From positions 552,501 through 616,500 of the forward strand of contig NZ_CP121113.1 of the NCBI RefSeq assembly GCF_029581395.1: 64,000 nt of DNA, in the 5' to 3' direction. The position numbers and the translations under genes were made by a program. Of the stretch, positions 1-64,000 are shown one piece after another. Positions within the stretch are counted from its first letter, which is position 1, and each line of letters opens with the position of its first letter. The notes under the pieces were generated by a model. The model was not told the DNA's origin, made no database searches, and worked only from the letters and a program-made list of their open reading frames with translations. This DNA is from Roseinatronobacter sp. S2. Its GTDB lineage: Bacteria; Pseudomonadota; Alphaproteobacteria; Rhodobacterales; Rhodobacteraceae.

Positions 1-1324
<1,324 letters not shown>

Positions 1325-1425
1325 GATCCAGTAACAACCAAACTGATCAACAATCAAAGCAACCAAAAGCATTGACCAAAATACGTCGGGATTAAATAAT
1401 CCCCGCTGATATGTGTTTCTTCTCA

Positions 1426-1543
1426 GGTTTGGTGGCAATAGCGCGAGCAAAACACCCGATCCCGTCCCGATCTCGGAAGTTAAGTGCCGCCGCGGCAATG
1501 GTACTGCGTCTCAAGACGTGGGAGAGTAGCTCACCGCCAAACC
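1426..1543 (+). rRNA. rrf: 5S ribosomal RNA
   Basis: This lies about 100 bases after the 23S gene and has the typical alphaproteobacterial 5S pattern. The ends GGTTTGGTGGC and GCCAAACC pair to form helix I, and the conserved CCCGATCCC and GAAGTTAAG blocks are present. It belongs to the same rRNA operon transcript. Ends are assigned from helix I pairing. Confidence 0.94.
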
Positions 1544-1591
1544 TGACAAGAAACACACAAAAATCTCTCTCAACGATCAACAAAAAACCAA

Positions 1592-1668
<77 letters not shown>

Positions 1669-1818
1669 AATTACACCATAATATCAGTGCCTTACATAGC
1701 GCCCCACGGCCCCACGGGGCGTGTTTTGCTGCGCTAGAAGCGTGTCCGCGCCCCATTGAATTGGGATATTTCTGACGTTTAATGCGTCTGCCAGACGTAA
1801 TGCGCAATTATTTGGAGG

Positions 1819-2005
1819 ATGCGTATGGCGAATGGTGGTGATGGATTTATTGGTCACTGCGAGGTCATTGAACCGCGTCGACGTGGAAACCGCAGTTGGC
1901 CCGATGCGGTGAAGGCGCGGATTGTTGCCGAGAGCTTCCAGCCGGGGGCGCGGGTTGTGGATGTGGCACGGCGGCATGATCTTGTTCCGCATCAGCTGTC
2001 AGATT
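1819..2005 (+). pseudogene. IS66-type accessory transposase TnpA, N-terminal fragment
   Basis: The first about 60 residues match the HTH region of IS66 OrfA/TnpA proteins, with a KARIVAESFQPGA stretch followed by DVARRHDLVPHQLSDWRR. After the tryptophan-arginine motif the similarity stops abruptly, and the next sequence belongs to an IS3 transposase on the other strand. The gene is therefore truncated by a later insertion or deletion and cannot work. No partner tnpB or tnpC is present. Confidence 0.75.
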
Positions 2006-2185
2006 GGCGCAGGTGTCGGTTTCGGTGGCAAGGTGTTCGGCGAATTCCTTTGGTGTCTGATAGCCGAGCGCCGAATGTGGGCGCGTTTCGTTGAAGTCAG
2101 CAGCCCAGGCCTGGATCACGGACGGCGCGTCGCCATGTTCCAGAACACGGTCTCGTTCAATAGCTCATCGCGACTGGGTGCTCTC
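2003..2185 (-). pseudogene. IS3-family transposase OrfB, C-terminal fragment
   Basis: Read on the minus strand, the translation contains DELLNETVFWNMA and then, after a frameshift near 2117, SVIQAWAADFNETRPHSALG and YQTPKEFAEHLA. This is the conserved C-terminal end of the DDE integrase domain of IS3 OrfB. Only about 60 residues remain. The fragment is sandwiched between an IS66 piece and an integrase tail, which shows repeated insertion and deletion at this site. Confidence 0.75.
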
Positions 2186-2378
2186 GATCGGGCTGGAACC
2201 CAGTGCCTATGGCACACACTCCATGCGGCGCACCAAGGTCGCCCAGATTTACAAGAAGACAGGAAACCTGCGCGCGGTCCAACTGCTGCTGGGTCAAAAG
2301 AAGATGGACAGCATTGTGCGGTATCTCGGCGTCGATCTGGATGATGCCCTGTCATTGTCGGAAGGGATCGACCTGTAA
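2184..2378 (+). pseudogene. tyrosine recombinase/integrase, C-terminal fragment
   Basis: The readable protein tail has GTHSMRRTKVAQIYKKTG, then LLLGQKKMDSIVRYLGVD and the end ALSLSEGIDL. These are the box II region of tyrosine recombinases (H-x-x-R and the nucleophile Tyr in VRYLGV). The first catalytic arginine and the N-terminal domain are absent, so the gene is inactive. Its position 0.5 kb after tRNA-fMet fits a remnant of an element that integrated there, but no attachment repeat was found. Confidence 0.72.
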
Positions 2379-2467
2379 GCTTTGTCTGGTCGGCATGGCC
2401 GGTCAGGCATGTCGCCAGGAGCGACAATTTGTTTGGCTTCACACCGAATGTCGCTTAGGGCGACAAC

Positions 2468-2709
2468 ATGAAGCAAGTCAGCTATACGAAAGGCGCGATC
2501 AGGGCATGGCGACGTATGCCTGTAAACACGGCCACGCTGATCCGCACCAAGATTGAGGCTTATGCGCGCACCCAAGCTCGCAGGCGAACAATGTGAAATC
2601 CCTGAAAGGCCGAGAAGGGTTAGGGCTGCGTGTCGGGGATGACCAAGGCAACGTCTTGGCCCTGCTCGATATCGGCCACGCGGCGGCATCTATGACTGAA
2701 AGGGCATGA
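2468..2709 (+). pseudogene. RelE/ParE-like toxin, frameshifted
   Basis: ATG 2468 opens a frame reading KQVSYTKGAIRAWRRMP and then LIRTKIEAYA, typical of the N-terminal helices of RelE/HigB-type mRNA interferase or gyrase toxins. The frame is lost near 2565. It resumes as NNVKSLKGREGLGLRVGD and then QGNVLALLDIGH. The usual WRVIF strand between these two parts is deleted. The stop lies just before the antitoxin ATG, the normal toxin-antitoxin order. With a frameshift plus a core deletion it is almost certainly dead. Confidence 0.65.
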
Positions 2710-2710
2710 C

Positions 2711-3056
2711 ATGAACGAGATGGTGACGATCCCGCGCGAAGAATATGACCGCCTGCGGGCTGCGGCCGAATATCTGGCCCGATTTGCAGACTTATGGCCG
2801 CGTCAAGGCCGCTGTGGCGGCGGGCGAGGAAGAGTTGATTCCGGTGGAGTACGCGAACCGCCTGCTGAACGGCGAAAACGTTTTGCGCGTCTACCGCGAC
2901 CTGCACGGGATGACGCAAGCGGCCCTGGCCGAGAAAGCTGGCGTGAACCGCGTGACGGTGGCCGAGATCGAAACCGGCCGAAAGCAGGGCTCGGTCGCGA
3001 CCCTGCGCGCCTTGGCAGGTGCGCTCGGTGTGAGCATGGATGATCTGGCCGGGTAG
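2711..3056 (+). pseudogene. XRE-family antitoxin (HigA-like), frameshifted
   Basis: The protein starts MNEMVTIPREEYDRLRAAAEYLA. It continues in the +1 frame as DLQTYGRVKAAVAAGEEELIP, and ends with an XRE helix-turn-helix (LRVYRDLHGMTQAALAEKAG, VNRVTVAEIETG). Removing one C from the CCC run at 2778-2780 would restore a single about 114-residue frame, so the break is a one-base insertion. An internal ATG at 2745 could still give a 103-residue protein containing the whole DNA-binding domain. A related fragment lies at 21682-21809. Confidence 0.7.
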
Positions 3057-3317
3057 GGTCGGCCCCAAGCCGACAGTCCGCAATGAACTATCATTGCAGG
3101 GCAGCAACACTACTCATTCGGATCTGCAATAACTCAGCGCCTCGATATACGACACTGGTCTGGCGGGGGCAGGGCCACGCGCAGCATTCTCTCCGCGCCC
3201 GCCAGATTGCTGAACAGGACCGGTCGTTCGCAGCTTTGGCCCGGCCACGATACAATCTCCCGCTTAGTCAAGTCCAGCGGGGGGATAAAAGTGACAGTCA
3301 GGAACAAGGTTTCGCCA
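3057..3317. other. intergenic, no gene recognised
   Basis: This 260-base gap separates the antitoxin remnant from the convergent lipoprotein gene. Frames across it show no family similarity or good start signal. It may be decayed sequence belonging to the same mobile debris. Confidence 0.5.
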
Positions 3318-3848
3318 TTAGCGCCACATGGTCACGTCTCCATCCAGGCGATTCACGGCTGTGGCGCGCACTCTGATTTGCCTGTTGCCAAAGGCATCTG
3401 ACAGGACAAGTTCAGACCCGCGCAACGACCAACGCGTGACCCCGAACAGGTCACCGGAACAGCCAATCGTTTGCGCAGTGGCAGGCGCATTTGGTGTGCG
3501 TGGTGACATCAGGTTGACCCGGCACTCACGATTGTCTTCGGTGACGGCGCGCCACTGCCCCGCATAATCGCTCGCCGAATTGGCCGCAGCGGGCGTCGCC
3601 CCGCCCAAGATCGCCCCGAGCAATCCGCCAGCATCCACCGAGACAGAACTGCTTTCAGTTACAGTGCGGGTGGTGTTCCCTTGCACGGTGGTCGTCGTGG
3701 TGCTGGAACTATCGGAAATCTGCGCGGGGGTCGCCACGGGCAGGACAGGGTTTTGCTGCGCGGGCGGGGAAACGGTCGGCGGGGCTTCCATTTCGCAGGC
3801 GGATAATAGGGAAATGATCAATACAGGTAATAGGATGGAGCGATGCAT
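3318..3848 (-). CDS. Inh/AprI-like protease inhibitor lipoprotein
   Basis: The 176-residue protein begins with a lipoprotein signal ending LLSAC (Cys18 lipidated). A Ser/Thr/Pro-rich linker runs to about residue 85. The C-terminal about 85 residues look like the AprI/Inh beta-barrel domain, with AGQWRA, CRVNL, TIGCSGDLFGVTRW and LRGSELVLSD and a cysteine pair. Inh proteins block secreted serralysin-type metalloproteases in the periplasm. No protease gene is nearby, so its target is unknown. It is separate from the next minus-strand gene, which lies about 190 bases upstream. Confidence 0.72.
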   Translation of the reverse strand: MHRSILLPVLIISLLSACEMEAPPTVSPPAQQNPVLPVATPAQISDSSSTTTTTVQGNTTRTVTESSSVSVDAGGLLGAILGGATPAAANSASDYAGQWRAVTEDNRECRVNLMSPRTPNAPATAQTIGCSGDLFGVTRWSLRGSELVLSDAFGNRQIRVRATAVNRLDGDVTMWR

Positions 3849-4042
3849 AGTGCCTCCGGCAAAGTTAAGCTTTTGGTATCAATGTGGACCACAAAAAGAG
3901 CTGCCGTCCTGGTTGTGCAGTTTGGGCTGGCCCTGAACAAATAAGCGCGCCATATGCCAGCTTCGGCAAAAACTCGCAGCTATGCCTTTCACCAGAAAGG
4001 CAACCGCCGACGCTTCATCAGGTAGCGGGGCGCGGGCAGAAA

Positions 4043-4537
4043 TTACCCTTCGCCCGAATAGAGCGCGGACAGATAGAGCGCTTGTTCTGCTGTCAGGTGC
4101 ATCATGCAATTCAAGAAAGTCGGGCTTGCTCCGGTACCACCTTGCCACAGCGATGCTTCATGTCCACAGCGCGCATCCCGGTAAGTGATCCATGCGCGCT
4201 GCATGTCGCGCAGTGTGTCTGCCTGAACGGCGAGGTTATCCGGTAAATCGGCATCAGACATCCGCCTCAAAGAGAGCAATTGCTGATAGGCGCCGTTCAG
4301 GATGTCATCCCAGTATTGCAATTCCCTGTCCAGACAGAACCCCATCCCATAGGTGGACTCCCCGCCGGGTTGTTGCATGCAGTTACCTGCCGAAACACCA
4401 ATACAATCGGACTTGTTGCCCTCATGACCCGTCGTGACCAGGCATTCATCGGTTCCGTTGGCGTCAAATAACAGATCCTGCGCAAGAACAGGGGCAGGCA
4501 GGAGGACTGCCATCAGCAGGAAAAAAACACGTATCAT
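4043..4537 (-). CDS. LprI/DUF1311-family periplasmic protein
   Basis: The 164-residue protein has a clean Sec signal peptide (cleavage near ALA-Q, residues 17-20). The mature part carries several cysteines and the DUF1311 pattern: MGFCLDRELQYWDDILNGAYQQL, then an RDMQRAWITYRDARC block and a final CMMHLTAEQALYL helix. Members include the LprI lysozyme inhibitor of Mycobacterium, but many are uncharacterised, so inhibitor function is only a possibility. The companion gene downstream is also a probable secreted inhibitor, and both may deal with envelope enzymes. Confidence 0.75.
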   Translation of the reverse strand: MIRVFFLLMAVLLPAPVLAQDLLFDANGTDECLVTTGHEGNKSDCIGVSAGNCMQQPGGESTYGMGFCLDRELQYWDDILNGAYQQLLSLRRMSDADLPDNLAVQADTLRDMQRAWITYRDARCGHEASLWQGGTGASPTFLNCMMHLTAEQALYLSALYSGEG

Positions 4538-5017
4538 TAAAATCTCCGTTCGAAATAAACAGGCTCAACTAATCTCGACATTCCCCAGGTGGTTTGTTGT
4601 CCGGCGACAATATTTAGCGGTTTTGCCACCAGATCAAGTGCGTTTCTGAAAACTCGCCACAATAGCCATGCGGTCGGATGAGAGAGGCATGACGCTTGCA
4701 ATGTGCTGCACATTTCTTTTGCTTCTTGCCTTACGCAGTAACGGTCGCCTTCGTTGAATCCTGCGTGTGCAATGCCGCAACGCCGTCAGGCCGTTACCCG
4801 TCCGTTGTGAAGGCGACCGCCAGTTCAACCTACCTTGGCCCATAACAGCCGGTCGGGCGGTCGTGCTGCCTGCTCCGAAGCAGCCACTCGGGTCAAGTGC
4901 AGCGTATAACCGTAGCAGCCTTTAGGCTGCTGCCCGTCTGGACTGTTCAATTATCAGGAACGATCTTCTTTTACCGTGGGGACAATATAGGCTTGCATCG
5001 CCAATTAACGATTGATA
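4538..5017. other. intergenic region with inverted repeats
   Basis: This is about 480 bases without a convincing gene. It contains a perfect 11-bp inverted repeat (4742-4752 and 4809-4819) and a short hairpin AGCAGCC-TTTA-GGCTGCT at 4914-4931. The hairpin lacks a T-run on either strand, so it is not an obvious intrinsic terminator. The frames that overlap it look like chance frames. It separates the minus-strand inhibitor genes from the plus-strand ars operon. Confidence 0.5.
4742..4819. repeat. inverted repeat, 11-bp perfect arms
   Basis: CGGTCGCCTTC at 4742-4752 is repeated as its exact reverse complement at 4809-4819, with a 56-base interior. It could form a long stem in DNA or RNA, or be a relic of a mobile repeat. 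No coding or known RNA family is recognised. Confidence 0.6.
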
Positions 5018-5035
5018 TATCGTAGATCGTCGATA
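5018..5035. promoter_or_regulatory. candidate ArsR operator
   Basis: TATCGTAGATCGTCGATA is an interrupted dyad (TATCG...CGATA) ending 13 bases before the arsR start. ArsR repressors normally bind such AT-containing dyads over their own promoter and release on As(III). The assignment is by position and symmetry only. Confidence 0.55.
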
Positions 5036-5048
5036 CAGAGAGGGCATT

Positions 5049-5420
5049 ATGCTAAACTGGAATACAAGCACGCGTGTTGATGCCGAGCAAATCGCACGGG
5101 TTGCCAAGGCCCTTGCCCATCCGGCCCGCGTGCGGATCATCGAATTTCTGCTGTCGCGGCCCGGTTGTATTGGTGGCGATATCGTCGACGAGGTTGGGCT
5201 GGCGCAATCCACCGTGTCAGAGCATCTGCGCATTCTGAAAGCGTCCGGTCTGGTTGTCGGCACAATTGAGCGGCCCAGAATTTGCTATTCACTGGACCCC
5301 AGCGCGCTCGGCCCTCTGCACATTTTGATAGGACAGATCGAAGCGCGGGGGCCAGACAGCGCCGAGGCACCTTGCTGTTATACCCCCACAGGCTGCATTC
5401 CAAAGGACGCCACGCAATGA
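5049..5420 (+). CDS. arsR: ArsR-family As(III)-responsive repressor
   Basis: The 123-residue protein is a winged helix-turn-helix repressor (about residues 10-95, recognition helix QSTVSEHLRILKASGLV). It lacks the classical ELCVCDLC metal site in the DNA-reading region. Instead Cys109-Cys110 followed by Cys116 form the C-terminal CC-x5-C site known from the Acidithiobacillus ferrooxidans ArsR, where three cysteines bind As(III). It should repress the ars operon until arsenite or antimonite binds. A dyad lies 13 bases upstream. Its stop overlaps the arsD start (ATGA), so the two are translationally coupled. Confidence 0.9.
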   Translation: MLNWNTSTRVDAEQIARVAKALAHPARVRIIEFLLSRPGCIGGDIVDEVGLAQSTVSEHLRILKASGLVVGTIERPRICYSLDPSALGPLHILIGQIEARGPDSAEAPCCYTPTGCIPKDATQ

Positions 5421-5806
5421 CCACACTCACTGTTTATGATCCTGCCATGTGCTGCTCAACGGGTATTTGTGGTACTGATATTGACCAGAAGCTGATTACT
5501 CTGGCAGCCGATCTGGACTGGCTGCGCGCCCAAGGTGTTGCGGTTCAGCGCTTCGGGCTTAGCCGGGAACCTGCGGAATTCGTGGCCAATGACCAGATTC
5601 GCGATCTTATGCAGGCGTCGGGCGGCGATGATTTGCCAGCGTTTGTGGTGGATGGCAAACTGGTTGCGAAAGCGCATTATCCCGATCGTATAGAGATGGC
5701 AGCGTGGGCAGGTGTCGCCGTCGACCAAGAGATGCCGCCTTCAAAACGAGGTGGTTGTTGCTGTGGCCCTGCCAAGGCAGAGCGGAAACAGGGCGCGTGC
5801 TGTTAA
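5417..5806 (+). CDS. arsD: arsenite metallochaperone ArsD
   Basis: The 129-residue protein carries Cys12, Cys13 and Cys18, exactly the three cysteines with which ArsD binds As(III) and passes it to ArsA. Two further cysteine clusters sit at the end (GGCCCG and the final CC), as in other ArsD proteins. The ATG at 5417 is chosen because it overlaps the arsR stop and gives the family length. A longer upstream frame is only arsR read out of phase. ArsD raises the affinity of the ArsA pump for arsenite, and arsA follows 85 bases downstream. Confidence 0.93.
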   Translation: MTTLTVYDPAMCCSTGICGTDIDQKLITLAADLDWLRAQGVAVQRFGLSREPAEFVANDQIRDLMQASGGDDLPAFVVDGKLVAKAHYPDRIEMAAWAGVAVDQEMPPSKRGGCCCGPAKAERKQGACC

Positions 5807-5891
5807 GCCAGCGTTGCTGATTTACTAAGATACTTGCGCAATCCTGCGCAAAGACAACGCTCGCAGACCCTGCGCGGCGACAGGAGAGATC

Positions 5892-7643
5892 ATGTTCACT
5901 GACCTTCCGAAGTATGTGTTTCTGACTGGCAAGGGCGGTGTTGGCAAAACCTCGCTGGCCTGCGCCACCGCTGTCAGCCTTGCCGATGCGGGCAAAAAGG
6001 TTCTGCTGGTCTCGACCGACCCTGCCTCGAACGTTGGTCAGGTGTTTGGTATTGAAATCGGCAATCACATCACGCTTATCGCCAGGGTTCCGGGGCTAAG
6101 CGCGCTGGAAATTGACCCCGAGGGGGCCGCAGCGGAATACCGCGAGCGGATCGTCGGGCCGATGCGCGGGGTTCTTCCGGAGAAGGCACTGAAGGGGATC
6201 GAAGAACAGCTTTCCGGGGCTTGCACGACCGAGATCGCGGCCTTTGACGAGTTTACAGCGCTTCTGACCGACGATGCGGTGACAACCGCCTATGATCACA
6301 TAATTTTCGACACCGCACCCACCGGCCACACTATACGCATGCTGAAGCTGCCCGGTGCGTGGTCGGGCTTTCTGGAAACAGGCGGCGATGCGTCGTGCCT
6401 TGGCCCGCTGGCCGGGTTGGAGCAAAGCCGGGCACGGTATGCGGCTGCGGTGGACAGCCTGTCTGATGGTGCCCGCACGCGACTGATTCTTGTCACGCGC
6501 CCGCGCGCCAGTTCGCTGACCGAGGCCGCGCGCACCAGCCGGGAACTGGCAGATATCGGCATCGGCAACCAGCATCTGGCGATCAACGGGCTGATGCCGG
6601 ACAAGGATCTGGGTGATGATTTGGCAGCCGCCTTGATTATGCGTGACACTGCGGCAATCGACGGAATGGACAGTCATCTGGCGGCCCTTCCACAAACCCG
6701 GTTTGCACTAAGACCCGAGAACCTTGTGGGCCTTGCTGCACTGCGCCGGATGACCGCGCCTGTAGCGCTTGACCGGGTCGCGCCGCGCACCGCTGATGGC
6801 GATCTGCCGCCTCTGTCTGCGCTGGTGGACGGGATCGAAGCCGCTGGAAAAGGGCTGGTCATGACCATGGGCAAGGGCGGCGTCGGCAAGACCACAATTG
6901 CCGCTGCGGTCGCCGTTGAGCTTGCCGCGCGCGGGCACGAGGTGCTGCTGACCACGACCGACCCTGCCGCCCATCTGACCGAAACGCTGGCGGGCGATGT
7001 GCCGCACCTGAGCGTCAGCCGCATCGACCCGGAGGCCGAGACAGCAGCCTACCGCGACCATATCCTTGCCACCAAGGGCGCGAGCCTGGACGCCCAAGGT
7101 CGCGCGATGCTGGAGGAAGACCTGCGCTCGCCCTGTACCGAGGAAATCGCCGTGTTTCAGGCGTTTTCCCGCGTCATCCGCGAAGCGGGCCGCAAATTCG
7201 TGGTGATGGATACGGCACCCACGGGCCACACGCTGTTGTTGCTGGATGCAACCGGATCATATCACCGCGACGTGCTGCGCCACGCGGGCAAGGCGGCAAG
7301 CCACATGACCACGCCGATGATGCGGTTGCAGGATGCGGACAAAACCAAGGTGCTGATTGTCACACTGGCCGAAACCACGCCGGTTCTGGAAGCCTCGCGC
7401 CTGCAAGATGATCTGCGGCGCGCGGGCATTGAACCTTATGGTTGGGTCGTCAATGCCAGTCTTGCGGCAACCGGAACCACGCATCCCATCCTTGCCGCCC
7501 GCGCCGCGTCCGAGGCGCCCGAGATTGCTTCTGTCCGCAACAGTCTTGCCGCGCGCTATGCCGTGGTGCCGATGCAGGCCGAAGACCCAGTGGGTGCTGC
7601 GCGTCTGCGCGCTCTTGTCCGCCCGGAACCTGTGCTGGTCTGA
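5892..7643 (+). CDS. arsA: arsenical pump-driving ATPase ArsA
   Basis: This 583-residue cytoplasmic ATPase has the duplicated ArsA architecture. Signature P-loops GKGGVGKT lie at residues 13-20 and 327-334, each followed by DTAPTGHT switch motifs. Cys111, Cys169 and Cys415 correspond to the three cysteines that bind As(III) between the halves in the E. coli enzyme (113, 172, 422). It uses ATP to drive arsenite efflux through the membrane carrier. The carrier here is Acr3 rather than ArsB, a pairing found in other bacteria. A GGAGAG ribosome site precedes the ATG. Confidence 0.95.
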   Translation: MFTDLPKYVFLTGKGGVGKTSLACATAVSLADAGKKVLLVSTDPASNVGQVFGIEIGNHITLIARVPGLSALEIDPEGAAAEYRERIVGPMRGVLPEKALKGIEEQLSGACTTEIAAFDEFTALLTDDAVTTAYDHIIFDTAPTGHTIRMLKLPGAWSGFLETGGDASCLGPLAGLEQSRARYAAAVDSLSDGARTRLILVTRPRASSLTEAARTSRELADIGIGNQHLAINGLMPDKDLGDDLAAALIMRDTAAIDGMDSHLAALPQTRFALRPENLVGLAALRRMTAPVALDRVAPRTADGDLPPLSALVDGIEAAGKGLVMTMGKGGVGKTTIAAAVAVELAARGHEVLLTTTDPAAHLTETLAGDVPHLSVSRIDPEAETAAYRDHILATKGASLDAQGRAMLEEDLRSPCTEEIAVFQAFSRVIREAGRKFVVMDTAPTGHTLLLLDATGSYHRDVLRHAGKAASHMTTPMMRLQDADKTKVLIVTLAETTPVLEASRLQDDLRRAGIEPYGWVVNASLAATGTTHPILAARAASEAPEIASVRNSLAARYAVVPMQAEDPVGAARLRALVRPEPVLV

Positions 7644-7664
7644 ACACTGAAGGAAGACACCAAC

Positions 7665-8741
7665 ATGCCTATTTTTGAACGTTACCTTTCGGTCTGGGTT
7701 GCCCTTGCCATAGTTGCGGGGCTGGCGCTTGGCCAGATCGCGCCCGCGCTGGTGAATGCGCTGGCAAGCCTTGAATATGGCTCGATCAATTTCGTGGTCG
7801 CGGTGCTGATCTGGTTCATGGTCTATCCGATGATGGTGGGGGTGGATTTCACATCGCTTGCCCGCGTGCATGAACGCCCCAAGGGGCTGATCATTACGCT
7901 AACCGTCAACTGGCTGATAAAGCCCTTCACCATGGCCGCCCTTGGCGTGCTGTTTTTCGAGTATGTCTTTGCACCCTTTATTGAGCCGGGCACCGCAGGC
8001 CAGTATATCGCAGGCATGATCCTTCTGGGTGCTGCCCCCTGCACCGCGATGGTGTTCGTGTGGTCGCAACTGACCAAGGGGGACCCGAATTACACATTGG
8101 TGCAGGTGTCACTGAATGATGTGATCATGATCTTCGCCTTCGCGCCCATCGTGGCGCTGCTGCTGGGCGTGACCGACATAACCGTGCCATGGGAAACGCT
8201 GGTGCTGTCGGTGGTGCTGTATATTGTGGTGCCGCTGACGGCGGGCGTGATCACGCGGCTTTATATGACACGCGGCGCGCGGAGTGTGGCCGAAGGGGAA
8301 ACCGCTGTGGCCGCATTCACTGCGCGCGTCAAACCCTTCTCGATCATCGGGCTGCTGGCGACGGTCGTGCTGCTGTTCGGTTTTCAGGGCGAGGTGATCC
8401 TTGACCGGCCCCTGATCATCGTGCTGATCGCCATTCCGCTGCTGATCCAGTCCTACGGCATGTTCGCGGTCGCCTATTGGGCCGCGAAAGCGTGGCGTGT
8501 GCCGCATAAGGTCGCGGCCCCCTGCGCGCTGATTGGCACATCGAATTTCTTTGAACTGGCGGTGGCGGTGGCAATCGGGCTGTTCGGCCTGAATTCCATT
8601 GCGGCCCTTGTCACTGTCGTGGGCGTGCTGGTCGAAGTGCCGGTGATGCTGTCGCTGGTGTGGTTCGCCAACCGCACGAAACACTGGTTCCCGCTTGAGG
8701 AAACCCCGATCCGCACAGCCAAAACGAAGGAGCAGAACTGA
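7665..8741 (+). CDS. acr3: arsenite efflux transporter Acr3
   Basis: The 358-residue inner-membrane protein has about ten hydrophobic segments and belongs to the BASS-superfamily Acr3 carriers. The conserved [13 protein letters not shown] stretch contains the cysteine essential in characterised Acr3 proteins. It would extrude As(III), alone or energised by ArsA encoded 21 bases upstream. The stop TGA shares bases with the next ATG (TGATG), so the decayed usp gene was once coupled to it. Confidence 0.94.
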
Positions 8742-9075
8742 TGTCGCAAACAGCATTGATTGCACTTGACCATTCCGCCGCCCAAGGCCCGCCGCCCGAT
8801 ACGTCCGCTGGCCCGTGATGACGCGTGCCGCCTTGAGCAGTATTGCACCAGAGATTGCCGTCGCTGGTGGCAAGATCGAGGTGCATCTGGCAGAGGGCAA
8901 GCCGTCAGAGTAGATCGCAAAGTCTGCGGCAGATGGCGGTGCCGATCTGATCGTTATCGGCAAGCAGCGACAGGGCTGGGTCGAAAGCCGGACCATCGGA
9001 TCGACCGCAACCAACCTGTGCGAAATCGCGCGCCGTCCCGTGTTGGTGGTGCCCCTGCAAAACAAGAAGGCGTAA
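8741..9075 (+). pseudogene. universal stress protein (UspA-like), degenerate
   Basis: A start overlapping the acr3 stop opens [15 protein letters not shown] but hits a stop after about 25 codons. A second frame holds an internal TAG at 8911 and then the clear UspA C-terminus: [14 protein letters not shown], the nucleotide-binding-like [13 protein letters not shown] and [10 protein letters not shown]. Frameshift, stop codon and missing middle together show a dead gene. It sits between acr3 and arsC. Usp genes occur in some ars operons, so this is likely a lost operon member. Confidence 0.78.
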
Positions 9076-9079
9076 TATC

Positions 9080-9460
9080 ATGAAGATCCTGTTTCTCTGC
9101 GTCGCAAATTCCGCGCGTAGCCAGATGGCCGAAGGCCTGGCCCGCGCGATGCTGCCCAAGAATGTCGAGATCGCCAGCGCCGGTTCCGCACCCGGACAGG
9201 TGAACCCGCTGGCGATCAAGGCGCTTGCGGAGATCGATATCGACATCTCTGGGCAGTGGTCAAAACCACTGGAAGACGTCGCCGTTGAGGCCGCCGATCT
9301 GATCGTGACACTATGTGCGGAAGAGGTCTGCCCGTATGTGCCCGGCGAAGTTCAACGCTTGCACTGGCCTGTCATCGACCCCGCAGCGTCTGGCAATATC
9401 GCGGCCTTCCGTGCCGCACGCGATCAGATCCGGGACAAGATTGCAGGTTTAGGGCTTTGA
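9080..9460 (+). CDS. arsC: arsenate reductase ArsC (LMW-phosphatase type)
   Basis: The 126-residue protein has the phosphatase loop C-x5-R (Cys7 to Arg13, CVANSAR) at its N-terminus, as in the low-molecular-weight tyrosine phosphatase family of arsenate reductases. A general-acid region with WPVIDPA follows near residue 94. It reduces As(V) to As(III), which Acr3 then exports. Few extra cysteines are present (78 and 83), so whether it recycles with thioredoxin or with glutathione/glutaredoxin is not settled. It closes the ars operon. Confidence 0.88.
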
Positions 9461-9555
9461 GGTCCCCGAAGGCACAAGCGCTTCGCGCCTACATGCAACG
9501 CAGCTTTACAGCGCGCTACCGCAACGGATAGTTTGATCTGGGGGGACATTGTTAA

Positions 9556-10416
9556 ATGATGCGGCTTCAACGACGCAAGGTCTTGGTGGCGGCAGGCTTA
9601 GCGCTGCTGTCCGCCCCCATGGTGCTGCGCGCGCAGCCCGTGCCGTTCAGGTTTGGCCTGACCCCTGTGTTTCTGGACAATGACTGGCAATTGCTGGACT
9701 TTCTGCGCGCACATCTAAGCACCAAGATGGGTGGCGAGGTGGAGTTCCTTCAGCGCCGCACCTACAAGGAAGTCACAGCCCTTTTGTTGATGGGCGAGAT
9801 TGATGCGGCGTGGCTGTGCGGCTATCCTTTGCTTCAGAATAGTGAAAGGCTGTCCGCGTTGGCGCTGCCAGTATGGCAGGGCCAGCCGAATTACAGCGCA
9901 AAGATCATCACGAGTAAGGGACGCACTGCGCAGTATCTGGAGGATCTGCGCGGCGATATTCATGCTTATTCCGATCCGGATTCCAATTCCGGCCATCTGG
10001 TCACAGTTTCGGAACTGCTAAAGCAAAACCACCGTCCCGAAGCGTTCTTTGCGCGCAGCTTCTTCACCTATGGTCACCGCAATGTCGTGCGTGCCGTCGC
10101 GCGTGGTCTTGCGCAATCGGGCAGTGTGGATGGCTATGTTTATGAGGCCATGCAACGCGCAGAGCCCGAGCTTGTGGCGCGAACCCATGTCTTGTGGGAA
10201 TCGGAACAGTTTGGATTTCCACCCATTGTGGTGGCCCGTGAAGCCTTGGACAGTGGTCCCGCGCAAAGTTTCTTTACCGCGCTCACGACCATGCAAGAAA
10301 GCGATGCCGGACAGGCGGCGCTGCAGATGCTGCAGCTGGATGGGTTCGCTGCACCTGACGCACACAGCTTTGATCAGATCGCCGCGCGGATGCGGATTGT
10401 GGCAGAGCGAGGCTGA
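9556..10416 (+). CDS. arxX: periplasmic As(III)-binding sensor protein, AioX/ArxX-like
   Basis: The 286-residue protein has an N-terminal export signal (RRKVLVAAGLALLSAP, ending near residue 26) and a PhnD/phosphonate-type periplasmic binding fold. It contains a single cysteine, Cys88, in the motif AAWLCGYPLL. AioX proteins sense arsenite through one conserved cysteine, so this residue is a likely As(III) ligand. A kinase gene starts five bases after the stop and a response regulator follows, the XSR order of aio and arx loci. Distinguishing it from other PhnD-like sensors rests on this context. Confidence 0.78.
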   Translation: MMRLQRRKVLVAAGLALLSAPMVLRAQPVPFRFGLTPVFLDNDWQLLDFLRAHLSTKMGGEVEFLQRRTYKEVTALLLMGEIDAAWLCGYPLLQNSERLSALALPVWQGQPNYSAKIITSKGRTAQYLEDLRGDIHAYSDPDSNSGHLVTVSELLKQNHRPEAFFARSFFTYGHRNVVRAVARGLAQSGSVDGYVYEAMQRAEPELVARTHVLWESEQFGFPPIVVAREALDSGPAQSFFTALTTMQESDAGQAALQMLQLDGFAAPDAHSFDQIAARMRIVAERG

Positions 10417-10420
10417 CAGG

Positions 10421-11848
10421 GTGCGCGGGTTTCACCTTCCCGTTATGGTCAAGGGGCCGCTTCTGGCGGCGGGGCTGTTGGTGCTGGTGGGCATTCTGGC
10501 CTCGCATCTGGTGTTGCGCGCGCTGGTGAACACACAAGAGCGGCACTTGCGCGAAATGGCGCTGCTGGAGTTTGCAGGCGTCGAGGCGACGATCGGCCCC
10601 TTCGTGGTGCGCGATGATATCTGGGAAATGTTCGACCTGCTGGATCGTGTTACCCAGCGCGAGGGTGCGCTCAGACCGCTGCAGGCGACGCTTATTGATC
10701 CCCTTGGGCGCGTCACTGTATCGACCGCGCCTGAAATAAACCCGCTTGGTGCGCAGCGTGCCAGCATGATCGCGGCGGCCACGCCCGTGACGGCACCGCA
10801 GTATGACCTGAGCAACGGCACTATCGCACTCTCGAAGGTCATGCAGTATCAGAACCGGCCACTCGGACAGGTGATTATAGAGTTTGATACCACTGGTTTT
10901 GTTACGGAACGGACACGCACCGCCGCAATCCTGATCGCGGGCAATGCAATCGCAACCCTGATTGCAGCACTCTTGGGCTTTTGGTTGATGCGCCGCGTGC
11001 TGCGCCCGGTTGCACGGCTGACCGACGAGATGGGGCGCAGCAGTGATGCACTGACACCCATTCCGGATGCTGCGATCCCGCGTCGAAACCCCGAAGTCGC
11101 GAAACTCTATGACACCTATAACGGATTGATCCGCGCGGTGGCAGAGCGCGACGCCACAACAAGGCGTCTGGCGGACCGCGAACGGTTTGTCAGCCTTGGG
11201 CGGCTTGCCGGCACGCTGGCGCATGAGGTCAACAACCCGCTGGGCGGATTGCTGAACACTGTGGACACGCTGCGCACCTATCCAGATCGCGCCGATGTGG
11301 TCAAAAATTCGGCAGATTTGCTGGATCGCGGGCTGCGGCACATGCGCGATGTCGTGCGCGCCACATTGGATGTTCACCGCGACGCGCCAGAGCGCAGGTC
11401 GCTGGCGCTGGCCGATCTTGAAGATCTGAACCTGCTGATCCGTCCGGAGGCCGAGGGGCGCGGCCAGCACCTGCATTGGGAAATCACGCTGCCCGAAGAC
11501 TGTGTGGCCCATCTGCCCGCAGGGCCAGTGCGCCAGATTGTCCTGAACCTGCTGCTCAACGCATCCTCGGCTGCGGGGTATGGTGGCGAAATCGGGTTAA
11601 GGCTGGATCGTGAAGGTGCTTTCGTCCGGCTGGCCATACAAGACAGCGGCCCCGGATTGCCCGATCATTTGCACCCGCGTCTGTTATCCGACGCACCTGT
11701 GGCGCCGGGCGGGGGGGTCGGATTGCGGCTCGTGCGCGAGTTGGTTCAGGACATGGGCGGGCAGATAACCTTGGGGCAATCACCGCAGGGCTTGCAGGAA
11801 ATTCAGGTGTATCTGCCCTGCGCAGGCGTTGGGGGGCAGGATGCTTGA
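10421..11848 (+). CDS. arxS: sensor histidine kinase, ArxS/AioS-like
   Basis: This is a 475-residue membrane kinase. One transmembrane segment lies near residues 8-30, then a periplasmic sensor of about 140 residues, a second membrane segment and a HAMP region. The phosphoacceptor motif LAGTLAHEVNNPLGG has His268. An ATPase domain follows with N-box LNLLLNASS, G1 DSGPGLP and G2 GGGVGLRL. The GTG at 10421 is preferred because it follows a purine-rich site and keeps the full first helix; ATG 10445 is an alternative. It probably reads the occupied ArxX protein in the periplasm and phosphorylates ArxR, whose gene overlaps it by eight bases. Confidence 0.82.
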   Translation: MRGFHLPVMVKGPLLAAGLLVLVGILASHLVLRALVNTQERHLREMALLEFAGVEATIGPFVVRDDIWEMFDLLDRVTQREGALRPLQATLIDPLGRVTVSTAPEINPLGAQRASMIAAATPVTAPQYDLSNGTIALSKVMQYQNRPLGQVIIEFDTTGFVTERTRTAAILIAGNAIATLIAALLGFWLMRRVLRPVARLTDEMGRSSDALTPIPDAAIPRRNPEVAKLYDTYNGLIRAVAERDATTRRLADRERFVSLGRLAGTLAHEVNNPLGGLLNTVDTLRTYPDRADVVKNSADLLDRGLRHMRDVVRATLDVHRDAPERRSLALADLEDLNLLIRPEAEGRGQHLHWEITLPEDCVAHLPAGPVRQIVLNLLLNASSAAGYGGEIGLRLDREGAFVRLAIQDSGPGLPDHLHPRLLSDAPVAPGGGVGLRLVRELVQDMGGQITLGQSPQGLQEIQVYLPCAGVGGQDA

Positions 11849-13109
11849 AGGCCGCACCATAGCCTTGGTCGAGGATGATGAGATCATGGGCGGCTCGCTG
11901 GAACAGCGTTTGAAGCTGGAAGGTGCGCGCGTGGTCTGGTTCAAGGGCTATCAGCGCGCGCTTGGCGGGCTGCGCACACCACACCGCCCCTTTGATGCCG
12001 TGATCTGCGATATCCGCTTGGGGGATGGGTCGGGTGAAGACCTGTTTTTGAAGCTTGGGGAAACCACCCTGCCGCCGCCATTTCTGTTCATGACCGGGCA
12101 GGCCAGCGCCGATCAGGCGGTGCGGTTGTTGCGTTCGGGTGCGGCGGATTATCTGACCAAGCCGTTTGATATGGGGCAGTTGCTGGAACGCCTGTCGTTG
12201 CTGATTGCGCCAGGGTTTGAGGGTGACGGGCCGGGATTCGGTCCCTCGAAAGCCGCGCGCCAGATCGATGAGAGGATCAGGCGGCTGGCACGAACAGAGG
12301 GGTCAGTGCTCATACTCGGTGAAAGTGGCACCGGCAAGCGGGCAGCAGCGGAGCGACTGCATGCACGCTCTGAACGGTCTGCTGCGCCGTTCATCGGTGT
12401 CGATCTGTCGCGCATAGCTGGCGACCAGCACGCCGCGCGTCTGTTCGGGGCAGGCGGCGCCATAGAGCAGGCGGGGCAAGGTATTCTGCTGCTGGAACGT
12501 CTGGGCGAGGCCAGCGATGCGGTTCAGGCACAGCTTCTGGCCGCGATCTGGGCGGCACGCACGGAGGGTATGCGTCTGGTGGCAACCGAGGACGACACTG
12601 CGCGCGACAAGCTGCGGCCCGATCTGTTCTTTCACCTCAGCCCGTTGACCCTGCGCATCCCGCCCTTGCGCGACCGGCCCGAGGACGCTTTATGGATGAT
12701 GACCCGTATGTTCGACGGTATGAACCGCCGTCGCGACACACCACTTAAAGGGATATCAACGCAGGCCGAGGCGATGGCGTTGCGCCATGACTGGCGCGGG
12801 AATGGCCGCGAAATTCGCGCACGGCTGGCGCAGTCTATGGCGCTGGCGCAGGGCGAAATGATCATGCCCGCTGATCTGTTCCCTGACATGGCTGCGACAC
12901 CAGATCAGGGCTTTGCCACCTTGGCCGAGGCGCGCGATCAGGCCGAGCGCGTGCAGATCCAGCGCGCGCTGGACCAATGCGCAGGCAGTATGGCGGCCGC
13001 AGCAAAGCTGCTGGGCGTGGGGCGCACGACGCTTTGGGAAAAGATGCAAAAGCTGGGTGTGGAACGGCCCATCGAGGATGTTCGGAAACCCGAACAAGAC
13101 CGGCAGTAA
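11841..13109 (+). CDS. arxR: response regulator, NtrC-like, ArxR/AioR-like
   Basis: The 422-residue protein has a receiver domain with acceptor Asp57 (VICDIRL) and the conserved Lys in TKPFD. A central AAA+ region with Walker A GESGTGK (160-166) follows, and then a Fis-type helix-turn-helix (SMAAAAKLLGVGRTTLWEKM). The GAFTGA loop needed to contact sigma-54 is absent; the sequence runs LFGAGGAIEQAGQG. Walker B reads ILLLERL without the usual Asp-Glu. It may therefore act on sigma-70 polymerase, as the GAFTGA-lacking NtrC of Rhodobacter capsulatus does. Two dyads that may be its sites lie at its 3' end. Confidence 0.8.
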   Translation: MLEGRTIALVEDDEIMGGSLEQRLKLEGARVVWFKGYQRALGGLRTPHRPFDAVICDIRLGDGSGEDLFLKLGETTLPPPFLFMTGQASADQAVRLLRSGAADYLTKPFDMGQLLERLSLLIAPGFEGDGPGFGPSKAARQIDERIRRLARTEGSVLILGESGTGKRAAAERLHARSERSAAPFIGVDLSRIAGDQHAARLFGAGGAIEQAGQGILLLERLGEASDAVQAQLLAAIWAARTEGMRLVATEDDTARDKLRPDLFFHLSPLTLRIPPLRDRPEDALWMMTRMFDGMNRRRDTPLKGISTQAEAMALRHDWRGNGREIRARLAQSMALAQGEMIMPADLFPDMAATPDQGFATLAEARDQAERVQIQRALDQCAGSMAAAAKLLGVGRTTLWEKMQKLGVERPIEDVRKPEQDRQ

Positions 13110-13129
13110 CCCGTCCGGGAATCCGAACA
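13079..13129. promoter_or_regulatory. two tandem dyads upstream of the arx structural genes
   Basis: TGTTCGG-AAAC-CCGAACA at 13079-13096 is a perfect 7-bp-arm dyad. CGTCCGG-GAAT-CCGAACA at 13112-13129 is the same element with two mismatches. Their centres are 33 bp apart, about three helical turns, so both face the same side of the DNA. They lie at the end of arxR and 65-115 bp upstream of a promoter-like element, the expected place for activator sites. Confidence 0.6.
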
Positions 13130-13192
13130 GATAATTTAACCAATTAAAAACAGACATTTGAGCGGTAGATATTGTCGCGCCTTCCGCATGCT

Positions 13193-13209
13193 TTGGTATG
13201 CCGCCTGCT
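13193..13209 (+). promoter_or_regulatory. candidate sigma-54-like -24/-12 promoter of arxB2ABCD
   Basis: TTGGTATGCCGCCTGCT has GG at 13195-13196 and GC at 13207-13208 with ten bases between, the invariant sigma-54 spacing, and partly matches the consensus. It is about 80 bases before the chosen arxB2 start. The ArxR protein lacks GAFTGA, which argues against sigma-54 use, so the site is uncertain. Confidence 0.35.
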
Positions 13210-13289
13210 GTATCTTGCAGATGGAGAGCCAGAATCTGCCCTGTGTCGCACCGCGCGCATGGGGCAATTCCAGCCAAGGGGGGAACGTC

Positions 13290-14387
13290 GTGGAGGAGAG
13301 TGCAGAAATTGATTTGCAGGACAAGCTGTCGCTGGATGCGGCCGCCTGCCTGACGATCCGCCGCCCCGATGCGGCCTGCACTGCCTGTGCGGATATCTGC
13401 CCCGCGCAAGCAATCAGGATTGATGCGCGCGCCATTGAGCTGGATCATGACCGCTGCACAGGTTGTGCGCGCTGTGTGGTGGCCTGCCCGACTGGCGCGC
13501 TTATGCTGTCTGTTTCGCTTGCGAAAACCGCTGCACCTTTTGAATGCAGCCGGGTTGCACAGTCAGATCGTAAGTCGGGCGCACAAGTCGTTCCCTGTCT
13601 GGGTGGCCTGTCTGCGACGCAGCTACTGGAACGCATGTCCAGGCATGGGCAGGTCACGCTGGTGGATCGCGGCTGGTGCGCGGGCTGCCCTTCGGGTGGC
13701 TGCGCGCAGCCTTGGGGGGATGCGGTGCAATCGGTGCAAGCTGATCTGGCCGATCTGGGCCATGATGCGGCGGGGGTGCAGGTCATCCCGGCCCCGACAC
13801 ACTCTGCCCGTGCACGACCGGCCCCGCAACCGCGCCGCCCCCGGCAACAAGCTTATTCCCGCCGCCAACTGTTCCGCCGCCTGACCACCCCAGCACCTGC
13901 GCCTGACCTAAGCCGGGTGACCACCAATCAGCCTTTCAGTGGCAAGGTGGGTACGCCCGCGCTGGAGCGTCGCCGCGATGCCTTGTGCGCGTTGCATGGC
14001 GCAGACACGCTGCCCGCCGCAATTTTCCCAGCGTTGGACTGCACCGGCATACCCGATATGCGGTTTGCCGCAAGCCTGTGCCCCACACATGCCCTGACCC
14101 TGACCGAGACAGCCGACGCAGATAGCCTGACATTCGACGCAGCACTGTGCATTGGCTGTGGCGATTGCGAAAAGGCGGATGGCCTCCACCTGCTTACGCA
14201 GGGCGCAGGGCAATATGACGGACCTGTGACGCTCGTTCGCCAGATCATGGCCGATTGCCCCGGTTGCCTGCGCCGGTTCGCGCCGCGCGCAGCCCAGAGC
14301 AAATGCGACGCCTGCCACAAAGATAATGATCTTGCTGCTTCGGCCTTTGGGCTGATGCGGCGTAGCCAAGTGCCCTACGGGGCCTGA
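13290..14387 (+). CDS. arxB2: polyferredoxin-like Fe-S protein (ArxB2-like)
   Basis: The 365-residue protein carries two ferredoxin-type [4Fe-4S] motifs near its start (Cys30-x2-Cys33-x3-Cys37-Pro and Cys56-x2-Cys59-x2-Cys62-x3-Cys66-Pro). More cysteine groups follow at the C-terminal end (CIGCGDC, CPGC, CDACHK). No signal peptide is visible, so it is probably cytoplasmic. GTG 13290 is chosen because AAGGGGGG lies just upstream and the longer frame would run over the promoter region. A ferredoxin gene ahead of arxA is typical of arx loci. Its exact role, electron transfer or cofactor assembly, is not established. Confidence 0.68.
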   Translation: MEESAEIDLQDKLSLDAAACLTIRRPDAACTACADICPAQAIRIDARAIELDHDRCTGCARCVVACPTGALMLSVSLAKTAAPFECSRVAQSDRKSGAQVVPCLGGLSATQLLERMSRHGQVTLVDRGWCAGCPSGGCAQPWGDAVQSVQADLADLGHDAAGVQVIPAPTHSARARPAPQPRRPRQQAYSRRQLFRRLTTPAPAPDLSRVTTNQPFSGKVGTPALERRRDALCALHGADTLPAAIFPALDCTGIPDMRFAASLCPTHALTLTETADADSLTFDAALCIGCGDCEKADGLHLLTQGAGQYDGPVTLVRQIMADCPGCLRRFAPRAAQSKCDACHKDNDLAASAFGLMRRSQVPYGA

Positions 14388-14443
14388 CATTTGCGCGCCC
14401 AGGCGGGCGTTGCACTTTGATTTGAGAAAGGGAGGAGCCAGCA

Positions 14444-16990
14444 ATGGACAAAATCAACTCCGGGATCAGCCGCAGGCGGTTTCTGGCCACGACCGGAACC
14501 GGCGCGCTGACTGTGACTGCGGTGACAGTCGGCATGCCCGGCACAGGGGTGGAAAATGCCCCCGCGCAGGCGCAGGCCGCGCTACCCAACACCAAGATCA
14601 CCAAGAATATCTGCGCGCAATGCCCCGCGCGTTGCGGCATTGACGTCTATACAACCGATGGTCGTGTGCATGCCATTTACGGCGATACCGGCAACCCGAT
14701 TGCCAATGGCAAGTTGTGCCCCAAGGGGCATTGGGGCACTTATTTCCTGTATGACCCCGACCGCTTCAAAGGGCCGATGCGCCGGACCAACCCGAACAAG
14801 GGCCGCAATGAAGACCCCGGTTTTGTGCCGATCAGCTGGGACGAGGCGTTGGATATTGTCGCCGACCGCCTGAATGACCTGCGTGACCGCGGCGAAAGCC
14901 ACCGTTTCGCGCATTTCTATGGCCGCGGCTGGGGGCCGACCGATGCGGGGCTTTATGGCGACTGGGGCAGGCTTTATGGCACGCCCAATTCGGCAATCGG
15001 GCATTCGTCCATGTGTGCCGACGGGTCGAAGCGCGCCAAGCAGGCAACCGATGGGAACAATTCCTACAATTCCTACGATTACGCCAACACCAACTACATC
15101 CTGAATTTCGGCGCGAGCTTTCTGGAAGCGTTTCGCCCCTATAACTACCTGATGCAGATGTGGGGCAAGATGCGGTCAAAAAGCCCGCAGACGCGCATTA
15201 CATCAATCGATGTGCGCATGAGCCCGACCATGGCGGCGTCGGATCGCGCCGTCTATATCAAGCCCGGCACCGATGCGGCGATGGCCTTGGCCGTGGCGCA
15301 TGTCATCCTGACCGAAGGCTTGTGGGACCGCGAATTCGTCGGCGATTTCGCTGACGGGCGCAATCATTTCGTCACCGGCGAGGATATCAGCGCGGCCGCG
15401 CAAGTGGCGGTGACCGACCCAGAGACCGGCGAAGTTACCACGCAAGCGGCCGAAGGCAGTGGTTTTGTGGACCTGTGGACGCATGGCATGGTTCGCTGGT
15501 GGAACGAGGAGTTGAAAGACCGCACCCCCGAATGGGCCGAGAGTGTTACCGGCGTGCCAGCGTCTACCATCCGCGCGGTTGCGCGCGAGTTTGGCACCAC
15601 GCGGCCAGCAATTGCATTGTTCGAGCGCGGCCCGACGTCGCACAGCAACGGCACCTATGCAGGCATGGCGATCCACGCGCTTAACGCGCTGGTGGGCAGC
15701 TTGTATGCCGAAAAAGGCGGGTTGTTCTATCAGATGGGTCCATCCTATGGCGGCCTGCCGGTCAGCGCCGCCGACTATATGGATGATTGGGCACAAAACG
15801 GCGCGTGGAAAGATCAGCCGCGCATTGACAAGGCCAAAACTGCTGAATGGCCAATGGTTGACAGCATGATGCAGGAAGCCGGGCCAAACCACTTGAAGGG
15901 TGACCCCTACAAGCTGGACACGGCGATGTTCTACTACACCAACCCGATCTGGTCGGCCCCGAACCCGCAGGTCTGGGAAGAGGCGCTGAAGGATGTGTTC
16001 ATCATCGACACCTCACCCTTCCCCGGCGAAACGGCGATGTATGCTGACATCGTTCTGCCCGATCACACCTATCTGGAACGTTGGCAGGACAGCCCGACCT
16101 ACCCGTTTGAAGGCTGGCCAATGACCGCGCTGCGCGTGCCTGCGGTGGACCCGATCCATGACACCAAGCATTTTGGTGACACGCTGATAGAGATCGGCAA
16201 GCGCATTAACGGGCCGATGGGTGACTATTACCGCGAGATCGACAATGTCGAGAATATCCTGCGCCATCTGGCAAAGGGTTTCGAGGATAACCCCGGCGAT
16301 AACGGGGTGAACAGTTTCGAGAGCTGGGCCGAAAAGGGGGTTTGGTATAAAAAGCCCTATCACTGGCACCAGCGGCGCGGCAAATTCTATGAATGGGACG
16401 GCGAAGGCTATAATGTCGAGATGACGCCGGAGGATGTGAAGGCAAAACTGCTGAAAACACCTTCCGGTAAATTCGAGTTCGTGTCGGGTTATCTGGAAAA
16501 CCACGCGGATTATATCGAGCGCGAACTGGGTGTTCCGGCTGACCGCGCCGGCTTGATCCAATGGGTTACGCCGGTGCATTCCGGCGGCGATGACGACCTG
16601 TTCCTTGTCAGCCCCAAGACGCCTTTGCACGCGGAAGGCCGCAGCGGCAATATTCCGCATGGGATCGCAATTCACCAGCCCATCGTCGGCGGCAAGAACA
16701 CGGTTTACCTGGAGATCCACCCCGATACAGCGCGGGCGCGCGGCATCGGGAATGGTGACCGGGTGCGCATGACTTCCGCGGTTGGTTCCATCGAAGCCTA
16801 TTGCCGCTTCATGCCGGGTCATCGGCGCGACACCATCGTGCTGCCGATGGAGCATGGCCACTGGGCGCAAGGCCGATGGGCCAAGGGCCGGTTGCCGGGC
16901 CATTCCGGCGATGTCACCCCCAATGTATCCGATCCGATTTCAGGACTGGCCAGCTACTATACTGGCAAGGTCAAACTGGAACGGGTCTGA
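14444..16990 (+). CDS. arxA: anaerobic arsenite oxidase catalytic subunit ArxA
   Basis: This 848-residue member of the DMSO-reductase family starts with a Tat signal (SRRRFLA, residues 9-15). It has a [4Fe-4S] site Cys57-x2-Cys60-x3-Cys64-x27-Cys92, the spacing of the ArrA/ArxA group. Residues 159-164 read YGRGWG. As I recall, GRGWG marks the ArxA branch, whereas arsenate reductases ArrA carry an RGRY-type motif here. It should hold molybdenum-bis-pterin and oxidise As(III) to As(V) in the periplasm. The neighbours encode matching Fe-S, membrane and chaperone subunits and an arsenite-sensing system. Antimonite oxidase or a related reductase remains possible. Confidence 0.86.
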   Translation: MDKINSGISRRRFLATTGTGALTVTAVTVGMPGTGVENAPAQAQAALPNTKITKNICAQCPARCGIDVYTTDGRVHAIYGDTGNPIANGKLCPKGHWGTYFLYDPDRFKGPMRRTNPNKGRNEDPGFVPISWDEALDIVADRLNDLRDRGESHRFAHFYGRGWGPTDAGLYGDWGRLYGTPNSAIGHSSMCADGSKRAKQATDGNNSYNSYDYANTNYILNFGASFLEAFRPYNYLMQMWGKMRSKSPQTRITSIDVRMSPTMAASDRAVYIKPGTDAAMALAVAHVILTEGLWDREFVGDFADGRNHFVTGEDISAAAQVAVTDPETGEVTTQAAEGSGFVDLWTHGMVRWWNEELKDRTPEWAESVTGVPASTIRAVAREFGTTRPAIALFERGPTSHSNGTYAGMAIHALNALVGSLYAEKGGLFYQMGPSYGGLPVSAADYMDDWAQNGAWKDQPRIDKAKTAEWPMVDSMMQEAGPNHLKGDPYKLDTAMFYYTNPIWSAPNPQVWEEALKDVFIIDTSPFPGETAMYADIVLPDHTYLERWQDSPTYPFEGWPMTALRVPAVDPIHDTKHFGDTLIEIGKRINGPMGDYYREIDNVENILRHLAKGFEDNPGDNGVNSFESWAEKGVWYKKPYHWHQRRGKFYEWDGEGYNVEMTPEDVKAKLLKTPSGKFEFVSGYLENHADYIERELGVPADRAGLIQWVTPVHSGGDDDLFLVSPKTPLHAEGRSGNIPHGIAIHQPIVGGKNTVYLEIHPDTARARGIGNGDRVRMTSAVGSIEAYCRFMPGHRRDTIVLPMEHGHWAQGRWAKGRLPGHSGDVTPNVSDPISGLASYYTGKVKLERV

Positions 16991-17017
16991 TCCCCAGCAT
17001 CGAAAAGGATATAGAAC

Positions 17018-17767
17018 ATGACGAAATGGGGAATGGTCATTGACCTTGACAAATGCACCGGCTGTCAGGCTTGCACGACCGCTTGTGCGATGGAAAACAA
17101 CACGCTGCCCGGTGAAAACTGGCAAGATGTGCTGTATTACAGCGAAGGCACCTATCCGACCGCCAAGCTGACTTGGCTGCCGCGCCCGTGCATGCAATGC
17201 GAAAACCCGTCTTGCGTGGCAGTCTGCCCGACCAAGGCGACCTATAAGGACATGGATGCGGGCGGCATTGTATTCGTGGACTGGAACAAATGCATCGGTT
17301 GCAAATACTGCATGATCGCCTGCCCCTATGGCGTGCGTTTCTATGCCGATGAAAAGCCGGTGGTGGAACCTGATATCCGCGATGTCTTTCCGGGCGAGGG
17401 GCAGTTGCACGCGCCCCCTTATCAGGGACCGGAGAGCGACTCGGTGCGCGGGATCGGCATTCAGCCCAAAGGCGTGGTGTCAAAATGCACCTTTTGTTAT
17501 CACAAGGTGTCCAAAGCCCCCGAAGGCGTGGCCGATCTGGACGAAGACAACCCGGACACCAAGGAATACACGCCCGCCTGCGTGCGCACCTGCCCGCCGA
17601 AAGCGCGCTATTTCGGCGATCTGGACAACCCCGAATCCGAAGTGAACCGCCTGATCGCGGACCAGCGCGGTGTCCGCCTGAAAGACCATACCGGCAACCG
17701 CCCGCAGGTCTATTATCTTGGCTCTGGCGCGGATGTGCCGGCCTATCAATCCCCAAAGAAAACCTGA
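17018..17767 (+). CDS. arxB: four-cluster Fe-S electron-transfer subunit ArxB
   Basis: The 249-residue protein has four cysteine groups: CTGCQACTTAC, CMQCENPSCVAVC, CIGCKYCMIAC and CTFCYHK paired with CVRTC. This is the layout of DmsB/PsrB/ArrB subunits carrying four [4Fe-4S] clusters. It lacks its own signal peptide and would be exported bound to Tat-dependent ArxA. It carries electrons between ArxA and the membrane subunit encoded 13 bases downstream. A GGATATAGAAC stretch supplies the ribosome site after arxA, 27 bases away. Confidence 0.9.
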   Translation: MTKWGMVIDLDKCTGCQACTTACAMENNTLPGENWQDVLYYSEGTYPTAKLTWLPRPCMQCENPSCVAVCPTKATYKDMDAGGIVFVDWNKCIGCKYCMIACPYGVRFYADEKPVVEPDIRDVFPGEGQLHAPPYQGPESDSVRGIGIQPKGVVSKCTFCYHKVSKAPEGVADLDEDNPDTKEYTPACVRTCPPKARYFGDLDNPESEVNRLIADQRGVRLKDHTGNRPQVYYLGSGADVPAYQSPKKT

Positions 17768-17780
17768 GGAGGGCTGAGTG

Positions 17781-18968
17781 ATGAACAAGGGTAACATCCT
17801 GCAAGGGCCGATGGGTCTGATGTTGATGGTTGTGTCAGCCATCGTGGCACTTGCCGCCTTCGGCTATGCGTTTCTTGACCTGCAATCCGCAGGCCACCGC
17901 AGTTTCAACACCACCTCGCAGATCCCGTGGGGCCAACCGATTGCGACTTATCTGTATTTCGCGCTGGCCTCATCCGGTCTGGGCATGATCGCGGCGCTGT
18001 CGCTGGTGTTCGGGTTCAAGCAATTCCTGCCCATCGCCAAACGCGCCATTTACTTGTCTGTCGTGATACTTCTGGCAGGTATGGCCGTGCTGGCTATGGA
18101 ACTGGGTCATGTATTCCGCATGCTTTGGGTAATTCCGCTGAACATGCAGATACACTCTGCCATGTTCTGGATGGGCGTCTTCTATGTCGCTGACCTGATC
18201 TTCCTGCTGTGGAAATTCCAGAAGATGGAAGGGCAGGAATGGGACAGCAAAACCAGCAAGCAGATCGGGATTGCCTCGTTTCTGGCAGTGCTGCTGGCCA
18301 GCGGGAACCTTGCGCTTGTCTTTGGCATGATGAGCATGCGCCCCTTCTGGTTTGATGGCCTGATGCCGATCTATTTCTACCTGACGGCTGTGGCCAGCGG
18401 ATTGGCGGCGGTGGTGTTCTTCACCTATCTTGCCTATGGCTTCAACCGTAACGCCATGCCCGAACGCACCCGTGTCATGTTCGAAGGGCCGATGGGCAAA
18501 CTATTCGCGGCTGTGCTGGGCGCGACAGTGCTGTTCATCCTTGTGCGGGCCTATACCGGGTTCTACACCAACACCCCCGAAGTCAATGTGGTCTGGCGCG
18601 AGTTCCTGTTTGCTTCACCAGTCTATCAGGCGTCGCTCTGGCTGGGGATTGTCGCCCCTTTTGTGGTGATGTTGATCGCAGGACTGCGCAGCAATCCGTC
18701 CTTGCAGGTGCTGGTTTCGATGGCGGTGTTTGCGGGGCTGTTTGCGGAGCGCTATTTCTTCGTTGTCGGCGGGCAGGTCGTGCCGCTGTTCCGGGGAACA
18801 TGGGAATGGGGCCTGATCCAGTATACACCATCGCTGACCGAATGGACGCTGACGATCATGGGGTCGGCCATGCTGTTCGCACTCTATGCGGCGGGCGAGC
18901 GGTTCCTGAACCTGTCGGACATGCCCGCCGAACCTGCCACGCCCGAAGGCGCAGTCGCGGCGGCGTGA
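17781..18968 (+). CDS. arxC: NrfD/PsrC-like membrane subunit ArxC
   Basis: The 395-residue inner-membrane protein has about nine or ten hydrophobic segments and fits the NrfD/PsrC family that exchanges electrons with quinone. ATG 17781 follows GGAGGG; an in-frame GTG directly before it would add only one residue. It anchors the ArxA-ArxB pair on the periplasmic face and would reduce quinone with electrons from arsenite. In anaerobes those electrons then feed nitrate respiration or photosynthetic carbon fixation. Which of these applies here is not visible in this window. Confidence 0.87.
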   Translation: MNKGNILQGPMGLMLMVVSAIVALAAFGYAFLDLQSAGHRSFNTTSQIPWGQPIATYLYFALASSGLGMIAALSLVFGFKQFLPIAKRAIYLSVVILLAGMAVLAMELGHVFRMLWVIPLNMQIHSAMFWMGVFYVADLIFLLWKFQKMEGQEWDSKTSKQIGIASFLAVLLASGNLALVFGMMSMRPFWFDGLMPIYFYLTAVASGLAAVVFFTYLAYGFNRNAMPERTRVMFEGPMGKLFAAVLGATVLFILVRAYTGFYTNTPEVNVVWREFLFASPVYQASLWLGIVAPFVVMLIAGLRSNPSLQVLVSMAVFAGLFAERYFFVVGGQVVPLFRGTWEWGLIQYTPSLTEWTLTIMGSAMLFALYAAGERFLNLSDMPAEPATPEGAVAAA

Positions 18969-19040
18969 ACCGTTGAAAAGAACCAGTGCAGGGCGGCGCG
19001 ATGCCGCCCTGCCGCGTGAAAGGATCACGGGAGGATCAAG

Positions 19041-19892
19041 ATGAGTGATACACTGGCCGCCGATGCCTATTCCCGCCGCGACCTGTGGCTGTGCCTGGCG
19101 CGCGCCTTTGGCAAACCCGCAGGCGACGCGTTCCGCGATGTGTTCGCCCAACATCTGGCCGATGACCTGAAGGCTATTGCCGAGGAAACCGGACTTGTCG
19201 CACATGAAGATATTGCCGCGTTGCGCAGGGATGCGGCCAGGCTCGGCAATGATCTGGATCTGTTGCGGCTGTATTCCAAGCTGTTCATCGCCCCGCCAAC
19301 GCCTGTGGTGCTGAACGCGGGCTTCTACATGGATGGTGGCAAGTCCGGGCAGATCGAGCAGGAGTTGCGCGCGATTTATGCGCGTCACGGGGTCGCAAAA
19401 AATGCGGACATGCGCGATTTCTACGATGCAGTTCCGCTTCAGCTTGAATTCCTGTCCTTCCTCTATGGCCGCGCGGGCGATTATGCGAAAGCCGCGCAAA
19501 ACATGGAAGCCCGCGCCTATATGGCCGAGGCCGAAGCCTTCATTGCCCGCTATCCGGTGCAATGGTGCACCCCCTTTCTGCGCGATCTGGAAAAAGCCTG
19601 CGCTGATGACGGTCTGAACCGTGCTTACGAACATCTGGCCCGTATCCTGTGGCTGGCCGTGGAGCAGGCGCGTGCGGGCGCCCCGATTGAGGCCCTGCCT
19701 GCTGGCGCTGGTCTGCCACAAGGGTCTTCGCGCGGTCTGGGCGATGTCACGGCGCAGGATCTGGCGGAAGTGGCCTACCGGCTGGAACAGGCGGGGTTGG
19801 CTTGGGACCATGTCGCCGCGAATGAAGCGTGGAGCGATGCGGTCTTTACCGCGCGCCGCGCGCTTGGCGATACCGATGCGGTGCGGGCATGA
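19041..19892 (+). CDS. arxD: TorD-like molybdoenzyme chaperone ArxD
   Basis: The 283-residue all-helical protein has the TorD/DmsD chaperone pattern, including LYSKLFIAPPTPV, QLEFLSFLYGRAG and YPVQWCTPFL. Such chaperones bind the Tat signal of the catalytic subunit and hold it until molybdenum cofactor is inserted. It starts 72 bases after arxC with GGGAGGA before the ATG. Its stop overlaps the start of the DUF2478 gene, so the two are coupled. Confidence 0.85.
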   Translation: MSDTLAADAYSRRDLWLCLARAFGKPAGDAFRDVFAQHLADDLKAIAEETGLVAHEDIAALRRDAARLGNDLDLLRLYSKLFIAPPTPVVLNAGFYMDGGKSGQIEQELRAIYARHGVAKNADMRDFYDAVPLQLEFLSFLYGRAGDYAKAAQNMEARAYMAEAEAFIARYPVQWCTPFLRDLEKACADDGLNRAYEHLARILWLAVEQARAGAPIEALPAGAGLPQGSSRGLGDVTAQDLAEVAYRLEQAGLAWDHVAANEAWSDAVFTARRALGDTDAVRA

Positions 19893-20401
19893 TGCTTGCC
19901 TGTGTTTCTGTCGCGGGCAAGGGGTTGACCGATGCCTGCCTTGCGCAAGCCGTTGCGCTGATACAGGCGCAAGGTGTGCGGCTTGTGGGCACGGTGCAAT
20001 CCAACCCGCAGCGCGCAGATCGGCGACGGTGCGATATGGATCTGCACATCTTGCCTGATGGCCCTGTGCTGCGCATCAGCGAAGATCGTGGCGCACATGC
20101 ACGCGGGTGCCTGCTGGATGCCGGTGTGCTGGAAGCCGCCGTTGCCGCAACGCTGGACCGGCTGGATCGGGCAGAGCTGCTGGTAGTCAATAAATTCGGC
20201 AAGCAAGAGGCGGAAGGGCGCGGTTTCGTGCCTGTGATCGCCGAGGCGATGGCGCGCGGATTACCAGTTCTGGTGGGGGTCAACCCGCTCAATCATGGGG
20301 CGTTCCATGCGTTCGCAGGGGGGCTGGCACATGATCTGGCCGCAGACGCGAATACAATCACCGCTTGGGCCATCGCGCATCGCCGCAGCCACGCCGCCTG
20401 A
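19889..20401 (+). CDS. DUF2478 protein, molybdenum-associated
   Basis: The 170-residue protein matches DUF2478, with VSVAGKGLTDACLAQA at the start, the DMDLHILPDGP and ARGCLLDAG blocks and the strong LLVVNKFGKQEAEGRGF motif. The fold resembles P-loop NTPases of the THEP1 type, although the start is not a canonical Walker A. Members lie next to molybdate transport or molybdoenzyme genes in proteobacteria. Here it is translationally coupled to the arxD chaperone (ATGA overlap; a second ATG at 19892 is possible). A role in molybdenum cofactor delivery to ArxA is an inference. Confidence 0.75.
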   Translation: MMLACVSVAGKGLTDACLAQAVALIQAQGVRLVGTVQSNPQRADRRRCDMDLHILPDGPVLRISEDRGAHARGCLLDAGVLEAAVAATLDRLDRAELLVVNKFGKQEAEGRGFVPVIAEAMARGLPVLVGVNPLNHGAFHAFAGGLAHDLAADANTITAWAIAHRRSHAA

Positions 20402-20486
20402 AGCAGATTGCCCCCGCGCAAACCTGTTTGCTTCTGCACTGTGGCGTCGTCCGATATGAAAACATCAAAAAGATAGGAATACCTTA

Positions 20487-21587
20487 ATGCCCGTCAGCAA
20501 TGAGACCATCCTTTCGCAACTGCAAAAAGTCCCGCTGCCGGATGGTGGCAATCTGGTCGGCGCTGACCTTGTGCGCGCCCTCCAGATAGACGGCGACAAG
20601 GTGCGCTTTGTGATTGAAGCGCCCGACGCAGCCATGGCCAAGTTACTTGGCCCCGTCCAACAGGCGGCAACCGCCGCGTTGCGCGCACTGGAAGGTGTGA
20701 ATGATGTGCAGATTGCGATCACCGCGCATCAGACCAAGGCGCAACCCAAGGCAGGACAGGGCGCGCCGCCGCAACTGGAAATTGGCCGCCACCCGACTGG
20801 CAAGCCAGAGCCGAAATCCATTCCCGGCGTCAAACGCATCCTTGCCATCGGATCGGGCAAGGGGGGCGTGGGCAAGTCCACTGTTTCGTCCAACCTCGCC
20901 GTTGCGATGGCGCGGCAGGGCTGGAAAGTGGGCTTGCTGGATGCCGATATCTACGGCCCCAGTCAGCCGCGTATGATGGGGCTGGACCGCCCGCCGATGT
21001 CGCCTGATGGCAAGCAGATCATCCCGCTGGAATCGCATGGTGTAAAATTCATGTCGATTGGGGTGCTTTTGCCCAAGGATGAGGCCGTGATCTGGCGTGG
21101 CCCCATGCTGATGGGCGCGCTACAGCAGCTTTTGAACGATGTGCGCTGGGGCAATCTGGACGTCCTGATCGTGGATATGCCGCCGGGTACGGGCGACATT
21201 CAACTGACGCTTTGCACCTATTTTGACGTGACTGGCGCGATCGTTGTCTCCACCCCTCAAGACGTGGCGATGATGGATGCGCAGAAGGCGCTGATCGCAT
21301 TCACCAAACTGGGAACCGAGGTGATTGGGCTGATCGAGAATATGTCCGGCTATATCTGCCCCGAATGCGGGCATGAGGCGCATATCTTTGGGCAAGGTGG
21401 TGTGCGCGCCGAGGCTGAGAAACTGGGCCTGCCGCTTCTGGCGGAAATCCCGATCAGCCTTGATGTGCGCCTGTCCGGGGATGAAGGCAGGCCCATTGCG
21501 CTTGGGGATGACGGGATTGCCGAAATCTACGGCAAGCTGGCCGCGCGGCTGATCAAGGCTGCTGAACATGCGGCGCAGGCAGTCTGA
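20487..21587 (+). CDS. mrp: Mrp/ApbC iron-sulfur carrier ATPase
   Basis: The 366-residue protein has an N-terminal MIP18-like domain of about 95 residues. The Mrp/NBP35 ATPase domain follows, with [21 protein letters not shown] and VDMPPGTGD, and a C-terminal CPECG pair that binds a transferable [4Fe-4S] cluster. It delivers Fe-S clusters to client enzymes in the cytoplasm. Most Rhodobacteraceae have one housekeeping copy elsewhere; whether this is the only copy cannot be seen here. Lying directly after the arx genes in the same direction, it may help load the several clusters of the Arx complex. Confidence 0.85.
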
Positions 21588-21681
21588 CGGCCTGCGGCTG
21601 GACAGAATAACCGGCAGGCAGGAAGTGACATGGAAAGGGACGCGACCATACTGGACAAGGGCCACAGGCGCGGCCCACTGA

Positions 21682-21809
21682 CCGAGAACGCGGGCGTGAA
21701 CCGCGTGACGGTGGCCAAGATCGAAACCGGTCGAAAGCAGGGCTCGGTCACGACCCTGCGGGCCTTGGCCGATGCGCCCGGTGTGAGCATGGGTGATTTG
21801 GCCGGGTAA
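21682..21809 (+). pseudogene. XRE antitoxin C-terminal fragment (second copy)
   Basis: A 40-residue tail reading AGVNRVTVAKIETGRKQGSV and ending VSMGDLAG is nearly the same as the end of the antitoxin at 2928-3056, about nine bases in ten identical. The N-terminal part is missing. The two copies have the same orientation and lie on either side of the ars-arx block. Confidence 0.75.
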
Positions 21810-22070
21810 TGTCGGTCCTTGTCTGTCGTTCATCGTCGGCAGCATGCGGCATCGCTGAACCGGTCGCTCGTGTTCGCTGCGGTATATTTTGTTGAAAAAT
21901 AGACACTGCATCCTTGAGAATTAATCTTGGCCAGTCTGAGGTCCGGCACTCCCGGACAAAAGGGACTTAGCAAACCACCCAAACGCCGTTGATGCAAAAA
22001 AACCATTTGCGGCCGTCCGTGCGTTTGTTCCAATAGTTGCGTAACAGGCAGGGCTCCACGCAATCCCAGA
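21810..22070. other. intergenic, no gene recognised
   Basis: About 260 bases between the antitoxin fragment and the convergent zinc-finger gene hold no recognisable gene. The sequence is likely decayed. Confidence 0.45.
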
Positions 22071-22418
22071 TCAGCGCGCGCAGTCAACACAGTGCATCAG
22101 CGTCGGATCAAGATCAAGCCGTTCGATCCCGATGAATTCTCCGCATTCCGAACACCAGCCAAATTCGCCTTGCGCCAGCCGCCGCAACGCTGCATCAATC
22201 GCCACCATCCGGGCGCGTCGGCGGCTTTCCTGCGCCGCTGACATGGCTTGTTGTTGCATAGCATCCATCCGGCTTAAGCGACCGACGCTTTGCTGGTCAA
22301 GTTCGACGGGTCGACGGTCTGTCGAGGTTTGTTCCGAGTTTGCGCGCAACTCCGCAGCTTTGGACACAAGAAGTGGTTGGTAGCGTTCCGCCAACTCAGA
22401 GTCTGTAGGTTCATTCAT
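22071..22418 (-). CDS. DksA/TraR-family zinc-finger protein
   Basis: The 115-residue protein has a helical N-terminal part and a C-terminal zinc finger: CSECG, then 15 residues later CVDC, in the DksA/TraR form GEFGWCSECGEFIG...RLDLDPTLMHCVDC. DksA-type factors enter the secondary channel of RNA polymerase and shift transcription during stress. At this size it is closer to short TraR-like relatives than to full DksA. It stands five bases after a decayed usp gene on the same strand. No essential residue appears lost. Confidence 0.82.
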   Translation of the reverse strand: MNEPTDSELAERYQPLLVSKAAELRANSEQTSTDRRPVELDQQSVGRLSRMDAMQQQAMSAAQESRRRARMVAIDAALRRLAQGEFGWCSECGEFIGIERLDLDPTLMHCVDCAR

Positions 22419-22422
22419 AGCA

Positions 22423-22530
22423 TCAGCGTAGCAAAACGACAGGAATCTTGCACGAAAGAATTGCCGTGGTGGTGGACCCGATGATCAGGCTGCGGTTGCG
22501 CAATCTTGCCTGTGGTCGTGGCGCGATGCT
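22423..22530 (-). pseudogene. universal stress protein C-terminal fragment
   Basis: On the minus strand a frame ends LRNRSLIIGSTTTAILSCKIPVVLLR before a stop at 22423. This is the UspA C-terminal signature (IIGSTTT plus the PVVLLR strand). The rest of the domain is gone. It abuts the DksA-like gene, so the two were probably one stress operon. Confidence 0.65.
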
Positions 22531-22578
22531 TGCATCAATAGTCCGAATGGAGGCGCAGCTCCGGCAATGTGTGGCACG

Positions 22579-22848
22579 TCAACATGCTCGATTGTGTTCA
22601 AGATCAAGCGCTGTCAGCACACGGCGCGCCGCAGGCGAGAGTTCTGAATTGGAAGGAAGGACGATCGAATAGGGTGAAATGGCGATCTCGTCGGCCATGT
22701 CCAGCACCGCGATATTGCCACCTAGCCCGCTGCGGCGCGAATAGAACTCTGCGACCGAGCGTGCGACCGGCGCAATTGCATTGGTATCGCTAATGATCCC
22801 CAATGTAAGCAGCAAGGACGACGTGCTTAGAATGCGCGCGGCTACCCC
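22579..22848 (-). pseudogene. LysR-type regulator, C-terminal fragment
   Basis: The minus-strand frame reads LLTLGIISDTNAIAPVARSV and then IAVLDMADEIAISPYSIVLP and ELSPAARRVLTAL. This looks like the end of a LysR effector-binding domain. The DNA-binding half is absent, and the upstream end runs directly into an unrelated dehydratase fragment on the opposite strand, which marks a deletion junction near 22848. Confidence 0.6.
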
Positions 22849-23241
22849 GGCATGTCGGAAGTGGGGAATATGGGCCTGCCGCCGAAGGTGCTGCGCAAGG
22901 GGATCACAGACATGATCCGCATATCGGACGCGCGGATGTCGGGCACGGCGTATGGGACGGTCATTCTGCACGCAAGCCCGGAAGCCGCCGCTGGCGGGCC
23001 ACTGGCCGTGGTCCAGTCCGGCGACATGATCGAGGTCGATATCAAGGCGCGTCGGTTGCATCTGCATATCTCTGACGCCGAGTTGACCCGTCGACTGGAC
23101 GGATGGACGCCCAGCCACGACATGCCGGATTCGGGATATGCGTGGCTGCACCAGCACCATGTAGGCGGCGCAGATACTGGTGCGGACCTTGATTTCCTGC
23201 GCGGGAAACGTGGCAGGGACGTCGGACGGGATTCGCACTGA
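22849..23241 (+). pseudogene. IlvD/Edd-family dehydratase, C-terminal fragment
   Basis: About 129 residues match the end of IlvD-type sugar-acid or dihydroxy-acid dehydratases: MSEVGNMGLPPKVLRKG, ISDARMSGTAYGT, ASPEAAAGGPLA and VQSGD. The end, [17 protein letters not shown], suggests the sugar-acid (arabinonate-like) branch rather than IlvD itself. At least three quarters of the enzyme, including most Fe-S cysteines, is missing, so it is inactive. The neighbouring LysR and ABC transporter remnants fit a deleted sugar-acid catabolic operon. Confidence 0.78.
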
Positions 23242-23362
23242 TGGCCCGGCTTGCATCTACCAGCGCAGGGGGCCGCAAACCACAGCCAGCCGCATATTCT
23301 GCGCGGCGGAAGAAAACAGCGCTTCAAAACAAGATCTACAAACTGGGGGAGATAAAACCGGC

Positions 23363-23540
23363 ATGGGTGGAGTAACCATCGACAACGTCCGGAAGGCATA
23401 CGGGCAGGTAGAAGTCATGCATGGCGTTTCTGCGCAGATCGAAGATGGCGAGTTCGTCATTCTGGTTGGTCCGTCAGGCTGCGGCAAAGCTTCATATCTT
23501 CGACGCCAAAAGTGGCAAGCGAATGCCCGCGGGCGATTGA
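23363..23540 (+). pseudogene. sugar ABC transporter ATPase, internally deleted
   Basis: The N-terminal 42 residues of a MalK/UgpC-type ATPase are clear ([19 protein letters not shown], and Walker A GPSGCGK). Directly after Walker A, near 23488, the sequence jumps in another frame to [16 protein letters not shown] and a stop, which resembles the extreme C-terminus of the same protein family. All of the core, including signature motif and Walker B, is lost. The solute-binding protein of the same system follows. Confidence 0.72.
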
Positions 23541-23650
23541 AGGCAACACGAAAGGAGAAGACGCCAAGTGAACAGGTCTGCCATGGGCAAACCGCCCATG
23601 ATGGACGAATACCGAGAGCCTTTTCAACTTAGCTCCAGGGAGGAGAGAAT

Positions 23651-24949
23651 ATGCTTGGAAACCTTAGAAAACCGCTAAAACGCGTGCAGGTTACAGCACT
23701 TGCCAGCACTATACTTGTTACCAGTGGTATCAGCGCCGCACATGCGCAGGACGTAGAACTGCGCTATGCAATTCATCCCGGTTCGCATGTCCAGCCGTTG
23801 CTGGACTATTTCATTCCAAAATATGAAGAACTGACAGGCGTGCGCGTCATTGGCGAGGTGCTGCCCCCGGACCAGCTTCGGGATCGTATGACAATCGAAG
23901 CGATTGGCAATACAGGCTATTTCGATATGGGCTATCACAGCCCCGGTTGGTTCGGGAGTTTCGTTGATCACGTCGCGGACCTGCGTCCTTTCATCGAAAA
24001 ATACGGGATGGACCTTGATGCGTTCCCCGAACTGGTGGTCGAGGCGCATATGTCCAGCACCGCCCGCCCCGGCGACATCATCTCGATCGCGCATACCCCT
24101 TCGGCGCCAATCTTTGCCGCGCGCAGGGACTGGTTTGAACACCCCGATGAACGCGCGGCATTTGAAGAACAGCACGGTCGGGAACTGGAATATCCGCAAT
24201 CGTGGCAGGACCTGCATGAGGTCGGCCAATTTTTCACCCGCGATGCCGGGGACACCCTTGCCGGGAACGTTCTGGAACGTCCTGTTTATGGCTGGTCGGA
24301 TTCGCTGCGCCACCCGTCGGGTGCCGCGCGCGCATTCCTGCTTACCATGTATTCGGCAGGTCTGGCCGGTTTTGACGAAGACTATATGCCCGACATTGAC
24401 CAGCCAATTTTCCTGGAAGCGACAGAACTGTTCGAGCGTCTGGTGCATGATACAGCGCCGCCCACCGCCTATAACTGGGATTTCCTTGAACACCTTGAAT
24501 ATTTCCGCGAAGGCCGGTTGGCCATGGCGACCCTTTGGGCCTTCGGGATTGACACGGTCGAAGACCCTGATGGTGATGCCGCCGGAAATGTCCATTACAA
24601 GGTTCTGCCCGTCTATGAAGGAAATTTGGGCGGATATACCCAGGGGGTTCCCTATATCGGGGGCGGCGGTATCATGGTGTTTGATACACCCAATGCCGAA
24701 GAATCCTTCAAGTTCCTGCAATGGCTGATCGAAGACCAGTCAATGGAATGGGCGCGGATGACGGCCAATTTCTTCCGCCCTGAACATTTCGCGGATGAAG
24801 AGCTTGTCAACCAGCGCCCGTTCTATCCCGAATACCTGCCTGTCCTTCAGGACGCGCTGGATGCGGTGTTCATCCGTCAGGGTATTCCGGAATATGGGTC
24901 GGTCATCTGGAATGCAGCAGGCGACTACGCGACCGATGTCCACAGCTGA
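23651..24949 (+). CDS. extracellular sugar-binding protein (ABC), probably C-terminally short
   Basis: The 432-residue protein has a signal peptide ending AHAQ (about residue 33) and the fold of family 1 solute-binding proteins, with the GYHSPGWFGSFVDHVADLRPF and VPYIGGGG regions intact. It ends at WNAAGDYATDVHS, where relatives usually continue for some 25 further residues of helix, so the tail was probably lost in a deletion. No permease genes and only a gutted ATPase remain, so it cannot support transport by itself. Its substrate is probably a sugar or sugar acid. GGGAGGAGAG precedes the ATG. Confidence 0.7.
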   Translation: MLGNLRKPLKRVQVTALASTILVTSGISAAHAQDVELRYAIHPGSHVQPLLDYFIPKYEELTGVRVIGEVLPPDQLRDRMTIEAIGNTGYFDMGYHSPGWFGSFVDHVADLRPFIEKYGMDLDAFPELVVEAHMSSTARPGDIISIAHTPSAPIFAARRDWFEHPDERAAFEEQHGRELEYPQSWQDLHEVGQFFTRDAGDTLAGNVLERPVYGWSDSLRHPSGAARAFLLTMYSAGLAGFDEDYMPDIDQPIFLEATELFERLVHDTAPPTAYNWDFLEHLEYFREGRLAMATLWAFGIDTVEDPDGDAAGNVHYKVLPVYEGNLGGYTQGVPYIGGGGIMVFDTPNAEESFKFLQWLIEDQSMEWARMTANFFRPEHFADEELVNQRPFYPEYLPVLQDALDAVFIRQGIPEYGSVIWNAAGDYATDVHS

Positions 24950-25169
24950 AAAAGGGGGGGTGTGGGCTTCGTGACAGAGGCCACACTGCCTGCGCATTGT
25001 TGCCGGTCGCGCGTGGTACGCCGACCAGCCGCGGACGCCTTGCTGCGGATGTGATGCGGCAAGGTCACGGGCGGCAATTCGTCCCTTGCGCAGGCGATGG
25101 TCGATTCGACATGGTCGGCCAAACCGACGTTCCCGGCATCTCGTGGCGCTTCCCCGACACGCTGTCACC
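24950..25169. other. intergenic, decayed sequence
   Basis: No gene is recognised. A G-run follows the binding-protein stop, and the sequence then runs into the 3' end of the convergent TetR gene. It looks like the right-hand scar of the deleted transporter operon. Confidence 0.45.
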
Positions 25170-25850
25170 TTATTCCGTTCGCGACCGGGCAGGCACCGCG
25201 GCACCATCTTCACCATGATCTGATGCTGGTGGGGGTGCGTACTCACGCATAACCATCAGGCTTTCCCAAGCTGCCATTGCGCAACGCGCGATCCCAAGTA
25301 ACCTTTCACGCGAGGCGCCATCGCGCGCCTGAATAGACATTCCATGTTGGACAGTCGCAATAAATGCGGCAATCACACCATAGTCTGTACCGCTTTGAAG
25401 TTCGTGTTCATGAACCGCGCGTTCAAGCCGCTTTTCCAGCAGCATTGTGGTCTCGCGGCGCCGCATACTAAGGTCGTCGCAGACCGACGGGGTGGAGCCT
25501 TCTGCTTGCGGGGCGGAGAGCACAATCATGCATCCCCGTCGTCTATCGTCTTGTGCGAATGCCTCTGCCGTGGAGCGCAAAAGAACCTCGCAGGCAATGC
25601 GCGCTGTGGGTGCAGTTGCGACGCCACTCCAAATTCCGCCGCCTTCTGTCTTGGAATAAAGTTCGAGCGCTTCCCGAAACAATTCTTCTTTGTTTCCGAA
25701 AGCCGCGTAGAGGCTTGGTGAATTGATGCCCATGGCCACAGTCAAATCTGAGAGGGAGGAATGCTCATAGCCCCTCGACCAGAACACCTCCATCGCTTTG
25801 CGCAGGGCCTCCTGCCTGTCGAATGTACGCGGCCTGCCTCGGGCTTTCAT
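25170..25850 (-). CDS. TetR/AcrR-family repressor
   Basis: The 226-residue protein has an N-terminal TetR helix-turn-helix (ALRKAMEVFWSRGYEHSSLSD, and MGINSPSLYAAFGNKEELF, about residues 14-60). A helical ligand domain follows with a GCMIVLSAPQAEG stretch seen in the AcrR-like group with TetR_C_16-type ends. It is transcribed away from an SDR-MFS operon and most likely represses it, with release by an unknown small molecule. A dyad lies in the shared promoter. The last about 20 residues are unusually polar and may reflect read-through into decayed DNA. Confidence 0.82.
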   Translation of the reverse strand: MKARGRPRTFDRQEALRKAMEVFWSRGYEHSSLSDLTVAMGINSPSLYAAFGNKEELFREALELYSKTEGGGIWSGVATAPTARIACEVLLRSTAEAFAQDDRRRGCMIVLSAPQAEGSTPSVCDDLSMRRRETTMLLEKRLERAVHEHELQSGTDYGVIAAFIATVQHGMSIQARDGASRERLLGIARCAMAAWESLMVMREYAPPPASDHGEDGAAVPARSRTE

Positions 25851-25922
25851 GCGCTGATCCCTTTATGTGATGATCGATAAATAAATTACTTGACGGCCTG
25901 CGACAAGGGGGTTTAGGTGATA

Positions 25923-25938
25923 TGTATCAATCGATACA
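25923..25938. promoter_or_regulatory. candidate TetR operator
   Basis: TGTATC-AATC-GATACA is a dyad with perfect 6-bp arms, located 12 bases before the SDR start and 73 bases from the TetR start. Its position over the SDR promoter suits repression. Assigned by symmetry and place only. Confidence 0.6.
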
Positions 25939-25950
25939 GAAAGAGATGAA

Positions 25951-26691
25951 ATGTCAGCACTGAATGGAAAGATTGCACTTGTCACCGGTGGCAGCCGCGG
26001 AATGGGCGCAGCGATTGCAAAGCGGCTCGCGCGGGAAGGTGCCTATGTGGCGATTACCTATGCAACCGAAGGTGACAAAGCCGCAGAGGTGATATCGTCG
26101 ATCAAGACAGCAGGCGGAAGGGGCATCGCTATACAGGCGGACAATCGAAATGCTGAAGCTGTTACAGCCGCAATCGATACCGTTGCGGCGGCAGAGGGGC
26201 ACATCAACATTCTGGTCAACAATGCCGGGATAATCGACGCGCGCCCTATTTCCGAACTCACGCTTGAAGACTTCGACCGGACAGTAGACATAAATGTCCG
26301 CGGTGTCTTTGTTGCCACTAAGAGTGCCGTTGCCCATATGCCGGATGGTGGCAGGGTTATTACGATTGGCAGCAATCTCGCATCCCAAGTGCCCTGGCCC
26401 GGAATCAGCCTCTATGCATTGAGCAAGTCCGCGTTGATCGGATTTACGCGTGGACTGGCACGCGATCTTGGTGAACGGGCGATTACAGCAAACATCGTGC
26501 ATCCGGGCTCAACTGACACGGATATGAACCCGGCTTCAGGTGACATGGCTGATGCGCAACGCGCACAGATGGCGATCCCGCGCTATGGTGATCCTGCCGA
26601 TGTCGCAAGCCTGGTCGCATGGCTTGCCGGCCCTGAAGCCCGCTCCGTCACGGGCGCTGAATATGTCATCGACGGTGGCACGAACGCATGA
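25951..26691 (+). CDS. short-chain dehydrogenase/reductase, FabG-like
   Basis: The 246-residue protein has the classical SDR fold with the cofactor loop TGGSRGMG near residue 12. It also has NNAG, a catalytic Ser followed by the YALSK motif (Tyr-x3-Lys), and a C-terminal GAEYVIDGG. Basic residues after strand 2 are not conclusive for NADPH. It is an oxidoreductase of unknown substrate, more likely involved in detoxification than fatty acid synthesis given its TetR repressor and MFS partner. The stop overlaps the MFS start by four bases. Confidence 0.88.
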   Translation: MSALNGKIALVTGGSRGMGAAIAKRLAREGAYVAITYATEGDKAAEVISSIKTAGGRGIAIQADNRNAEAVTAAIDTVAAAEGHINILVNNAGIIDARPISELTLEDFDRTVDINVRGVFVATKSAVAHMPDGGRVITIGSNLASQVPWPGISLYALSKSALIGFTRGLARDLGERAITANIVHPGSTDTDMNPASGDMADAQRAQMAIPRYGDPADVASLVAWLAGPEARSVTGAEYVIDGGTNA

Positions 26692-27887
26692 GCAAGCTTG
26701 CGGGCACTGGCACGGCGGGTAAAACCGCCGTGCTTGCTTGTGGCGCGGCAATGATCGTGACGATGGAGTTCCTGCCGATTGGGCTTTTGTCCCTTTTTGC
26801 CGTCGATTTCAGTATAATCCCCGAACGTGCAGGTCTTTTGATTGCGGTTTTCGCCCTTTCGGCTGGCACAGTCGGCCCCGTCTTGACCCTGTTGATCAAT
26901 CGCTGGACCGCAGCAGGGGCACTTGCATTCTGCATGTGGGTCTTCTCAGCAGCGAGTATTGTCGCGGCCTTGTGGCCCGATTTTGGCGTGATGCTTTTAG
27001 TGCGGGTTATCCAAGGCGCGCTTCTTACGCCATTTATAGCCGTTGCAAGCGCCGCAGTCGCCGCTACGGCGGCGACCGGGCAAGGAGGAAAGGCTATTGG
27101 TCAGATCAATCTGGGAACACTTGCAGGTATTGTCATCGGTGTTCCGCTTGCAGTAGCCCTCACCGATCTGCTGGGGTGGCATGTTGTATTCTTGGGAGTT
27201 GGTATCCTTACAGCAGGAGTTGCGGCATTGATCCCGCATACTCTGCGAAACGCTTGCGCGCCTTCGGGTGATCCGCAATCGTATTTCCGCCGTCAGGTCT
27301 TAATCCTGCGACGCAAACCTTTGCTTTTGCACTTGGCGATGTCGGGTTTCTTATTTACGGCCATGTTCGCTGCATACAGTTATCTTGGCGTATATCTTGA
27401 ACACGTCGTGGGCCTTACCACTCAAGGAATTTCGCTCGCCCTCTTCGGCTTCGGGCTGGCTGGTCTCGCAGGGAACTGGTTGATTGCGCAGGTTGTCGAC
27501 CAGCACGTCATCGCGCCGACACTGGTGACAACGCTTGTGCTTGTGGTGGCAACAGGTGCGTTGGCATTTCTGGGAGGGCACAAGGGGGCGGCCTTGGCCC
27601 TGCTGATCCCGTGGGGCGCAGCACATGCCGCAGCATTCCTTGCCTGTCAGGTTAGGGTGATGTCTGTCGCACAGGATGCGCCAGCATTCGCGGCGGCCCT
27701 TAACATCGCCATTGCCAATCTGGGGATAGTCATGGGGGCCATTCTTGGCGGGTTCGTGATCAGACACACGGGCCTTGATGCCATCGGTATCGGGGTAGCT
27801 GTGCCGGGGTTTCTTGTTCTGGCAATCGGCGTGTGCCTCTCACGGATCACCAATGCAAATAAACATGTCGCAAAGAGGTTCCGTTAG
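26688..27887 (+). CDS. MFS transporter, drug/metabolite exporter type
   Basis: This 399-residue inner-membrane protein has about twelve hydrophobic segments and belongs to the major facilitator superfamily. It resembles arabinose/drug efflux permeases of the AraJ/YdhP type (MEFLPIGLL in helix 1, RVIQGALLTPF in the conserved helix 4 region). It is coupled to the SDR gene (ATGA). Together with the divergent TetR gene this is a typical substrate-induced efflux operon. Substrate unknown. Confidence 0.85.
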   Translation: MSKLAGTGTAGKTAVLACGAAMIVTMEFLPIGLLSLFAVDFSIIPERAGLLIAVFALSAGTVGPVLTLLINRWTAAGALAFCMWVFSAASIVAALWPDFGVMLLVRVIQGALLTPFIAVASAAVAATAATGQGGKAIGQINLGTLAGIVIGVPLAVALTDLLGWHVVFLGVGILTAGVAALIPHTLRNACAPSGDPQSYFRRQVLILRRKPLLLHLAMSGFLFTAMFAAYSYLGVYLEHVVGLTTQGISLALFGFGLAGLAGNWLIAQVVDQHVIAPTLVTTLVLVVATGALAFLGGHKGAALALLIPWGAAHAAAFLACQVRVMSVAQDAPAFAAALNIAIANLGIVMGAILGGFVIRHTGLDAIGIGVAVPGFLVLAIGVCLSRITNANKHVAKRFR

Positions 27888-28115
27888 AAGGTTGCTGAAA
27901 TAGTCGGTCTTCGACAGTCTTTGAGAACAGGATTCACACCCGGAACGACACCGGCGGGGGGATGATCGGGCGACGGACAAGACGAGCGGGCTGCTGTCAG
28001 CGATGTGATCTGGAAGCGCGCATTCCTGCGCAGCACCCGCTGCGCAAAATCAAGCAGGTCAGGTGAAACTGCGGTGCGACACACCAAGACAGTGAACAGC
28101 AGACGACGGCCAACC
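27888..28115. other. intergenic, no gene recognised
   Basis: The gap lies between the MFS gene and the convergent second TetR gene. A short minus-strand frame crosses it but has no recognisable domain. Confidence 0.45.
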
Positions 28116-28757
28116 TTACACCGTAAAGCCATCCAGATAAGCGCGGCACATGGTTGTCAGGTCCTGTCGCAGGTGGGCGGCCTCTTGCTCCGACAGCCCA
28201 CGCTCAAAAGCATTGCGCACCGTGCCATAGATCACAGTGACCAGCGCCAGATTTGCCCGCGGCACGTCAGCGAACAAAGCATCGCAGGCGCCTGAGAACA
28301 TCTGCGTTGTTGCGCGGTCGACCCGTTCGGCAAAGGCGTGAACAAGGGCGTCGTTGTTCAGTTCCGCCACAGAACGATAGAGCGCGCGTGTGATATCTGC
28401 GCGCTCGGTCTTGGCTGTCCAGTAGGTCTGGATCAGCGCCTCGACCATCTGCGCCAGTGGCGCGCCGGACTGTTCCCGGCAGGTGGCCTCGATCTTTGCT
28501 GCCAGCGCATCCAGGTAACGTTCGTTCAACGCATAGACCAGCGCCTGCTTGTTTGGGAAATACTGATACATGGTGCCGACCGACACACCGGCGCGCTCTG
28601 CCACGCGGGTTGTCGTCAATTCGTTCATGCCATCCCGCAGCAAAACCTGAATGGTGGCCTCATAAATCGCCTCCACGGTCACGCGCGAGCGGCTCTGGGC
28701 CGGTGTTTTTCGGGGTTGCAGGGCAGTCGGGGGCGGGCTGGGCATATGCGAATCCAA
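28116..28757 (-). CDS. TetR/AcrR-family repressor
   Basis: The 213-residue protein shows a TetR helix-turn-helix at about residues 25-70 (TVEAIYEATIQVLLRDGMNE, and AERAGVSVGTMYQYFPNKQAL) and a helical ligand-binding domain. It is divergently transcribed from an SDR gene 52 bases away and probably represses it. The start is chosen as the first ATG with a plausible site; Met5 is an alternative. Its ligand is unknown. Confidence 0.85.
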   Translation of the reverse strand: MDSHMPSPPPTALQPRKTPAQSRSRVTVEAIYEATIQVLLRDGMNELTTTRVAERAGVSVGTMYQYFPNKQALVYALNERYLDALAAKIEATCREQSGAPLAQMVEALIQTYWTAKTERADITRALYRSVAELNNDALVHAFAERVDRATTQMFSGACDALFADVPRANLALVTVIYGTVRNAFERGLSEQEAAHLRQDLTTMCRAYLDGFTV

Positions 28758-28778
28758 AACCTGAAGCTTTCCTCATAT

Positions 28779-28796
28779 TCTGACGATATTCTCAGA
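28779..28796. promoter_or_regulatory. candidate TetR operator
   Basis: TCTGA-N8-TCAGA forms an imperfect dyad in the 52-base space between the divergent TetR and SDR genes. It would cover both promoters. Confidence 0.45.
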
Positions 28797-28809
28797 CAAG
28801 GAAAGACCC

Positions 28810-29529
28810 ATGACACAACCACGCATCGCCCTTATCACAGGTGGCAACAAAGGGATCGGTTTGGAAATCGCGCGCCAGCTTGCGCAGGCGGGCGTTCAGG
28901 TCATCATCGGGGCGCGCGACGCCTCCCGCGCCAGTGGCGCACTGGCGGATCTGGCAAGGGACGGCCTTGCCGCAGAAAGCATTGCGCTTGATCTTCTTGA
29001 CCACACCACGATCAACGATGCGGCAATGCAGATCGGGGCACGGCACGGCCGCCTTGACATCCTTGTCAACAATGCCGGCATTTTTGATTTTGCCGACGCC
29101 ACCCCAAGCATGGCCGCGATTGCGGCTGTCCGGCAGGTGATGGAGGTCAACTTCATCGGGACACTGGCCGTCACGCAGGCAATGCTGCCGCTGCTGCACA
29201 AGGCACCCCAAGGCCGGATCGTCAACCTGTCGAGCTCCCTTGGCTCCTTAACCCTGAACGGCGATCCGGCGTCGCCCTATTATGCCAATCAGTTCATCGG
29301 CTACAACGCGTCGAAAGCCGCGACAAACATGCTGACAGTGCAGTTGCATGAGGAGTTGAAGGAAACCGCCATCAAGGTAAATTCCGTCAGCCCGGGGTTC
29401 GTCAAGACGGACCTGACGGGCTACGGCACCATGACACCCGCAGAGGGCGCACGCCTGCCGGTGAAATACGCCCTTGGTGGCGATGACAGCGGTATCTTCG
29501 TGGAACCTGACGGCATGACACCCTGGTGA
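28810..29529 (+). CDS. short-chain dehydrogenase, carbonyl-reductase type
   Basis: The 239-residue protein has TGGNKGIG at residues 10-17, NNAG near 90, a Ser in LSSSLGS and the catalytic YNASKAA. The pattern VNSVSPGFVKTDLTGYG places it among the carbonyl-reductase-like SDRs that use NADPH and often reduce quinones or ketones. Induced by release of the divergent TetR, it is likely a stress-response reductase. No partner gene follows. Confidence 0.87.
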   Translation: MTQPRIALITGGNKGIGLEIARQLAQAGVQVIIGARDASRASGALADLARDGLAAESIALDLLDHTTINDAAMQIGARHGRLDILVNNAGIFDFADATPSMAAIAAVRQVMEVNFIGTLAVTQAMLPLLHKAPQGRIVNLSSSLGSLTLNGDPASPYYANQFIGYNASKAATNMLTVQLHEELKETAIKVNSVSPGFVKTDLTGYGTMTPAEGARLPVKYALGGDDSGIFVEPDGMTPW

Positions 29530-30305
29530 AGCGTCAGGTCATACGGCCAAACCTGCCGTGAATAGACGCCATGCTTAACGAAGAACCTCTCGGATCGCAC
29601 GAAACGGGCGTCTGTTGACGGTGCGTATCTGCCTGAGAGTGCGGTGCGCCCGTCCATCTCGATAGACACATCAATTCCCCCAGAGCCATTGAAATGGAAA
29701 AACGCCCGGAAATGATGCGGCGTGCCATCGCGTCGGCGCCTCGGCCCAGTATGCGTTGCAGAGCGCTGGTCGCGGTTGTGAACACAGCCGGCCATTCCGC
29801 GACAGCATAGGCTTAGTGGTGGTGCGCACCCGTCACGACCATCATGCAGCTGAAATGCGACAAAAGGTTCGTTTGAAGACGTCGTCATCCGAAGCGTGGT
29901 CTCGAACAGGTAACTCTGCGACTGCGTCAACGCTACAGTTCATATCGACACAACGCCAAGTGTGCTGGGCTTTCGCTGGTATCCCCCACGGTCCGTCACA
30001 GGACGGTTCGCACCAAAGACCCTGCCCTCATGTGCCCCGTTGCGGCCCGCTTGAATGCGTCAGGTGCGCCGTCAGGGACACGCGCGGTCAGGATCGTGAA
30101 AGGGGCTGTCTTCACTCCTGACAATGCGCATCAGCATGACACTTGCGCGGGGTTCTTCCAGTTTGGCGGCGGCTTCATAGACCGCGATGGCCGTGCCAAT
30201 CAAGCCACAGCCACACGCTTTCCCGATGCGGGCCAACGCGATCAATCCTGCGGATCAAGCAGTTTGCCCACCGCGCGGCCTGCGGCAACGGGGTCGGACC
30301 CGACA
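29530..30305. other. long region without a recognisable gene
   Basis: About 775 bases are covered only by frames without domains or good start signals. On the minus strand around 29560-29720 a patch reads HFRAFFHFNGSGG and then RFVRSERFFVKHGVYSRQVWP. This looks like part of a real but truncated protein that I cannot name. The rest shows frequent frame breaks. It is most likely decayed coding DNA next to the GTA-spike genes. Confidence 0.4.
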
Positions 30306-31172
30306 CTATTCAGGGGCAAGCATTGGGCGTGCTATACGGAACTCTGCTGTCCAGGGGCCGCTGCTGCGTACGCGAAAGTCGGGGTTCATCTGGACGGTTT
30401 CTGGATCGGAAATCGTCGCCTGACCCGAAAAAAGCTGCAGCGCTGAGTCAAGATCAAGTTGGCGGGTGAATGCAATCCCAGCTGACGTCACACCACGATC
30501 AGCCCTGCGTTCGGTGCCACTAAGCAAAGCGACGCCGTTATCCCCAAGGCTACCTGAAATCAACGCGATTTCCGCAGTAACGTTCCAGACCTGACCAGGT
30601 TCAGTTTCGATTGAGTCCCCTGCTTCGTCGGTGAAATGCAGCATAAAAGACCCGCTCAAAGCGGTCTGATTAACCATGATGTCCACATGGGTGTCGGTGA
30701 CCGAAGTGATTTCAGCAACCCCGTCGGCGCCACCGGAAAATGACACCCGCCATCCGGCCGGCAATTGCGCGCCCTCGCCGATGATGCCCACCTGAGCAGA
30801 GGCAAGGTCATAGTCAGGCAGCAGGTTCTGCGTCATCGCCACAACTGCAGGCGATTCTTCCTGTGCCGGATCTTGCTGAGCTTGCGCAGGCGCGGCTTCT
30901 GGCTCTGGCTGCTCGGCTTCAAGCTCCGGTTCCGCAGCCAGACGCAAGGTCATTCCGAAAAATATGAGATCACAATCCTCGATCTTGTCGGCGTTCAGAT
31001 CACATAGAGAACGCCATTGCCCGACATTTCCTAGTTGCGCGGCTGCGATGGATTGAATGGTATCACCACGCTGGACGACATATTCGTTCGCCAGCATAGG
31101 TTGCGCTGCAACGGTGGAAAATGCAAATGCAGCAACCCCGAATACGCTTTGGCACTTACGTTTGCTTGACAT
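30306..31172 (-). CDS. secreted LysM-domain protein
   Basis: The 288-residue protein has a signal peptide ending near residue 28 (ANA-type site). A LysM domain with YVVQRGDTIQSIAAAQLG follows directly, then an acidic Glu/Pro/Ala-rich linker (about 85-115) and a C-terminal beta-rich module of about 170 residues resembling carbohydrate-binding or jelly-roll domains. LysM binds peptidoglycan glycan chains, so the protein should sit in the periplasm or at the cell wall. The function of the C-terminal module is unknown. It is divergent from the spike genes, with a 280-base promoter region between. Confidence 0.7.
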   Translation of the reverse strand: MSSKRKCQSVFGVAAFAFSTVAAQPMLANEYVVQRGDTIQSIAAAQLGNVGQWRSLCDLNADKIEDCDLIFFGMTLRLAAEPELEAEQPEPEAAPAQAQQDPAQEESPAVVAMTQNLLPDYDLASAQVGIIGEGAQLPAGWRVSFSGGADGVAEITSVTDTHVDIMVNQTALSGSFMLHFTDEAGDSIETEPGQVWNVTAEIALISGSLGDNGVALLSGTERRADRGVTSAGIAFTRQLDLDSALQLFSGQATISDPETVQMNPDFRVRSSGPWTAEFRIARPMLAPE

Positions 31173-31451
31173 TTTTCCATCACCTCCGTTTCAAATTCTG
31201 ACTGTAATCACTTTAGTCGGGATGCGGGCAAAACTGAACCCCCTGCGGGCATGTTTCCGGCCACATTCTCCGAAGTGCCTGTGCGTTGGGCAAGAATGCG
31301 ATGCATATCCGACCGTCACCCCGCCACGAATTCAGTGTAAACACAGCGCGCGCGGTGTTGGAAGAACTCTAAGCTTTCCAAAGCAATATGTCATGGTTCT
31401 GTGCGTTCGCTTTACGCCAGAGAGACCTGTTTAACCTGAAAGGCTGCCCGA
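31173..31451. promoter_or_regulatory. divergent promoter region
   Basis: This 279-base spacer between the LysM gene and the spike operon must hold both promoters. No clear -35/-10 pair or long dyad stands out by eye. Confidence 0.3.
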
Positions 31452-31715
31452 ATGGATATTTTCAAGTCGCATGCGCTGACGCCTGCTGGTCCAGCAACCG
31501 ACATATTGCCAGTCATTCCACATGACACCGAAGATCTGGAACATATTGCCTCGGCGCTTTATGTCGAAGAGGGCGGAGCCCTGAGTATTGTGACGGTGCG
31601 CAACGAAATCCGGACTGTTAGCGTCGGGGATCTGGCGTTGCTGCCGGTTGGAACGCGCAGAGTGCGCGCAACCGGAACGACAGCCAGTGGCATTCATGCT
31701 TTGGTGGTCGCATGA
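31452..31715 (+). CDS. ghsA: GTA/phage head-spike base protein (GhsA-like)
   Basis: The 87-residue protein resembles the spike base protein family named after RCAP_Rcc01079 of Rhodobacter capsulatus. The pattern is a short start, a PHDTEDLEHIASALYVEEGG block, the central strands IVTVRNEIRTVSVGD and a tail LPVGTRRVRATGTTASGIHALV. In R. capsulatus this protein (GhsA) roots the head spikes of the gene transfer agent. Its stop overlaps the next start by four bases, as in that organism, where the fibre gene follows. Small phage proteins of similar shape are the alternative. Confidence 0.68.
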   Translation: MDIFKSHALTPAGPATDILPVIPHDTEDLEHIASALYVEEGGALSIVTVRNEIRTVSVGDLALLPVGTRRVRATGTTASGIHALVVA

Positions 31716-33076
31716 AACTGGACCTATCCCTTGGAGTGAATAGCTTGACGGGCGCGATGCTGCGCCCGTGGTCACCGTCGCAACTGTTCGGTCAAGGTAT
31801 CGGTGGTGCAGTCTATTCCGCCCGGACCGGACTGTTTCAGGACATGGCAGGCACTTTGCCCGCAGTTCAGCCCGGTCAGTCAGTTGCTGTAATGCGCGAT
31901 CTTTCGGGACAGGGAAATCACGCGGTGCAACCAATACCCAGCCAAAGGCCTGCTTTGGGCAGGCATCCGGCGCGCGGGTTGGCAAACCGCCTGCCAAACA
32001 ACACGAACGATGGGGCGGCTATGGGCGTGCTGGGCGCTGGTGGCGCGCTGCCCACCGGCTGGATGCGCACAGGAACGCCGATCCCTACCGTCAACTTGGG
32101 GGTTGTCGGATTTGGGCAGGCGGGGGGATTGCCCTATGTGGATTTGCAGATAGCCGGGACACCGGACACAACAGGCACAATCGCCTTGCTATTGGCGGGC
32201 AGCAACGCAGTATTTGCGACATCGGGTCAGGTATGGGCGGGGTCAGTGTTTCTGTCACTTGTCGCGGGGTCACTAAGCGGCATATCCGGGGGGCAAATCG
32301 GGTTCAGACCCGCGCGTGGTTACGCCACACCCGGCAGCACGACCGCTGATGCGGCATCTGTTTCCATCACCCCATCAGGCGTTGTGGAACGCTATAGTCA
32401 TGTTGTGACACTTGCCGCAGAAACGACTGCCTTTGTTGCGCCACAGCTTTTATTCGTTGTCACACAGGGGGTGCCAGTTGATGTGACGCTGCGTATATCC
32501 GCACCGCAACTCGAACAGGCAAGCGCTGCCAGCGGCGTGCAGATCGCGCGGGCAGGCGGGTTTGACGTAACAGAGCCGGATCAGCGCAACCTTTGGTATT
32601 TGCAACCCGACGGCGTGGATGACTGGATGCAATTGACCACAGCATTTTCACCGCCGGGGCGATACACGCTGGCTGCCGCGTTGGGCGGGGTTGTGGACCC
32701 GGTTTTTGGAAACACCACATCGGCAACAAACGCGCTGCGTTTCCGGACATTGACCGAGGGCGGCGGGCAGTTGCGGCATGACATTGCGGCCGGGCGTTCG
32801 CTGGTTGTGACTGACACGCGGTTTGCGCAGCGCAATGTCGTGGTGTCACGCGTCAGCTCGACCAGTTCCGGCGAGGTCTGGCTGAATGGCGACGTCACGA
32901 CAGCATGGCGAACAGGCGATCTTAGCCCCATCTCTGGGGATGCGTTATTTCGCTTCGGAAATTCATTCGGGACTGGCCGATTTTACGGCGGCGCGTTGAT
33001 ATCAGAAGCCGTCAGTACATTGGACCGACTGCATTTGCAGAAATTCATGACCCGGCTTGCAGGAGTATCCTTATGA
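31712..33076 (+). CDS. GTA/phage head-spike fibre-like protein (GhsB-like)
   Basis: The 454-residue protein is rich in Gly, Thr, Ala and beta structure, with no signal peptide. A DLSGQGNHAVQ segment near residue 70 and WYLQPDGVDDWMQLTT near 300 resemble laminin-G/concanavalin-like carbohydrate-binding modules found in phage tail and spike proteins. It is coupled to the spike base gene, matching the ghsA-ghsB order of Rhodobacter capsulatus, where GhsB binds capsular polysaccharide. Direct sequence similarity to GhsB cannot be confirmed by eye, so the assignment depends on context. Confidence 0.55.
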   Translation: MKLDLSLGVNSLTGAMLRPWSPSQLFGQGIGGAVYSARTGLFQDMAGTLPAVQPGQSVAVMRDLSGQGNHAVQPIPSQRPALGRHPARGLANRLPNNTNDGAAMGVLGAGGALPTGWMRTGTPIPTVNLGVVGFGQAGGLPYVDLQIAGTPDTTGTIALLLAGSNAVFATSGQVWAGSVFLSLVAGSLSGISGGQIGFRPARGYATPGSTTADAASVSITPSGVVERYSHVVTLAAETTAFVAPQLLFVVTQGVPVDVTLRISAPQLEQASAASGVQIARAGGFDVTEPDQRNLWYLQPDGVDDWMQLTTAFSPPGRYTLAAALGGVVDPVFGNTTSATNALRFRTLTEGGGQLRHDIAAGRSLVVTDTRFAQRNVVVSRVSSTSSGEVWLNGDVTTAWRTGDLSPISGDALFRFGNSFGTGRFYGGALISEAVSTLDRLHLQKFMTRLAGVSL

Positions 33077-33333
33077 TACGTGTAACGACTGCTGAATCCG
33101 TCTTGTTGCCTGCGACCCTTACAGGGGCCGATGCGCCCCTTTGGCGGGATTCGCACGGAAACCTGTATCGTGTTGCATCGGCATTGCAGGAAACATGCCC
33201 GCCACAGGCATGGGCACCTGATCCAGATGACCTGACACCGCCACCACAAGCCACAGTTAACGCCACTGTTCAGATCGTCGCAATAGATGGGCGCAGCGCC
33301 CTGACACTGATGGGGCTATGGCCGGGATATTGA
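33073..33333 (+). CDS. small protein of the spike operon, unknown
   Basis: The 86-residue protein overlaps the end of the fibre-like gene by four bases (ATGA), so it is part of the same operon. The sequence starts MIRVTTAESVLLPATLTGA and contains a Trp/Pro-rich middle and no membrane segment. I do not recognise a family. It could be a further spike component or chaperone. Confidence 0.55.
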   Translation: MIRVTTAESVLLPATLTGADAPLWRDSHGNLYRVASALQETCPPQAWAPDPDDLTPPPQATVNATVQIVAIDGRSALTLMGLWPGY

Positions 33334-33335
33334 CC

Positions 33336-34661
33336 TCAGCCTTTCAGGCTGGATGGAAACACCCAGGCGAATATCCAGAACCCAAGATACAGGCGGATAT
33401 AGACGTTATAGAGAACCGCCATAAGCGTCACCGTGATTGTGAAGGCCCACGCCCCGCCAAATGCCCCGAACTGGCTGCCAAGAACAGCCCCCAAAATGAC
33501 AAGCGGGACTATTTCCAGCAGGCTGAACGCGGCAAGTGCGCGTTCGTGGCCAGTCATCATCAGTGTTTGCGGCCCTGGGCCGGCCGCAACAGTCACAAGC
33601 CGCCCGATGATCGACACGACAATCAGCGCGGCAACGCCACCATATCCCGGTCCATATGCCAAAAGCGCCAAAGGTTCGGCAAATAATGCAGATAAAGCTG
33701 CAATGGCGATCACAGGCGCAACCGACAGCGACCACAAGGATCTTATGCGTTGCATGTTCTGCGCCAGATCGCCGTTGCGGCCCGCTTTGGCGATCTGCGG
33801 CTTGATCAAAACGGCCACGGCAATAATCGGCATTGCAATAACCTGAACGACCTGATTGGCCAACCCCAGCAGCGCTACTGCCTCGGCACTGGAAACAGCG
33901 GCAAGTATAATCACGAGGATTTCCTTCCTCCGCGAACTCAGCGCCTTGGAAATCATGATGGGAAAGCCCACACGCAGCAGCACCCCAACCCCGGGAATTA
34001 CCTCAGAACTATGGGGCGCGCCCATACCGACATCTTTGCCTGCACAGCGCAGGGCATTCATCTGTGCCGAGATTGCAGACAGAACCGCCGTGCCCGTCGC
34101 GAGATGCATGACAGCCGCCAACGTCACCTCTGCGCCTACCGCGAGCATCGCGATCAACGCAACCGCAGTCATTGCCGCCGCACCGAAACCGGAATGGAGC
34201 GCTGCCAATAACGGCCTGTCCTCAGCAATCAGCAGTTCAAAAGCGTTCATCCTGAGGGCCACGGCAGTGACCCAAAGGGCTGCATGCACCCCCCAATCAG
34301 GCAGACCCGGAAAGCGCGCCATCATCGCCCCTGTCCCCAACTGACCAAGTATCGCGGCCAGCGCAAGGAAAGCAGCCCCCAGAATAAAGGATAAAACCGT
34401 CGCACGCCTGACGATTGTGGCTGCGGCAACGAAGTCTCCGGCCCCGCGCGCACCGCTGATAAACCGCAGCGCTGATGCGCCGGTTCCAAGCATAATGACG
34501 ATCCCAAGAGAAAGCGACAGGCTGTGAAAGAACAGCACGATCCCCAGTTCTGCGGCTGGCAAGGTTCTGGCGATGATTATGGTGATCAGAAGCCATGAAA
34601 CAGCGGTCAAGACTTGAAAGCCGAAAACCTGTGTCCCGGCCAATAGAAATCTACGCAGCAT
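33336..34661 (-). CDS. polysaccharide flippase, Wzx-like
   Basis: The 441-residue protein has about twelve to fourteen hydrophobic segments and the MATE/MOP-type polysaccharide biosynthesis pattern (starting RRFLLAGTQVFGFQVLTAVSW). Wzx proteins flip lipid-linked sugar repeat units across the inner membrane. It is the last gene of a minus-strand exopolysaccharide locus, and its 3' end is two bases from the end of the convergent spike operon. Its start touches the stop of the sulfotransferase gene. Confidence 0.78.
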   Translation of the reverse strand: MLRRFLLAGTQVFGFQVLTAVSWLLITIIIARTLPAAELGIVLFFHSLSLSLGIVIMLGTGASALRFISGARGAGDFVAAATIVRRATVLSFILGAAFLALAAILGQLGTGAMMARFPGLPDWGVHAALWVTAVALRMNAFELLIAEDRPLLAALHSGFGAAAMTAVALIAMLAVGAEVTLAAVMHLATGTAVLSAISAQMNALRCAGKDVGMGAPHSSEVIPGVGVLLRVGFPIMISKALSSRRKEILVIILAAVSSAEAVALLGLANQVVQVIAMPIIAVAVLIKPQIAKAGRNGDLAQNMQRIRSLWSLSVAPVIAIAALSALFAEPLALLAYGPGYGGVAALIVVSIIGRLVTVAAGPGPQTLMMTGHERALAAFSLLEIVPLVILGAVLGSQFGAFGGAWAFTITVTLMAVLYNVYIRLYLGFWIFAWVFPSSLKG

Positions 34662-35494
34662 TATCCGTCATTTCGTATATTAGGGTCCGCTTGCGACCAA
34701 ATTCTGACGTCAGATTCGCCCAACCGCTTGCGCAACAACGCTTCAGTTTCAGGGCTGAGGCTTTCCGACAATTTCTCAGGAGCCTTTGGCAAGACAACTT
34801 TGAGTTTGTCGCGTAAACCTTGTGAAAACCTCCATCGAATGTGATCACGGTACCAACGCGAGCTGATGATGCGTCGCCAAGGTCCGCGCGCGACCCGCTT
34901 ACCTGCGCTGGCATTGAAGGCACGGCCTTCATCAATGTCCAGTTTCGCGGGGTCCACCCCAAGAAGCTGACACACTTCGGTCAATGTCGCGCGGCGGTCG
35001 GCAATGTAGCGTTCGAATTGCAGCACATGAACGCGTTCGGGACCAAACGCCGCCTGCCAGGGTGCAAGCTGCCATGCATAGCGACTGAAGTTCACATAAT
35101 CCGGGTTATCCAGCAGCGCAGAATTCAGCGATCTGGCTTCTTCCTGAAGGCCAATTTCGTGATGGTAGTGGCTTACCATCCTTTTGACCGGCTCTCTTAC
35201 CAAATACAGAATTGTCACATCAGCGCCAAGCAATAAGCGTGCACGCTCTGCCAGTCCGTCGGAATACGGTCTTTTCGTGTAGAAGGTCGAGGCTTCGCCA
35301 ATAACACGACTATTTCCTGCACGCTCAAACAGGCGTTCATAACGGCGCACGCCTTCGGGCGTGTCGCACCAACGCAATCCGGAAGGTTCCTTATCGGATG
35401 TCAGAAAGATATCAGGGTGATTATACAGGTCCGCATATAAAGTAGTCGTGCCTGCTTTCATTGCACCAATGATCAGGAAGTTTGGTAGGGCCAT
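34661..35494 (-). CDS. sulfotransferase
   Basis: The 277-residue protein has the PAPS 5'-phosphosulfate loop IIGAMKAGTTTLY (residues 8-20) and the 3'-phosphate-binding stretch LVREPVKRMVSHYHHE. These are the two cofactor signatures of the sulfotransferase superfamily. It lacks a membrane segment and probably acts in the cytoplasm on a sugar nucleotide or lipid-linked oligosaccharide. Within an EPS locus it predicts a sulfated polysaccharide, common in marine or saline bacteria. PAPS synthesis genes are not in the window. Confidence 0.85.
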   Translation of the reverse strand: MALPNFLIIGAMKAGTTTLYADLYNHPDIFLTSDKEPSGLRWCDTPEGVRRYERLFERAGNSRVIGEASTFYTKRPYSDGLAERARLLLGADVTILYLVREPVKRMVSHYHHEIGLQEEARSLNSALLDNPDYVNFSRYAWQLAPWQAAFGPERVHVLQFERYIADRRATLTEVCQLLGVDPAKLDIDEGRAFNASAGKRVARGPWRRIISSRWYRDHIRWRFSQGLRDKLKVVLPKAPEKLSESLSPETEALLRKRLGESDVRIWSQADPNIRNDG

Positions 35495-35537
35495 AGAAAT
35501 TCTTTCTCAGAGAAGCGTCTATCCATTAATATAACGA

Positions 35538-36785
35538 CTAATTCCTTATACCAGATGTTACAACAAGATAAATGAACAATGATGAAAATGGTGTTCCCAA
35601 CCTAAAGTAGATAGGGTCAAGAAACATTACTATCAAATATGCTACACAAAAGGCACCTGCTGCGGCTGCATACCTTCCATCATTGTAAATAAATGAACGT
35701 TTAAAATAATCACGTATAGAAAAAAATACAGCAAAAATAAAGCTAGCTGCTCCTAGCAAGCCAACATCAAGTAGCAAGTTAAGATATCCTTGATGCGCGT
35801 TAACGTATCGCAGATCTTCAACCTGAACGCTTTCTCTTGTTCCGATCCCGTATCCAAGAAACAAACGCCAAAACGAGCCATCACTGAATAAGTTAGCTCC
35901 TACCATCCAATGATCAGTTCTCCCCGTAAATCCCGTTCCAACAACTGCACGGCTGCTGTGCTCTAGGGCAAGTATATCTTCAAGAAATAATCTCGCGATA
36001 TCTGGTGTGAAGGTTGAAATAAATATCCAGGAAATTGTTCCCAAGACTCCAGCAAAAAATAATGTCAGAATTGAAATTATTAACGGCCGACGTTGGAACA
36101 AATAAATTATACTAAAAATTACTAGAATTGAAACCCCGCCTCGCGATGCTGCAAAAAGCGTGACAGAAGCTGCAAATATAAAAAATAGGAAACGGTATTT
36201 ACTTCCAGACAAAAAAGCAAGAACCATCGAAACGATAGCGGCCTTTGCGAGTTCATTAGGCTGAATACCGCCTACTCTTCTTGGAAAATCGACATCATGA
36301 TAAAAGAAAAGTGAGACAACAATGAGTGCAGTAACCCATGCAGCTATCGCTAAATGACCTTGTGACGAATTTTCAAAAATTCCTCGCAGGTAAGCCATCG
36401 ACAATACCACTGCTATAAGCAAAATGCTGTAGGCAAGCGAAAACATTGGCTGCAAGCTCGTAATCGATCCGAGAAAGGCAATCCCTAGCATTGCGATTAT
36501 GAAATAAAAAGCAACAGACGAATGCTTAAATGGGTTTTCAAATTTGGTTAAAATTAGCATCAAGGCAATCGTGAGAAAACCAAGAACGCCAGTCAAAGAA
36601 TATAATCGCCCTCGTTCGGAAGAAGTTCGATCATAATAGTTTGCTAGCTCAAAATAGTGCAACAAAGGAAAAACAATAAGGATAGCGAAGCCAAATGAGG
36701 CTAAACGCCCGCGCCACTGCGAGCTTTTTTTGGCCTTCCCAACGCGCCAAACATCTATCTTCTGATTTAACTCAACAGCACTCAA
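35538..36785 (-). CDS. O-antigen/EPS polymerase, Wzy-like
   Basis: The 415-residue membrane protein has about ten hydrophobic segments and a long periplasmic loop near residues 250-330 (STFTPDIARLFLEDILALEHS). The GFTGRTDHWMVGA and AHQGYLNLLLDVGLLG motifs are of the O-antigen ligase/polymerase superfamily (Wzy_C type). It would join repeat units in the periplasm. Base composition is clearly AT-richer than the neighbours, typical of horizontally exchanged polymerase genes. The substrate cannot be deduced. Confidence 0.78.
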   Translation of the reverse strand: MSAVELNQKIDVWRVGKAKKSSQWRGRLASFGFAILIVFPLLHYFELANYYDRTSSERGRLYSLTGVLGFLTIALMLILTKFENPFKHSSVAFYFIIAMLGIAFLGSITSLQPMFSLAYSILLIAVVLSMAYLRGIFENSSQGHLAIAAWVTALIVVSLFFYHDVDFPRRVGGIQPNELAKAAIVSMVLAFLSGSKYRFLFFIFAASVTLFAASRGGVSILVIFSIIYLFQRRPLIISILTLFFAGVLGTISWIFISTFTPDIARLFLEDILALEHSSRAVVGTGFTGRTDHWMVGANLFSDGSFWRLFLGYGIGTRESVQVEDLRYVNAHQGYLNLLLDVGLLGAASFIFAVFFSIRDYFKRSFIYNDGRYAAAAGAFCVAYLIVMFLDPIYFRLGTPFSSLFIYLVVTSGIRN

Positions 36786-36791
36786 TTACAA

Positions 36792-38027
36792 TTACCTCTC
36801 AGACGTATTGTTAAGCCGTAGTGGTTCTTCGTTCCTATGGTTTTCGTCCGGCAAAGTGGCACCAGTCAGACGACTGCAGACACCTATAGTTGCAGCAGCA
36901 CAACTTTCAACCGATCTGTGCGCCAGCACGAATTGTCTTCCCTGCTTGCCAAGGGTGCTGCGTAATTCTGCATCGTCAACCAGTTTTTCGACATGCTGTA
37001 TCAATTCCGGCAAGCTGCGTGTCTGGTTCAGAAAGCCGTTTTCGCCGTCTATAACAGTTTTGGGAATGCCGCCAACTGCGTTCGCCACCACCGGCACCTC
37101 GCAGGCCATGGCCTCTGCAAGCACAAGAGATGAGCCCTCGCCCCTGGAGGGCAGGCAGAAAATGTCAAATCCGTTGATCGGAACGGAAACATCTTTCACC
37201 TGATCATGAAATGCAACGGTTCCGTCAGCAAGCAACCCCGCTTCTTCAGCCGGTTTGGTAACCTGGGTCATATACCAATCCAGATGTGCGGGTTCGCTTG
37301 GTCCAAAAATTCGAAGCTTTACGCGGCGGTCATCACCTTTGAAATGCCGCATCAAGGCTATCAGTTCACCGTGGTTCTTGTTCGGTCCCTTTGAACCTAT
37401 CGCACCAATCACGATGTCTTCGTCCGTAACGTTCATCTGGCTTCGCGCGGTAGCGCGTTTGTCGGGGTCCGGGCTGCACCGGACCGTGTCAACCGGCGTG
37501 GTAAATACCGACATTTCAGGGTGAAAGTCAGGTGCAAGCCCAAGCGCTCGATCCAGCCCTTCGCCAGCAAGCATTACTGCGTCGGCCCACCGTCGCACCA
37601 AGGGCAAGCACAACTTTCTGACCCATCGAGGCTGCTGATCCGAGTGGAACTGCCAGATCACGGGAACACCACTGAGCTTGCCGGCGATCGCAGCGTGCAG
37701 GTGGTGCAACCCGTTGACCTGCACGACGTCGGCATCAACCTTGCGTATCAGGCGCCGCAATCCCAGCACAGTGGGAAAGAACCCGAACAGCGACGTCAGC
37801 ACGACAAAGGGATTCCTGGACTTTCTGAACCGACCGAGGGACAATTTCCGAACTTCCGCGCCAGCCACTTCAAGCCTTGTGACATCCACATCCGGAAACT
37901 CATCCGGGACTGCAATCACCATATGCACCCCCGCAAGCTGGAGCGGCGCAGCGATGAGTTCGGCAATTCCATGAATCCCCCCCCAACGCGGTCCGTGAAT
38001 TACTGACAGGACGACTTTGCGTGTCAT
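36792..38027 (-). CDS. glycosyltransferase family 4
   Basis: The 411-residue protein has a GT-B fold. The N-terminal part has RWGGIHGIAELIAAPLQ and VDADVVQVNGLHHLH, and the C-terminal GT4 donor site has SRGEGSSLVLAEAMACEVPVV (the EX7E-type motif). It transfers a sugar from a nucleotide donor to a growing lipid-linked repeat unit at the inner face of the membrane. Donor and linkage are unknown; GDP-linked sugars are plausible given the neighbouring genes. Four bases overlap with the pyruvyl transferase gene upstream. Confidence 0.83.
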   Translation of the reverse strand: MTRKVVLSVIHGPRWGGIHGIAELIAAPLQLAGVHMVIAVPDEFPDVDVTRLEVAGAEVRKLSLGRFRKSRNPFVVLTSLFGFFPTVLGLRRLIRKVDADVVQVNGLHHLHAAIAGKLSGVPVIWQFHSDQQPRWVRKLCLPLVRRWADAVMLAGEGLDRALGLAPDFHPEMSVFTTPVDTVRCSPDPDKRATARSQMNVTDEDIVIGAIGSKGPNKNHGELIALMRHFKGDDRRVKLRIFGPSEPAHLDWYMTQVTKPAEEAGLLADGTVAFHDQVKDVSVPINGFDIFCLPSRGEGSSLVLAEAMACEVPVVANAVGGIPKTVIDGENGFLNQTRSLPELIQHVEKLVDDAELRSTLGKQGRQFVLAHRSVESCAAATIGVCSRLTGATLPDENHRNEEPLRLNNTSER

Positions 38028-39163
38028 GGAAGGACCTCTTGTTTAAATGTGCTTACAGACTGCAAGGCGGCTTTCCTTGCCGTAACAACATCCAGCGTTG
38101 GGTGCCTGAATGTATCAGTGGTAGCATCATGCAGGAATTGCGAAAACTGATCCGCAGATGGGTGCATTGCGGGTGTCAATACATAGTCGTCAGATGCGCC
38201 AATATCTTGAGCAAATGTATCGACCTTCGGGTGGTAACATACATGGAATGTTGGCACAGACAGCGCATATCCTGCCACTGCCCCGTGATACCTTGATGTG
38301 ATGAAGGCCGCGCATTCTTTCAGCGTAGATATTGCTGTATCAGGAACAGCGGAAAAGGGATGCAACACGATCTTGATGTTTGTGGTCGAGCGGAGGCGTT
38401 CGTGGATAGTCGCCAAAGCGACCTCATCACGGTCACTTCGCCCCATACCCAAAGGCAGAAGATGCAATTCGTGATCTGGATGAGTCTGAAAAAACTTCTC
38501 AAGCGCCACACAAAGACACTCAATTGTCTTCTGGTGCCATGGTGCGTCAGATTCCTTGAGACAGGGTTCGTCTATGAAATTCACGACTATTTTCTTTTCT
38601 TTCGGCCTCACGTCAGCCGCATCCTGACCGAACAACAAAGCCAAATCTTGACCCCTGGTATACTTGCTTTCGTCAATCTTGAGTGATTTCAACAGATTTT
38701 CAGAGGTTGAATCCCGGACAACTATCTGATTTGAAGCGCCAATAATTTTTTTAATGAAAAACCTTGTCAAACCATATCGGGCCGGACCGAAGCCTACGCC
38801 GATCATCAAAAATGGCTTTCTCCGCCATTGACAGATTTTTGCAATAAAAACATAGGCTGCCAGATTGATCCAATAACGAATAACTCGTTTGAAAGGATAA
38901 TTATCATGAAAGGATGTTCCACCCATTATGACAACAGCATCACAGCAACGCAATTCTGCCATTATTGACGAAACATCACTGGGAACCTGTGATCCAGAAT
39001 AGTCTTTGAAATTCTCAGAACCCTTTGGAACAAGGAAGCTCCATTCAATTGCTTCGCGCAGCGACCCGATTCCATCAAAGAAACCTTGAAGCATTAGTTC
39101 ATCACCAAAGTTTCTGAACCCAAGATGCCCTAATATGAATACGCGTTTCTTTGTTTTAGACAT
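38024..39163 (-). CDS. polysaccharide pyruvyl transferase
   Basis: The start MSKTKKRVFILGHLGFRNFGDELMLQGFF has the GD-E-L pattern of polysaccharide pyruvyl transferases (CsaB/WcaK family), and the C-terminal SRYHGAVAGYALSVPTF is the second family hallmark. The enzyme adds ketal-linked pyruvate from phosphoenolpyruvate to a sugar, giving the polymer a negative charge. An in-frame upstream Met would add 15 residues of poor conservation, so the inner ATG was chosen. Confidence 0.82.
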   Translation of the reverse strand: MSKTKKRVFILGHLGFRNFGDELMLQGFFDGIGSLREAIEWSFLVPKGSENFKDYSGSQVPSDVSSIMAELRCCDAVVIMGGTSFHDNYPFKRVIRYWINLAAYVFIAKICQWRRKPFLMIGVGFGPARYGLTRFFIKKIIGASNQIVVRDSTSENLLKSLKIDESKYTRGQDLALLFGQDAADVRPKEKKIVVNFIDEPCLKESDAPWHQKTIECLCVALEKFFQTHPDHELHLLPLGMGRSDRDEVALATIHERLRSTTNIKIVLHPFSAVPDTAISTLKECAAFITSRYHGAVAGYALSVPTFHVCYHPKVDTFAQDIGASDDYVLTPAMHPSADQFSQFLHDATTDTFRHPTLDVVTARKAALQSVSTFKQEVLP

Positions 39164-39475
39164 GATATGCTCCAGCGGACCTAAAGTTTGATCGCGTCTT
39201 GATTTCACTCATCTTCACTCCTTTTGATTTCTGAAGCGGATACACTTTGCTAACCTGCATTTCCGATCCAGACAGTTGGCGGAGTGAAATATTCTTCCAG
39301 TTGCTCCATATCATTTTAAGAAATACTTTCCTAAAAATGGATGCTACGTCAACTGACCCCAAGAGCCAGCAGGAAACTGGAGGGTTGCACTTAGGCACAG
39401 AAACTGCGTTCCTTCCTGATTGGAAGTCGTATTCGAGCTTTACAGCAACACAGATACGCTTTTTTCGAATAGCTT
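39164..39475. other. intergenic gap inside the EPS locus
   Basis: A 312-base spacer between fcl and the pyruvyl transferase is richer in AT than its surroundings. A minus-strand frame of 107 codons crosses it without recognisable similarity. It may contain a secondary promoter or remains of a glycosyltransferase gene. Confidence 0.4.
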
Positions 39476-40429
39476 TCACGCCAGTGCTCCTCGGACGTTA
39501 TTTTCCAAAAACCAAGAATAAGTTTCTGTGATACCATCTTCTAAGCTTATGACGGGCCGCCATTGTAGCGCTTTCAGCTTAACAACCGACAATAACTTTC
39601 GGGCAACGCCATCTGGCTTGCTGTGATCTAACAAAATCCTGCCAGTAAAACCGACAACATTACAAACAATGTGCGTTAATTCCAGAATAGACAGGTCAAC
39701 ACCGCATCCCACATTTACAGGATCATTGTCCGAATAATATCCCAACAGATGCACCAGCGCATCGGCACAATCATCCGCATGCAGAAATTCCCGGCGCGGC
39801 GTCCCGGTCCCCCAGATTGTGATGCTGTCGGCGCCGGCCTGCTTCGCGTCATGAACCTTGCTTATCAAAGCAGGCAGAACGTGACTGGTTTGCGGGTCGA
39901 AATTGTCGCCCGGCCCATAGAGATTTGTTGGCAATGCCGCGATCCAGTCTCGCCCGTATTGCTTGCGATAGGCTTGCACCAGTTTGATACCCGCAATCTT
40001 TGCAATGGCATAACCTTCGTGCGCCGTGTCTAATGGCCCTTGCAAAAGACTGTCTTCTGATATGGGTTGAGGGGCCTGCGCGGGGTAAACAGCAGACGAG
40101 CCAATAAAGATCAGTCGCGACACATCATTTAGATGTGCTGCATGCATGACATTTGTCTGAATCATCAGGTTTTGATACAGAAAATCGGCCGGATAATGTG
40201 TATTGGCCAGAATCCCACCAACCTTTGCGGCGGCCAATATGATCGCATCCGGCTTGTTCTGTGCCACCCAGGCCCCGACTGCACCCTGATCGGTCAGATC
40301 AAGATGCGCCCTGTCCGTGCATAAAATTTCGCAATCTTCGGAGTTCAAGCGACGTGCTACTGCGCTGCCGACCATCCCGCGATGGCCGGCAACCCAGATG
40401 CGTTTACCTGATAGGGCCCAGATCGCCAC
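39476..40429 (-). CDS. fcl: GDP-L-fucose synthase
   Basis: This 317-residue extended SDR has the cofactor loop GHRGMVG (15-21), SSAVYP with Ser111/Ser112, and the catalytic Tyr140-x3-Lys144 in EGYAIAKIAG. The start RIWVAGHRGMVGSA and the LPTNLYGPGDNFD block are diagnostic for WcaG/Fcl. It converts GDP-4-keto-6-deoxy-mannose to GDP-L-fucose with NADPH. The dehydratase making its substrate (Gmd) is not in this window. It is two bases from the GDP-mannose epimerase-like gene. Confidence 0.9.
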   Translation of the reverse strand: MAIWALSGKRIWVAGHRGMVGSAVARRLNSEDCEILCTDRAHLDLTDQGAVGAWVAQNKPDAIILAAAKVGGILANTHYPADFLYQNLMIQTNVMHAAHLNDVSRLIFIGSSAVYPAQAPQPISEDSLLQGPLDTAHEGYAIAKIAGIKLVQAYRKQYGRDWIAALPTNLYGPGDNFDPQTSHVLPALISKVHDAKQAGADSITIWGTGTPRREFLHADDCADALVHLLGYYSDNDPVNVGCGVDLSILELTHIVCNVVGFTGRILLDHSKPDGVARKLLSVVKLKALQWRPVISLEDGITETYSWFLENNVRGALA

Positions 40430-40431
40430 AT

Positions 40432-41415
40432 TTAGGCTTTCTTCTGGTTATGTTTCTTGTCAACCTGACCCTTGATCCAGTCATAGGTGACACTCATCCC
40501 GTCGATCAGCGCCTGCGACGGTTCCCAGCCAAGACGGTCCCGGATCAGGCGGTTGTCTGAATTGCGACCGCGAACGCCAAGCGGCCCCGGAATATTCTCG
40601 ATCCCGATGTCCTTTTCAGAAAGATCAATCACCATTTGCGCAAGTTGGTTGATCGAGACCATTTCTTCCGAGCCGATATTGACCGGACCTTCAAATTCTG
40701 ACCGAAGCAGACGTATCGTACCTTCAACACATTCGTCCACATACAGGAAGGAACGCGTCTGCTTGCCATCGCCCCAGACCTCGATTTTGCCACCATCGGC
40801 GGCCATGGCAACCTTGCGTGACATTGCGGCAGGTGCCTTTTCCTTGCCGCCATCCCATGTGCCCTCGGGGCCGAAAATATTGTGGTAGCGTGCAACACGG
40901 TTCTGCATTCCATAATTGCGGTTATACGCCAGATACAAACGTTCGGAAAACAGCTTCTCCCAACCATATTCGCTATCGGGGTTTGCCGGATAGGCACTGT
41001 CTTCGGCGCAGTTTGGGTTATCAGGGTCAAGCTGGTTATGTTCAGGATACATGCACGCAGAGGAGCTGTAGAACACCCGCTTGATGGTGCGCTTGTGACA
41101 TGCATCAAGAACGTTCAGGTTGATCGTCGCAGAATTGTGCATGATGTCGGCGTCATTTTCGCCGGTGAAAATATATCCCGCGCCGCCCATATCGGCTGCA
41201 AGCTGGTAAACCTCGTCAAAGCGGCGGTCAATAACAGACCGGACGAATTGCTGATCGCGCAAGTCACCGATAACGAAATCATCAGCTTCGGTTTCACAAT
41301 ATTCGTGGAATTTCAGGTCTACACCCCGAACCCAGAAACCTTCTTTTTTCAGTCGCTTTACCAAGTGACCGCCAATAAAACCACCGGCGCCACAAACAAG
41401 TGCTGTTTTAGTCAT
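40432..41415 (-). CDS. GDP-mannose 3,5-epimerase-like
   Basis: The 327-residue SDR has GAGGFIGG at residues 9-16 and SSACMYPE with Cys121, the cysteine position used as acid/base in plant GDP-mannose 3,5-epimerase. It also has Tyr150-x3-Lys154 and GPEGTWDGGKEKAPAAM, DECVEGTIRLL and IPGPLGVRGRNSDN, all strikingly close to the plant enzyme. It should turn GDP-mannose into GDP-L-galactose or GDP-L-gulose for the polysaccharide. ManC and ManB upstream supply GDP-mannose. Confidence 0.85.
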   Translation of the reverse strand: MTKTALVCGAGGFIGGHLVKRLKKEGFWVRGVDLKFHEYCETEADDFVIGDLRDQQFVRSVIDRRFDEVYQLAADMGGAGYIFTGENDADIMHNSATINLNVLDACHKRTIKRVFYSSSACMYPEHNQLDPDNPNCAEDSAYPANPDSEYGWEKLFSERLYLAYNRNYGMQNRVARYHNIFGPEGTWDGGKEKAPAAMSRKVAMAADGGKIEVWGDGKQTRSFLYVDECVEGTIRLLRSEFEGPVNIGSEEMVSINQLAQMVIDLSEKDIGIENIPGPLGVRGRNSDNRLIRDRLGWEPSQALIDGMSVTYDWIKGQVDKKHNQKKA

Positions 41416-41457
41416 TCTTGTCCCTCATTAATCCGTGTTGTTCCGCTAAAGCGATCA

Positions 41458-41660
41458 AGGCACTTCAACCTTTTGAAATACGTCCTGGAACTCGTTAATC
41501 ACATGGTCAAGATCAAAGTTCTGTTCTGTAGATGCGCGCGCGGCCTTGCCCATTTCGCGCGCCGTATCTGCATCCGCAAGCAAGCTTTGCACGGCCTGCG
41601 GTTTGCAACCAAGAATGTCTGACACTGCTTGAGAATTCACGCAACGCGCCGAAAAGCCGA
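41458..41660 (-). pseudogene. glycosyltransferase C-terminal fragment
   Basis: The tail QAVQSLLADADTAREMGKAA followed by RASTEQNFDLDHVINEFQDVF has the look of the last helices of a GT4-type enzyme, similar in pattern to the end of the glycosyltransferase just upstream. The donor-binding core is missing, so this is a remnant of a deleted gene. Confidence 0.5.
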
Positions 41661-41781
41661 AGCCCTTCAGATGCACAAACAGCGAAGAAGCCCCCCCTAA
41701 TCGAGATCGACGCCCTTCTACGCGCAAGTGAATATTTTACTATTACGATAGGAGGTCGGGTAACGCAGGTGGACATGATTT

Positions 41782-42975
41782 TCAAGCCTTTGAGCCTAGT
41801 TGCTCTAGTATCGTTTGGAAGCTGTCTGTAATCGCCTCGATGTCGAAGGTTCGTTCCGCGTATGCGCGGGCGCCGCGACCCATCACTTCGCGGCGCGCCG
41901 GATCATTGATCAGTGAACGTACATGTTGAGCGAGCACATCCGGTCTGGAGGGCGCGGCGATAAGGCCCATTTCGTTGCGGGTTATGATCTGGCTGGCCAG
42001 ATTAGCCTCCGGAATAGACGCGCAGATCGGTCGACCCATGGTGGCGTAGGTCAGCACTTTGGACGGCACCGAGAACAAGCCGGCGTCCTCCTCAAGCAGG
42101 ACCATAAGAATATCTGCGCCACTGAGCATGTCAGGCATGCACTTAAAAGGAATCCATGGTCGGACGTGCAGGTTTGAAATTCCGTCCCGCTCTGCGCGCC
42201 GGGCGACTTCACTGGCCGCCGCGCCTTCGGAAAAAACATAAACGTCTGCTTCAGGACAGCTCTTGGCTATTGTGATCAGATGCTCTGGGTTATGCTTCAT
42301 CCCCAGCGTCCCGGAATAAACAACCCTCGGCCGATCAGCAGACATGTGCTCTTGCGCCCAAGCGTTATCTCGGGGCTGGGGGGTTAAGTCTGCCAGCGGT
42401 GCCCAGTTCTCTACTACTGTTGTGCGCGATGGATCAACACCGTGCTGTGTGATGATTGGAAGGAAGTCTTCGCTAATCGCAACGACATGTTCAGCGCGCC
42501 GAAGCATATCATACTCCATACGCTGATAATGAAGGCCAACAAAATGACCCACGACCGGGAGTTTTTTTGACAGGATGCGTAAAATCGCCTCGCTGTAAAT
42601 ATCCTGCAGCCAGAATATCTTCGGGATACCAAGACGTGTGCATTCGCGCCAAATCATCTTTTGGCAATCGAGCGGCGCGTTGCTTGAGATCACTACGTCG
42701 GGTTTGAATTCGGTGACCTGCGCGGCAACCAGCCGCCCGAATTCGATCTCTTGGCTGCGCCGCCGGACAAAGGAGTCCTTAACAAAAGGCTCTGCTAAAG
42801 ATAGCGGCACGACATCGAAACCCTCAGGGTCGTCATTACGACGCTCCAGATCACCCTTTGGGGTCTGAAAAGACGTCGAGAATACATGACGAGTTGTCAT
42901 GCCCCGCAGCGCCAGTTTGCGGGTCAGTTGAACTTGGAACGGGTGTCCAGAGTAGTCGTGAACCAAGACACGCAT
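41782..42975 (-). CDS. glycosyltransferase family 4, WcaI-like
   Basis: The 397-residue GT-B enzyme begins MRVLVHDYSGHPFQVQLTRKL, has PDVVISSNAPLDCQ and a WLQDIYSEA stretch, and a donor-site region with GTLGMKHNPEHL and SVPSKVLTYATMGRPIC. These match colanic-acid WcaI-like fucosyl or mannosyl transferases. It is probably one of the repeat-unit assembly enzymes. The substrate is unproven. Confidence 0.8.
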   Translation of the reverse strand: MRVLVHDYSGHPFQVQLTRKLALRGMTTRHVFSTSFQTPKGDLERRNDDPEGFDVVPLSLAEPFVKDSFVRRRSQEIEFGRLVAAQVTEFKPDVVISSNAPLDCQKMIWRECTRLGIPKIFWLQDIYSEAILRILSKKLPVVGHFVGLHYQRMEYDMLRRAEHVVAISEDFLPIITQHGVDPSRTTVVENWAPLADLTPQPRDNAWAQEHMSADRPRVVYSGTLGMKHNPEHLITIAKSCPEADVYVFSEGAAASEVARRAERDGISNLHVRPWIPFKCMPDMLSGADILMVLLEEDAGLFSVPSKVLTYATMGRPICASIPEANLASQIITRNEMGLIAAPSRPDVLAQHVRSLINDPARREVMGRGARAYAERTFDIEAITDSFQTILEQLGSKA

Positions 42976-43080
42976 GGATATTCTCCTGTCAAAATATGGC
43001 TCGACACACGCGCTGCCACTTATGCGTAAAGTGGATACACAACGTGCGTCTGAAAAAATGACCTGTTTCGCGAAGATTGT

Positions 43081-44058
43081 TCACGAAAAATCTCCGTTTG
43101 TTTGCTCGCGCCAGGATTCGAGTGAAACGCGAAGGCGATTTTTTGTCGGCAGCCCCTGCGCGTCAGCCCAAGCAGGCAGGATGTTCGTTGAACGCATCAG
43201 TTTCTCGATCCGTTCAGGATGCACCCCAAGCCCTGACCTTGATATTGGTTGCAAGACTGTTGCGACAGCTTTCAGCAGTACTGCAGGCAGAGTGAGCGTT
43301 CGCGCCTTCGGGAATGCCACTGCCCGAAAGGTCTCGACAATGTCCTTGATCGTATAGCGATCGTGAAACGCTGCATTGAACAGGACTGTTTTCTCCTGCT
43401 GTTCGAGAGCGTAGAGCATCCATTCGATCAGATCATCCACATAAATGCAGGACTTGATCGTGTCTTGCCGACCAGGATAGACGAACAGACCACGTTGAAG
43501 CATACGCGCAAGGCGTGTAAAATTGCCCCCTTCGCGCGGGCCGAAAACAACTGCAGGGCGGGTAATCACAAGACGTCGCTCCTGCGCCTCGTTCACCCAA
43601 TCAGAAAACACATACTCGGCCATGAGTTTCGAGCGGCCATAGTCTGATTCAGGTTCAGCAACTGCCGTTTCGTCTTTGGGTGCTTCGGACGGTCCATAGA
43701 TCGATATTGAGCTGGTGAAACAGATCTGGCGTGTTTTATGTGCCCGTGCAAACCGTGCTATCTGGATCGCACCACGCACATTTGTGTCATAATATTCCCA
43801 TGGCGCATGTCCTGGTGTTGTGTGCACCGCTGCGAGATTGAATATCGTCGGAACTTCACATCCCAAATCAAGCGCCGTAAGGTCGCGTACGTCATGAGTT
43901 ACATATTCAACACCTTCGCACCGTAGCGCCGGAGCCTTCGCATCGACTGAGATGATGCGCCCGTGATGTATCGCCTTCAACTTGTTGAGCAAATGCCCGC
44001 CGACAAATCCTGTCCCGCCAAAAACTACAATCGGGTCCGTTTGCATTGGCATACTCAT
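43081..44058 (-). CDS. NAD-dependent epimerase/dehydratase
   Basis: The 325-residue extended SDR has FGGTGFVGGH at about residues 13-22, a Thr/Ser-Ser-Ile site in CFTSSISIYGPSEAP and the catalytic Tyr-x3-Lys in DYGRSKLMAEYVF. It modifies a nucleotide sugar, but the specific reaction cannot be read from sequence; 4-epimerase, dehydratase or reductase are all possible. Its start overlaps the manC stop by four bases, so it probably acts on the GDP-mannose branch. Confidence 0.78.
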   Translation of the reverse strand: MSMPMQTDPIVVFGGTGFVGGHLLNKLKAIHHGRIISVDAKAPALRCEGVEYVTHDVRDLTALDLGCEVPTIFNLAAVHTTPGHAPWEYYDTNVRGAIQIARFARAHKTRQICFTSSISIYGPSEAPKDETAVAEPESDYGRSKLMAEYVFSDWVNEAQERRLVITRPAVVFGPREGGNFTRLARMLQRGLFVYPGRQDTIKSCIYVDDLIEWMLYALEQQEKTVLFNAAFHDRYTIKDIVETFRAVAFPKARTLTLPAVLLKAVATVLQPISRSGLGVHPERIEKLMRSTNILPAWADAQGLPTKNRLRVSLESWREQTNGDFS

Positions 44059-45488
44059 CCCTTCGCCCCCTGTCCGCGTGCATATTTGTCTTCATAGCGG
44101 ACGATGTCATCCTCGCCGACATAAGACCCTGTCTGCACCTCGATCAGCACCATCGGAACCTTGCCGGGGTTTTCCATGCGGTGGACAGCCCCCAGCGGGA
44201 TGTAGATGGACTGGTTTTCGGTCACCAGCCGTGTCTCCGTATCTACAGTGACCTTTGCTGTGCCTTCGACAACGATCCAGTGCTCTGATCGGTGGAAATG
44301 GCTTTGCAGCGACAAGGCCGCGCCCGGATGGACATGGATGCGCTTGACCTGAAAGCGTGATCCCAACGCAAGACTTTCGAACCAGCCCCAGGGGCGGTGG
44401 TCCTTGGGCAATTCAGTGGCCTGTTTCGCGCCCTTCTTCTTCAGCGCCGCGACGGCCAGCTTCACATCCTGCGCGCGAGATTTATCAGCCACCAGAACCG
44501 CATCATTCATGGCAACAACGACCATATCCTTCAGGCCAATGCCTACGAGTTCCAGATCATCGCTGTCAGAGCGCAACAGGGTGTCTTCGCAATCAATCGA
44601 CGTGGCCGCGCCAGAGATTTGCACGCCCTGCGCATCGCGTGCCCCTTCGCGCCAGACAGCATCCCAACCGCCCAGATCGGACCAGCCAGCTGCGAAGGGC
44701 ACAACAGACAGGTTATCCGCCTTTTCCATCACCGCATGATCGATGGATATGTCTTCGATCTGCGCCCAAGGCTCAGGGGCCAGCCGCAGAAAGCCGATGT
44801 CTTCCTGCGCGTCTGCCACGGCCTGTGTGGCAAGTTGCAGCATGTCGGGCATATACTGATGAAACGCTGCAATGATATCGCGCGCGCGGAACAGGAAAAT
44901 GCCTGAATTCCAAAGATATTTTCCGCTTTCCTGCATCTGCTGTGCGCGGGCCATATCGGGTTTCTCGACAAAGCGTGACAGCGCCACAGGCCCGGCTTCC
45001 CCTTTTGGGTCTTGCGCGAGTTCCAGATAGCCGTAGCCGGTTTCAGGATAAGTGGGCGTAATGCCGAATGTGACCAGCCGCCCCTGTTCCACCGAGCGCA
45101 TGCCTGCATGAACTGCGGCGACAAAAGCGGCCGCGTCGGGCACCACATGGTCGGACGGGGCGACCAGCAGAACGGCATCCGGGTCGCCAGACTGCGCATG
45201 CAAAGCGGCGGCGAGCACGGCAGGGGCCGTGTTGCGCGCAGCAGGCTCAATCATGATTGTTTGCGCAGCCAGCCCCGCGGCTGCCAACTGGTCCTGAACA
45301 ATAAAACGGAAATCGGAATTCGTAATCACAAGAGGCTTGCAAAACCCATCGCCGCTGGCCCGAAGCGCCGAGGTTTGAAACAGGGTGTTGTCCCCCACGA
45401 GAGGCACGAATTGTTTCGGATACGCCTTGCGCGACAGCGGCCATAGCCGTGTGCCCGAACCGCCACATAGGATAACAGGAGTAATCAT
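44055..45488 (-). CDS. manC: mannose-1-phosphate guanylyltransferase / mannose-6-phosphate isomerase
   Basis: This bifunctional 477-residue enzyme has an N-terminal nucleotidyltransferase (LCGGSGTRLWPLSRKAYPKQ) and a C-terminal cupin isomerase (RPWGWFESLALGSRFQVKR, SLQSHFHRSEHWIVVEGTA). It makes GDP-mannose and fructose-6-P/mannose-6-P interconversion possible in one polypeptide. The start MITPVILCGG at 45488 is preferred over an upstream Met whose added residues are not conserved. It supplies GDP-mannose for the epimerase, fucose branch and glycosyltransferases. Confidence 0.92.
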   Translation of the reverse strand: MITPVILCGGSGTRLWPLSRKAYPKQFVPLVGDNTLFQTSALRASGDGFCKPLVITNSDFRFIVQDQLAAAGLAAQTIMIEPAARNTAPAVLAAALHAQSGDPDAVLLVAPSDHVVPDAAAFVAAVHAGMRSVEQGRLVTFGITPTYPETGYGYLELAQDPKGEAGPVALSRFVEKPDMARAQQMQESGKYLWNSGIFLFRARDIIAAFHQYMPDMLQLATQAVADAQEDIGFLRLAPEPWAQIEDISIDHAVMEKADNLSVVPFAAGWSDLGGWDAVWREGARDAQGVQISGAATSIDCEDTLLRSDSDDLELVGIGLKDMVVVAMNDAVLVADKSRAQDVKLAVAALKKKGAKQATELPKDHRPWGWFESLALGSRFQVKRIHVHPGAALSLQSHFHRSEHWIVVEGTAKVTVDTETRLVTENQSIYIPLGAVHRMENPGKVPMVLIEVQTGSYVGEDDIVRYEDKYARGQGAKG

Positions 45489-45680
45489 ATCATTTCGATC
45501 CCAAGCGTCGTTGTTTCGTAATCCGTGCGACGGAGCCATCAAATACGGCCGCCTGCACTCGCTCTTCTCACCCGGTCTGCCATGTCGTCAAGATGATGGT
45601 CAGGAATTTTTTCTGCATTGCAGCAATGCGCCCTTAATGCAAAAAAATCGGGCAGATATCTGTGTTTCAGACAAGTCCGG

Positions 45681-47093
45681 TCAGGTATTCCCTCCTTCAG
45701 TCAGCACCGCGCGCAGTTTTTGCAGATGATGGCGAACCAGATATTCCGCCTCTTGCCGTGTTGCGGCCTCGGCATAGCAGCGGCATTCCGGCGCGTTGCC
45801 CGACGGGCGCAGATGCACGATCTGCCCGCCTGCAAAGGCAACGCGTAACCCGTCGGTCATGTCCAGATCAACCTCTGGGTGTCCTGTCTCGAAAAAGCTG
45901 GCGCGCGCCTTTGCATCAGCTTGCAAGCTGGCAATAAAGGCACCTGACGCCTCAGCGGGCACCTGTTGCACGCGGTCGGCAGCCGTAAAGCGCGCAGGCA
46001 AGCCCGCCAGCATGCTGGCAATGCCCTGCCCTGCCGCATGTGCCGCAGCCAGGGGCGCGATCACCGGCAGCAGGCAATCGCGGGTCATCAGCGGTGGCAG
46101 CGGCCCAGCCGGGCCATCAGCGGCAAACCCCAGCAGAAAGCCCCCATTGGCTTCATAGCCGACCACCTTTGCCGCCGGATCAGCGGCAAGCGCGGCATCC
46201 ATTGCGGCGATGACATGAGGCGAGCCGATGCGCGTGCGCGTCACGACCTTGAAATCCGGTAACAGATCGACCATCGAATTCGAGGATACGGGCGTGCAGA
46301 TAACACCCGCCCCCAGCGCGCGGGCGGTCAGAACGCCCAGCACATCACCGGGCACCACTTGGCCTTGCGCATCGCACAGAAGCGGGCGGTCCGCATCGCC
46401 ATCGGTTGACACCAACGCATCCAACTGGTGCTGATCGCACCATTCGGCCAGTTGCGCGCGTGTCTCTGGCGCGACGGCTTCGGTATCGACCGGGATGAAA
46501 TGATCGGCACGCGCCAGCGCTACGGGCGCGGCCCCAAGGCCGGCAAAGACATCCATCATCAAATCGCGTGCTACCGAACTGTGTTGATAGACACCAATGC
46601 GCAACCCCGCCAGCGCTTGTGGCCCGTAGGCTGACAGATAGCGCGCAACATAAGCGGGTGCGGTTTCCGGCGCGTCAATCACCTGCGGCAATGGGTCGGA
46701 GAATGGCCAATTCTGGCCAGCGGCCGCAAGAATGGCCTGTTCGTCCTGTTTGGAAATCTCGCCCGTGACCGTGTAGAATTTCAGGCCGTTGCGATCAGCC
46801 GGAATATGGCTACCCGTAACCATGACCGCCCCGCACCCTCGCGTGGTTGTGGCCAGCGCCAGTGCCGGGGTCGGCACAGCACCGGCACAGATGGGTTGCA
46901 CCCCTGCCGCGCGCAATGCCTCCAGCACAGTTGCGGCAATCCCGGGCGAGGAAGCGCGCAGATCCCACCCCACCATGACCGCCCCGCCATGCGCGCAGGC
47001 CGCCAGATAGGCGCGCACCATATCGTTGACCAGATCATCGGTTAGTTCCGTGACAAGGCCCCGCAGGCCGCTGGTTCCAAAAGAAGGGGGCAT
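45681..47093 (-). CDS. manB: phosphomannomutase
   Basis: The 470-residue protein belongs to the alpha-D-phosphohexomutase family. It has the phosphoserine loop TGSHIPADRNGLKFY (Ser95), a metal-binding DGDADR motif, a sugar-binding loop with EANGG and a phosphate-binding RPSGNAPECR end. The loop reads TGSHIPAD rather than the common TASHNP, a form known from other mannomutases. It converts mannose-6-P to mannose-1-P for ManC. It is the second gene of the EPS locus after the MarR regulator. Confidence 0.88.
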   Translation of the reverse strand: MPPSFGTSGLRGLVTELTDDLVNDMVRAYLAACAHGGAVMVGWDLRASSPGIAATVLEALRAAGVQPICAGAVPTPALALATTTRGCGAVMVTGSHIPADRNGLKFYTVTGEISKQDEQAILAAAGQNWPFSDPLPQVIDAPETAPAYVARYLSAYGPQALAGLRIGVYQHSSVARDLMMDVFAGLGAAPVALARADHFIPVDTEAVAPETRAQLAEWCDQHQLDALVSTDGDADRPLLCDAQGQVVPGDVLGVLTARALGAGVICTPVSSNSMVDLLPDFKVVTRTRIGSPHVIAAMDAALAADPAAKVVGYEANGGFLLGFAADGPAGPLPPLMTRDCLLPVIAPLAAAHAAGQGIASMLAGLPARFTAADRVQQVPAEASGAFIASLQADAKARASFFETGHPEVDLDMTDGLRVAFAGGQIVHLRPSGNAPECRCYAEAATRQEAEYLVRHHLQKLRAVLTEGGNT

Positions 47094-47187
47094 GTTCAGA
47101 AATTCACCTTCAATTCGGTATCCACAATGAACTGAGGGGCCGCGATCAGCATGATGGCCGTGAATGAGGGCGGTGTCAGATGATATC

Positions 47188-47577
47188 TCAAGACGCTGAA
47201 TCCCCAGACTTCAGATCGGCCCGGATCTTGTCCATTTCCTGTTCGGAAAACTCGGCGCCAACCTCCTCTATTTCTGCCTTTAGGGCTTCATATTCCGCGA
47301 GTTTGCGAAGCATGAAGCGCCGTGTCAGTCGCGCCCTTTCCGCAATGCCCGAGGGCGTCAGCAAATAGGCATATCGCCGCTTGTCCTTGGCCGCCGAGAA
47401 ATTCGAAAGCTTTAGCATTCCCTTCTCGACCAGCGCATTAAGCACATAATGAACTCCGCCAGTGCTGACACCGACTTTCCTGGCCAGCTCTCGCTGGCTC
47501 AGTTCCGGATTATCCTGAAGGATACGCAAGATACGGAACTTTACATCCTCGCGCAGCTTGTTTCGTTGTGTGGTCAT
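47188..47577 (-). CDS. EPS-associated MarR-family regulator
   Basis: The 129-residue protein is a winged helix-turn-helix regulator with DVKFRILRILQDNPELSQRELARKVGVSTGGVHYVLNAL and a KRRYAYLLTPSGIAERARLT wing, ending in a coiled helical tail. It fits the EPS-associated MarR-like family found at the head of exopolysaccharide loci. The start at Met 47577 (MTTQRNKLRED) is chosen; an upstream in-frame Met would add 11 unconserved residues. Two tandem dyads lie 85-120 bases upstream and may be its operators. It likely controls this locus, whose genes follow on the same strand. Confidence 0.82.
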   Translation of the reverse strand: MTTQRNKLREDVKFRILRILQDNPELSQRELARKVGVSTGGVHYVLNALVEKGMLKLSNFSAAKDKRRYAYLLTPSGIAERARLTRRFMLRKLAEYEALKAEIEEVGAEFSEQEMDKIRADLKSGDSAS

Positions 47578-47661
47578 AGTCGGAGTGCTTTCTCGCAGGC
47601 TGCTGCCCAAGGACTACCTTGATAGTGTCAGGGTCAAATGTGAAGCGGCACACGCTGGATT

Positions 47662-47696
47662 GCTCAGTTTTGAGCGATACACGCTCAACCTTGAGC
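47662..47696. promoter_or_regulatory. tandem dyads upstream of the EPS regulator
   Basis: GCTCA-GTTT-TGAGC at 47662-47675 and GCTCAA-CC-TTGAGC at 47683-47696 are two palindromes of the same core, 21 bp apart start to start (two helical turns). A weaker related half (CTGAGCA) lies near 47760. They sit ahead of the EPS MarR gene on its promoter side. Confidence 0.65.
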
Positions 47697-47916
47697 ATGC
47701 AAGCGGGAAAGCAACAAAACTAAGCTGGGGGGCACTCGTATCGGATGACATGCTTCAATACTGAGCACCTCGCCGGGACATCGCGGATGCGCGACAAAAC
47801 CCGCATCTTCATAACTGCTAACGCGTCGCTACCTCAAATGCAATGAAAATGCTGCACCTGCGAAGGTTGCCGCGCCATGCCCGGATGAGATCTAAGACTA
47901 CAGAATAATGAATAAT

Positions 47917-47993
47917 TGGCGATCCCGGGAGGACTCGAACCCCCAACATCCTGATTAGAAGTCAGGTGCTCTATCCAGTTGAGCTACGGGACC
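47917..47993 (-). tRNA. tRNA-Arg (TCT)
   Basis: A 77-nt minus-strand cloverleaf with encoded CCA at 47917-47919. The acceptor arms GGTCCCG and CGGGATC pair, with one G-T pair, the anticodon loop reads CTTCTAA (anticodon TCT, reading AGA and AGG), and GTTCGAGTCC marks the T arm. Confidence 0.95.
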
Positions 47994-48053
47994 ACGGGGT
48001 TGTTCTTGCTGTATCATGAGCAGGAATGCAACGGGCAGCTGGGCGTGTCATGC

Positions 48054-48085
48054 AAAAAGGCCCCCGGTCATGCCGGAGGCCCTTT
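48054..48085 (-). terminator. intrinsic terminator of rpmB
   Basis: On the minus strand GGCCTCCGG, a five-base loop and CCGGGGGCC are followed by TTTTT, just after the rpmB stop. It is a classic Rho-independent terminator. Confidence 0.85.
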
Positions 48086-48100
48086 CTAAAATACTGTAGC

Positions 48101-48388
48101 TCAGGCTGCGGTTTGCGCTTTTGCAACGTCGCGCTTGATTTTCTGAGCGTTCGAAGACAGTTCTTCGTCTTTGGCGCGTGCAAGATACGCATCCAGACCA
48201 CCGCGATGGTCTACCGAACGCAGCGCTGCCGAAGAAACGCGCAGTTTGAAGCTGCGGCCCAACACTTCAGACTGAAGCGACACATCTTGCAGGTTCGGCA
48301 GAAAGCGACGACGGGTCTTGTTGTTGGCGTGGCTTACGTTGTTGCCCGACATCGGGCCTTTTCCGGTCAATTCGCAGCGGCGCGACAT
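48101..48388 (-). CDS. rpmB: 50S ribosomal protein L28
   Basis: The 95-residue protein has the L28 signature from its start [29 protein letters not shown]. It also has the conserved [20 protein letters not shown], and the extended C-terminal tail typical of alphaproteobacteria. It belongs to the large ribosomal subunit. A terminator follows, so it is a single-gene unit. Confidence 0.96.
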
Positions 48389-48492
48389 GGCTTATCCTCG
48401 ACTTTTTCATAAGGGCGGGTGACATAAGACGCCAAACCACCACATACCAAAGGGCACTGCTGCGCAGCGCCGTGAATTTCGTTCCCGCGCTA

Positions 48493-49521
48493 TTAGGGGG
48501 TATCGGTGGCGGCGTCAAGCGATTCCGATGGATTTGTCCCGCCCATTTCCGGCCAGATGCGGTCGAACAGATCTTCCGCAGCACGGCTTGCGGTGATCTG
48601 CCCTTCGGCCACCTGTCTGGAAAGCGCCTGCATCAGGCTGCGCGCATTCGGCCCATCCAGACGCGCCAGCAGTGTCTGGCGGACTTCTTCTTCGAACCAG
48701 TGGCGGGCTTGCGCGATACGGCGGGCCTGCCAATGCCCCTGCGCCTGCCGCCATTCAACCAGATTGCAGATTTCGGACCACGCCTGATCAAGCCCGGCCA
48801 CGTTCAGCGCCGAAACGGTCATGGCCTTGGGAAAGCCGTCAGGGTCTTGCGGTCTGCGGCGCAACAGGCGCAAGGCCCCTGCATAATCCGCGCAGGTTCG
48901 CATGGCCGCCGGTTTCAGGTCGCCATCTGCCTTGTTCACCAGAATGATATCCGCCGCTTCCATGATGCCGCGCTTGACGCCTTGCAATTCGTCGCCGCCT
49001 GCGGGCGCCAGCAGCAACAAGAATACATCCGACAATTCCGCAACCACTGTTTCCGACTGGCCGACGCCCACGGTTTCAATCAGCACCACGTCATAGCCTG
49101 CTGCCTCGCACAGGGCCACGGCTTCGCGCGTGCGCCGCGCCACACCGCCCAGATGCGACCGGCTGGGGCTTGGGCGGATAAAGGCGTGGGGGCTGCGCGA
49201 TAACTGCTCCATCCGTGTTTTGTCGCCCAGAATGGACCCGCCTGTGCGCTTGCTGGACGGATCAACCGCCAGCACGGCCACCCGCAAGCCCTGTTCGACC
49301 AGCATCAGGCCAAAACTTTCGATGAAAGTGGATTTGCCCACCCCGGGCGTGCCCGAAAGGCCGATACGGATGGATTCGCGGCCAGTGCGGGCCAGTGTTT
49401 CCAGCAAATCTGTGGCCTGCACCCGATGTTCGGCGCGGGTGCTTTCAACAAGCGTGATCGCGCGTGCGATGGCCCTGCGTTCGCCCCGCTGCACCGCATC
49501 TGCCAAGCTTGCGATATCCAT
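48493..49521 (-). CDS. meaB: MeaB/ArgK-type GTPase chaperone of methylmalonyl-CoA mutase
   Basis: The 342-residue GTPase has a P-loop GTPGVGKST (57-65), a switch with VDPSSKRTGGSILGDKTRM, the DVVLIETVGVGQSE motif and NKADGD for guanine recognition. MeaB proteins protect and reload cobalamin on methylmalonyl-CoA mutase. The start at 49521 (MDIASLADAV) is selected because the longer upstream extension is not family-like. The mutase genes are elsewhere. Confidence 0.9.
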   Translation of the reverse strand: MDIASLADAVQRGERRAIARAITLVESTRAEHRVQATDLLETLARTGRESIRIGLSGTPGVGKSTFIESFGLMLVEQGLRVAVLAVDPSSKRTGGSILGDKTRMEQLSRSPHAFIRPSPSRSHLGGVARRTREAVALCEAAGYDVVLIETVGVGQSETVVAELSDVFLLLLAPAGGDELQGVKRGIMEAADIILVNKADGDLKPAAMRTCADYAGALRLLRRRPQDPDGFPKAMTVSALNVAGLDQAWSEICNLVEWRQAQGHWQARRIAQARHWFEEEVRQTLLARLDGPNARSLMQALSRQVAEGQITASRAAEDLFDRIWPEMGGTNPSESLDAATDTP

Positions 49522-49667
49522 TTGCGCCCCCGTTTCGTGTTGCTGTCCCAAATGGCCCGCCTGCGCCCTGTTTGTCCAGCCCCGCCCCCTGATTTGGCGC
49601 ATATGTCAGGGGCGGGAATGCCGCATGGCGTTGCAAGACCGCGACAAATGGCGGCATAACGCTGTTC

Positions 49668-52109
49668 ATGCGATTGCCCATCGAAGATATCCTGCCCGAA
49701 TTGACATCGACCCTTGCGATAGCGGGGCGGCTTGTGCTGCAAGCCCCGCCGGGCGCAGGCAAGACAACGCGCGTTCCGCTTGCGCTGCTTGATCAGGTCA
49801 AGGGCAGGATTGTCATGCTGGAGCCGCGCCGTCTGGCCGCCCGTGCCGCGGCAGAGCAAATGGCGCATCTTCTGGGCGAACGTGTGGGCGCGCAAGTGGG
49901 CTACCGTATCCGCGGCGAATCCGTCACAGGCCCCACCACCAGAATAGAGGTGGTCACCGAAGGCATTCTGACCCGCATGCTGCAAAATGACCCCGAACTT
50001 GCAGGCGTGGGCGCCGTGATTTTCGATGAATTTCATGAACGTTCGGTCAATGCCGATCTGGGGCTGGCGCTGGTTTGGGAAATGCGAGAGGCGCTGCGCC
50101 CTGATTTGTTGCTTATCGTTATGTCCGCCACACTCGATGCCGCCCCTGTGGCGGCCATGCTGGACGATGCGCCGGTTCTGACGGCGCAAGGGCGCACCTA
50201 CCCAGTGGAGACCCGATGGCTGGACCGTCCCTTGGGCCGCGCTGTGCGATTTGAACGCGCCGCCGCTGATCTGATCCTTGATGCCTTGCGCACGCAAACC
50301 GGATCGGTGCTGGCATTCCTGCCGGGCGAAGGGGAAATCAGGCGCGTCGCGGCGGCCCTTGCCCCCGACCTGCCAGCGGACACGGATTTGCACCCGCTTT
50401 ATGGCGCATTGCCGTTTTCGCAGCAACGCGCAGCACTGCAACCCGCGAAAGCCGGGCGCAAACTGGTGCTGGCCACCGCAATCGCCGAAACATCGCTGAC
50501 CATCGAAGGGGTGCGCGTGGTGGTCGATTGCGGGCTGGCGCGGCGCGCGCGGTTTGATCCGGGCAGTGGCATGTCGCGGCTGATCACCGAACGCGTCACC
50601 CGCGCCGAGGCCGAGCAGCGCCGTGGCCGCGCGGGGCGAATGGAGCCGGGCGTGTGTTTTCGCATGTGGGCGCGGGCCGAGGAAGGGGCGTTGCAGGCCT
50701 TCGCGCCGCCCGAAATTGAACGCGCGGATCTGGCGGCACTGGCGCTTGATCTGGCGCTTTGGGGCAGTGATGCGGGGTTGCGGTTTCTGACGCCACCGCC
50801 GCCCGCCGCACTGGCCGAAGCCCGCGCAGTGTTGGCCGATCTTGGCGCGCTGGACGAGGCGGGCCGGATCACTGCACATGGGCGCGACATGGCGCGATTG
50901 CCCCTGCATCCGCGACTGGCGCATATGCTGCTATGCGCGGGGCGCGACGCCGCGTCGCTGGCGGCGCTGTTGTCCGAACGCGACATCCTGCAATCGGCCC
51001 CCGCAGATCTGGCCCTGCGGCTGGAGGCTTACCTGGACCCGCGCAAGTTCGCCAGCGCGCGCCCCTATGCCATCCATCACGCGGCCCTTGCGCGCGTCAG
51101 GGACGAAGCCCGCCGGCTGGCACGGCTGGTCCCCACGGCCAACGCAGTGCACAGCAGCGCGGAAATGGTCGCGCTGGCCTATCCCGACCGCATCGGATTG
51201 CGGCGCAAGGGGGACGCGCCGCGCTATGTGCTTGCGGGGGGCAAGGGGGCCGTGCTGGACGCGGGCGACGGACTGGCACAAACGCGGCTGCTTGTCGTAA
51301 CCGACACCGATGGCAACCCAAGAGAGGCGCGCATCAGGCAGGCAATCACCCTGTCAGAGGGCAGCCTGCGCCAGCTTTTTGCCGACCGCATTGTCTGGCG
51401 GCAGGTCTGCGACTGGTCCCGCCGCGAGCAACGGATCAGCGCGCGCGAGCAGGAGCATTTTGGTGCGCTGGTGCTTGCCGACCGCCGTTGGCAAAACGCC
51501 CCCCCTGATGCCATGGTTGGCGCGGCCTGCATGGGGGTGCGCGATATCGGCCTGCCCCTGTCCGACGGAGAGAGGCGGTTCATCGCCCGCGTGGATTTGC
51601 TGCGCGCCCAAGGGATAAACCTGCCCGATATGTCCGAAGACGCCTTGCTGGCAGGGTTGGAAGACTGGCTTGGACCGTCCCTGATGCATTGCCGCACTGC
51701 CGATGATTTGCGCGCGGTCGATGTGCTGCCTGCCTTGCGGGCGATGCTGGACTGGGGGCAGATGCAGCAACTGGACACATTGGCGCCCGCGCATTTCCTC
51801 ACGCCGCTGGGCAATAAGGTCGCCATTGATTATAGTGGCGACGCGCCGGAAATTGCAGTGCGCTTGCAGGAAATGTTCGGGGTTGCGGACCATCCCGCAA
51901 TCGGGCCCAAACGCGCGCCATTGCGGGTGGTGTTGCTGTCACCGGCGCGCAGGCCCGTGCAGGTGACCATGGATTTGCCGGGCTTTTGGGCCAACAGCTA
52001 CGCAGATGTGCGCAAGGATATGCGCGGGCAATACCCCAGACACCCCTGGCCAGAAGACCCGCTTGCCGCCAGCCCGACCTTGCGCGCCCGCCCGCGCCGC
52101 CAAAGCTGA
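49668..52109 (+). CDS. hrpB: ATP-dependent RNA helicase HrpB
   Basis: The 813-residue DEAH-box helicase has Walker A APPGAGKTT (26-34), the DEFHER motif, SATLD and a C-terminal QRRGRAGR motif VI. A characteristic HrpB C-terminal domain follows (about 560-813). It unwinds RNA using ATP; its exact cellular job in alphaproteobacteria is not well defined. It stands alone, divergent from meaB. Confidence 0.93.
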   Translation: MRLPIEDILPELTSTLAIAGRLVLQAPPGAGKTTRVPLALLDQVKGRIVMLEPRRLAARAAAEQMAHLLGERVGAQVGYRIRGESVTGPTTRIEVVTEGILTRMLQNDPELAGVGAVIFDEFHERSVNADLGLALVWEMREALRPDLLLIVMSATLDAAPVAAMLDDAPVLTAQGRTYPVETRWLDRPLGRAVRFERAAADLILDALRTQTGSVLAFLPGEGEIRRVAAALAPDLPADTDLHPLYGALPFSQQRAALQPAKAGRKLVLATAIAETSLTIEGVRVVVDCGLARRARFDPGSGMSRLITERVTRAEAEQRRGRAGRMEPGVCFRMWARAEEGALQAFAPPEIERADLAALALDLALWGSDAGLRFLTPPPPAALAEARAVLADLGALDEAGRITAHGRDMARLPLHPRLAHMLLCAGRDAASLAALLSERDILQSAPADLALRLEAYLDPRKFASARPYAIHHAALARVRDEARRLARLVPTANAVHSSAEMVALAYPDRIGLRRKGDAPRYVLAGGKGAVLDAGDGLAQTRLLVVTDTDGNPREARIRQAITLSEGSLRQLFADRIVWRQVCDWSRREQRISAREQEHFGALVLADRRWQNAPPDAMVGAACMGVRDIGLPLSDGERRFIARVDLLRAQGINLPDMSEDALLAGLEDWLGPSLMHCRTADDLRAVDVLPALRAMLDWGQMQQLDTLAPAHFLTPLGNKVAIDYSGDAPEIAVRLQEMFGVADHPAIGPKRAPLRVVLLSPARRPVQVTMDLPGFWANSYADVRKDMRGQYPRHPWPEDPLAASPTLRARPRRQS

Positions 52110-52356
52110 TGTGCCACAGGCAGGGTGCGTCTGCGCCCGTCTGTGCGGGGCGCCATGGCATTTCGGCTTTTCTTTGAACCGCCAGAAACGCTTTAGCCTT
52201 CTGTTTTGGCGAAACTCCGAACCGGATAACCGTATTTGCTTTCTTTGAACTTGCTTTGGGGTGCAGCCAGCGTGCCGACCAGATCACAACTGCATTGCCG
52301 GACATTGCATTTGCAGATCCGCCCCCTGACAGGTGTGAAGTTGGCCATGGGGGCGT

Positions 52357-53205
52357 TCACCCGGTCATCTTCTCACCCTGAAGATGCGACACTTTCCATG
52401 GGGCGTGTGTGTCGGGCGCGCCGAACAGATACCCTTGCAGGCAGTCGACACCCATATCGATCAGAATGCGTGCATCCTCGGGCGTTTCGACGGATTCCGC
52501 GACGGTGAACATGTCAAAATGGCGTGCAATCGACACCAGCGCTTGCGTCAGTATCTGGTTGTCCGGGCTTTCGCTGATGCCGCGAATGAATTCGCCGTCA
52601 ATCTTGATGATGTCGAAATAGAAGTCCTTCAGATAGCGGAATGCCGTGTAGCCCGCCCCGAAATCATCCAGCGCGAAACAAATGCCGCGTTCCTGCATGT
52701 CCTGCATGAAAACAGTGACAAGGTCGGGCATGACGATGGCCGATGATTCCGTGATTTCAAGGATCAGCCGTTCGCCGATCGTGGGGTCCTGACGCAGCCC
52801 GCGTTCCAGCGTGGCCAGCCAGTCCGGGTATCCGATGGACCGCGCAGACATGTTGATGGACAGCCGGATGCCCGGTTCCGCTGCCAGTGTGTTCAGCCCC
52901 ATTTCCAGTGCCAGACAGTCAATCTTGCGGCCCAGTTCCATGGTTTCGACAGCGCCCATGAAATCACCCGCAGGAATGATTCTGCCGGTCGGGTCCATGA
53001 TGCGGATAAGCCCTTCATAAAATGCCGCGCGGCGTGGCATCCGGGCCTGCACCACGGGTTGGAATGCCAGCATGGCACGCCGGTCCCGCAATGCATGTTC
53101 AACCAGACGGATGGCGTCCTGCCGTGTCTGTTCTGCCGCCGCCGCGAAGGGGGACGCATGCGCCGCGTCTTCATTATAGGGCCGGCCGGAAAGTTGATTT
53201 GGCAT
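52357..53205 (-). CDS. EAL-domain cyclic-di-GMP phosphodiesterase
   Basis: The 282-residue protein is a stand-alone EAL domain. The signature glutamate appears as FYEGLIRI rather than EAL. The later motifs NMSARS, EITESSA, DDFGAGYT, KIDGEFI, AESVET and QGYLFG are present, so catalytic metal ligands look intact. It should hydrolyse c-di-GMP and could influence the switch between EPS production and motility, both encoded in this window. Start Met at 53205 is preferred; 53241 is possible. No sensory or GGDEF domain is attached. Confidence 0.86.
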   Translation of the reverse strand: MPNQLSGRPYNEDAAHASPFAAAAEQTRQDAIRLVEHALRDRRAMLAFQPVVQARMPRRAAFYEGLIRIMDPTGRIIPAGDFMGAVETMELGRKIDCLALEMGLNTLAAEPGIRLSINMSARSIGYPDWLATLERGLRQDPTIGERLILEITESSAIVMPDLVTVFMQDMQERGICFALDDFGAGYTAFRYLKDFYFDIIKIDGEFIRGISESPDNQILTQALVSIARHFDMFTVAESVETPEDARILIDMGVDCLQGYLFGAPDTHAPWKVSHLQGEKMTG

Positions 53206-53390
53206 TGCAATACTCCAAGGCTTTTCCCGACCGTGCCGCATCGCGCTTAATTGGCGGTTAAATTCAGGCGTTTTGATAAAATGCTTTCGTTATTTTCATA
53301 TTTCGACAGCATTTGTGGCGCGGATTGCCTTCGAAGGTTGGCACGCGTATAGAATTTTTCAAAATCTGATGGCGTCAAGGGGCAGCATTC

Positions 53391-54782
53391 ATGAGCGAAT
53401 CTTCGGCAAACTCGATGTGGGGCGGGCGTTTTGCAGCAGGGCCACATGCGATAATGGAGGCGATCAACGCCTCTATCGGTTTTGATCAGCGCATGGCGCA
53501 GCAAGACATAACCGGATCACGCGCGCATGCGGCCATGCTGGCGGCAACGGGTATTATTGCGCAGCGCGATGCGCAGGCCATCGATCAGGGGCTGACACAG
53601 GTGCTGGCTGAGATTGAGGGCGGCACTTTCGCATTTTCGGCCGCACTTGAAGATATTCACATGAATGTCGAGGCCCGCCTGTCCGACATCATCGGCACGC
53701 CAGCGGGGCGTTTGCACACGGCCCGGTCGCGCAATGATCAGGTCGCGCTGGATTTCCGCATGTGGGTGCGCGACCAGTGCGACGCGGCGATTGCCGGACT
53801 GGATGCGCTGATGCGCGCGTTTCTGGCGCAGGCCGAAGCGGGCGCAGATTGGGTTATGCCCGGTTTCACCCATCTGCAAACCGCACAACCCGTCACATGG
53901 GGTCACCATATGATGGCCTATGTGGAAATGCTGGCCCGCGACAAGGGCCGCTTTCAGGATGCGCGCGCGCGTATGAATGAATGCCCCCTTGGGGCGGCGG
54001 CGCTGGCGGGCACGTCGTTCCCCATCGACCGGCAGATGACCGCGCAAACCCTGGGCTTCGACCGGCCCACGGCAAATTCCCTTGATACTGTGTCGGACCG
54101 CGATTTCGCGCTGGAATTCCTGTCTGCGGCCAGCATCTGCGCGATGCATCTGTCCCGCTTCGCCGAAGAACTGGTGATCTGGTCCTCTGCGCAATTCCGC
54201 TTTGTGCGCATGTCCGACCAGTTTTCCACCGGCTCCAGCATCATGCCGCAAAAGCGTAATCCCGATGCCGCCGAATTGCTGCGCGCCAAACTGGGGCGCA
54301 TCCTTGGCGCGACGGTGGCACTGTTCACGGTCATGAAGGGGCTGCCGCTGGCCTATTCCAAGGACATGCAGGAAGACAAGGAACAGGTCTTTGATGCCGC
54401 CGACACGCTGATGCTGGGCCTTGCCGCAATGGAAGGCATGGTGCGCGACCTGACGGCCAACCGCGCCATACTGGAAGCAGCGGCAGCGTCCGGTTTCTCG
54501 ACCGCGACCGATCTGGCCGACTGGCTGGTGCGCGAATTGAACCTGCCCTTCCGCGAGGCGCACCATGTTACAGGCTCCCTTGTCAAACTGGCCGAGGATA
54601 AGGGCTGCGACCTGCCCGACCTGACGCTGGAGGACATGCAGAATGTGCATGGTCAAATCACGCAAGCGGTCTATTCTGTTTTGGGTGTGCAGAATTCGGT
54701 CAACAGCCGCACCAGCTATGGCGGCACGGCCCCTGCAAATGTCCGCGACCAGATCGCGCGCTGGAAAGGAGTGTTGGAATGA
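53391..54782 (+). CDS. argH: argininosuccinate lyase
   Basis: The 463-residue enzyme has the start [12 protein letters not shown], the [15 protein letters not shown] block and the fumarase-superfamily signature [16 protein letters not shown] near residue 283. It cleaves argininosuccinate to arginine and fumarate in the last step of arginine synthesis. The next lipoprotein gene overlaps its stop (ATGA). Confidence 0.96.
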
Positions 54783-54916
54783 AATATGCCCTGCTGGCCT
54801 GTGTGTGTGTGCTATGCGCATGCGGCGCAGAAGCCCCGCCAAGCTATTCTGAACCGGCGCAAAGCGGCGTCACCATGTCCGGCGAGGCCCGGATTGGCGT
54901 CAGCACAGAGCTATGA
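54779..54916 (+). CDS. short lipoprotein between argH and lysA
   Basis: The 45-residue protein has a lipoprotein signal with VLCAC-type lipobox (Cys15) followed by a Pro/Ser-rich end. It overlaps argH upstream (ATGA) and the next gene downstream (ATGA). Small lipoproteins in this exact place (argH to lysA) recur in Rhodobacteraceae, and some LptM-like proteins have this size. Function unknown. Confidence 0.65.
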
Positions 54917-55227
54917 CACCTTTGCGCATGCTCTATCTGGCCTTGGCCATCTGGGGCACGATCCATCCGATGTATTGGTTCATCACGTGGTTTGTGCAGA
55001 ATGAATGGTCGCTTATGGCCATGGTGGATGCATGGCATGTCAATGCCGCCACCAGCGGGCTGGTCTGGGATCTGACGATTGCGGCGGTGGCGCTGACGCT
55101 GTTTGTGCTTGTGGAAAGCTGGCAGCGCCGGCGGCTCATCGGGCTTCTGGCGATCCCTGCAACATTTTGCATCGGGGTGTCTTGTGGTGTGCCGCTCTAT
55201 CTGTTCCTGCGCTCGCGACCGGATTGA
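54913..55227 (+). CDS. DUF2834-family membrane protein
   Basis: The 104-residue protein has three predicted membrane helices with the DUF2834 pattern ILGTIHPMYWF-like at the start (AIWGTIHPMYWFITWF), WDLTIAAVALTLFVLVESWQR and a final IPATFCIGVSCGVPLYLFLRSR. Its function is unknown. It is coupled to the lipoprotein gene before it and lies in the argH-lysA operon. Confidence 0.75.
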   Translation: MTPLRMLYLALAIWGTIHPMYWFITWFVQNEWSLMAMVDAWHVNAATSGLVWDLTIAAVALTLFVLVESWQRRRLIGLLAIPATFCIGVSCGVPLYLFLRSRPD

Positions 55228-55312
55228 CCATTATTTCATCTTGCCTCAAATACTCTCGCCGAAGGCACACGCCCCAACGGCTCTGCCCGCCGCCTGACCG
55301 AAAGCGCCCCTG

Positions 55313-56590
55313 ATGGACCATTTTCTATATCGCAACGGTGTCCTGCACGCCGAAGATGTGCCCCTGACCCGCATCGCAGCCGATGTGGGCACGCCGTTTT
55401 ATTGTTATTCCACGGCAACACTGACCCGCCATTTCCGCCTGTTTCAGGATGCACTCTCGGGGATGGAGCATCTGGTGTGCTTTGCCATCAAATCCCTGTC
55501 CAATCAGGCCATTTTGCAGACATTGGCGGAACTGGGCGCAGGTATGGATGTGGTGTCGGGGGGCGAATACCGCCGCGCATTGGCCGCAGGCGTGCCGGGG
55601 GCGCGGATCGTGTTTTCCGGCGTGGGCAAGACGCGCGCGGAAATGGAATATGCGCTGGCCCATGGTATCCGGCAGTTCAACGTCGAATCGGCGGAAGAAC
55701 TGCGCGTCCTGTCCGCGGTTGCGTCGGCGATGGGGGCGGTTGCCCCGATCACCCTGCGCGTGAACCCCGATGTGGACGCCAAAACGCATGAAAAAATCGC
55801 CACAGGCCGCAAGGAAGACAAATTCGGCGTCCCCATCGCGCAGGCCCGCGCCATTTATGCCGAGGCCGCAACCCTGCCGGGTATCGAAATTGTCGGCGTC
55901 GATGTGCATATCGGCAGCCAGTTGACCGACCTTGCGCCTTTTGAAGCGGCATTTACAAAAATTGCCGATCTGACACGCGAATTGCGCGCCGATGGCCACA
56001 CCATCCGCAGGCTGGATCTGGGCGGGGGGCTTGGCATTCCCTATACGCGGTCCAATGAAACCCCGCCCTTGCCGCTGGAATATGGCGCGATGATCAAGCG
56101 CGTGCTGGGCGATCTGGATGTCGAAATTGAAATTGAACCGGGCCGCCTGATTGCGGGCAATGCCGGTATTCTTGTGGCGTCGGTCATTTACCTGAAACAG
56201 GGCGAGGGGCGCGATTTCCTGATCCTTGATGCCGCCATGAATGACCTGATCCGCCCCGCCATGTATGGCGCGCATCATGACATCGTTCCGGTGCGAGAAT
56301 CGCTTGCCGGGGTCGAGCAGCACCCCGTCGATATTGTCGGCCCCGTGTGCGAATCGGGCGATACTTTCGCCAAGACGCGCAACATGCCGCCGCTGGCCCC
56401 CGATGATCTGGTCGCGTTCCGGTCGGCGGGCGCTTACGGCGCTGTCATGTCGTCAGAATACAACACCCGCCCCCTGATCCCCGAAGTTCTGGTGAAAGAT
56501 GATCAATATGCTGTCATCCGCCCCCGCCCAAGCTTTGACGAAATCATCAACCGCGATACATTACCTGAATGGATGACACAAAAGCCATGA
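55313..56590 (+). CDS. lysA: diaminopimelate decarboxylase
   Basis: The 425-residue PLP enzyme has the Schiff-base Lys60 in VCFAIKSLSN, the VHIGSQL motif, GGGLGIPY and the dimer-interface GPVCESGDTF. It converts meso-diaminopimelate to lysine. The ATG at 55313 gives the normal family length. Together with argH it forms an amino-acid biosynthesis operon. Confidence 0.96.
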   Translation: MDHFLYRNGVLHAEDVPLTRIAADVGTPFYCYSTATLTRHFRLFQDALSGMEHLVCFAIKSLSNQAILQTLAELGAGMDVVSGGEYRRALAAGVPGARIVFSGVGKTRAEMEYALAHGIRQFNVESAEELRVLSAVASAMGAVAPITLRVNPDVDAKTHEKIATGRKEDKFGVPIAQARAIYAEAATLPGIEIVGVDVHIGSQLTDLAPFEAAFTKIADLTRELRADGHTIRRLDLGGGLGIPYTRSNETPPLPLEYGAMIKRVLGDLDVEIEIEPGRLIAGNAGILVASVIYLKQGEGRDFLILDAAMNDLIRPAMYGAHHDIVPVRESLAGVEQHPVDIVGPVCESGDTFAKTRNMPPLAPDDLVAFRSAGAYGAVMSSEYNTRPLIPEVLVKDDQYAVIRPRPSFDEIINRDTLPEWMTQKP

Positions 56591-56615
56591 ACCCCATGGC
56601 CCACAGAGAGGGTTG

Positions 56616-59075
56616 ATGTTCCACCGGAAGAAATCAGACGCACCACCTGCCCTGAACCGCGCGCTGCGCGGGACACTGGCAGGGATGTGGGTGGAACGGT
56701 TGGTGCGCGCATTCTGGCCCTTCAGCAGCCTTTTGCTGCTTGCCGCCGCAGCCCTTGGGTTCGGGGCGCAGGACCATCTGCCGCTGCTTTGGGCAAATAT
56801 TGCCGCGATCATGCTTCTGGTGGCGTTGCTTGGGGCATTGCTGGTCGGGGCGTGGCGCTTGCGCGTGCCGTTTCCCGCTGATGCCGCGCGCCGTCTGGAT
56901 CAGGCGCTGCCGGGCCGTCCGCTGTCCGCGCTGTCCGATCAACAGGCCATTGGCGCGCAAGATGCGGCGTCGACGCGGGTTTGGGCCGTGCATATGGCGC
57001 GGATGCAGGCGCGTCTGGCGCATGTTGATGCGGTGCGCGCCGATCTGCGGCTGTCGCGGTTTGACCGTTTCGGCCTGCGTTACATCGCGTTGACGGCATT
57101 TGCCGTATCGTTGTTGTTTGGTGCCCCCACCCGCGTTGGCGAGATATCGGAGCTTGCGCAGATACCGGGCCGCGCCGAGGCGGTGGCCCTTGGCCCGTCA
57201 TGGGAAGCGTGGGTGCAGCCGCCCGCCTATACCGGACGGCCCAGCCTGTATTTGAACGAAGTGGACCGCGCCCGTCTGGAACTGCCGCAAGGCAGCCGCG
57301 TGACCGTGCGGTTCTATGGCCAGCAGGGCATCATGTCCGTGCATGAAAGCCTGTCGGACAGGCAAGACCCCGACACCACCGACATGGCACAGGATTTCGA
57401 AATCGACAGTTCCGGCAGGCTTAGCATTCGCGGCCCCGGCGGGCGCGATTGGGAAGTGGCCGCGCTGGCCGACCAACCGCCGACAGTCGCACTGGATGGC
57501 GCAGCGCAGCGCGAACGTGGCGGGCTGATGCGGCAGGATTTTACCGCCGCTGATGATTATGGCGTGGTCGAGGGGCGTGTGCATATTGATCTGGATCTGG
57601 CGAATGTGTCGCGTGATTTCGGCCTTGCTGTGCCGCCAGAACCGCGTGCGGCACTGTCCGTGGCGCTGCCTTTGCCCGTTTCAGGGTCGCGGACCGAATT
57701 TTCCGATGCCTTTATCGAGGATTTTTCCCAGCACCCATGGGCTAATATGCCCGTGACCGTGGCCCTTCAGGTTGAAGATGCGCGCGGCCAGCAGGGCCAC
57801 AGCCAGACGATGGAAATGACACTTCCGGGCAGGCGTTTTTTCGACCCTATGGCGGCGGCAATCATCGAATTGCGGCGCGATTTGCTGTGGTCGGGCGAAA
57901 ATGCCACGCGTGCGGGCCAGTTGATGCGCGCCATTGGCCACCACCCGCAAGATGCCTTTCGCGGGGTCGAGGCACGGATCAGGTTTACCGAAACCCGCGA
58001 TCTGTTGCTGGCCAGTCTGGATGACGGGGGCCTTGATGGCGCCACCCGTGATGATCTGGCGCAGCGCATGTGGGATCTGGCCGTGTTGCTGGAAGAAGGC
58101 GAACTGGCCGATGCCCGCGAAAGGTTGCAGCGCGCGCAGGAACGGCTGGACGAGGCCGTGCGCAGCGGCGCGGACCCGTCCGAAGTGGCCGAGTTGATGG
58201 ATGAATTGCGCGAAGCCATGCGCGATTATATGCGCCAGTTGGCCGAGCAGCCCCGCGAACGCGGCGAAGCGCCCCCCGATGGCGAAAGCATGGAAATTAC
58301 CCAAGACCAGATTCAACAGCTTCTGGACCGCATACAGGAGTTGATGGAAGAAGGCCGCATGGACGAAGCCGCCCAGTTGCTGGCCCAGTTGCAGGCGTTG
58401 CTGGAAAACCTGCAAATGGCCGAAGGGCAGGGCGGCGAGGGTATGCCCGGAAATGAAGCCATGGAAGGGCTGGGCGATGCGCTGCGCGACCAGCAGGACC
58501 TGGCGGATGACACGTTCAATGACCTGCAAGACCAGTTCCGCAATGGCGATGATGATCTTGCGCCTGATGGCGCGCCGTCCACTGACGAACTGGCGCAGCG
58601 TCAGCGCGGTTTGGCTGATCAGCTGCGCGACCAGCAGTTGGCCCCGCTGCCGGGAGAAGGCACCGCCGAGGGCGACGCCGCGCTGGAAGCGCTGGAACGC
58701 GCGCAGCGTGCCATGGAAGATGCCGCCGAGGCACTGGAACAAGGCGAAAGCGGAGAAGCCCTGAACCGGCAGGCAGATGCCATGGAGGCCATGCGCGACG
58801 GCCTGCGCGCCATGAACGAGGCCGCCACCCAGAACCAGCGTGACCAGCAACAAGGCGAACAGGGCACTGAGCAAGGCGGCGATGGCGGGCGTGACCCGTT
58901 GGGCCGTGACCGCAACCAAGGCGGCGATGTGGGCACCGATCAGGACATGCTGCAAGGTGGGGACACCTATCGCCGTGCGCAGGACCTGCTGGAAGAATTG
59001 CGCCGCCGCTCGGCCGAGCGGGACCGGCCAGAAGCGGAACTGGATTACCTGCGCCGCCTGCTGGACCGTTTCTGA
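56616..59075 (+). CDS. TIGR02302/DUF4175-family membrane protein
   Basis: The 819-residue protein has an N-terminal membrane region with hydrophobic segments near residues 30-75 and about 140-155, a beta-rich middle part, and from about 420 a very long Gln/Glu/Arg-rich helical stretch of coiled-coil type. This is the architecture of TIGR02302, a conserved alphaproteobacterial protein of unknown function found after lysA. The ATG at 56616 is chosen over the adjacent TTG. The C-terminal half is likely extracytoplasmic or peripheral. Confidence 0.82.
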   Translation: MFHRKKSDAPPALNRALRGTLAGMWVERLVRAFWPFSSLLLLAAAALGFGAQDHLPLLWANIAAIMLLVALLGALLVGAWRLRVPFPADAARRLDQALPGRPLSALSDQQAIGAQDAASTRVWAVHMARMQARLAHVDAVRADLRLSRFDRFGLRYIALTAFAVSLLFGAPTRVGEISELAQIPGRAEAVALGPSWEAWVQPPAYTGRPSLYLNEVDRARLELPQGSRVTVRFYGQQGIMSVHESLSDRQDPDTTDMAQDFEIDSSGRLSIRGPGGRDWEVAALADQPPTVALDGAAQRERGGLMRQDFTAADDYGVVEGRVHIDLDLANVSRDFGLAVPPEPRAALSVALPLPVSGSRTEFSDAFIEDFSQHPWANMPVTVALQVEDARGQQGHSQTMEMTLPGRRFFDPMAAAIIELRRDLLWSGENATRAGQLMRAIGHHPQDAFRGVEARIRFTETRDLLLASLDDGGLDGATRDDLAQRMWDLAVLLEEGELADARERLQRAQERLDEAVRSGADPSEVAELMDELREAMRDYMRQLAEQPRERGEAPPDGESMEITQDQIQQLLDRIQELMEEGRMDEAAQLLAQLQALLENLQMAEGQGGEGMPGNEAMEGLGDALRDQQDLADDTFNDLQDQFRNGDDDLAPDGAPSTDELAQRQRGLADQLRDQQLAPLPGEGTAEGDAALEALERAQRAMEDAAEALEQGESGEALNRQADAMEAMRDGLRAMNEAATQNQRDQQQGEQGTEQGGDGGRDPLGRDRNQGGDVGTDQDMLQGGDTYRRAQDLLEELRRRSAERDRPEAELDYLRRLLDRF

Positions 59076-59097
59076 CCGCCGCACCCCCCTTGGCCAC

Positions 59098-59126
59098 TTG
59101 ACGCAAACACGCCCGCACCCTATACG
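59098..59126 (+). promoter_or_regulatory. promoter of rplS-rpmE
   Basis: TTGACG at 59098-59103, a 17-base spacer and TATACG at 59121-59126 form a very good sigma-70 promoter. Transcription should start near 59133, leaving a leader of about 200 bases before rplS. Confidence 0.7.
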
Positions 59127-59334
59127 CCACAAGGTCTGCGGTCGGATTCGGCCAGCGGACATTTTTCTGTATGGGCGCATCTGCCAACTTCGGGCAGGTT
59201 TGGTTCAGCAGAAAGCGGCGAATGAAAAGCACGACTGACCTCTGGCGGGCACATTTGTGGACCCGGACGAAGACCAGAGCTATCAGCCAGCGTTACATCA
59301 GCGGGACAACCGCGCGATTTTGAAAGGGCGAGCG
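59127..59334 (+). promoter_or_regulatory. leader of rplS mRNA
   Basis: The long untranslated leader contains a CTGCC...GGCAG hairpin near 59189-59205 and a wider CTCTGG...CCAGAG pairing near 59240-59280. Ribosomal protein leaders can bind the encoded protein or sense ribosome assembly, but no known L19 leader structure was recognised here. Confidence 0.35.
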
Positions 59335-59715
59335 ATGAACCTTATCGCACAGATCGAAGCCGAGCAGATTGCAGAGCTTGGCAAGGAAATTCCGGATTTC
59401 AAAGCGGGTGACACCATCCGCGTTGGCTACAAAGTGACCGAAGGCACACGCTCGCGCGTGCAGAACTTCGAAGGTGTGTGCATTGCCCGTAAGGGCGGCG
59501 CAGGTATCGCTGCGTCCTTCACTGTGCGCAAGATTTCGTTTGGCGAGGGTGTGGAACGTGTATTCCCCCTCTATTCCACGAATATCGACAGCATTGCCGT
59601 TGTGCGCCGTGGCCGTGTGCGCCGCGCCAAGCTGTATTATCTGCGTGACCGTCGCGGCAAATCGGCCCGCATCGCAGAAAAGTCCAACTACCGTCCAATG
59701 GACGCAAAAGCTTAA
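59335..59715 (+). CDS. rplS: 50S ribosomal protein L19
   Basis: The 126-residue protein has L19 motifs [51 protein letters not shown] and [18 protein letters not shown]. The ATG at 59335 gives the usual family start [11 protein letters not shown]; a longer frame begins in the leader. It lies at the 30S-50S interface. rpmE follows 11 bases downstream. Confidence 0.97.
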
Positions 59716-59726
59716 GGAGCGGGCGA

Positions 59727-59948
59727 ATGAAAGCCGATACCCACCCCGAATATCACATGATCAATGTGAAAATGACCGATGGCACCATCGTTCAGATGAA
59801 ATCGACATGGGGCGCCGAAGGCGACACCCTGTCGCTGGATATCGACCCCTCCGTGCACCCCGCATGGACAGGTGGTTCGTCGCGTCTGATGGATGCCGGC
59901 GGCCGTGTGTCGAAGTTCAAGAACAAATATGCAGGTCTGGGTTTCTGA
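59727..59948 (+). CDS. rpmE: 50S ribosomal protein L31
   Basis: The 73-residue protein has the alphaproteobacterial L31 form [21 protein letters not shown] and the C-terminal [23 protein letters not shown]. The zinc-binding cysteine set is absent, so it is a zinc-free form. It forms a ribosomal-protein operon with rplS and ends in a strong terminator. Confidence 0.95.
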
Positions 59949-59972
59949 TCCCCGCTGCAAGAATGTTTCGGG

Positions 59973-60003
59973 AAAAGGCGCGGTTTCGCGCCTTTTTTCT
60001 TTT
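59973..60003 (+). terminator. intrinsic terminator after rpmE
   Basis: AAGGCGCG-GTTT-CGCGCCTT is followed by a run of T residues about 25 bases after the rpmE stop. Confidence 0.88.
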
Positions 60004-60094
60004 TTATCATATGGTTGATCTGCCGCGTCGCCTGCTTGCACATATCTGTTACCGGGCATAGAAGGTTCCAGAGGCAACGCATCAGGGCAATCGC

Positions 60095-60904
60095 ATGGCG
60101 CATATCATCGTGGTCGGAAACGAAAAGGGCGGTTCGGGCAAATCGACCGTTTCCATGCATGTTTCTGTGGCCTTGGCGCGCATGGGCAAGCAGGTCGGCG
60201 CAATGGATCTGGACCTGCGCCAGCTTAGTTTCGGGCGCTATATTGAAAACCGCCGCAATTTCATGGGTAAAAGCGGGATTGACCTGCCCATCCAGAATTT
60301 TCAGCCTTTGCCTGAAATCGATCCTGCCAGCCTGCCGGACGGGGCAAACCTGTCCGATGCGCGGATGTCCGCAGCGCTGGAGTTGCTGGAGCAGACCTGC
60401 GATTACATCGTCATCGACTGCCCCGGCGCACATACGCGGCCCAGCCAGTTTGCGCATTCCGTGGCCGACACGCTGATTACGCCCATCAATGACAGCTTCA
60501 TTGATTTCGACCTGCTGGCCAGAACCGACCCCGACACGGGCAAGGTTCTGTCGCCGTCAATCTATTCGGAAATGGTGTGGAAAGCGCGCCAGACCCGCGC
60601 ACAGGCCGGTTTGCGCCCGCTGGACTGGATTGTGTTGCGCAACCGTCTGGGCACTGTTGCCATGCACAACAAGCGCAAGGTCGGGGATGCATTGCAAGAA
60701 CTTAGCAAGCGCATCGGGTTCCGTGTGGCAGCAGGCTTCAGCGAGCGTGTTGTGTTCCGTGAATTGTTCCCGCGCGGCCTAACCCTGCTGGATCTGCCCG
60801 ACATTGGCAATGAAACCATGACAATGTCGCATGTTGCGGCGCGTCAGGAAGTGCGGGATCTTCTGGTCACCCTTGATTTGCCGGATCTGCGCGTCAATGT
60901 CTGA
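60095..60904 (+). CDS. mipZ: division-plane positioning ATPase MipZ
   Basis: The 269-residue ParA/MinD-superfamily ATPase has the deviant Walker A GNEKGGSGKST (residues 8-18), the DLDLRQLSFGRYIENR region and YIVIDCPGAHT as Walker B. The length and start MAHIIVVGNEKGGSGKSTVSMH are typical for MipZ, which forms a gradient from the chromosome origin and keeps FtsZ rings at midcell in Caulobacter-like bacteria. It has its own upstream region after a terminator. Confidence 0.9.
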   Translation: MAHIIVVGNEKGGSGKSTVSMHVSVALARMGKQVGAMDLDLRQLSFGRYIENRRNFMGKSGIDLPIQNFQPLPEIDPASLPDGANLSDARMSAALELLEQTCDYIVIDCPGAHTRPSQFAHSVADTLITPINDSFIDFDLLARTDPDTGKVLSPSIYSEMVWKARQTRAQAGLRPLDWIVLRNRLGTVAMHNKRKVGDALQELSKRIGFRVAAGFSERVVFRELFPRGLTLLDLPDIGNETMTMSHVAARQEVRDLLVTLDLPDLRVNV

Positions 60905-61070
60905 AACAGCCACGACATGGCAGGCGCGCACCAAGGTCATTTGATACCCGGTCAAGGCGCGCATCGACCTTGTCGAAGCCTTGCTCTGGTTCGGGCGCTT
61001 TGGTGCCACGCATCGCGGCAAGCATCGCGCCAATACGCGAATTGTCAGTTCCATTCTGGAAAATCGCCAT
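60894..61070 (-). CDS. possible small antisense ORF, unknown
   Basis: The 58-codon minus-strand frame starts MAIFQNGTDNSRIGAMLAAM and ends PCRGCFRH. AAGGG lies seven bases before its ATG, a fair ribosome site, and its last codons overlap the end of mipZ in the opposite direction. It is too short for family recognition, so it may be a chance frame. Confidence 0.3.
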   Translation of the reverse strand: MAIFQNGTDNSRIGAMLAAMRGTKAPEPEQGFDKVDARLDRVSNDLGARLPCRGCFRH

Positions 61071-61263
61071 TGCATCACCCTTGAAATCCCTAACTGTGGG
61101 TAATCATGGTTAAGTGCTGTGGCAGGAATGTGGCAACCAAAGGGAGTCTCTACGGCACCGTTTCCACAACCGACCGTTGCGCGTCGCGCGGTTTGCGTGC
61201 AACGCTGCATGACCAAGGGCAGCGCAACCCGCCCTTGGTGCCATTTCGCAGCAGGTCGTCTGA

Positions 61264-61851
61264 TCAGCGTCTGCGACAGGACCGCAGTTGTTGGTCATAC
61301 ATCTGCGCGCGTGACGCGACGCGGTCCGCGACCCCCAGCAACCATGGTTTGGAATTATAGGACCCGCGTGCAAAACCTGTGTGCCCTTCGTGATAGGCAA
61401 GATACAGGTTGCGCGCGTCGTTCAGGGCAATCCCGTTACGTTCCCGCGATTTGTTGGAATACCACCCCACGAAATCGGTCGCATCGCGTATATTCGTGCG
61501 GGTTGCTCGGCGGTTGCCGGTTTCGCGCTGGTATTCCTCCCATGTGCCATCAAGCGCCTGCGAATACCCCAATGCCGACGATTGCCGACCCATCGGGATA
61601 ACCCCCAACGTATAGCGCACGGGTGTGCGGGCATCGCCGATAAAGCGGCTCTCGGCGTGGATGATGGCCATCTGCACCGGCACCGCAACGCCCCACCGGC
61701 GTTCCGATGCGCGCATCGCGGCGAAATATTGCGGGCGCTCTGTTGCCAGTTCGCAGGCGTTGTCCAGATTGCGCGGTGCAGAAAAGTCCTGCCTGCCACC
61801 ACAAGCGGCCAAAATGGCCACGACGAAAAGAAGTGCGTATGTTCTGCTCAT
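61264..61851 (-). CDS. SLT-type lytic transglycosylase lipoprotein
   Basis: The 195-residue protein has a lipobox ILAAC (Cys17) and a goose-lysozyme/SLT-like domain with catalytic Glu67 in AIIHAESRF. Further along come LGYSQALDGTWEEYQRETG, DATDFVGWYSNKS and NLYLAYHEGHTGF. Such enzymes cleave peptidoglycan glycan strands from the outer membrane side. It precedes the motility genes divergently, so it may open the wall for flagellar or secretion structures, though this is only suggested by location. Confidence 0.8.
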   Translation of the reverse strand: MSRTYALLFVVAILAACGGRQDFSAPRNLDNACELATERPQYFAAMRASERRWGVAVPVQMAIIHAESRFIGDARTPVRYTLGVIPMGRQSSALGYSQALDGTWEEYQRETGNRRATRTNIRDATDFVGWYSNKSRERNGIALNDARNLYLAYHEGHTGFARGSYNSKPWLLGVADRVASRAQMYDQQLRSCRRR

Positions 61852-62052
61852 GACTGCCTCGGATTTTTTCTTTTAGCATATCGGATTTTGCGCCAAATGA
61901 AAGCCTGCCATGGCATGAAGCACACCCTGATTCGGGCCAATTTCCCATATCTGGCGGGTTCGTGAACGCATTATCGCGCTAACCTGATGCCCTTAACGAT
62001 ATTTTCAAGAACTGCGCATATTCTGTATCACGGGTGAATATAGGTGGGTGTG

Positions 62053-62841
62053 ATGCAAAAAACTGACAATGTCAGACCGATAATTATCAAGCGCAAGAAG
62101 GTAATAAGCGGCGGCGGGCACCATGGCGGTGCGTGGAAAGTGGCCTATGCGGACTTCGTGACCGCGATGATGGCGTTCTTCCTGATGCTCTGGCTGCTTG
62201 GGTCTGCCGATGATGAACAACGCAAGGGCATTGCCGATTATTTTGCGCCCACCCTCAGCTTTCAAAGCCGGTCTTCGGGGGGCGATGGTGTTCTGGGCGG
62301 CGATGCAATGTCCGAACAAACCTCGCTGACCGATGACGTTGCCACGCGCAGCCAGATAGAAGGCGAACAAGCCTTGCTTGAAGAACTGGCAGAAACATTT
62401 CAGGCCATGTCGGGCCAAAGCGCGCTTCATGAACAAGCGCTCCAGCATGTGAATATCAAGCTGACCGATGAAGGGCTGGTTGTCGAAATCTTTGACCTGC
62501 CGGATTCGCAGCTGTTCGATCCGCGCAGCGCGCAGGCCAACCCTGTGTTGATCGTTGTGCTGGATCTGCTGACAGAGGTGTTTGGCATGGTCATAAATCC
62601 GGTCGCCATCCACGCACATTCTGCGGGGTTTCCGTCGGTTGTCCTGCAAAACCCGGTCTGGACGCTGACTGTTGATCGCGCGCAGGCGGTGCGGGAACTG
62701 CTGACCGCCAGCGGGTTTCCAGAGCCGCGCATGAAGCGTGTCACTGGATATGCAGATCGCAACCTTGCCGTCCCGATGAACGCCATGGACACGCGCAATA
62801 ACCGCCTTGAGGTTATTTTGCTGCGCACGATGCGGCGCTAA
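62053..62841 (+). CDS. motB: flagellar motor protein MotB
   Basis: The 262-residue protein has a basic start, a GGHHGGAWKVAYADFVTAMMAFFLMLWLL membrane segment whose Asp in YADF is the proton-channel residue of MotB, and a periplasmic OmpA-like peptidoglycan-binding region (about 140-255). ATG 62053 is preferred over nearby in-frame GTG codons. It is a stator component with MotA, which is not in the window, and flgE follows. Confidence 0.85.
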   Translation: MQKTDNVRPIIIKRKKVISGGGHHGGAWKVAYADFVTAMMAFFLMLWLLGSADDEQRKGIADYFAPTLSFQSRSSGGDGVLGGDAMSEQTSLTDDVATRSQIEGEQALLEELAETFQAMSGQSALHEQALQHVNIKLTDEGLVVEIFDLPDSQLFDPRSAQANPVLIVVLDLLTEVFGMVINPVAIHAHSAGFPSVVLQNPVWTLTVDRAQAVRELLTASGFPEPRMKRVTGYADRNLAVPMNAMDTRNNRLEVILLRTMRR

Positions 62842-62914
62842 CCGCTGGATTAGCGTGTTATTAACGCAGCCCATGCACAATGCAGATAAGAATCATGCTG
62901 TGGATGGAGCGAAT

Positions 62915-64000
62915 ATGAGCATTTCGTCGTCGATGAACGCGGGCATTGCAGGCTTGCGGGCCAACTCTGCCCGATTGGGAACCATTTCGGACAATATCGC
63001 AAATTCGGCGACGCACGGGTACCGGCGTTCAGAAACCGCGTTTCATTCCATGGTCGTCGGGTCCGGTGTCGCGGGGCAGGGGGCATATTCAGCAGGGGGG
63101 GTGCGCTCTTCAACCTTTCGGCAGGTGGATCAGGGCGGCTCGCTTATCGGCACGCAGAATTCGACAGATATGGCCCTGTCAGGCCGCGGCTTTTTCCCTG
63201 TCACAACAGAACTCGGGGCGCGGCTGAATGACGGGACATCCCCGCTTTTGCTGTCACCGACCGGATCTTTCCGGCTGGACAGCACAGGTGTCATGCGCGA
63301 TTCTGCCGGAAATGCGCTTCTGGGGTGGCCGGTCGATGCCGACGGGTCCATGCCAGTCTACCCGCGCGACAACATATCCGGCTTGCGGCCTGTCCGGGTC
63401 GAGATGAACCAACAGGTTTTTGTTGAAACAAGCATGGTCAACCTTGGGGTGAACCTGCCTGCATCCGCAACATTGCCGGATGCATCAGGCGATTCTCATC
63501 TGATGACGATTGATTATTACAACGCGGTCGGGTTGCCAGGGAAACTCTCTCTTGAATTCACGCCCCAACTGGACCCCCTTGGTGCCACGAATACATGGTC
63601 ACTTGAGTTGACAGACCAAGGCACCGGTGCCGTATTAGGGACCTATACGGTTCAATTCAACGACGCATCGGGGGTCGGGGGTACGCTGCAATCGATCACC
63701 AGAACCAGTGTTGAAGGCGATGATTACGACCCGGCCACAGGGTCTTTTGAAATTGATGTGGGCGGGCAGCCGATCAACTTCTTTGTCGGATACTATGGCG
63801 AATATGGCGGCATGGTTCAGCGTGGCGTGAACTTCTCACCCGTCGGGGTGGAACAGAACGGCTTCGGGTCTGCCAATCTGGTTGGCTTGACGGTTGATGC
63901 CGCCGGAAACCTTGACGCAGTTTTTGATCAAGGCTTTCGCAGAACATTGTTTCGTATTCCAGTTGTGGATGTGCCCAATCCAAACGGCCTGACCGCACGG
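62915..64000 (+). CDS. flgE: flagellar hook protein FlgE, 5' part
   Basis: The gene runs off the right edge after about 362 codons. The N-terminal motif MSISSSMNAGIAGLRANSAR with SDNIANSATHGYRR is the flagellar rod/hook family signature, and a DMALSGRGFFPV block follows near residue 90. The length already read and its place 73 bases after motB favour FlgE rather than a shorter rod protein. It forms the hook of the flagellum. Confidence 0.85.
   Translation, partial: MSISSSMNAGIAGLRANSARLGTISDNIANSATHGYRRSETAFHSMVVGSGVAGQGAYSAGGVRSSTFRQVDQGGSLIGTQNSTDMALSGRGFFPVTTELGARLNDGTSPLLLSPTGSFRLDSTGVMRDSAGNALLGWPVDADGSMPVYPRDNISGLRPVRVEMNQQVFVETSMVNLGVNLPASATLPDASGDSHLMTIDYYNAVGLPGKLSLEFTPQLDPLGATNTWSLELTDQGTGAVLGTYTVQFNDASGVGGTLQSITRTSVEGDDYDPATGSFEIDVGGQPINFFVGYYGEYGGMVQRGVNFSPVGVEQNGFGSANLVGLTVDAAGNLDAVFDQGFRRTLFRIPVVDVPNPNGLTAR

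Follow-up and report, generated by a model that had tools for sequence, protein, structure and literature searches.

The window analyzed herein, a 64,000-nucleotide stretch of the genome of Roseinatronobacter sp. S2, a photosynthetic bacterium with soda-lake relatives, very probably carries an inducible respiratory Arx locus that is under control of the aio kind, likely independent of sigma-54, and mosaic in descent, a reading that draws on the gene set, motifs, trees, operator, and GAFTGA loss we observed. Within this one locus, an arsenic-respiring enzyme and its switch can be seen to have had different histories. Ten intact open reading frames lie on the forward strand between 9556 and 21587, and their Pfam and NCBIfam domains bear out the co-directional order arxX-S-R-B2-A-B-C-D-DUF2478-mrp proposed by an earlier, sequence-only reading. 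Specifically, these are arxX (9556..10416; PhnD-type binding protein, a putative periplasmic arsenite-binding protein of the AioX type), arxS (10421..11848; HisKA/HATPase sensor histidine kinase, AioS type by its domains and tree), arxR (11841..13109; NtrC-type response regulator, AioR type), arxB2 (13290..14387; 4Fe-4S accessory protein), arxA (14444..16990; molybdopterin oxidoreductase, the catalytic subunit), arxB (17018..17767; 4Fe-4S electron-transfer subunit), arxC (17778..18968; NrfD-type membrane anchor, on the quinone side), arxD (19041..19892; TorD/NarJ-type chaperone), a DUF2478 gene whose start overlaps the arxD stop (19889..20401), and mrp/apbC (20487..21587), the genome's second Fe-S carrier, linked to the arx island. 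Likely starts were corrected for arxS (GTG at 10421, or ATG at 10445), arxR (11841), arxB2 (GTG at 13290), and DUF2478 (19889). The arxXSR and arxB2ABCD gene set of Arx systems is present, so the description of the locus as complete stands for its genes; its limits do not, as the conserved arsenic island (about 4837-21588) also takes in upstream genes on the same strand and ends with the ten arx-locus genes. The island begins with an arsR-type repressor (HTH_5; 5049..5420), the arsD metallochaperone (5417..5806; Pfam ArsD, 140.8 bits, with an approximate start set by the onset of the Pfam match), the arsenite pump ATPase arsA (5892..7643; TIGR04291, 849 bits, cut-off 650), the arsenite efflux permease acr3 (7665..8741; TIGR00832, 397 bits, above cut-off), and an arsC-like gene of the low-molecular-weight phosphatase type (9080..9460; Pfam LMWPc; TIGR02691, 113.7 bits, below the cut-off of 174.3).

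AioXSR controls AioBA, an enzyme unrelated to Arx, and X, S, and R in the window and its Rhodobacterales relatives are, by their sequences, of alphaproteobacterial AioXSR descent rather than of the beta/gammaproteobacterial arx type. ArxX matched AioX (6esv) with 276.6 bits, versus 125.9 bits for ArrX, and the window protein (P0001) keeps all seven arsenite-pocket residues (Y88, C106, Y131, S161, S163, H192, and D210) listed for AioX in PMC5908839. In a tree of 47 XSR rows (L074, L077, and L078 left out), the six Rhodobacterales arx rows formed one clade (100/100) that joined four Rhodobacterales aio rows (100/100), the whole nesting within 14 alphaproteobacterial aio-type rows (100/100). AU tests rejected monophyly of all 36 arx XSR rows, whether set against eight alphaproteobacterial aio rows (p-AU 2.7e-6) or 10 aio rows (6e-111); since the groups were chosen with identities already in view, these p-values are descriptive. 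Long branches (L038, L082, and L071) and odd composition (L071, L041, L072, L067, and L066) were flagged in the trees. The two betaproteobacterial aio XSR rows do not group, L082 falling beside Hydrogenophaga/Rubrivivax arx and L081 with L038, which means that XSR and enzyme are mixed in other loci as well; discordance between regulator and enzyme in arsenite oxidase loci is already known in outline.

The gap between arxR and arxB2 holds two 16-bp palindromes of the AioR operator type (GTTCGG-N4-CCGAAC, ahead of the oxidase genes): box 1, GTTCGGAAACCCGAAC (13080..13095), overlaps the 3' end of arxR, and box 2, GTCCGGGAATCCGAAC (13113..13128), lies 33 bp past it. The arms of box 1 are those of the AioR footprint GTTCGGATTTCCGAAC published in PMC5335332. 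The pair occurred in 7/8 Rhodobacterales arx loci (the eighth, L025, has a single box, 10 of 12) versus none of the 37 other arx loci. Rhodobacterales aio loci have one perfect box in three of four and the pair in none, and two of five Rhizobiales loci space their boxes at 29 or 31 bp. Among held-out loci, the close relative G398 has the pair, in Microvirga L076 a perfect sigma-54 site accompanies a single perfect box, with no 33-bp pair, and L099 combines a sigma-54 site with one box (11 of 12); neither box nor sigma-54 site was seen in L097, where the regulator match is only a fragment, or in L098, where the regulator is in two pieces and no aioBA is annotated behind it. Across the genome, two boxes 33 bp apart occur only in the arx gap, and the best candidate ahead of arxX matched 9 of 12 positions, short of an operator. 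We read the operator as a physical mark left by the capture. A wider ArxR regulon was considered and rejected, as the operator with at most one mismatch occurred at 17 genome sites versus 21 for a reversed control pattern; the only other exact-arm match falls within the range that matched a molybdoenzyme gene.

The sigma-54 motif GAFTGA and the Walker B acids (the DE pair) are gone from ArxR in 8/8 Rhodobacterales arx loci and likewise from all four Rhodobacterales AioR, so the loss of GAFTGA does not exclude aio descent. The motif is kept in 7/7 Rhizobiales AioR, both betaproteobacterial AioR rows, and 31 of the 32 rows labelled other arx. The sequence-only reading had credited the locus with its own sensor-kinase-regulator set, a claim that is not supported, given the aio descent of X, S, and R, the aio operator, and the degenerate AAA+ domain. 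Of the traits of sigma-54 activation that accompany AioXSR (GAFTGA and a -24/-12 promoter), the locus lacks the first, and its sigma-54 site is weak or gone. Since the parts that drive sigma-54 are lost, ArxR would most likely activate the housekeeping polymerase, by analogy with Rhodobacter capsulatus NtrC, an NtrC-type activator of nitrogen genes that also lacks GAFTGA and whose use of sigma-70 was tested (PMC10274813); for ArxR, that use is a prediction. A scan of 9000-22700 for sigma-70 promoters stayed at chance level (5 found versus 4.5 expected), and 17 terminator-like sites were found there versus 12.0 (sd 3.6) expected.

Two other accounts of this control deserve weighing. ArxR could still depend on sigma-54 through the degenerate -24/-12-like element TGGTATGCCGCCTGCT (13194..13209, forward strand), a remnant or weak site: a GG-N10-GC element persists at a similar place in five of eight Rhodobacterales arx gaps, two of which score over shuffles at p<=0.05 (L003, p 0.023; L025, p 0.027). 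However, the window element reaches just 16.5 of 20.5 (p 0.17), sigma-54 sites at p<=0.05 were found in only 2/12 Rhodobacterales loci versus 38/45 others with a valid region (L004, a wrong slice, excluded), and the GAFTGA and Walker B losses, together with the sigma-70 use reported for R. capsulatus NtrC, make this dependence unlikely. Even less probable is an ordinary arx locus inherited whole, with XSR alphaproteobacterial merely by following the host phylogeny. Section 6 of PMC5908839 does describe XSR trees congruent with 16S, and the same source places ArxXSR of Magnetospirillum magnetotacticum with alphaproteobacterial aio. Yet the alphaproteobacterial arx rows L045 (Magnetospirillum SS-4), L028, and L038 group with beta/gammaproteobacterial arx, not with alphaproteobacterial aio, so alphaproteobacterial arx loci differ among themselves, and the Rhodobacterales arx XSR adjoin Rhodobacterales aio, with which they have both the operator and the GAFTGA loss in common. 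Further, if XSR had simply remained in the host lineage, the genes for the arx enzyme would have had to enter behind them, which comes close to the mosaic descent that we favor.

That descent extends into the oxidase itself. Single-gene trees of B2 and D each unite the Rhodobacterales in one clade (support 100), whereas those of A, B, and C reject such a clade (p 4.8e-40, 0.026, and 1.3e-28, again descriptive, the rejection for ArxB being weak); A, B, and C fall on two separate branches, while B2 and D track the regulators (the joint ABC tree left out L016, L024, L048, and rows with a gene missing). On these trees, the ArxABC core appears to have been exchanged, in either direction, within a kept frame of regulators, B2, and D. 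The front end (X, S, R, operator, and co-directional order) would be of alphaproteobacterial aio descent, arxB2 and arxD would be common to all Rhodobacterales arx loci, and the window core would be of the haloalkaliphile beta/gammaproteobacterial type; a different core occurs in Cereibacter ORIO and a Loktanella-labelled MAG. We lean toward a view in which, in Rhodobacterales, one sigma-54-independent, aio-derived front end may have driven at least three interchangeable cassettes (AioBA, haloalkaliphile-type ArxABC, and ArxABC of the Hydrogenophaga/Rubrivivax kind), with B2, D, and the regulators staying in place. Adaptation to salt or alkali was not supported as the cause of the exchange, as soda-lake Rhodobacterales could not be told apart from ORIO and L025 by the acidic-residue excess of ArxA and ArxB.

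Comparison with named systems shows the same composite. Alkalilimnicola ehrlichii MLHE-1, Ectothiorhodospira, and Azoarcus sp. CIB (PMC6683785) have the same eight genes, arxXSR and arxB2ABCD, and an ArxA with XGRGWG. For X, S, R, B2, and D, however, the window proteins share only about 26-50% identity with their counterparts of this type, and the GAFTGA-less ArxR and aio operator set the window locus apart. XSR and B2ABCD usually form divergent operons in beta/gammaproteobacterial arx (27 of the 30 other arx loci whose stretch includes XSR, the remaining three, from Thioalkalivibrio, having XSR downstream), whereas the window genes are all co-directional with XSR first; gene order does not define the Arx enzyme. 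The aioXSR-aioBA loci of Rhizobium/Agrobacterium and of Rhodobacterales (Rhodobacter sp. CZR27, Neotabrizicola, and Paracoccus seriniphilus) match the window in their co-directional X-S-R-oxidase plan, AioX pocket, and palindromic operator in the gap from R to the oxidase genes, although they encode AioBA instead of ArxABC. The Rhodobacterales among them have likewise lost GAFTGA, while the Rhizobiales keep it along with a sigma-54 promoter. In Neotabrizicola shimadae, a DUF2478 gene follows aioBA, as one follows arxD here. Plasmid pORIO3 of Cereibacter azotoformans ORIO (L066) has the same co-directional ars-arxXSR-B2ABCD plan, operator pair, and GAFTGA-less ArxR; unlike the window, its ArxABC core lies in the other branch, with Hydrogenophaga/Rubrivivax, and neither mrp nor DUF2478 was found.

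Gene set, tree, and motif support assignment of the window locus to the Arx type. ArxA carries a Tat motif (RRRFL, residue 10), CX2CX3CX27C at 57-92, and YGRGWG at 159-164, at the residues first read for them, and its best match is a full-length protein named Roseinatronobacter sp. (96% identity). As that reading had supposed, ArxA grouped with 16 other ArxA rows (61/99 for the ArxA side as a whole), apart from a clade of 10 ArrA rows (100/100), and the motif rule, checked on these rows, held (XGRGWG in 17/17 ArxA, RGRY in 10/10 ArrA; YGRGWG or FGRGWG in 49/49 ArxA rows). An enzyme acting mainly as an arsenate reductase, or bidirectionally, is very improbable: ArxA is closely related to ArrA, and the residues that we take to match the ArrA substrate positions R165 and Y210, namely R161 and Y208, are invariant in 49/49 rows, but RGRY is absent, ArxA stands outside the ArrA clade, the NCBIfam ArrA equivalog reached 426.9 bits against a cut-off of 1600, rejecting identity as ArrA, and the sensor is AioX-type with an arsenite pocket. 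No AioA was found elsewhere in the genome; among the seven molybdopterin proteins found, none of the five scanned besides ArxA (NarG, FdhA, a YdeP-type, a NasA/NasC-like, and a PhsA/Soe-like protein) exceeded the AioA cut-off, and the seventh is NuoG by reading only.

We infer arsenite oxidation, binding, sigma-factor use, and electron acceptor from these genes as follows. By homology, ArxA, exported by Tat and carrying Mo-bisPGD and [4Fe-4S], would oxidize arsenite in the periplasm and pass electrons through ArxB and ArxC to the quinone pool, for use in nitrate respiration or cyclic photosynthetic flow. Assembly of the oxidase would be aided by ArxD and Mrp, perhaps also by B2 and DUF2478. 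ArxX would bind As(III), leading ArxS to phosphorylate ArxR, which would bind the two palindromes, so that arxB2ABCD-DUF2478-mrp is probably a separate transcription unit. ArxR is thus predicted to bind the published AioR site and work without sigma-54, and it could switch on both aioBA and arx promoters of Rhodobacterales. The presence of pufL/M and narG in the genome makes a coupling to light or nitrate plausible. These genes count against use in air or low oxygen, as an extra electron donor or for detoxification, which would make "anaerobic" a misnomer; this is a possibility to which we give less weight, though the genome yielded no true RuBisCO, the regulators and operator are of the aerobic enzyme's kind, the island also contains ars genes, and some members of the nearest named genus are aerobic bacteria with bacteriochlorophyll. 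With no true RuBisCO found, the locus does not imply that arsenite supports autotrophic growth, and an "arx" label is no proof of anaerobic control where, as here, control is of the aerobic enzyme's kind.

Photoarsenotrophy of C. azotoformans ORIO is the subject named in the title of a 2023 paper by Mehic and Saltikov, and by that title, Rhodobacterales arx is already in print for the strain. The mostly open-access literature covered, in the parts available (arxA/ArxR, Rhodobacterales, Roseinatronobacter, and C. azotoformans with arsenite), contained no description of an aio-type operator, or of a loss of GAFTGA, in an arx locus. A full arx set in a Rhodobacteraceae-like genome had been thought notable; its rarity is diminished by seven other named Rhodobacterales records (L001, L002, L003, L009, L025, L046, and the ORIO plasmid), and its patchiness holds, with arx in 4/37 sampled genomes of the genus and 2/394 of the family, the window's genome counted in both.

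Ten intact genes on one strand occupy window 9556–21587 (+), each matching its assignment in the order arxX-S-R-B2-A-B-C-D-DUF2478-mrp, so that the window carries a real, intact arx locus, as the sequence-only reading had proposed. On the evidence of comparative sequence analysis, its interest lies in an aio-derived, probably sigma-54-independent control and in an exchanged oxidase core.

That reading had also taken the sensor, kinase and regulator (XSR) to be the locus's own; they nest instead among alphaproteobacterial rows of aio, the genes of the other arsenite oxidase, AioBA (100/100), and are of aio descent. Specifically, against solved structures, ArxX scored 276.6 bits with AioX and 125.9 bits with ArrX, and it keeps 7/7 of the AioX pocket residues. 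Among plasmid records, its best matches after Cereibacter azotoformans ORIO (pORIO3) were Rhodobacterales, rhizobial and other alphaproteobacterial records (48–57%), the annotated ones being aio loci, with betaproteobacterial arx and aio rows at 38–43%. In a 47-row tree built from XSR, a single clade (100/100) took in the six Rhodobacterales arx rows; it joined four Rhodobacterales aio rows (100/100) and, together with four Rhizobiales aio rows, made up a 14-row clade (100/100), outside which the remaining arx rows were placed. A single group of all 36 arx rows was rejected (p-AU 2.7e-6 versus alphaproteobacterial aio and 6e-111 versus all aio), p-values that are descriptive, as the groups were chosen after the identities had been seen. 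The two betaproteobacterial aio rows failed to group together, which shows enzyme/regulator separation there too. Differing XSR and Mo-enzyme phylogenies have already been noted in an earlier study, with Magnetospirillum magnetotacticum as the example (PMC5908839); unlike that example, the Magnetospirillum SS-4 row (L045) groups with beta/gammaproteobacterial arx rows. On Azoarcus sp. KH32C plasmid pAZKH (L080, 1–6844), an XSR set adjoining ars genes is divergent to the genes of another kind of molybdoenzyme, which has NrfD and 4Fe-4S subunits; this may be one more arsenic enzyme that XSR controls. In three Thioalkalivibrio loci (L017, L020, L039), arxXSR follows arxD in the same direction, giving the locus a third arrangement.

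The predicted operator appears to have arrived together with the aio-type regulators. The arxR-arxB2 gap holds two AioR-type palindromes, box 1 (GTTCGGAAACCCGAAC, 13080–13095) and, 33 bp from it, box 2 (GTCCGGGAATCCGAAC, 13113–13128). The arms of box 1 are those of the Agrobacterium tumefaciens GW4 AioR footprint, GTTCGGATTTCCGAAC (PMC5335332). Such a pair (each box at least 10/12, spacing 33 bp) is found in 7/8 Rhodobacterales arx loci, the exception being the Loktanella-labelled MAG L025 with a single box, and in three of five Rhizobiales aio loci, the remaining two being spaced at 29 and 31 bp. None of the 37 other arx regions reached p<=0.01 for the pair (one stood at p 0.034), nor did either betaproteobacterial aio row. 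Of the four Rhodobacterales aio loci, three carry a single perfect box, and the pair occurs in none. Held-out operator checks gave mixed outcomes.

Further, the sigma-54 machinery is lost from Rhodobacterales ArxR. As aligned, all eight of these proteins lack both the GAFTGA loop (the sigma-54 motif) and the DE pair of Walker B, and GAFTGA is also absent from 4/4 Rhodobacterales AioR; the window ArxR retains Walker A and a Fis-type helix-turn-helix. GAFTGA is kept in 7/7 Rhizobiales AioR and 2/2 betaproteobacterial AioR; among the rows labelled other arx, 31/32 keep it. With the faulty L004 row excluded, a sigma-54-like site (p<=0.05) precedes the oxidase genes in 2/8 Rhodobacterales arx and 0/4 Rhodobacterales aio loci, and in 6/6 Rhizobiales (two identical in sequence), 2/2 betaproteobacterial aio and 30/37 other arx regions. 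Counted by hand over loci with both kinds of data, the site is present at 36/38 with GAFTGA versus 2/13 without (Fisher p 1.2e-7, the rows being related, not independent). Rhodobacter capsulatus NtrC, from which GAFTGA is missing as it is from the window ArxR, is reported to use sigma-70 (PMC10274813). A GG-N10-GC element nevertheless persists in 5/8 Rhodobacterales arx gaps, which leaves sigma-54 use by ArxR unlikely rather than excluded; arx control is probably sigma-54-independent. In L038, a Rhodospirillales groundwater MAG and the one other-arx row from which GAFTGA is missing, no sigma-54 site precedes arxB2 (p 0.64); the motif may have been lost there independently.

The ArxABC core has a different history. 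In Rhodobacterales, the eight B2 rows and the six D rows each form a single clade with support 100; the A, B and C trees split a soda-lake type (the window, the Rhodobacterales records L001–L003 and L009, and the Rhodospirillales-labelled MAG L004) from an ORIO/L025 type. A single Rhodobacterales clade was rejected for A (p 4.8e-40), B (0.026), C (1.3e-28) and their concatenation (1.9e-4). The window and L025 share 60% identity in X, 53% in S, 57% in R and 50% in D, but 37% in C; against Thauera/Azoarcus-type loci (L005, L006, L029), the window reaches 76–78% in A, 81–82% in B and 69–73% in C, versus 34–37% in R, 27% in S and 31–34% in D. These identity contrasts and the trees therefore place breakpoints near B2|A and C|D. 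An exchange of the oxidase core is the reading they point to, and either lineage may be the exchanger. L004 itself has the soda-lake Rhodobacterales ArxABC type (ArxA 84%) and an arxB2 just 38% identical and outside the Rhodobacterales B2 clade, perhaps another B2|A junction or mis-binning.

The Tat motif, CX2CX3CX27C cluster site and YGRGWG first read in ArxA were all confirmed, and a 28-row tree places the protein among ArxA rows as anticipated, with ten ArrA rows apart as a single clade (100/100); the window ArxA groups with Roseinatronobacter and Alkalilacustris, next Halomonas and Marinospirillum. Aligned to ArrA 6cz7, R161 and Y208 occupy the substrate-residue positions, which we take to be ArrA R165 and Y210, and C191 the Mo-ligand position. 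All three are invariant in 49/49 ArxA rows, with K196, presumably at the ArrA K198 position, conserved in just 30/49. The genome (4.45 Mb, six contigs, completeness rating 100%) encodes pufL and pufM of the reaction centre, narG on a 167-kb contig, and further NasA/NasC-like, FdhA, YdeP-type and PhsA/Soe-like molybdoenzymes, among which no AioA was recognised. Its sole RuBisCO-family match, a 413-aa protein nearest the OiaX/OiaK models, falls far below RuBisCO cut-offs, and no true RuBisCO was found in the genome. We infer that the organism is a photoheterotroph for which arsenite could serve as an additional electron donor, rather than one that grows autotrophically on it.

The arx mrp is a second copy, 64% identical to the genome's other Mrp gene. 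Relatives occur in L002, L003, L009, L025 and the congener G398 and are absent from the other loci searched, including the ORIO stretch, the contigs of L001 and L046 ending too early to judge; DUF2478 occurs in L002, L009, G398 and the Neotabrizicola aio locus L068. Both genes may serve in Fe-S and cofactor delivery.

Upstream of the arx genes, on the same strand, lie arsR, arsD, arsA, acr3 and an arsC-like gene. Window 4837–21588 is collinear with G398 in three blocks (90.1, 83.7 and 85.6% identity), and past 21588 no match longer than 150 bases was found in any of eight compared stretches; the unit is therefore an ars-arx island, sited on a 183,591-bp contig in G398 versus a 3.48-Mb contig here. 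A full arx set, initially read as notable in a Rhodobacteraceae-like genome, already has precedent in Rhodobacterales; the island is still patchy, at 4/37 genomes of the genus and 2/394 sampled genomes of the family, the window's own included in each. About 520 bases of the acr3-arsC gap, present in G398, G411 and others, are absent here (window 8741–9080). On the right flank (22579–23632), the minus strand weakly matches the LysR substrate domain, and the sequence also reads like an ABC ATPase start, a scar-like island end. Farther on, low GC (46–53%) at 34001–44000, about 4–14 kb ahead of tRNA-Arg (47917–47993), possibly marks another mobile region.
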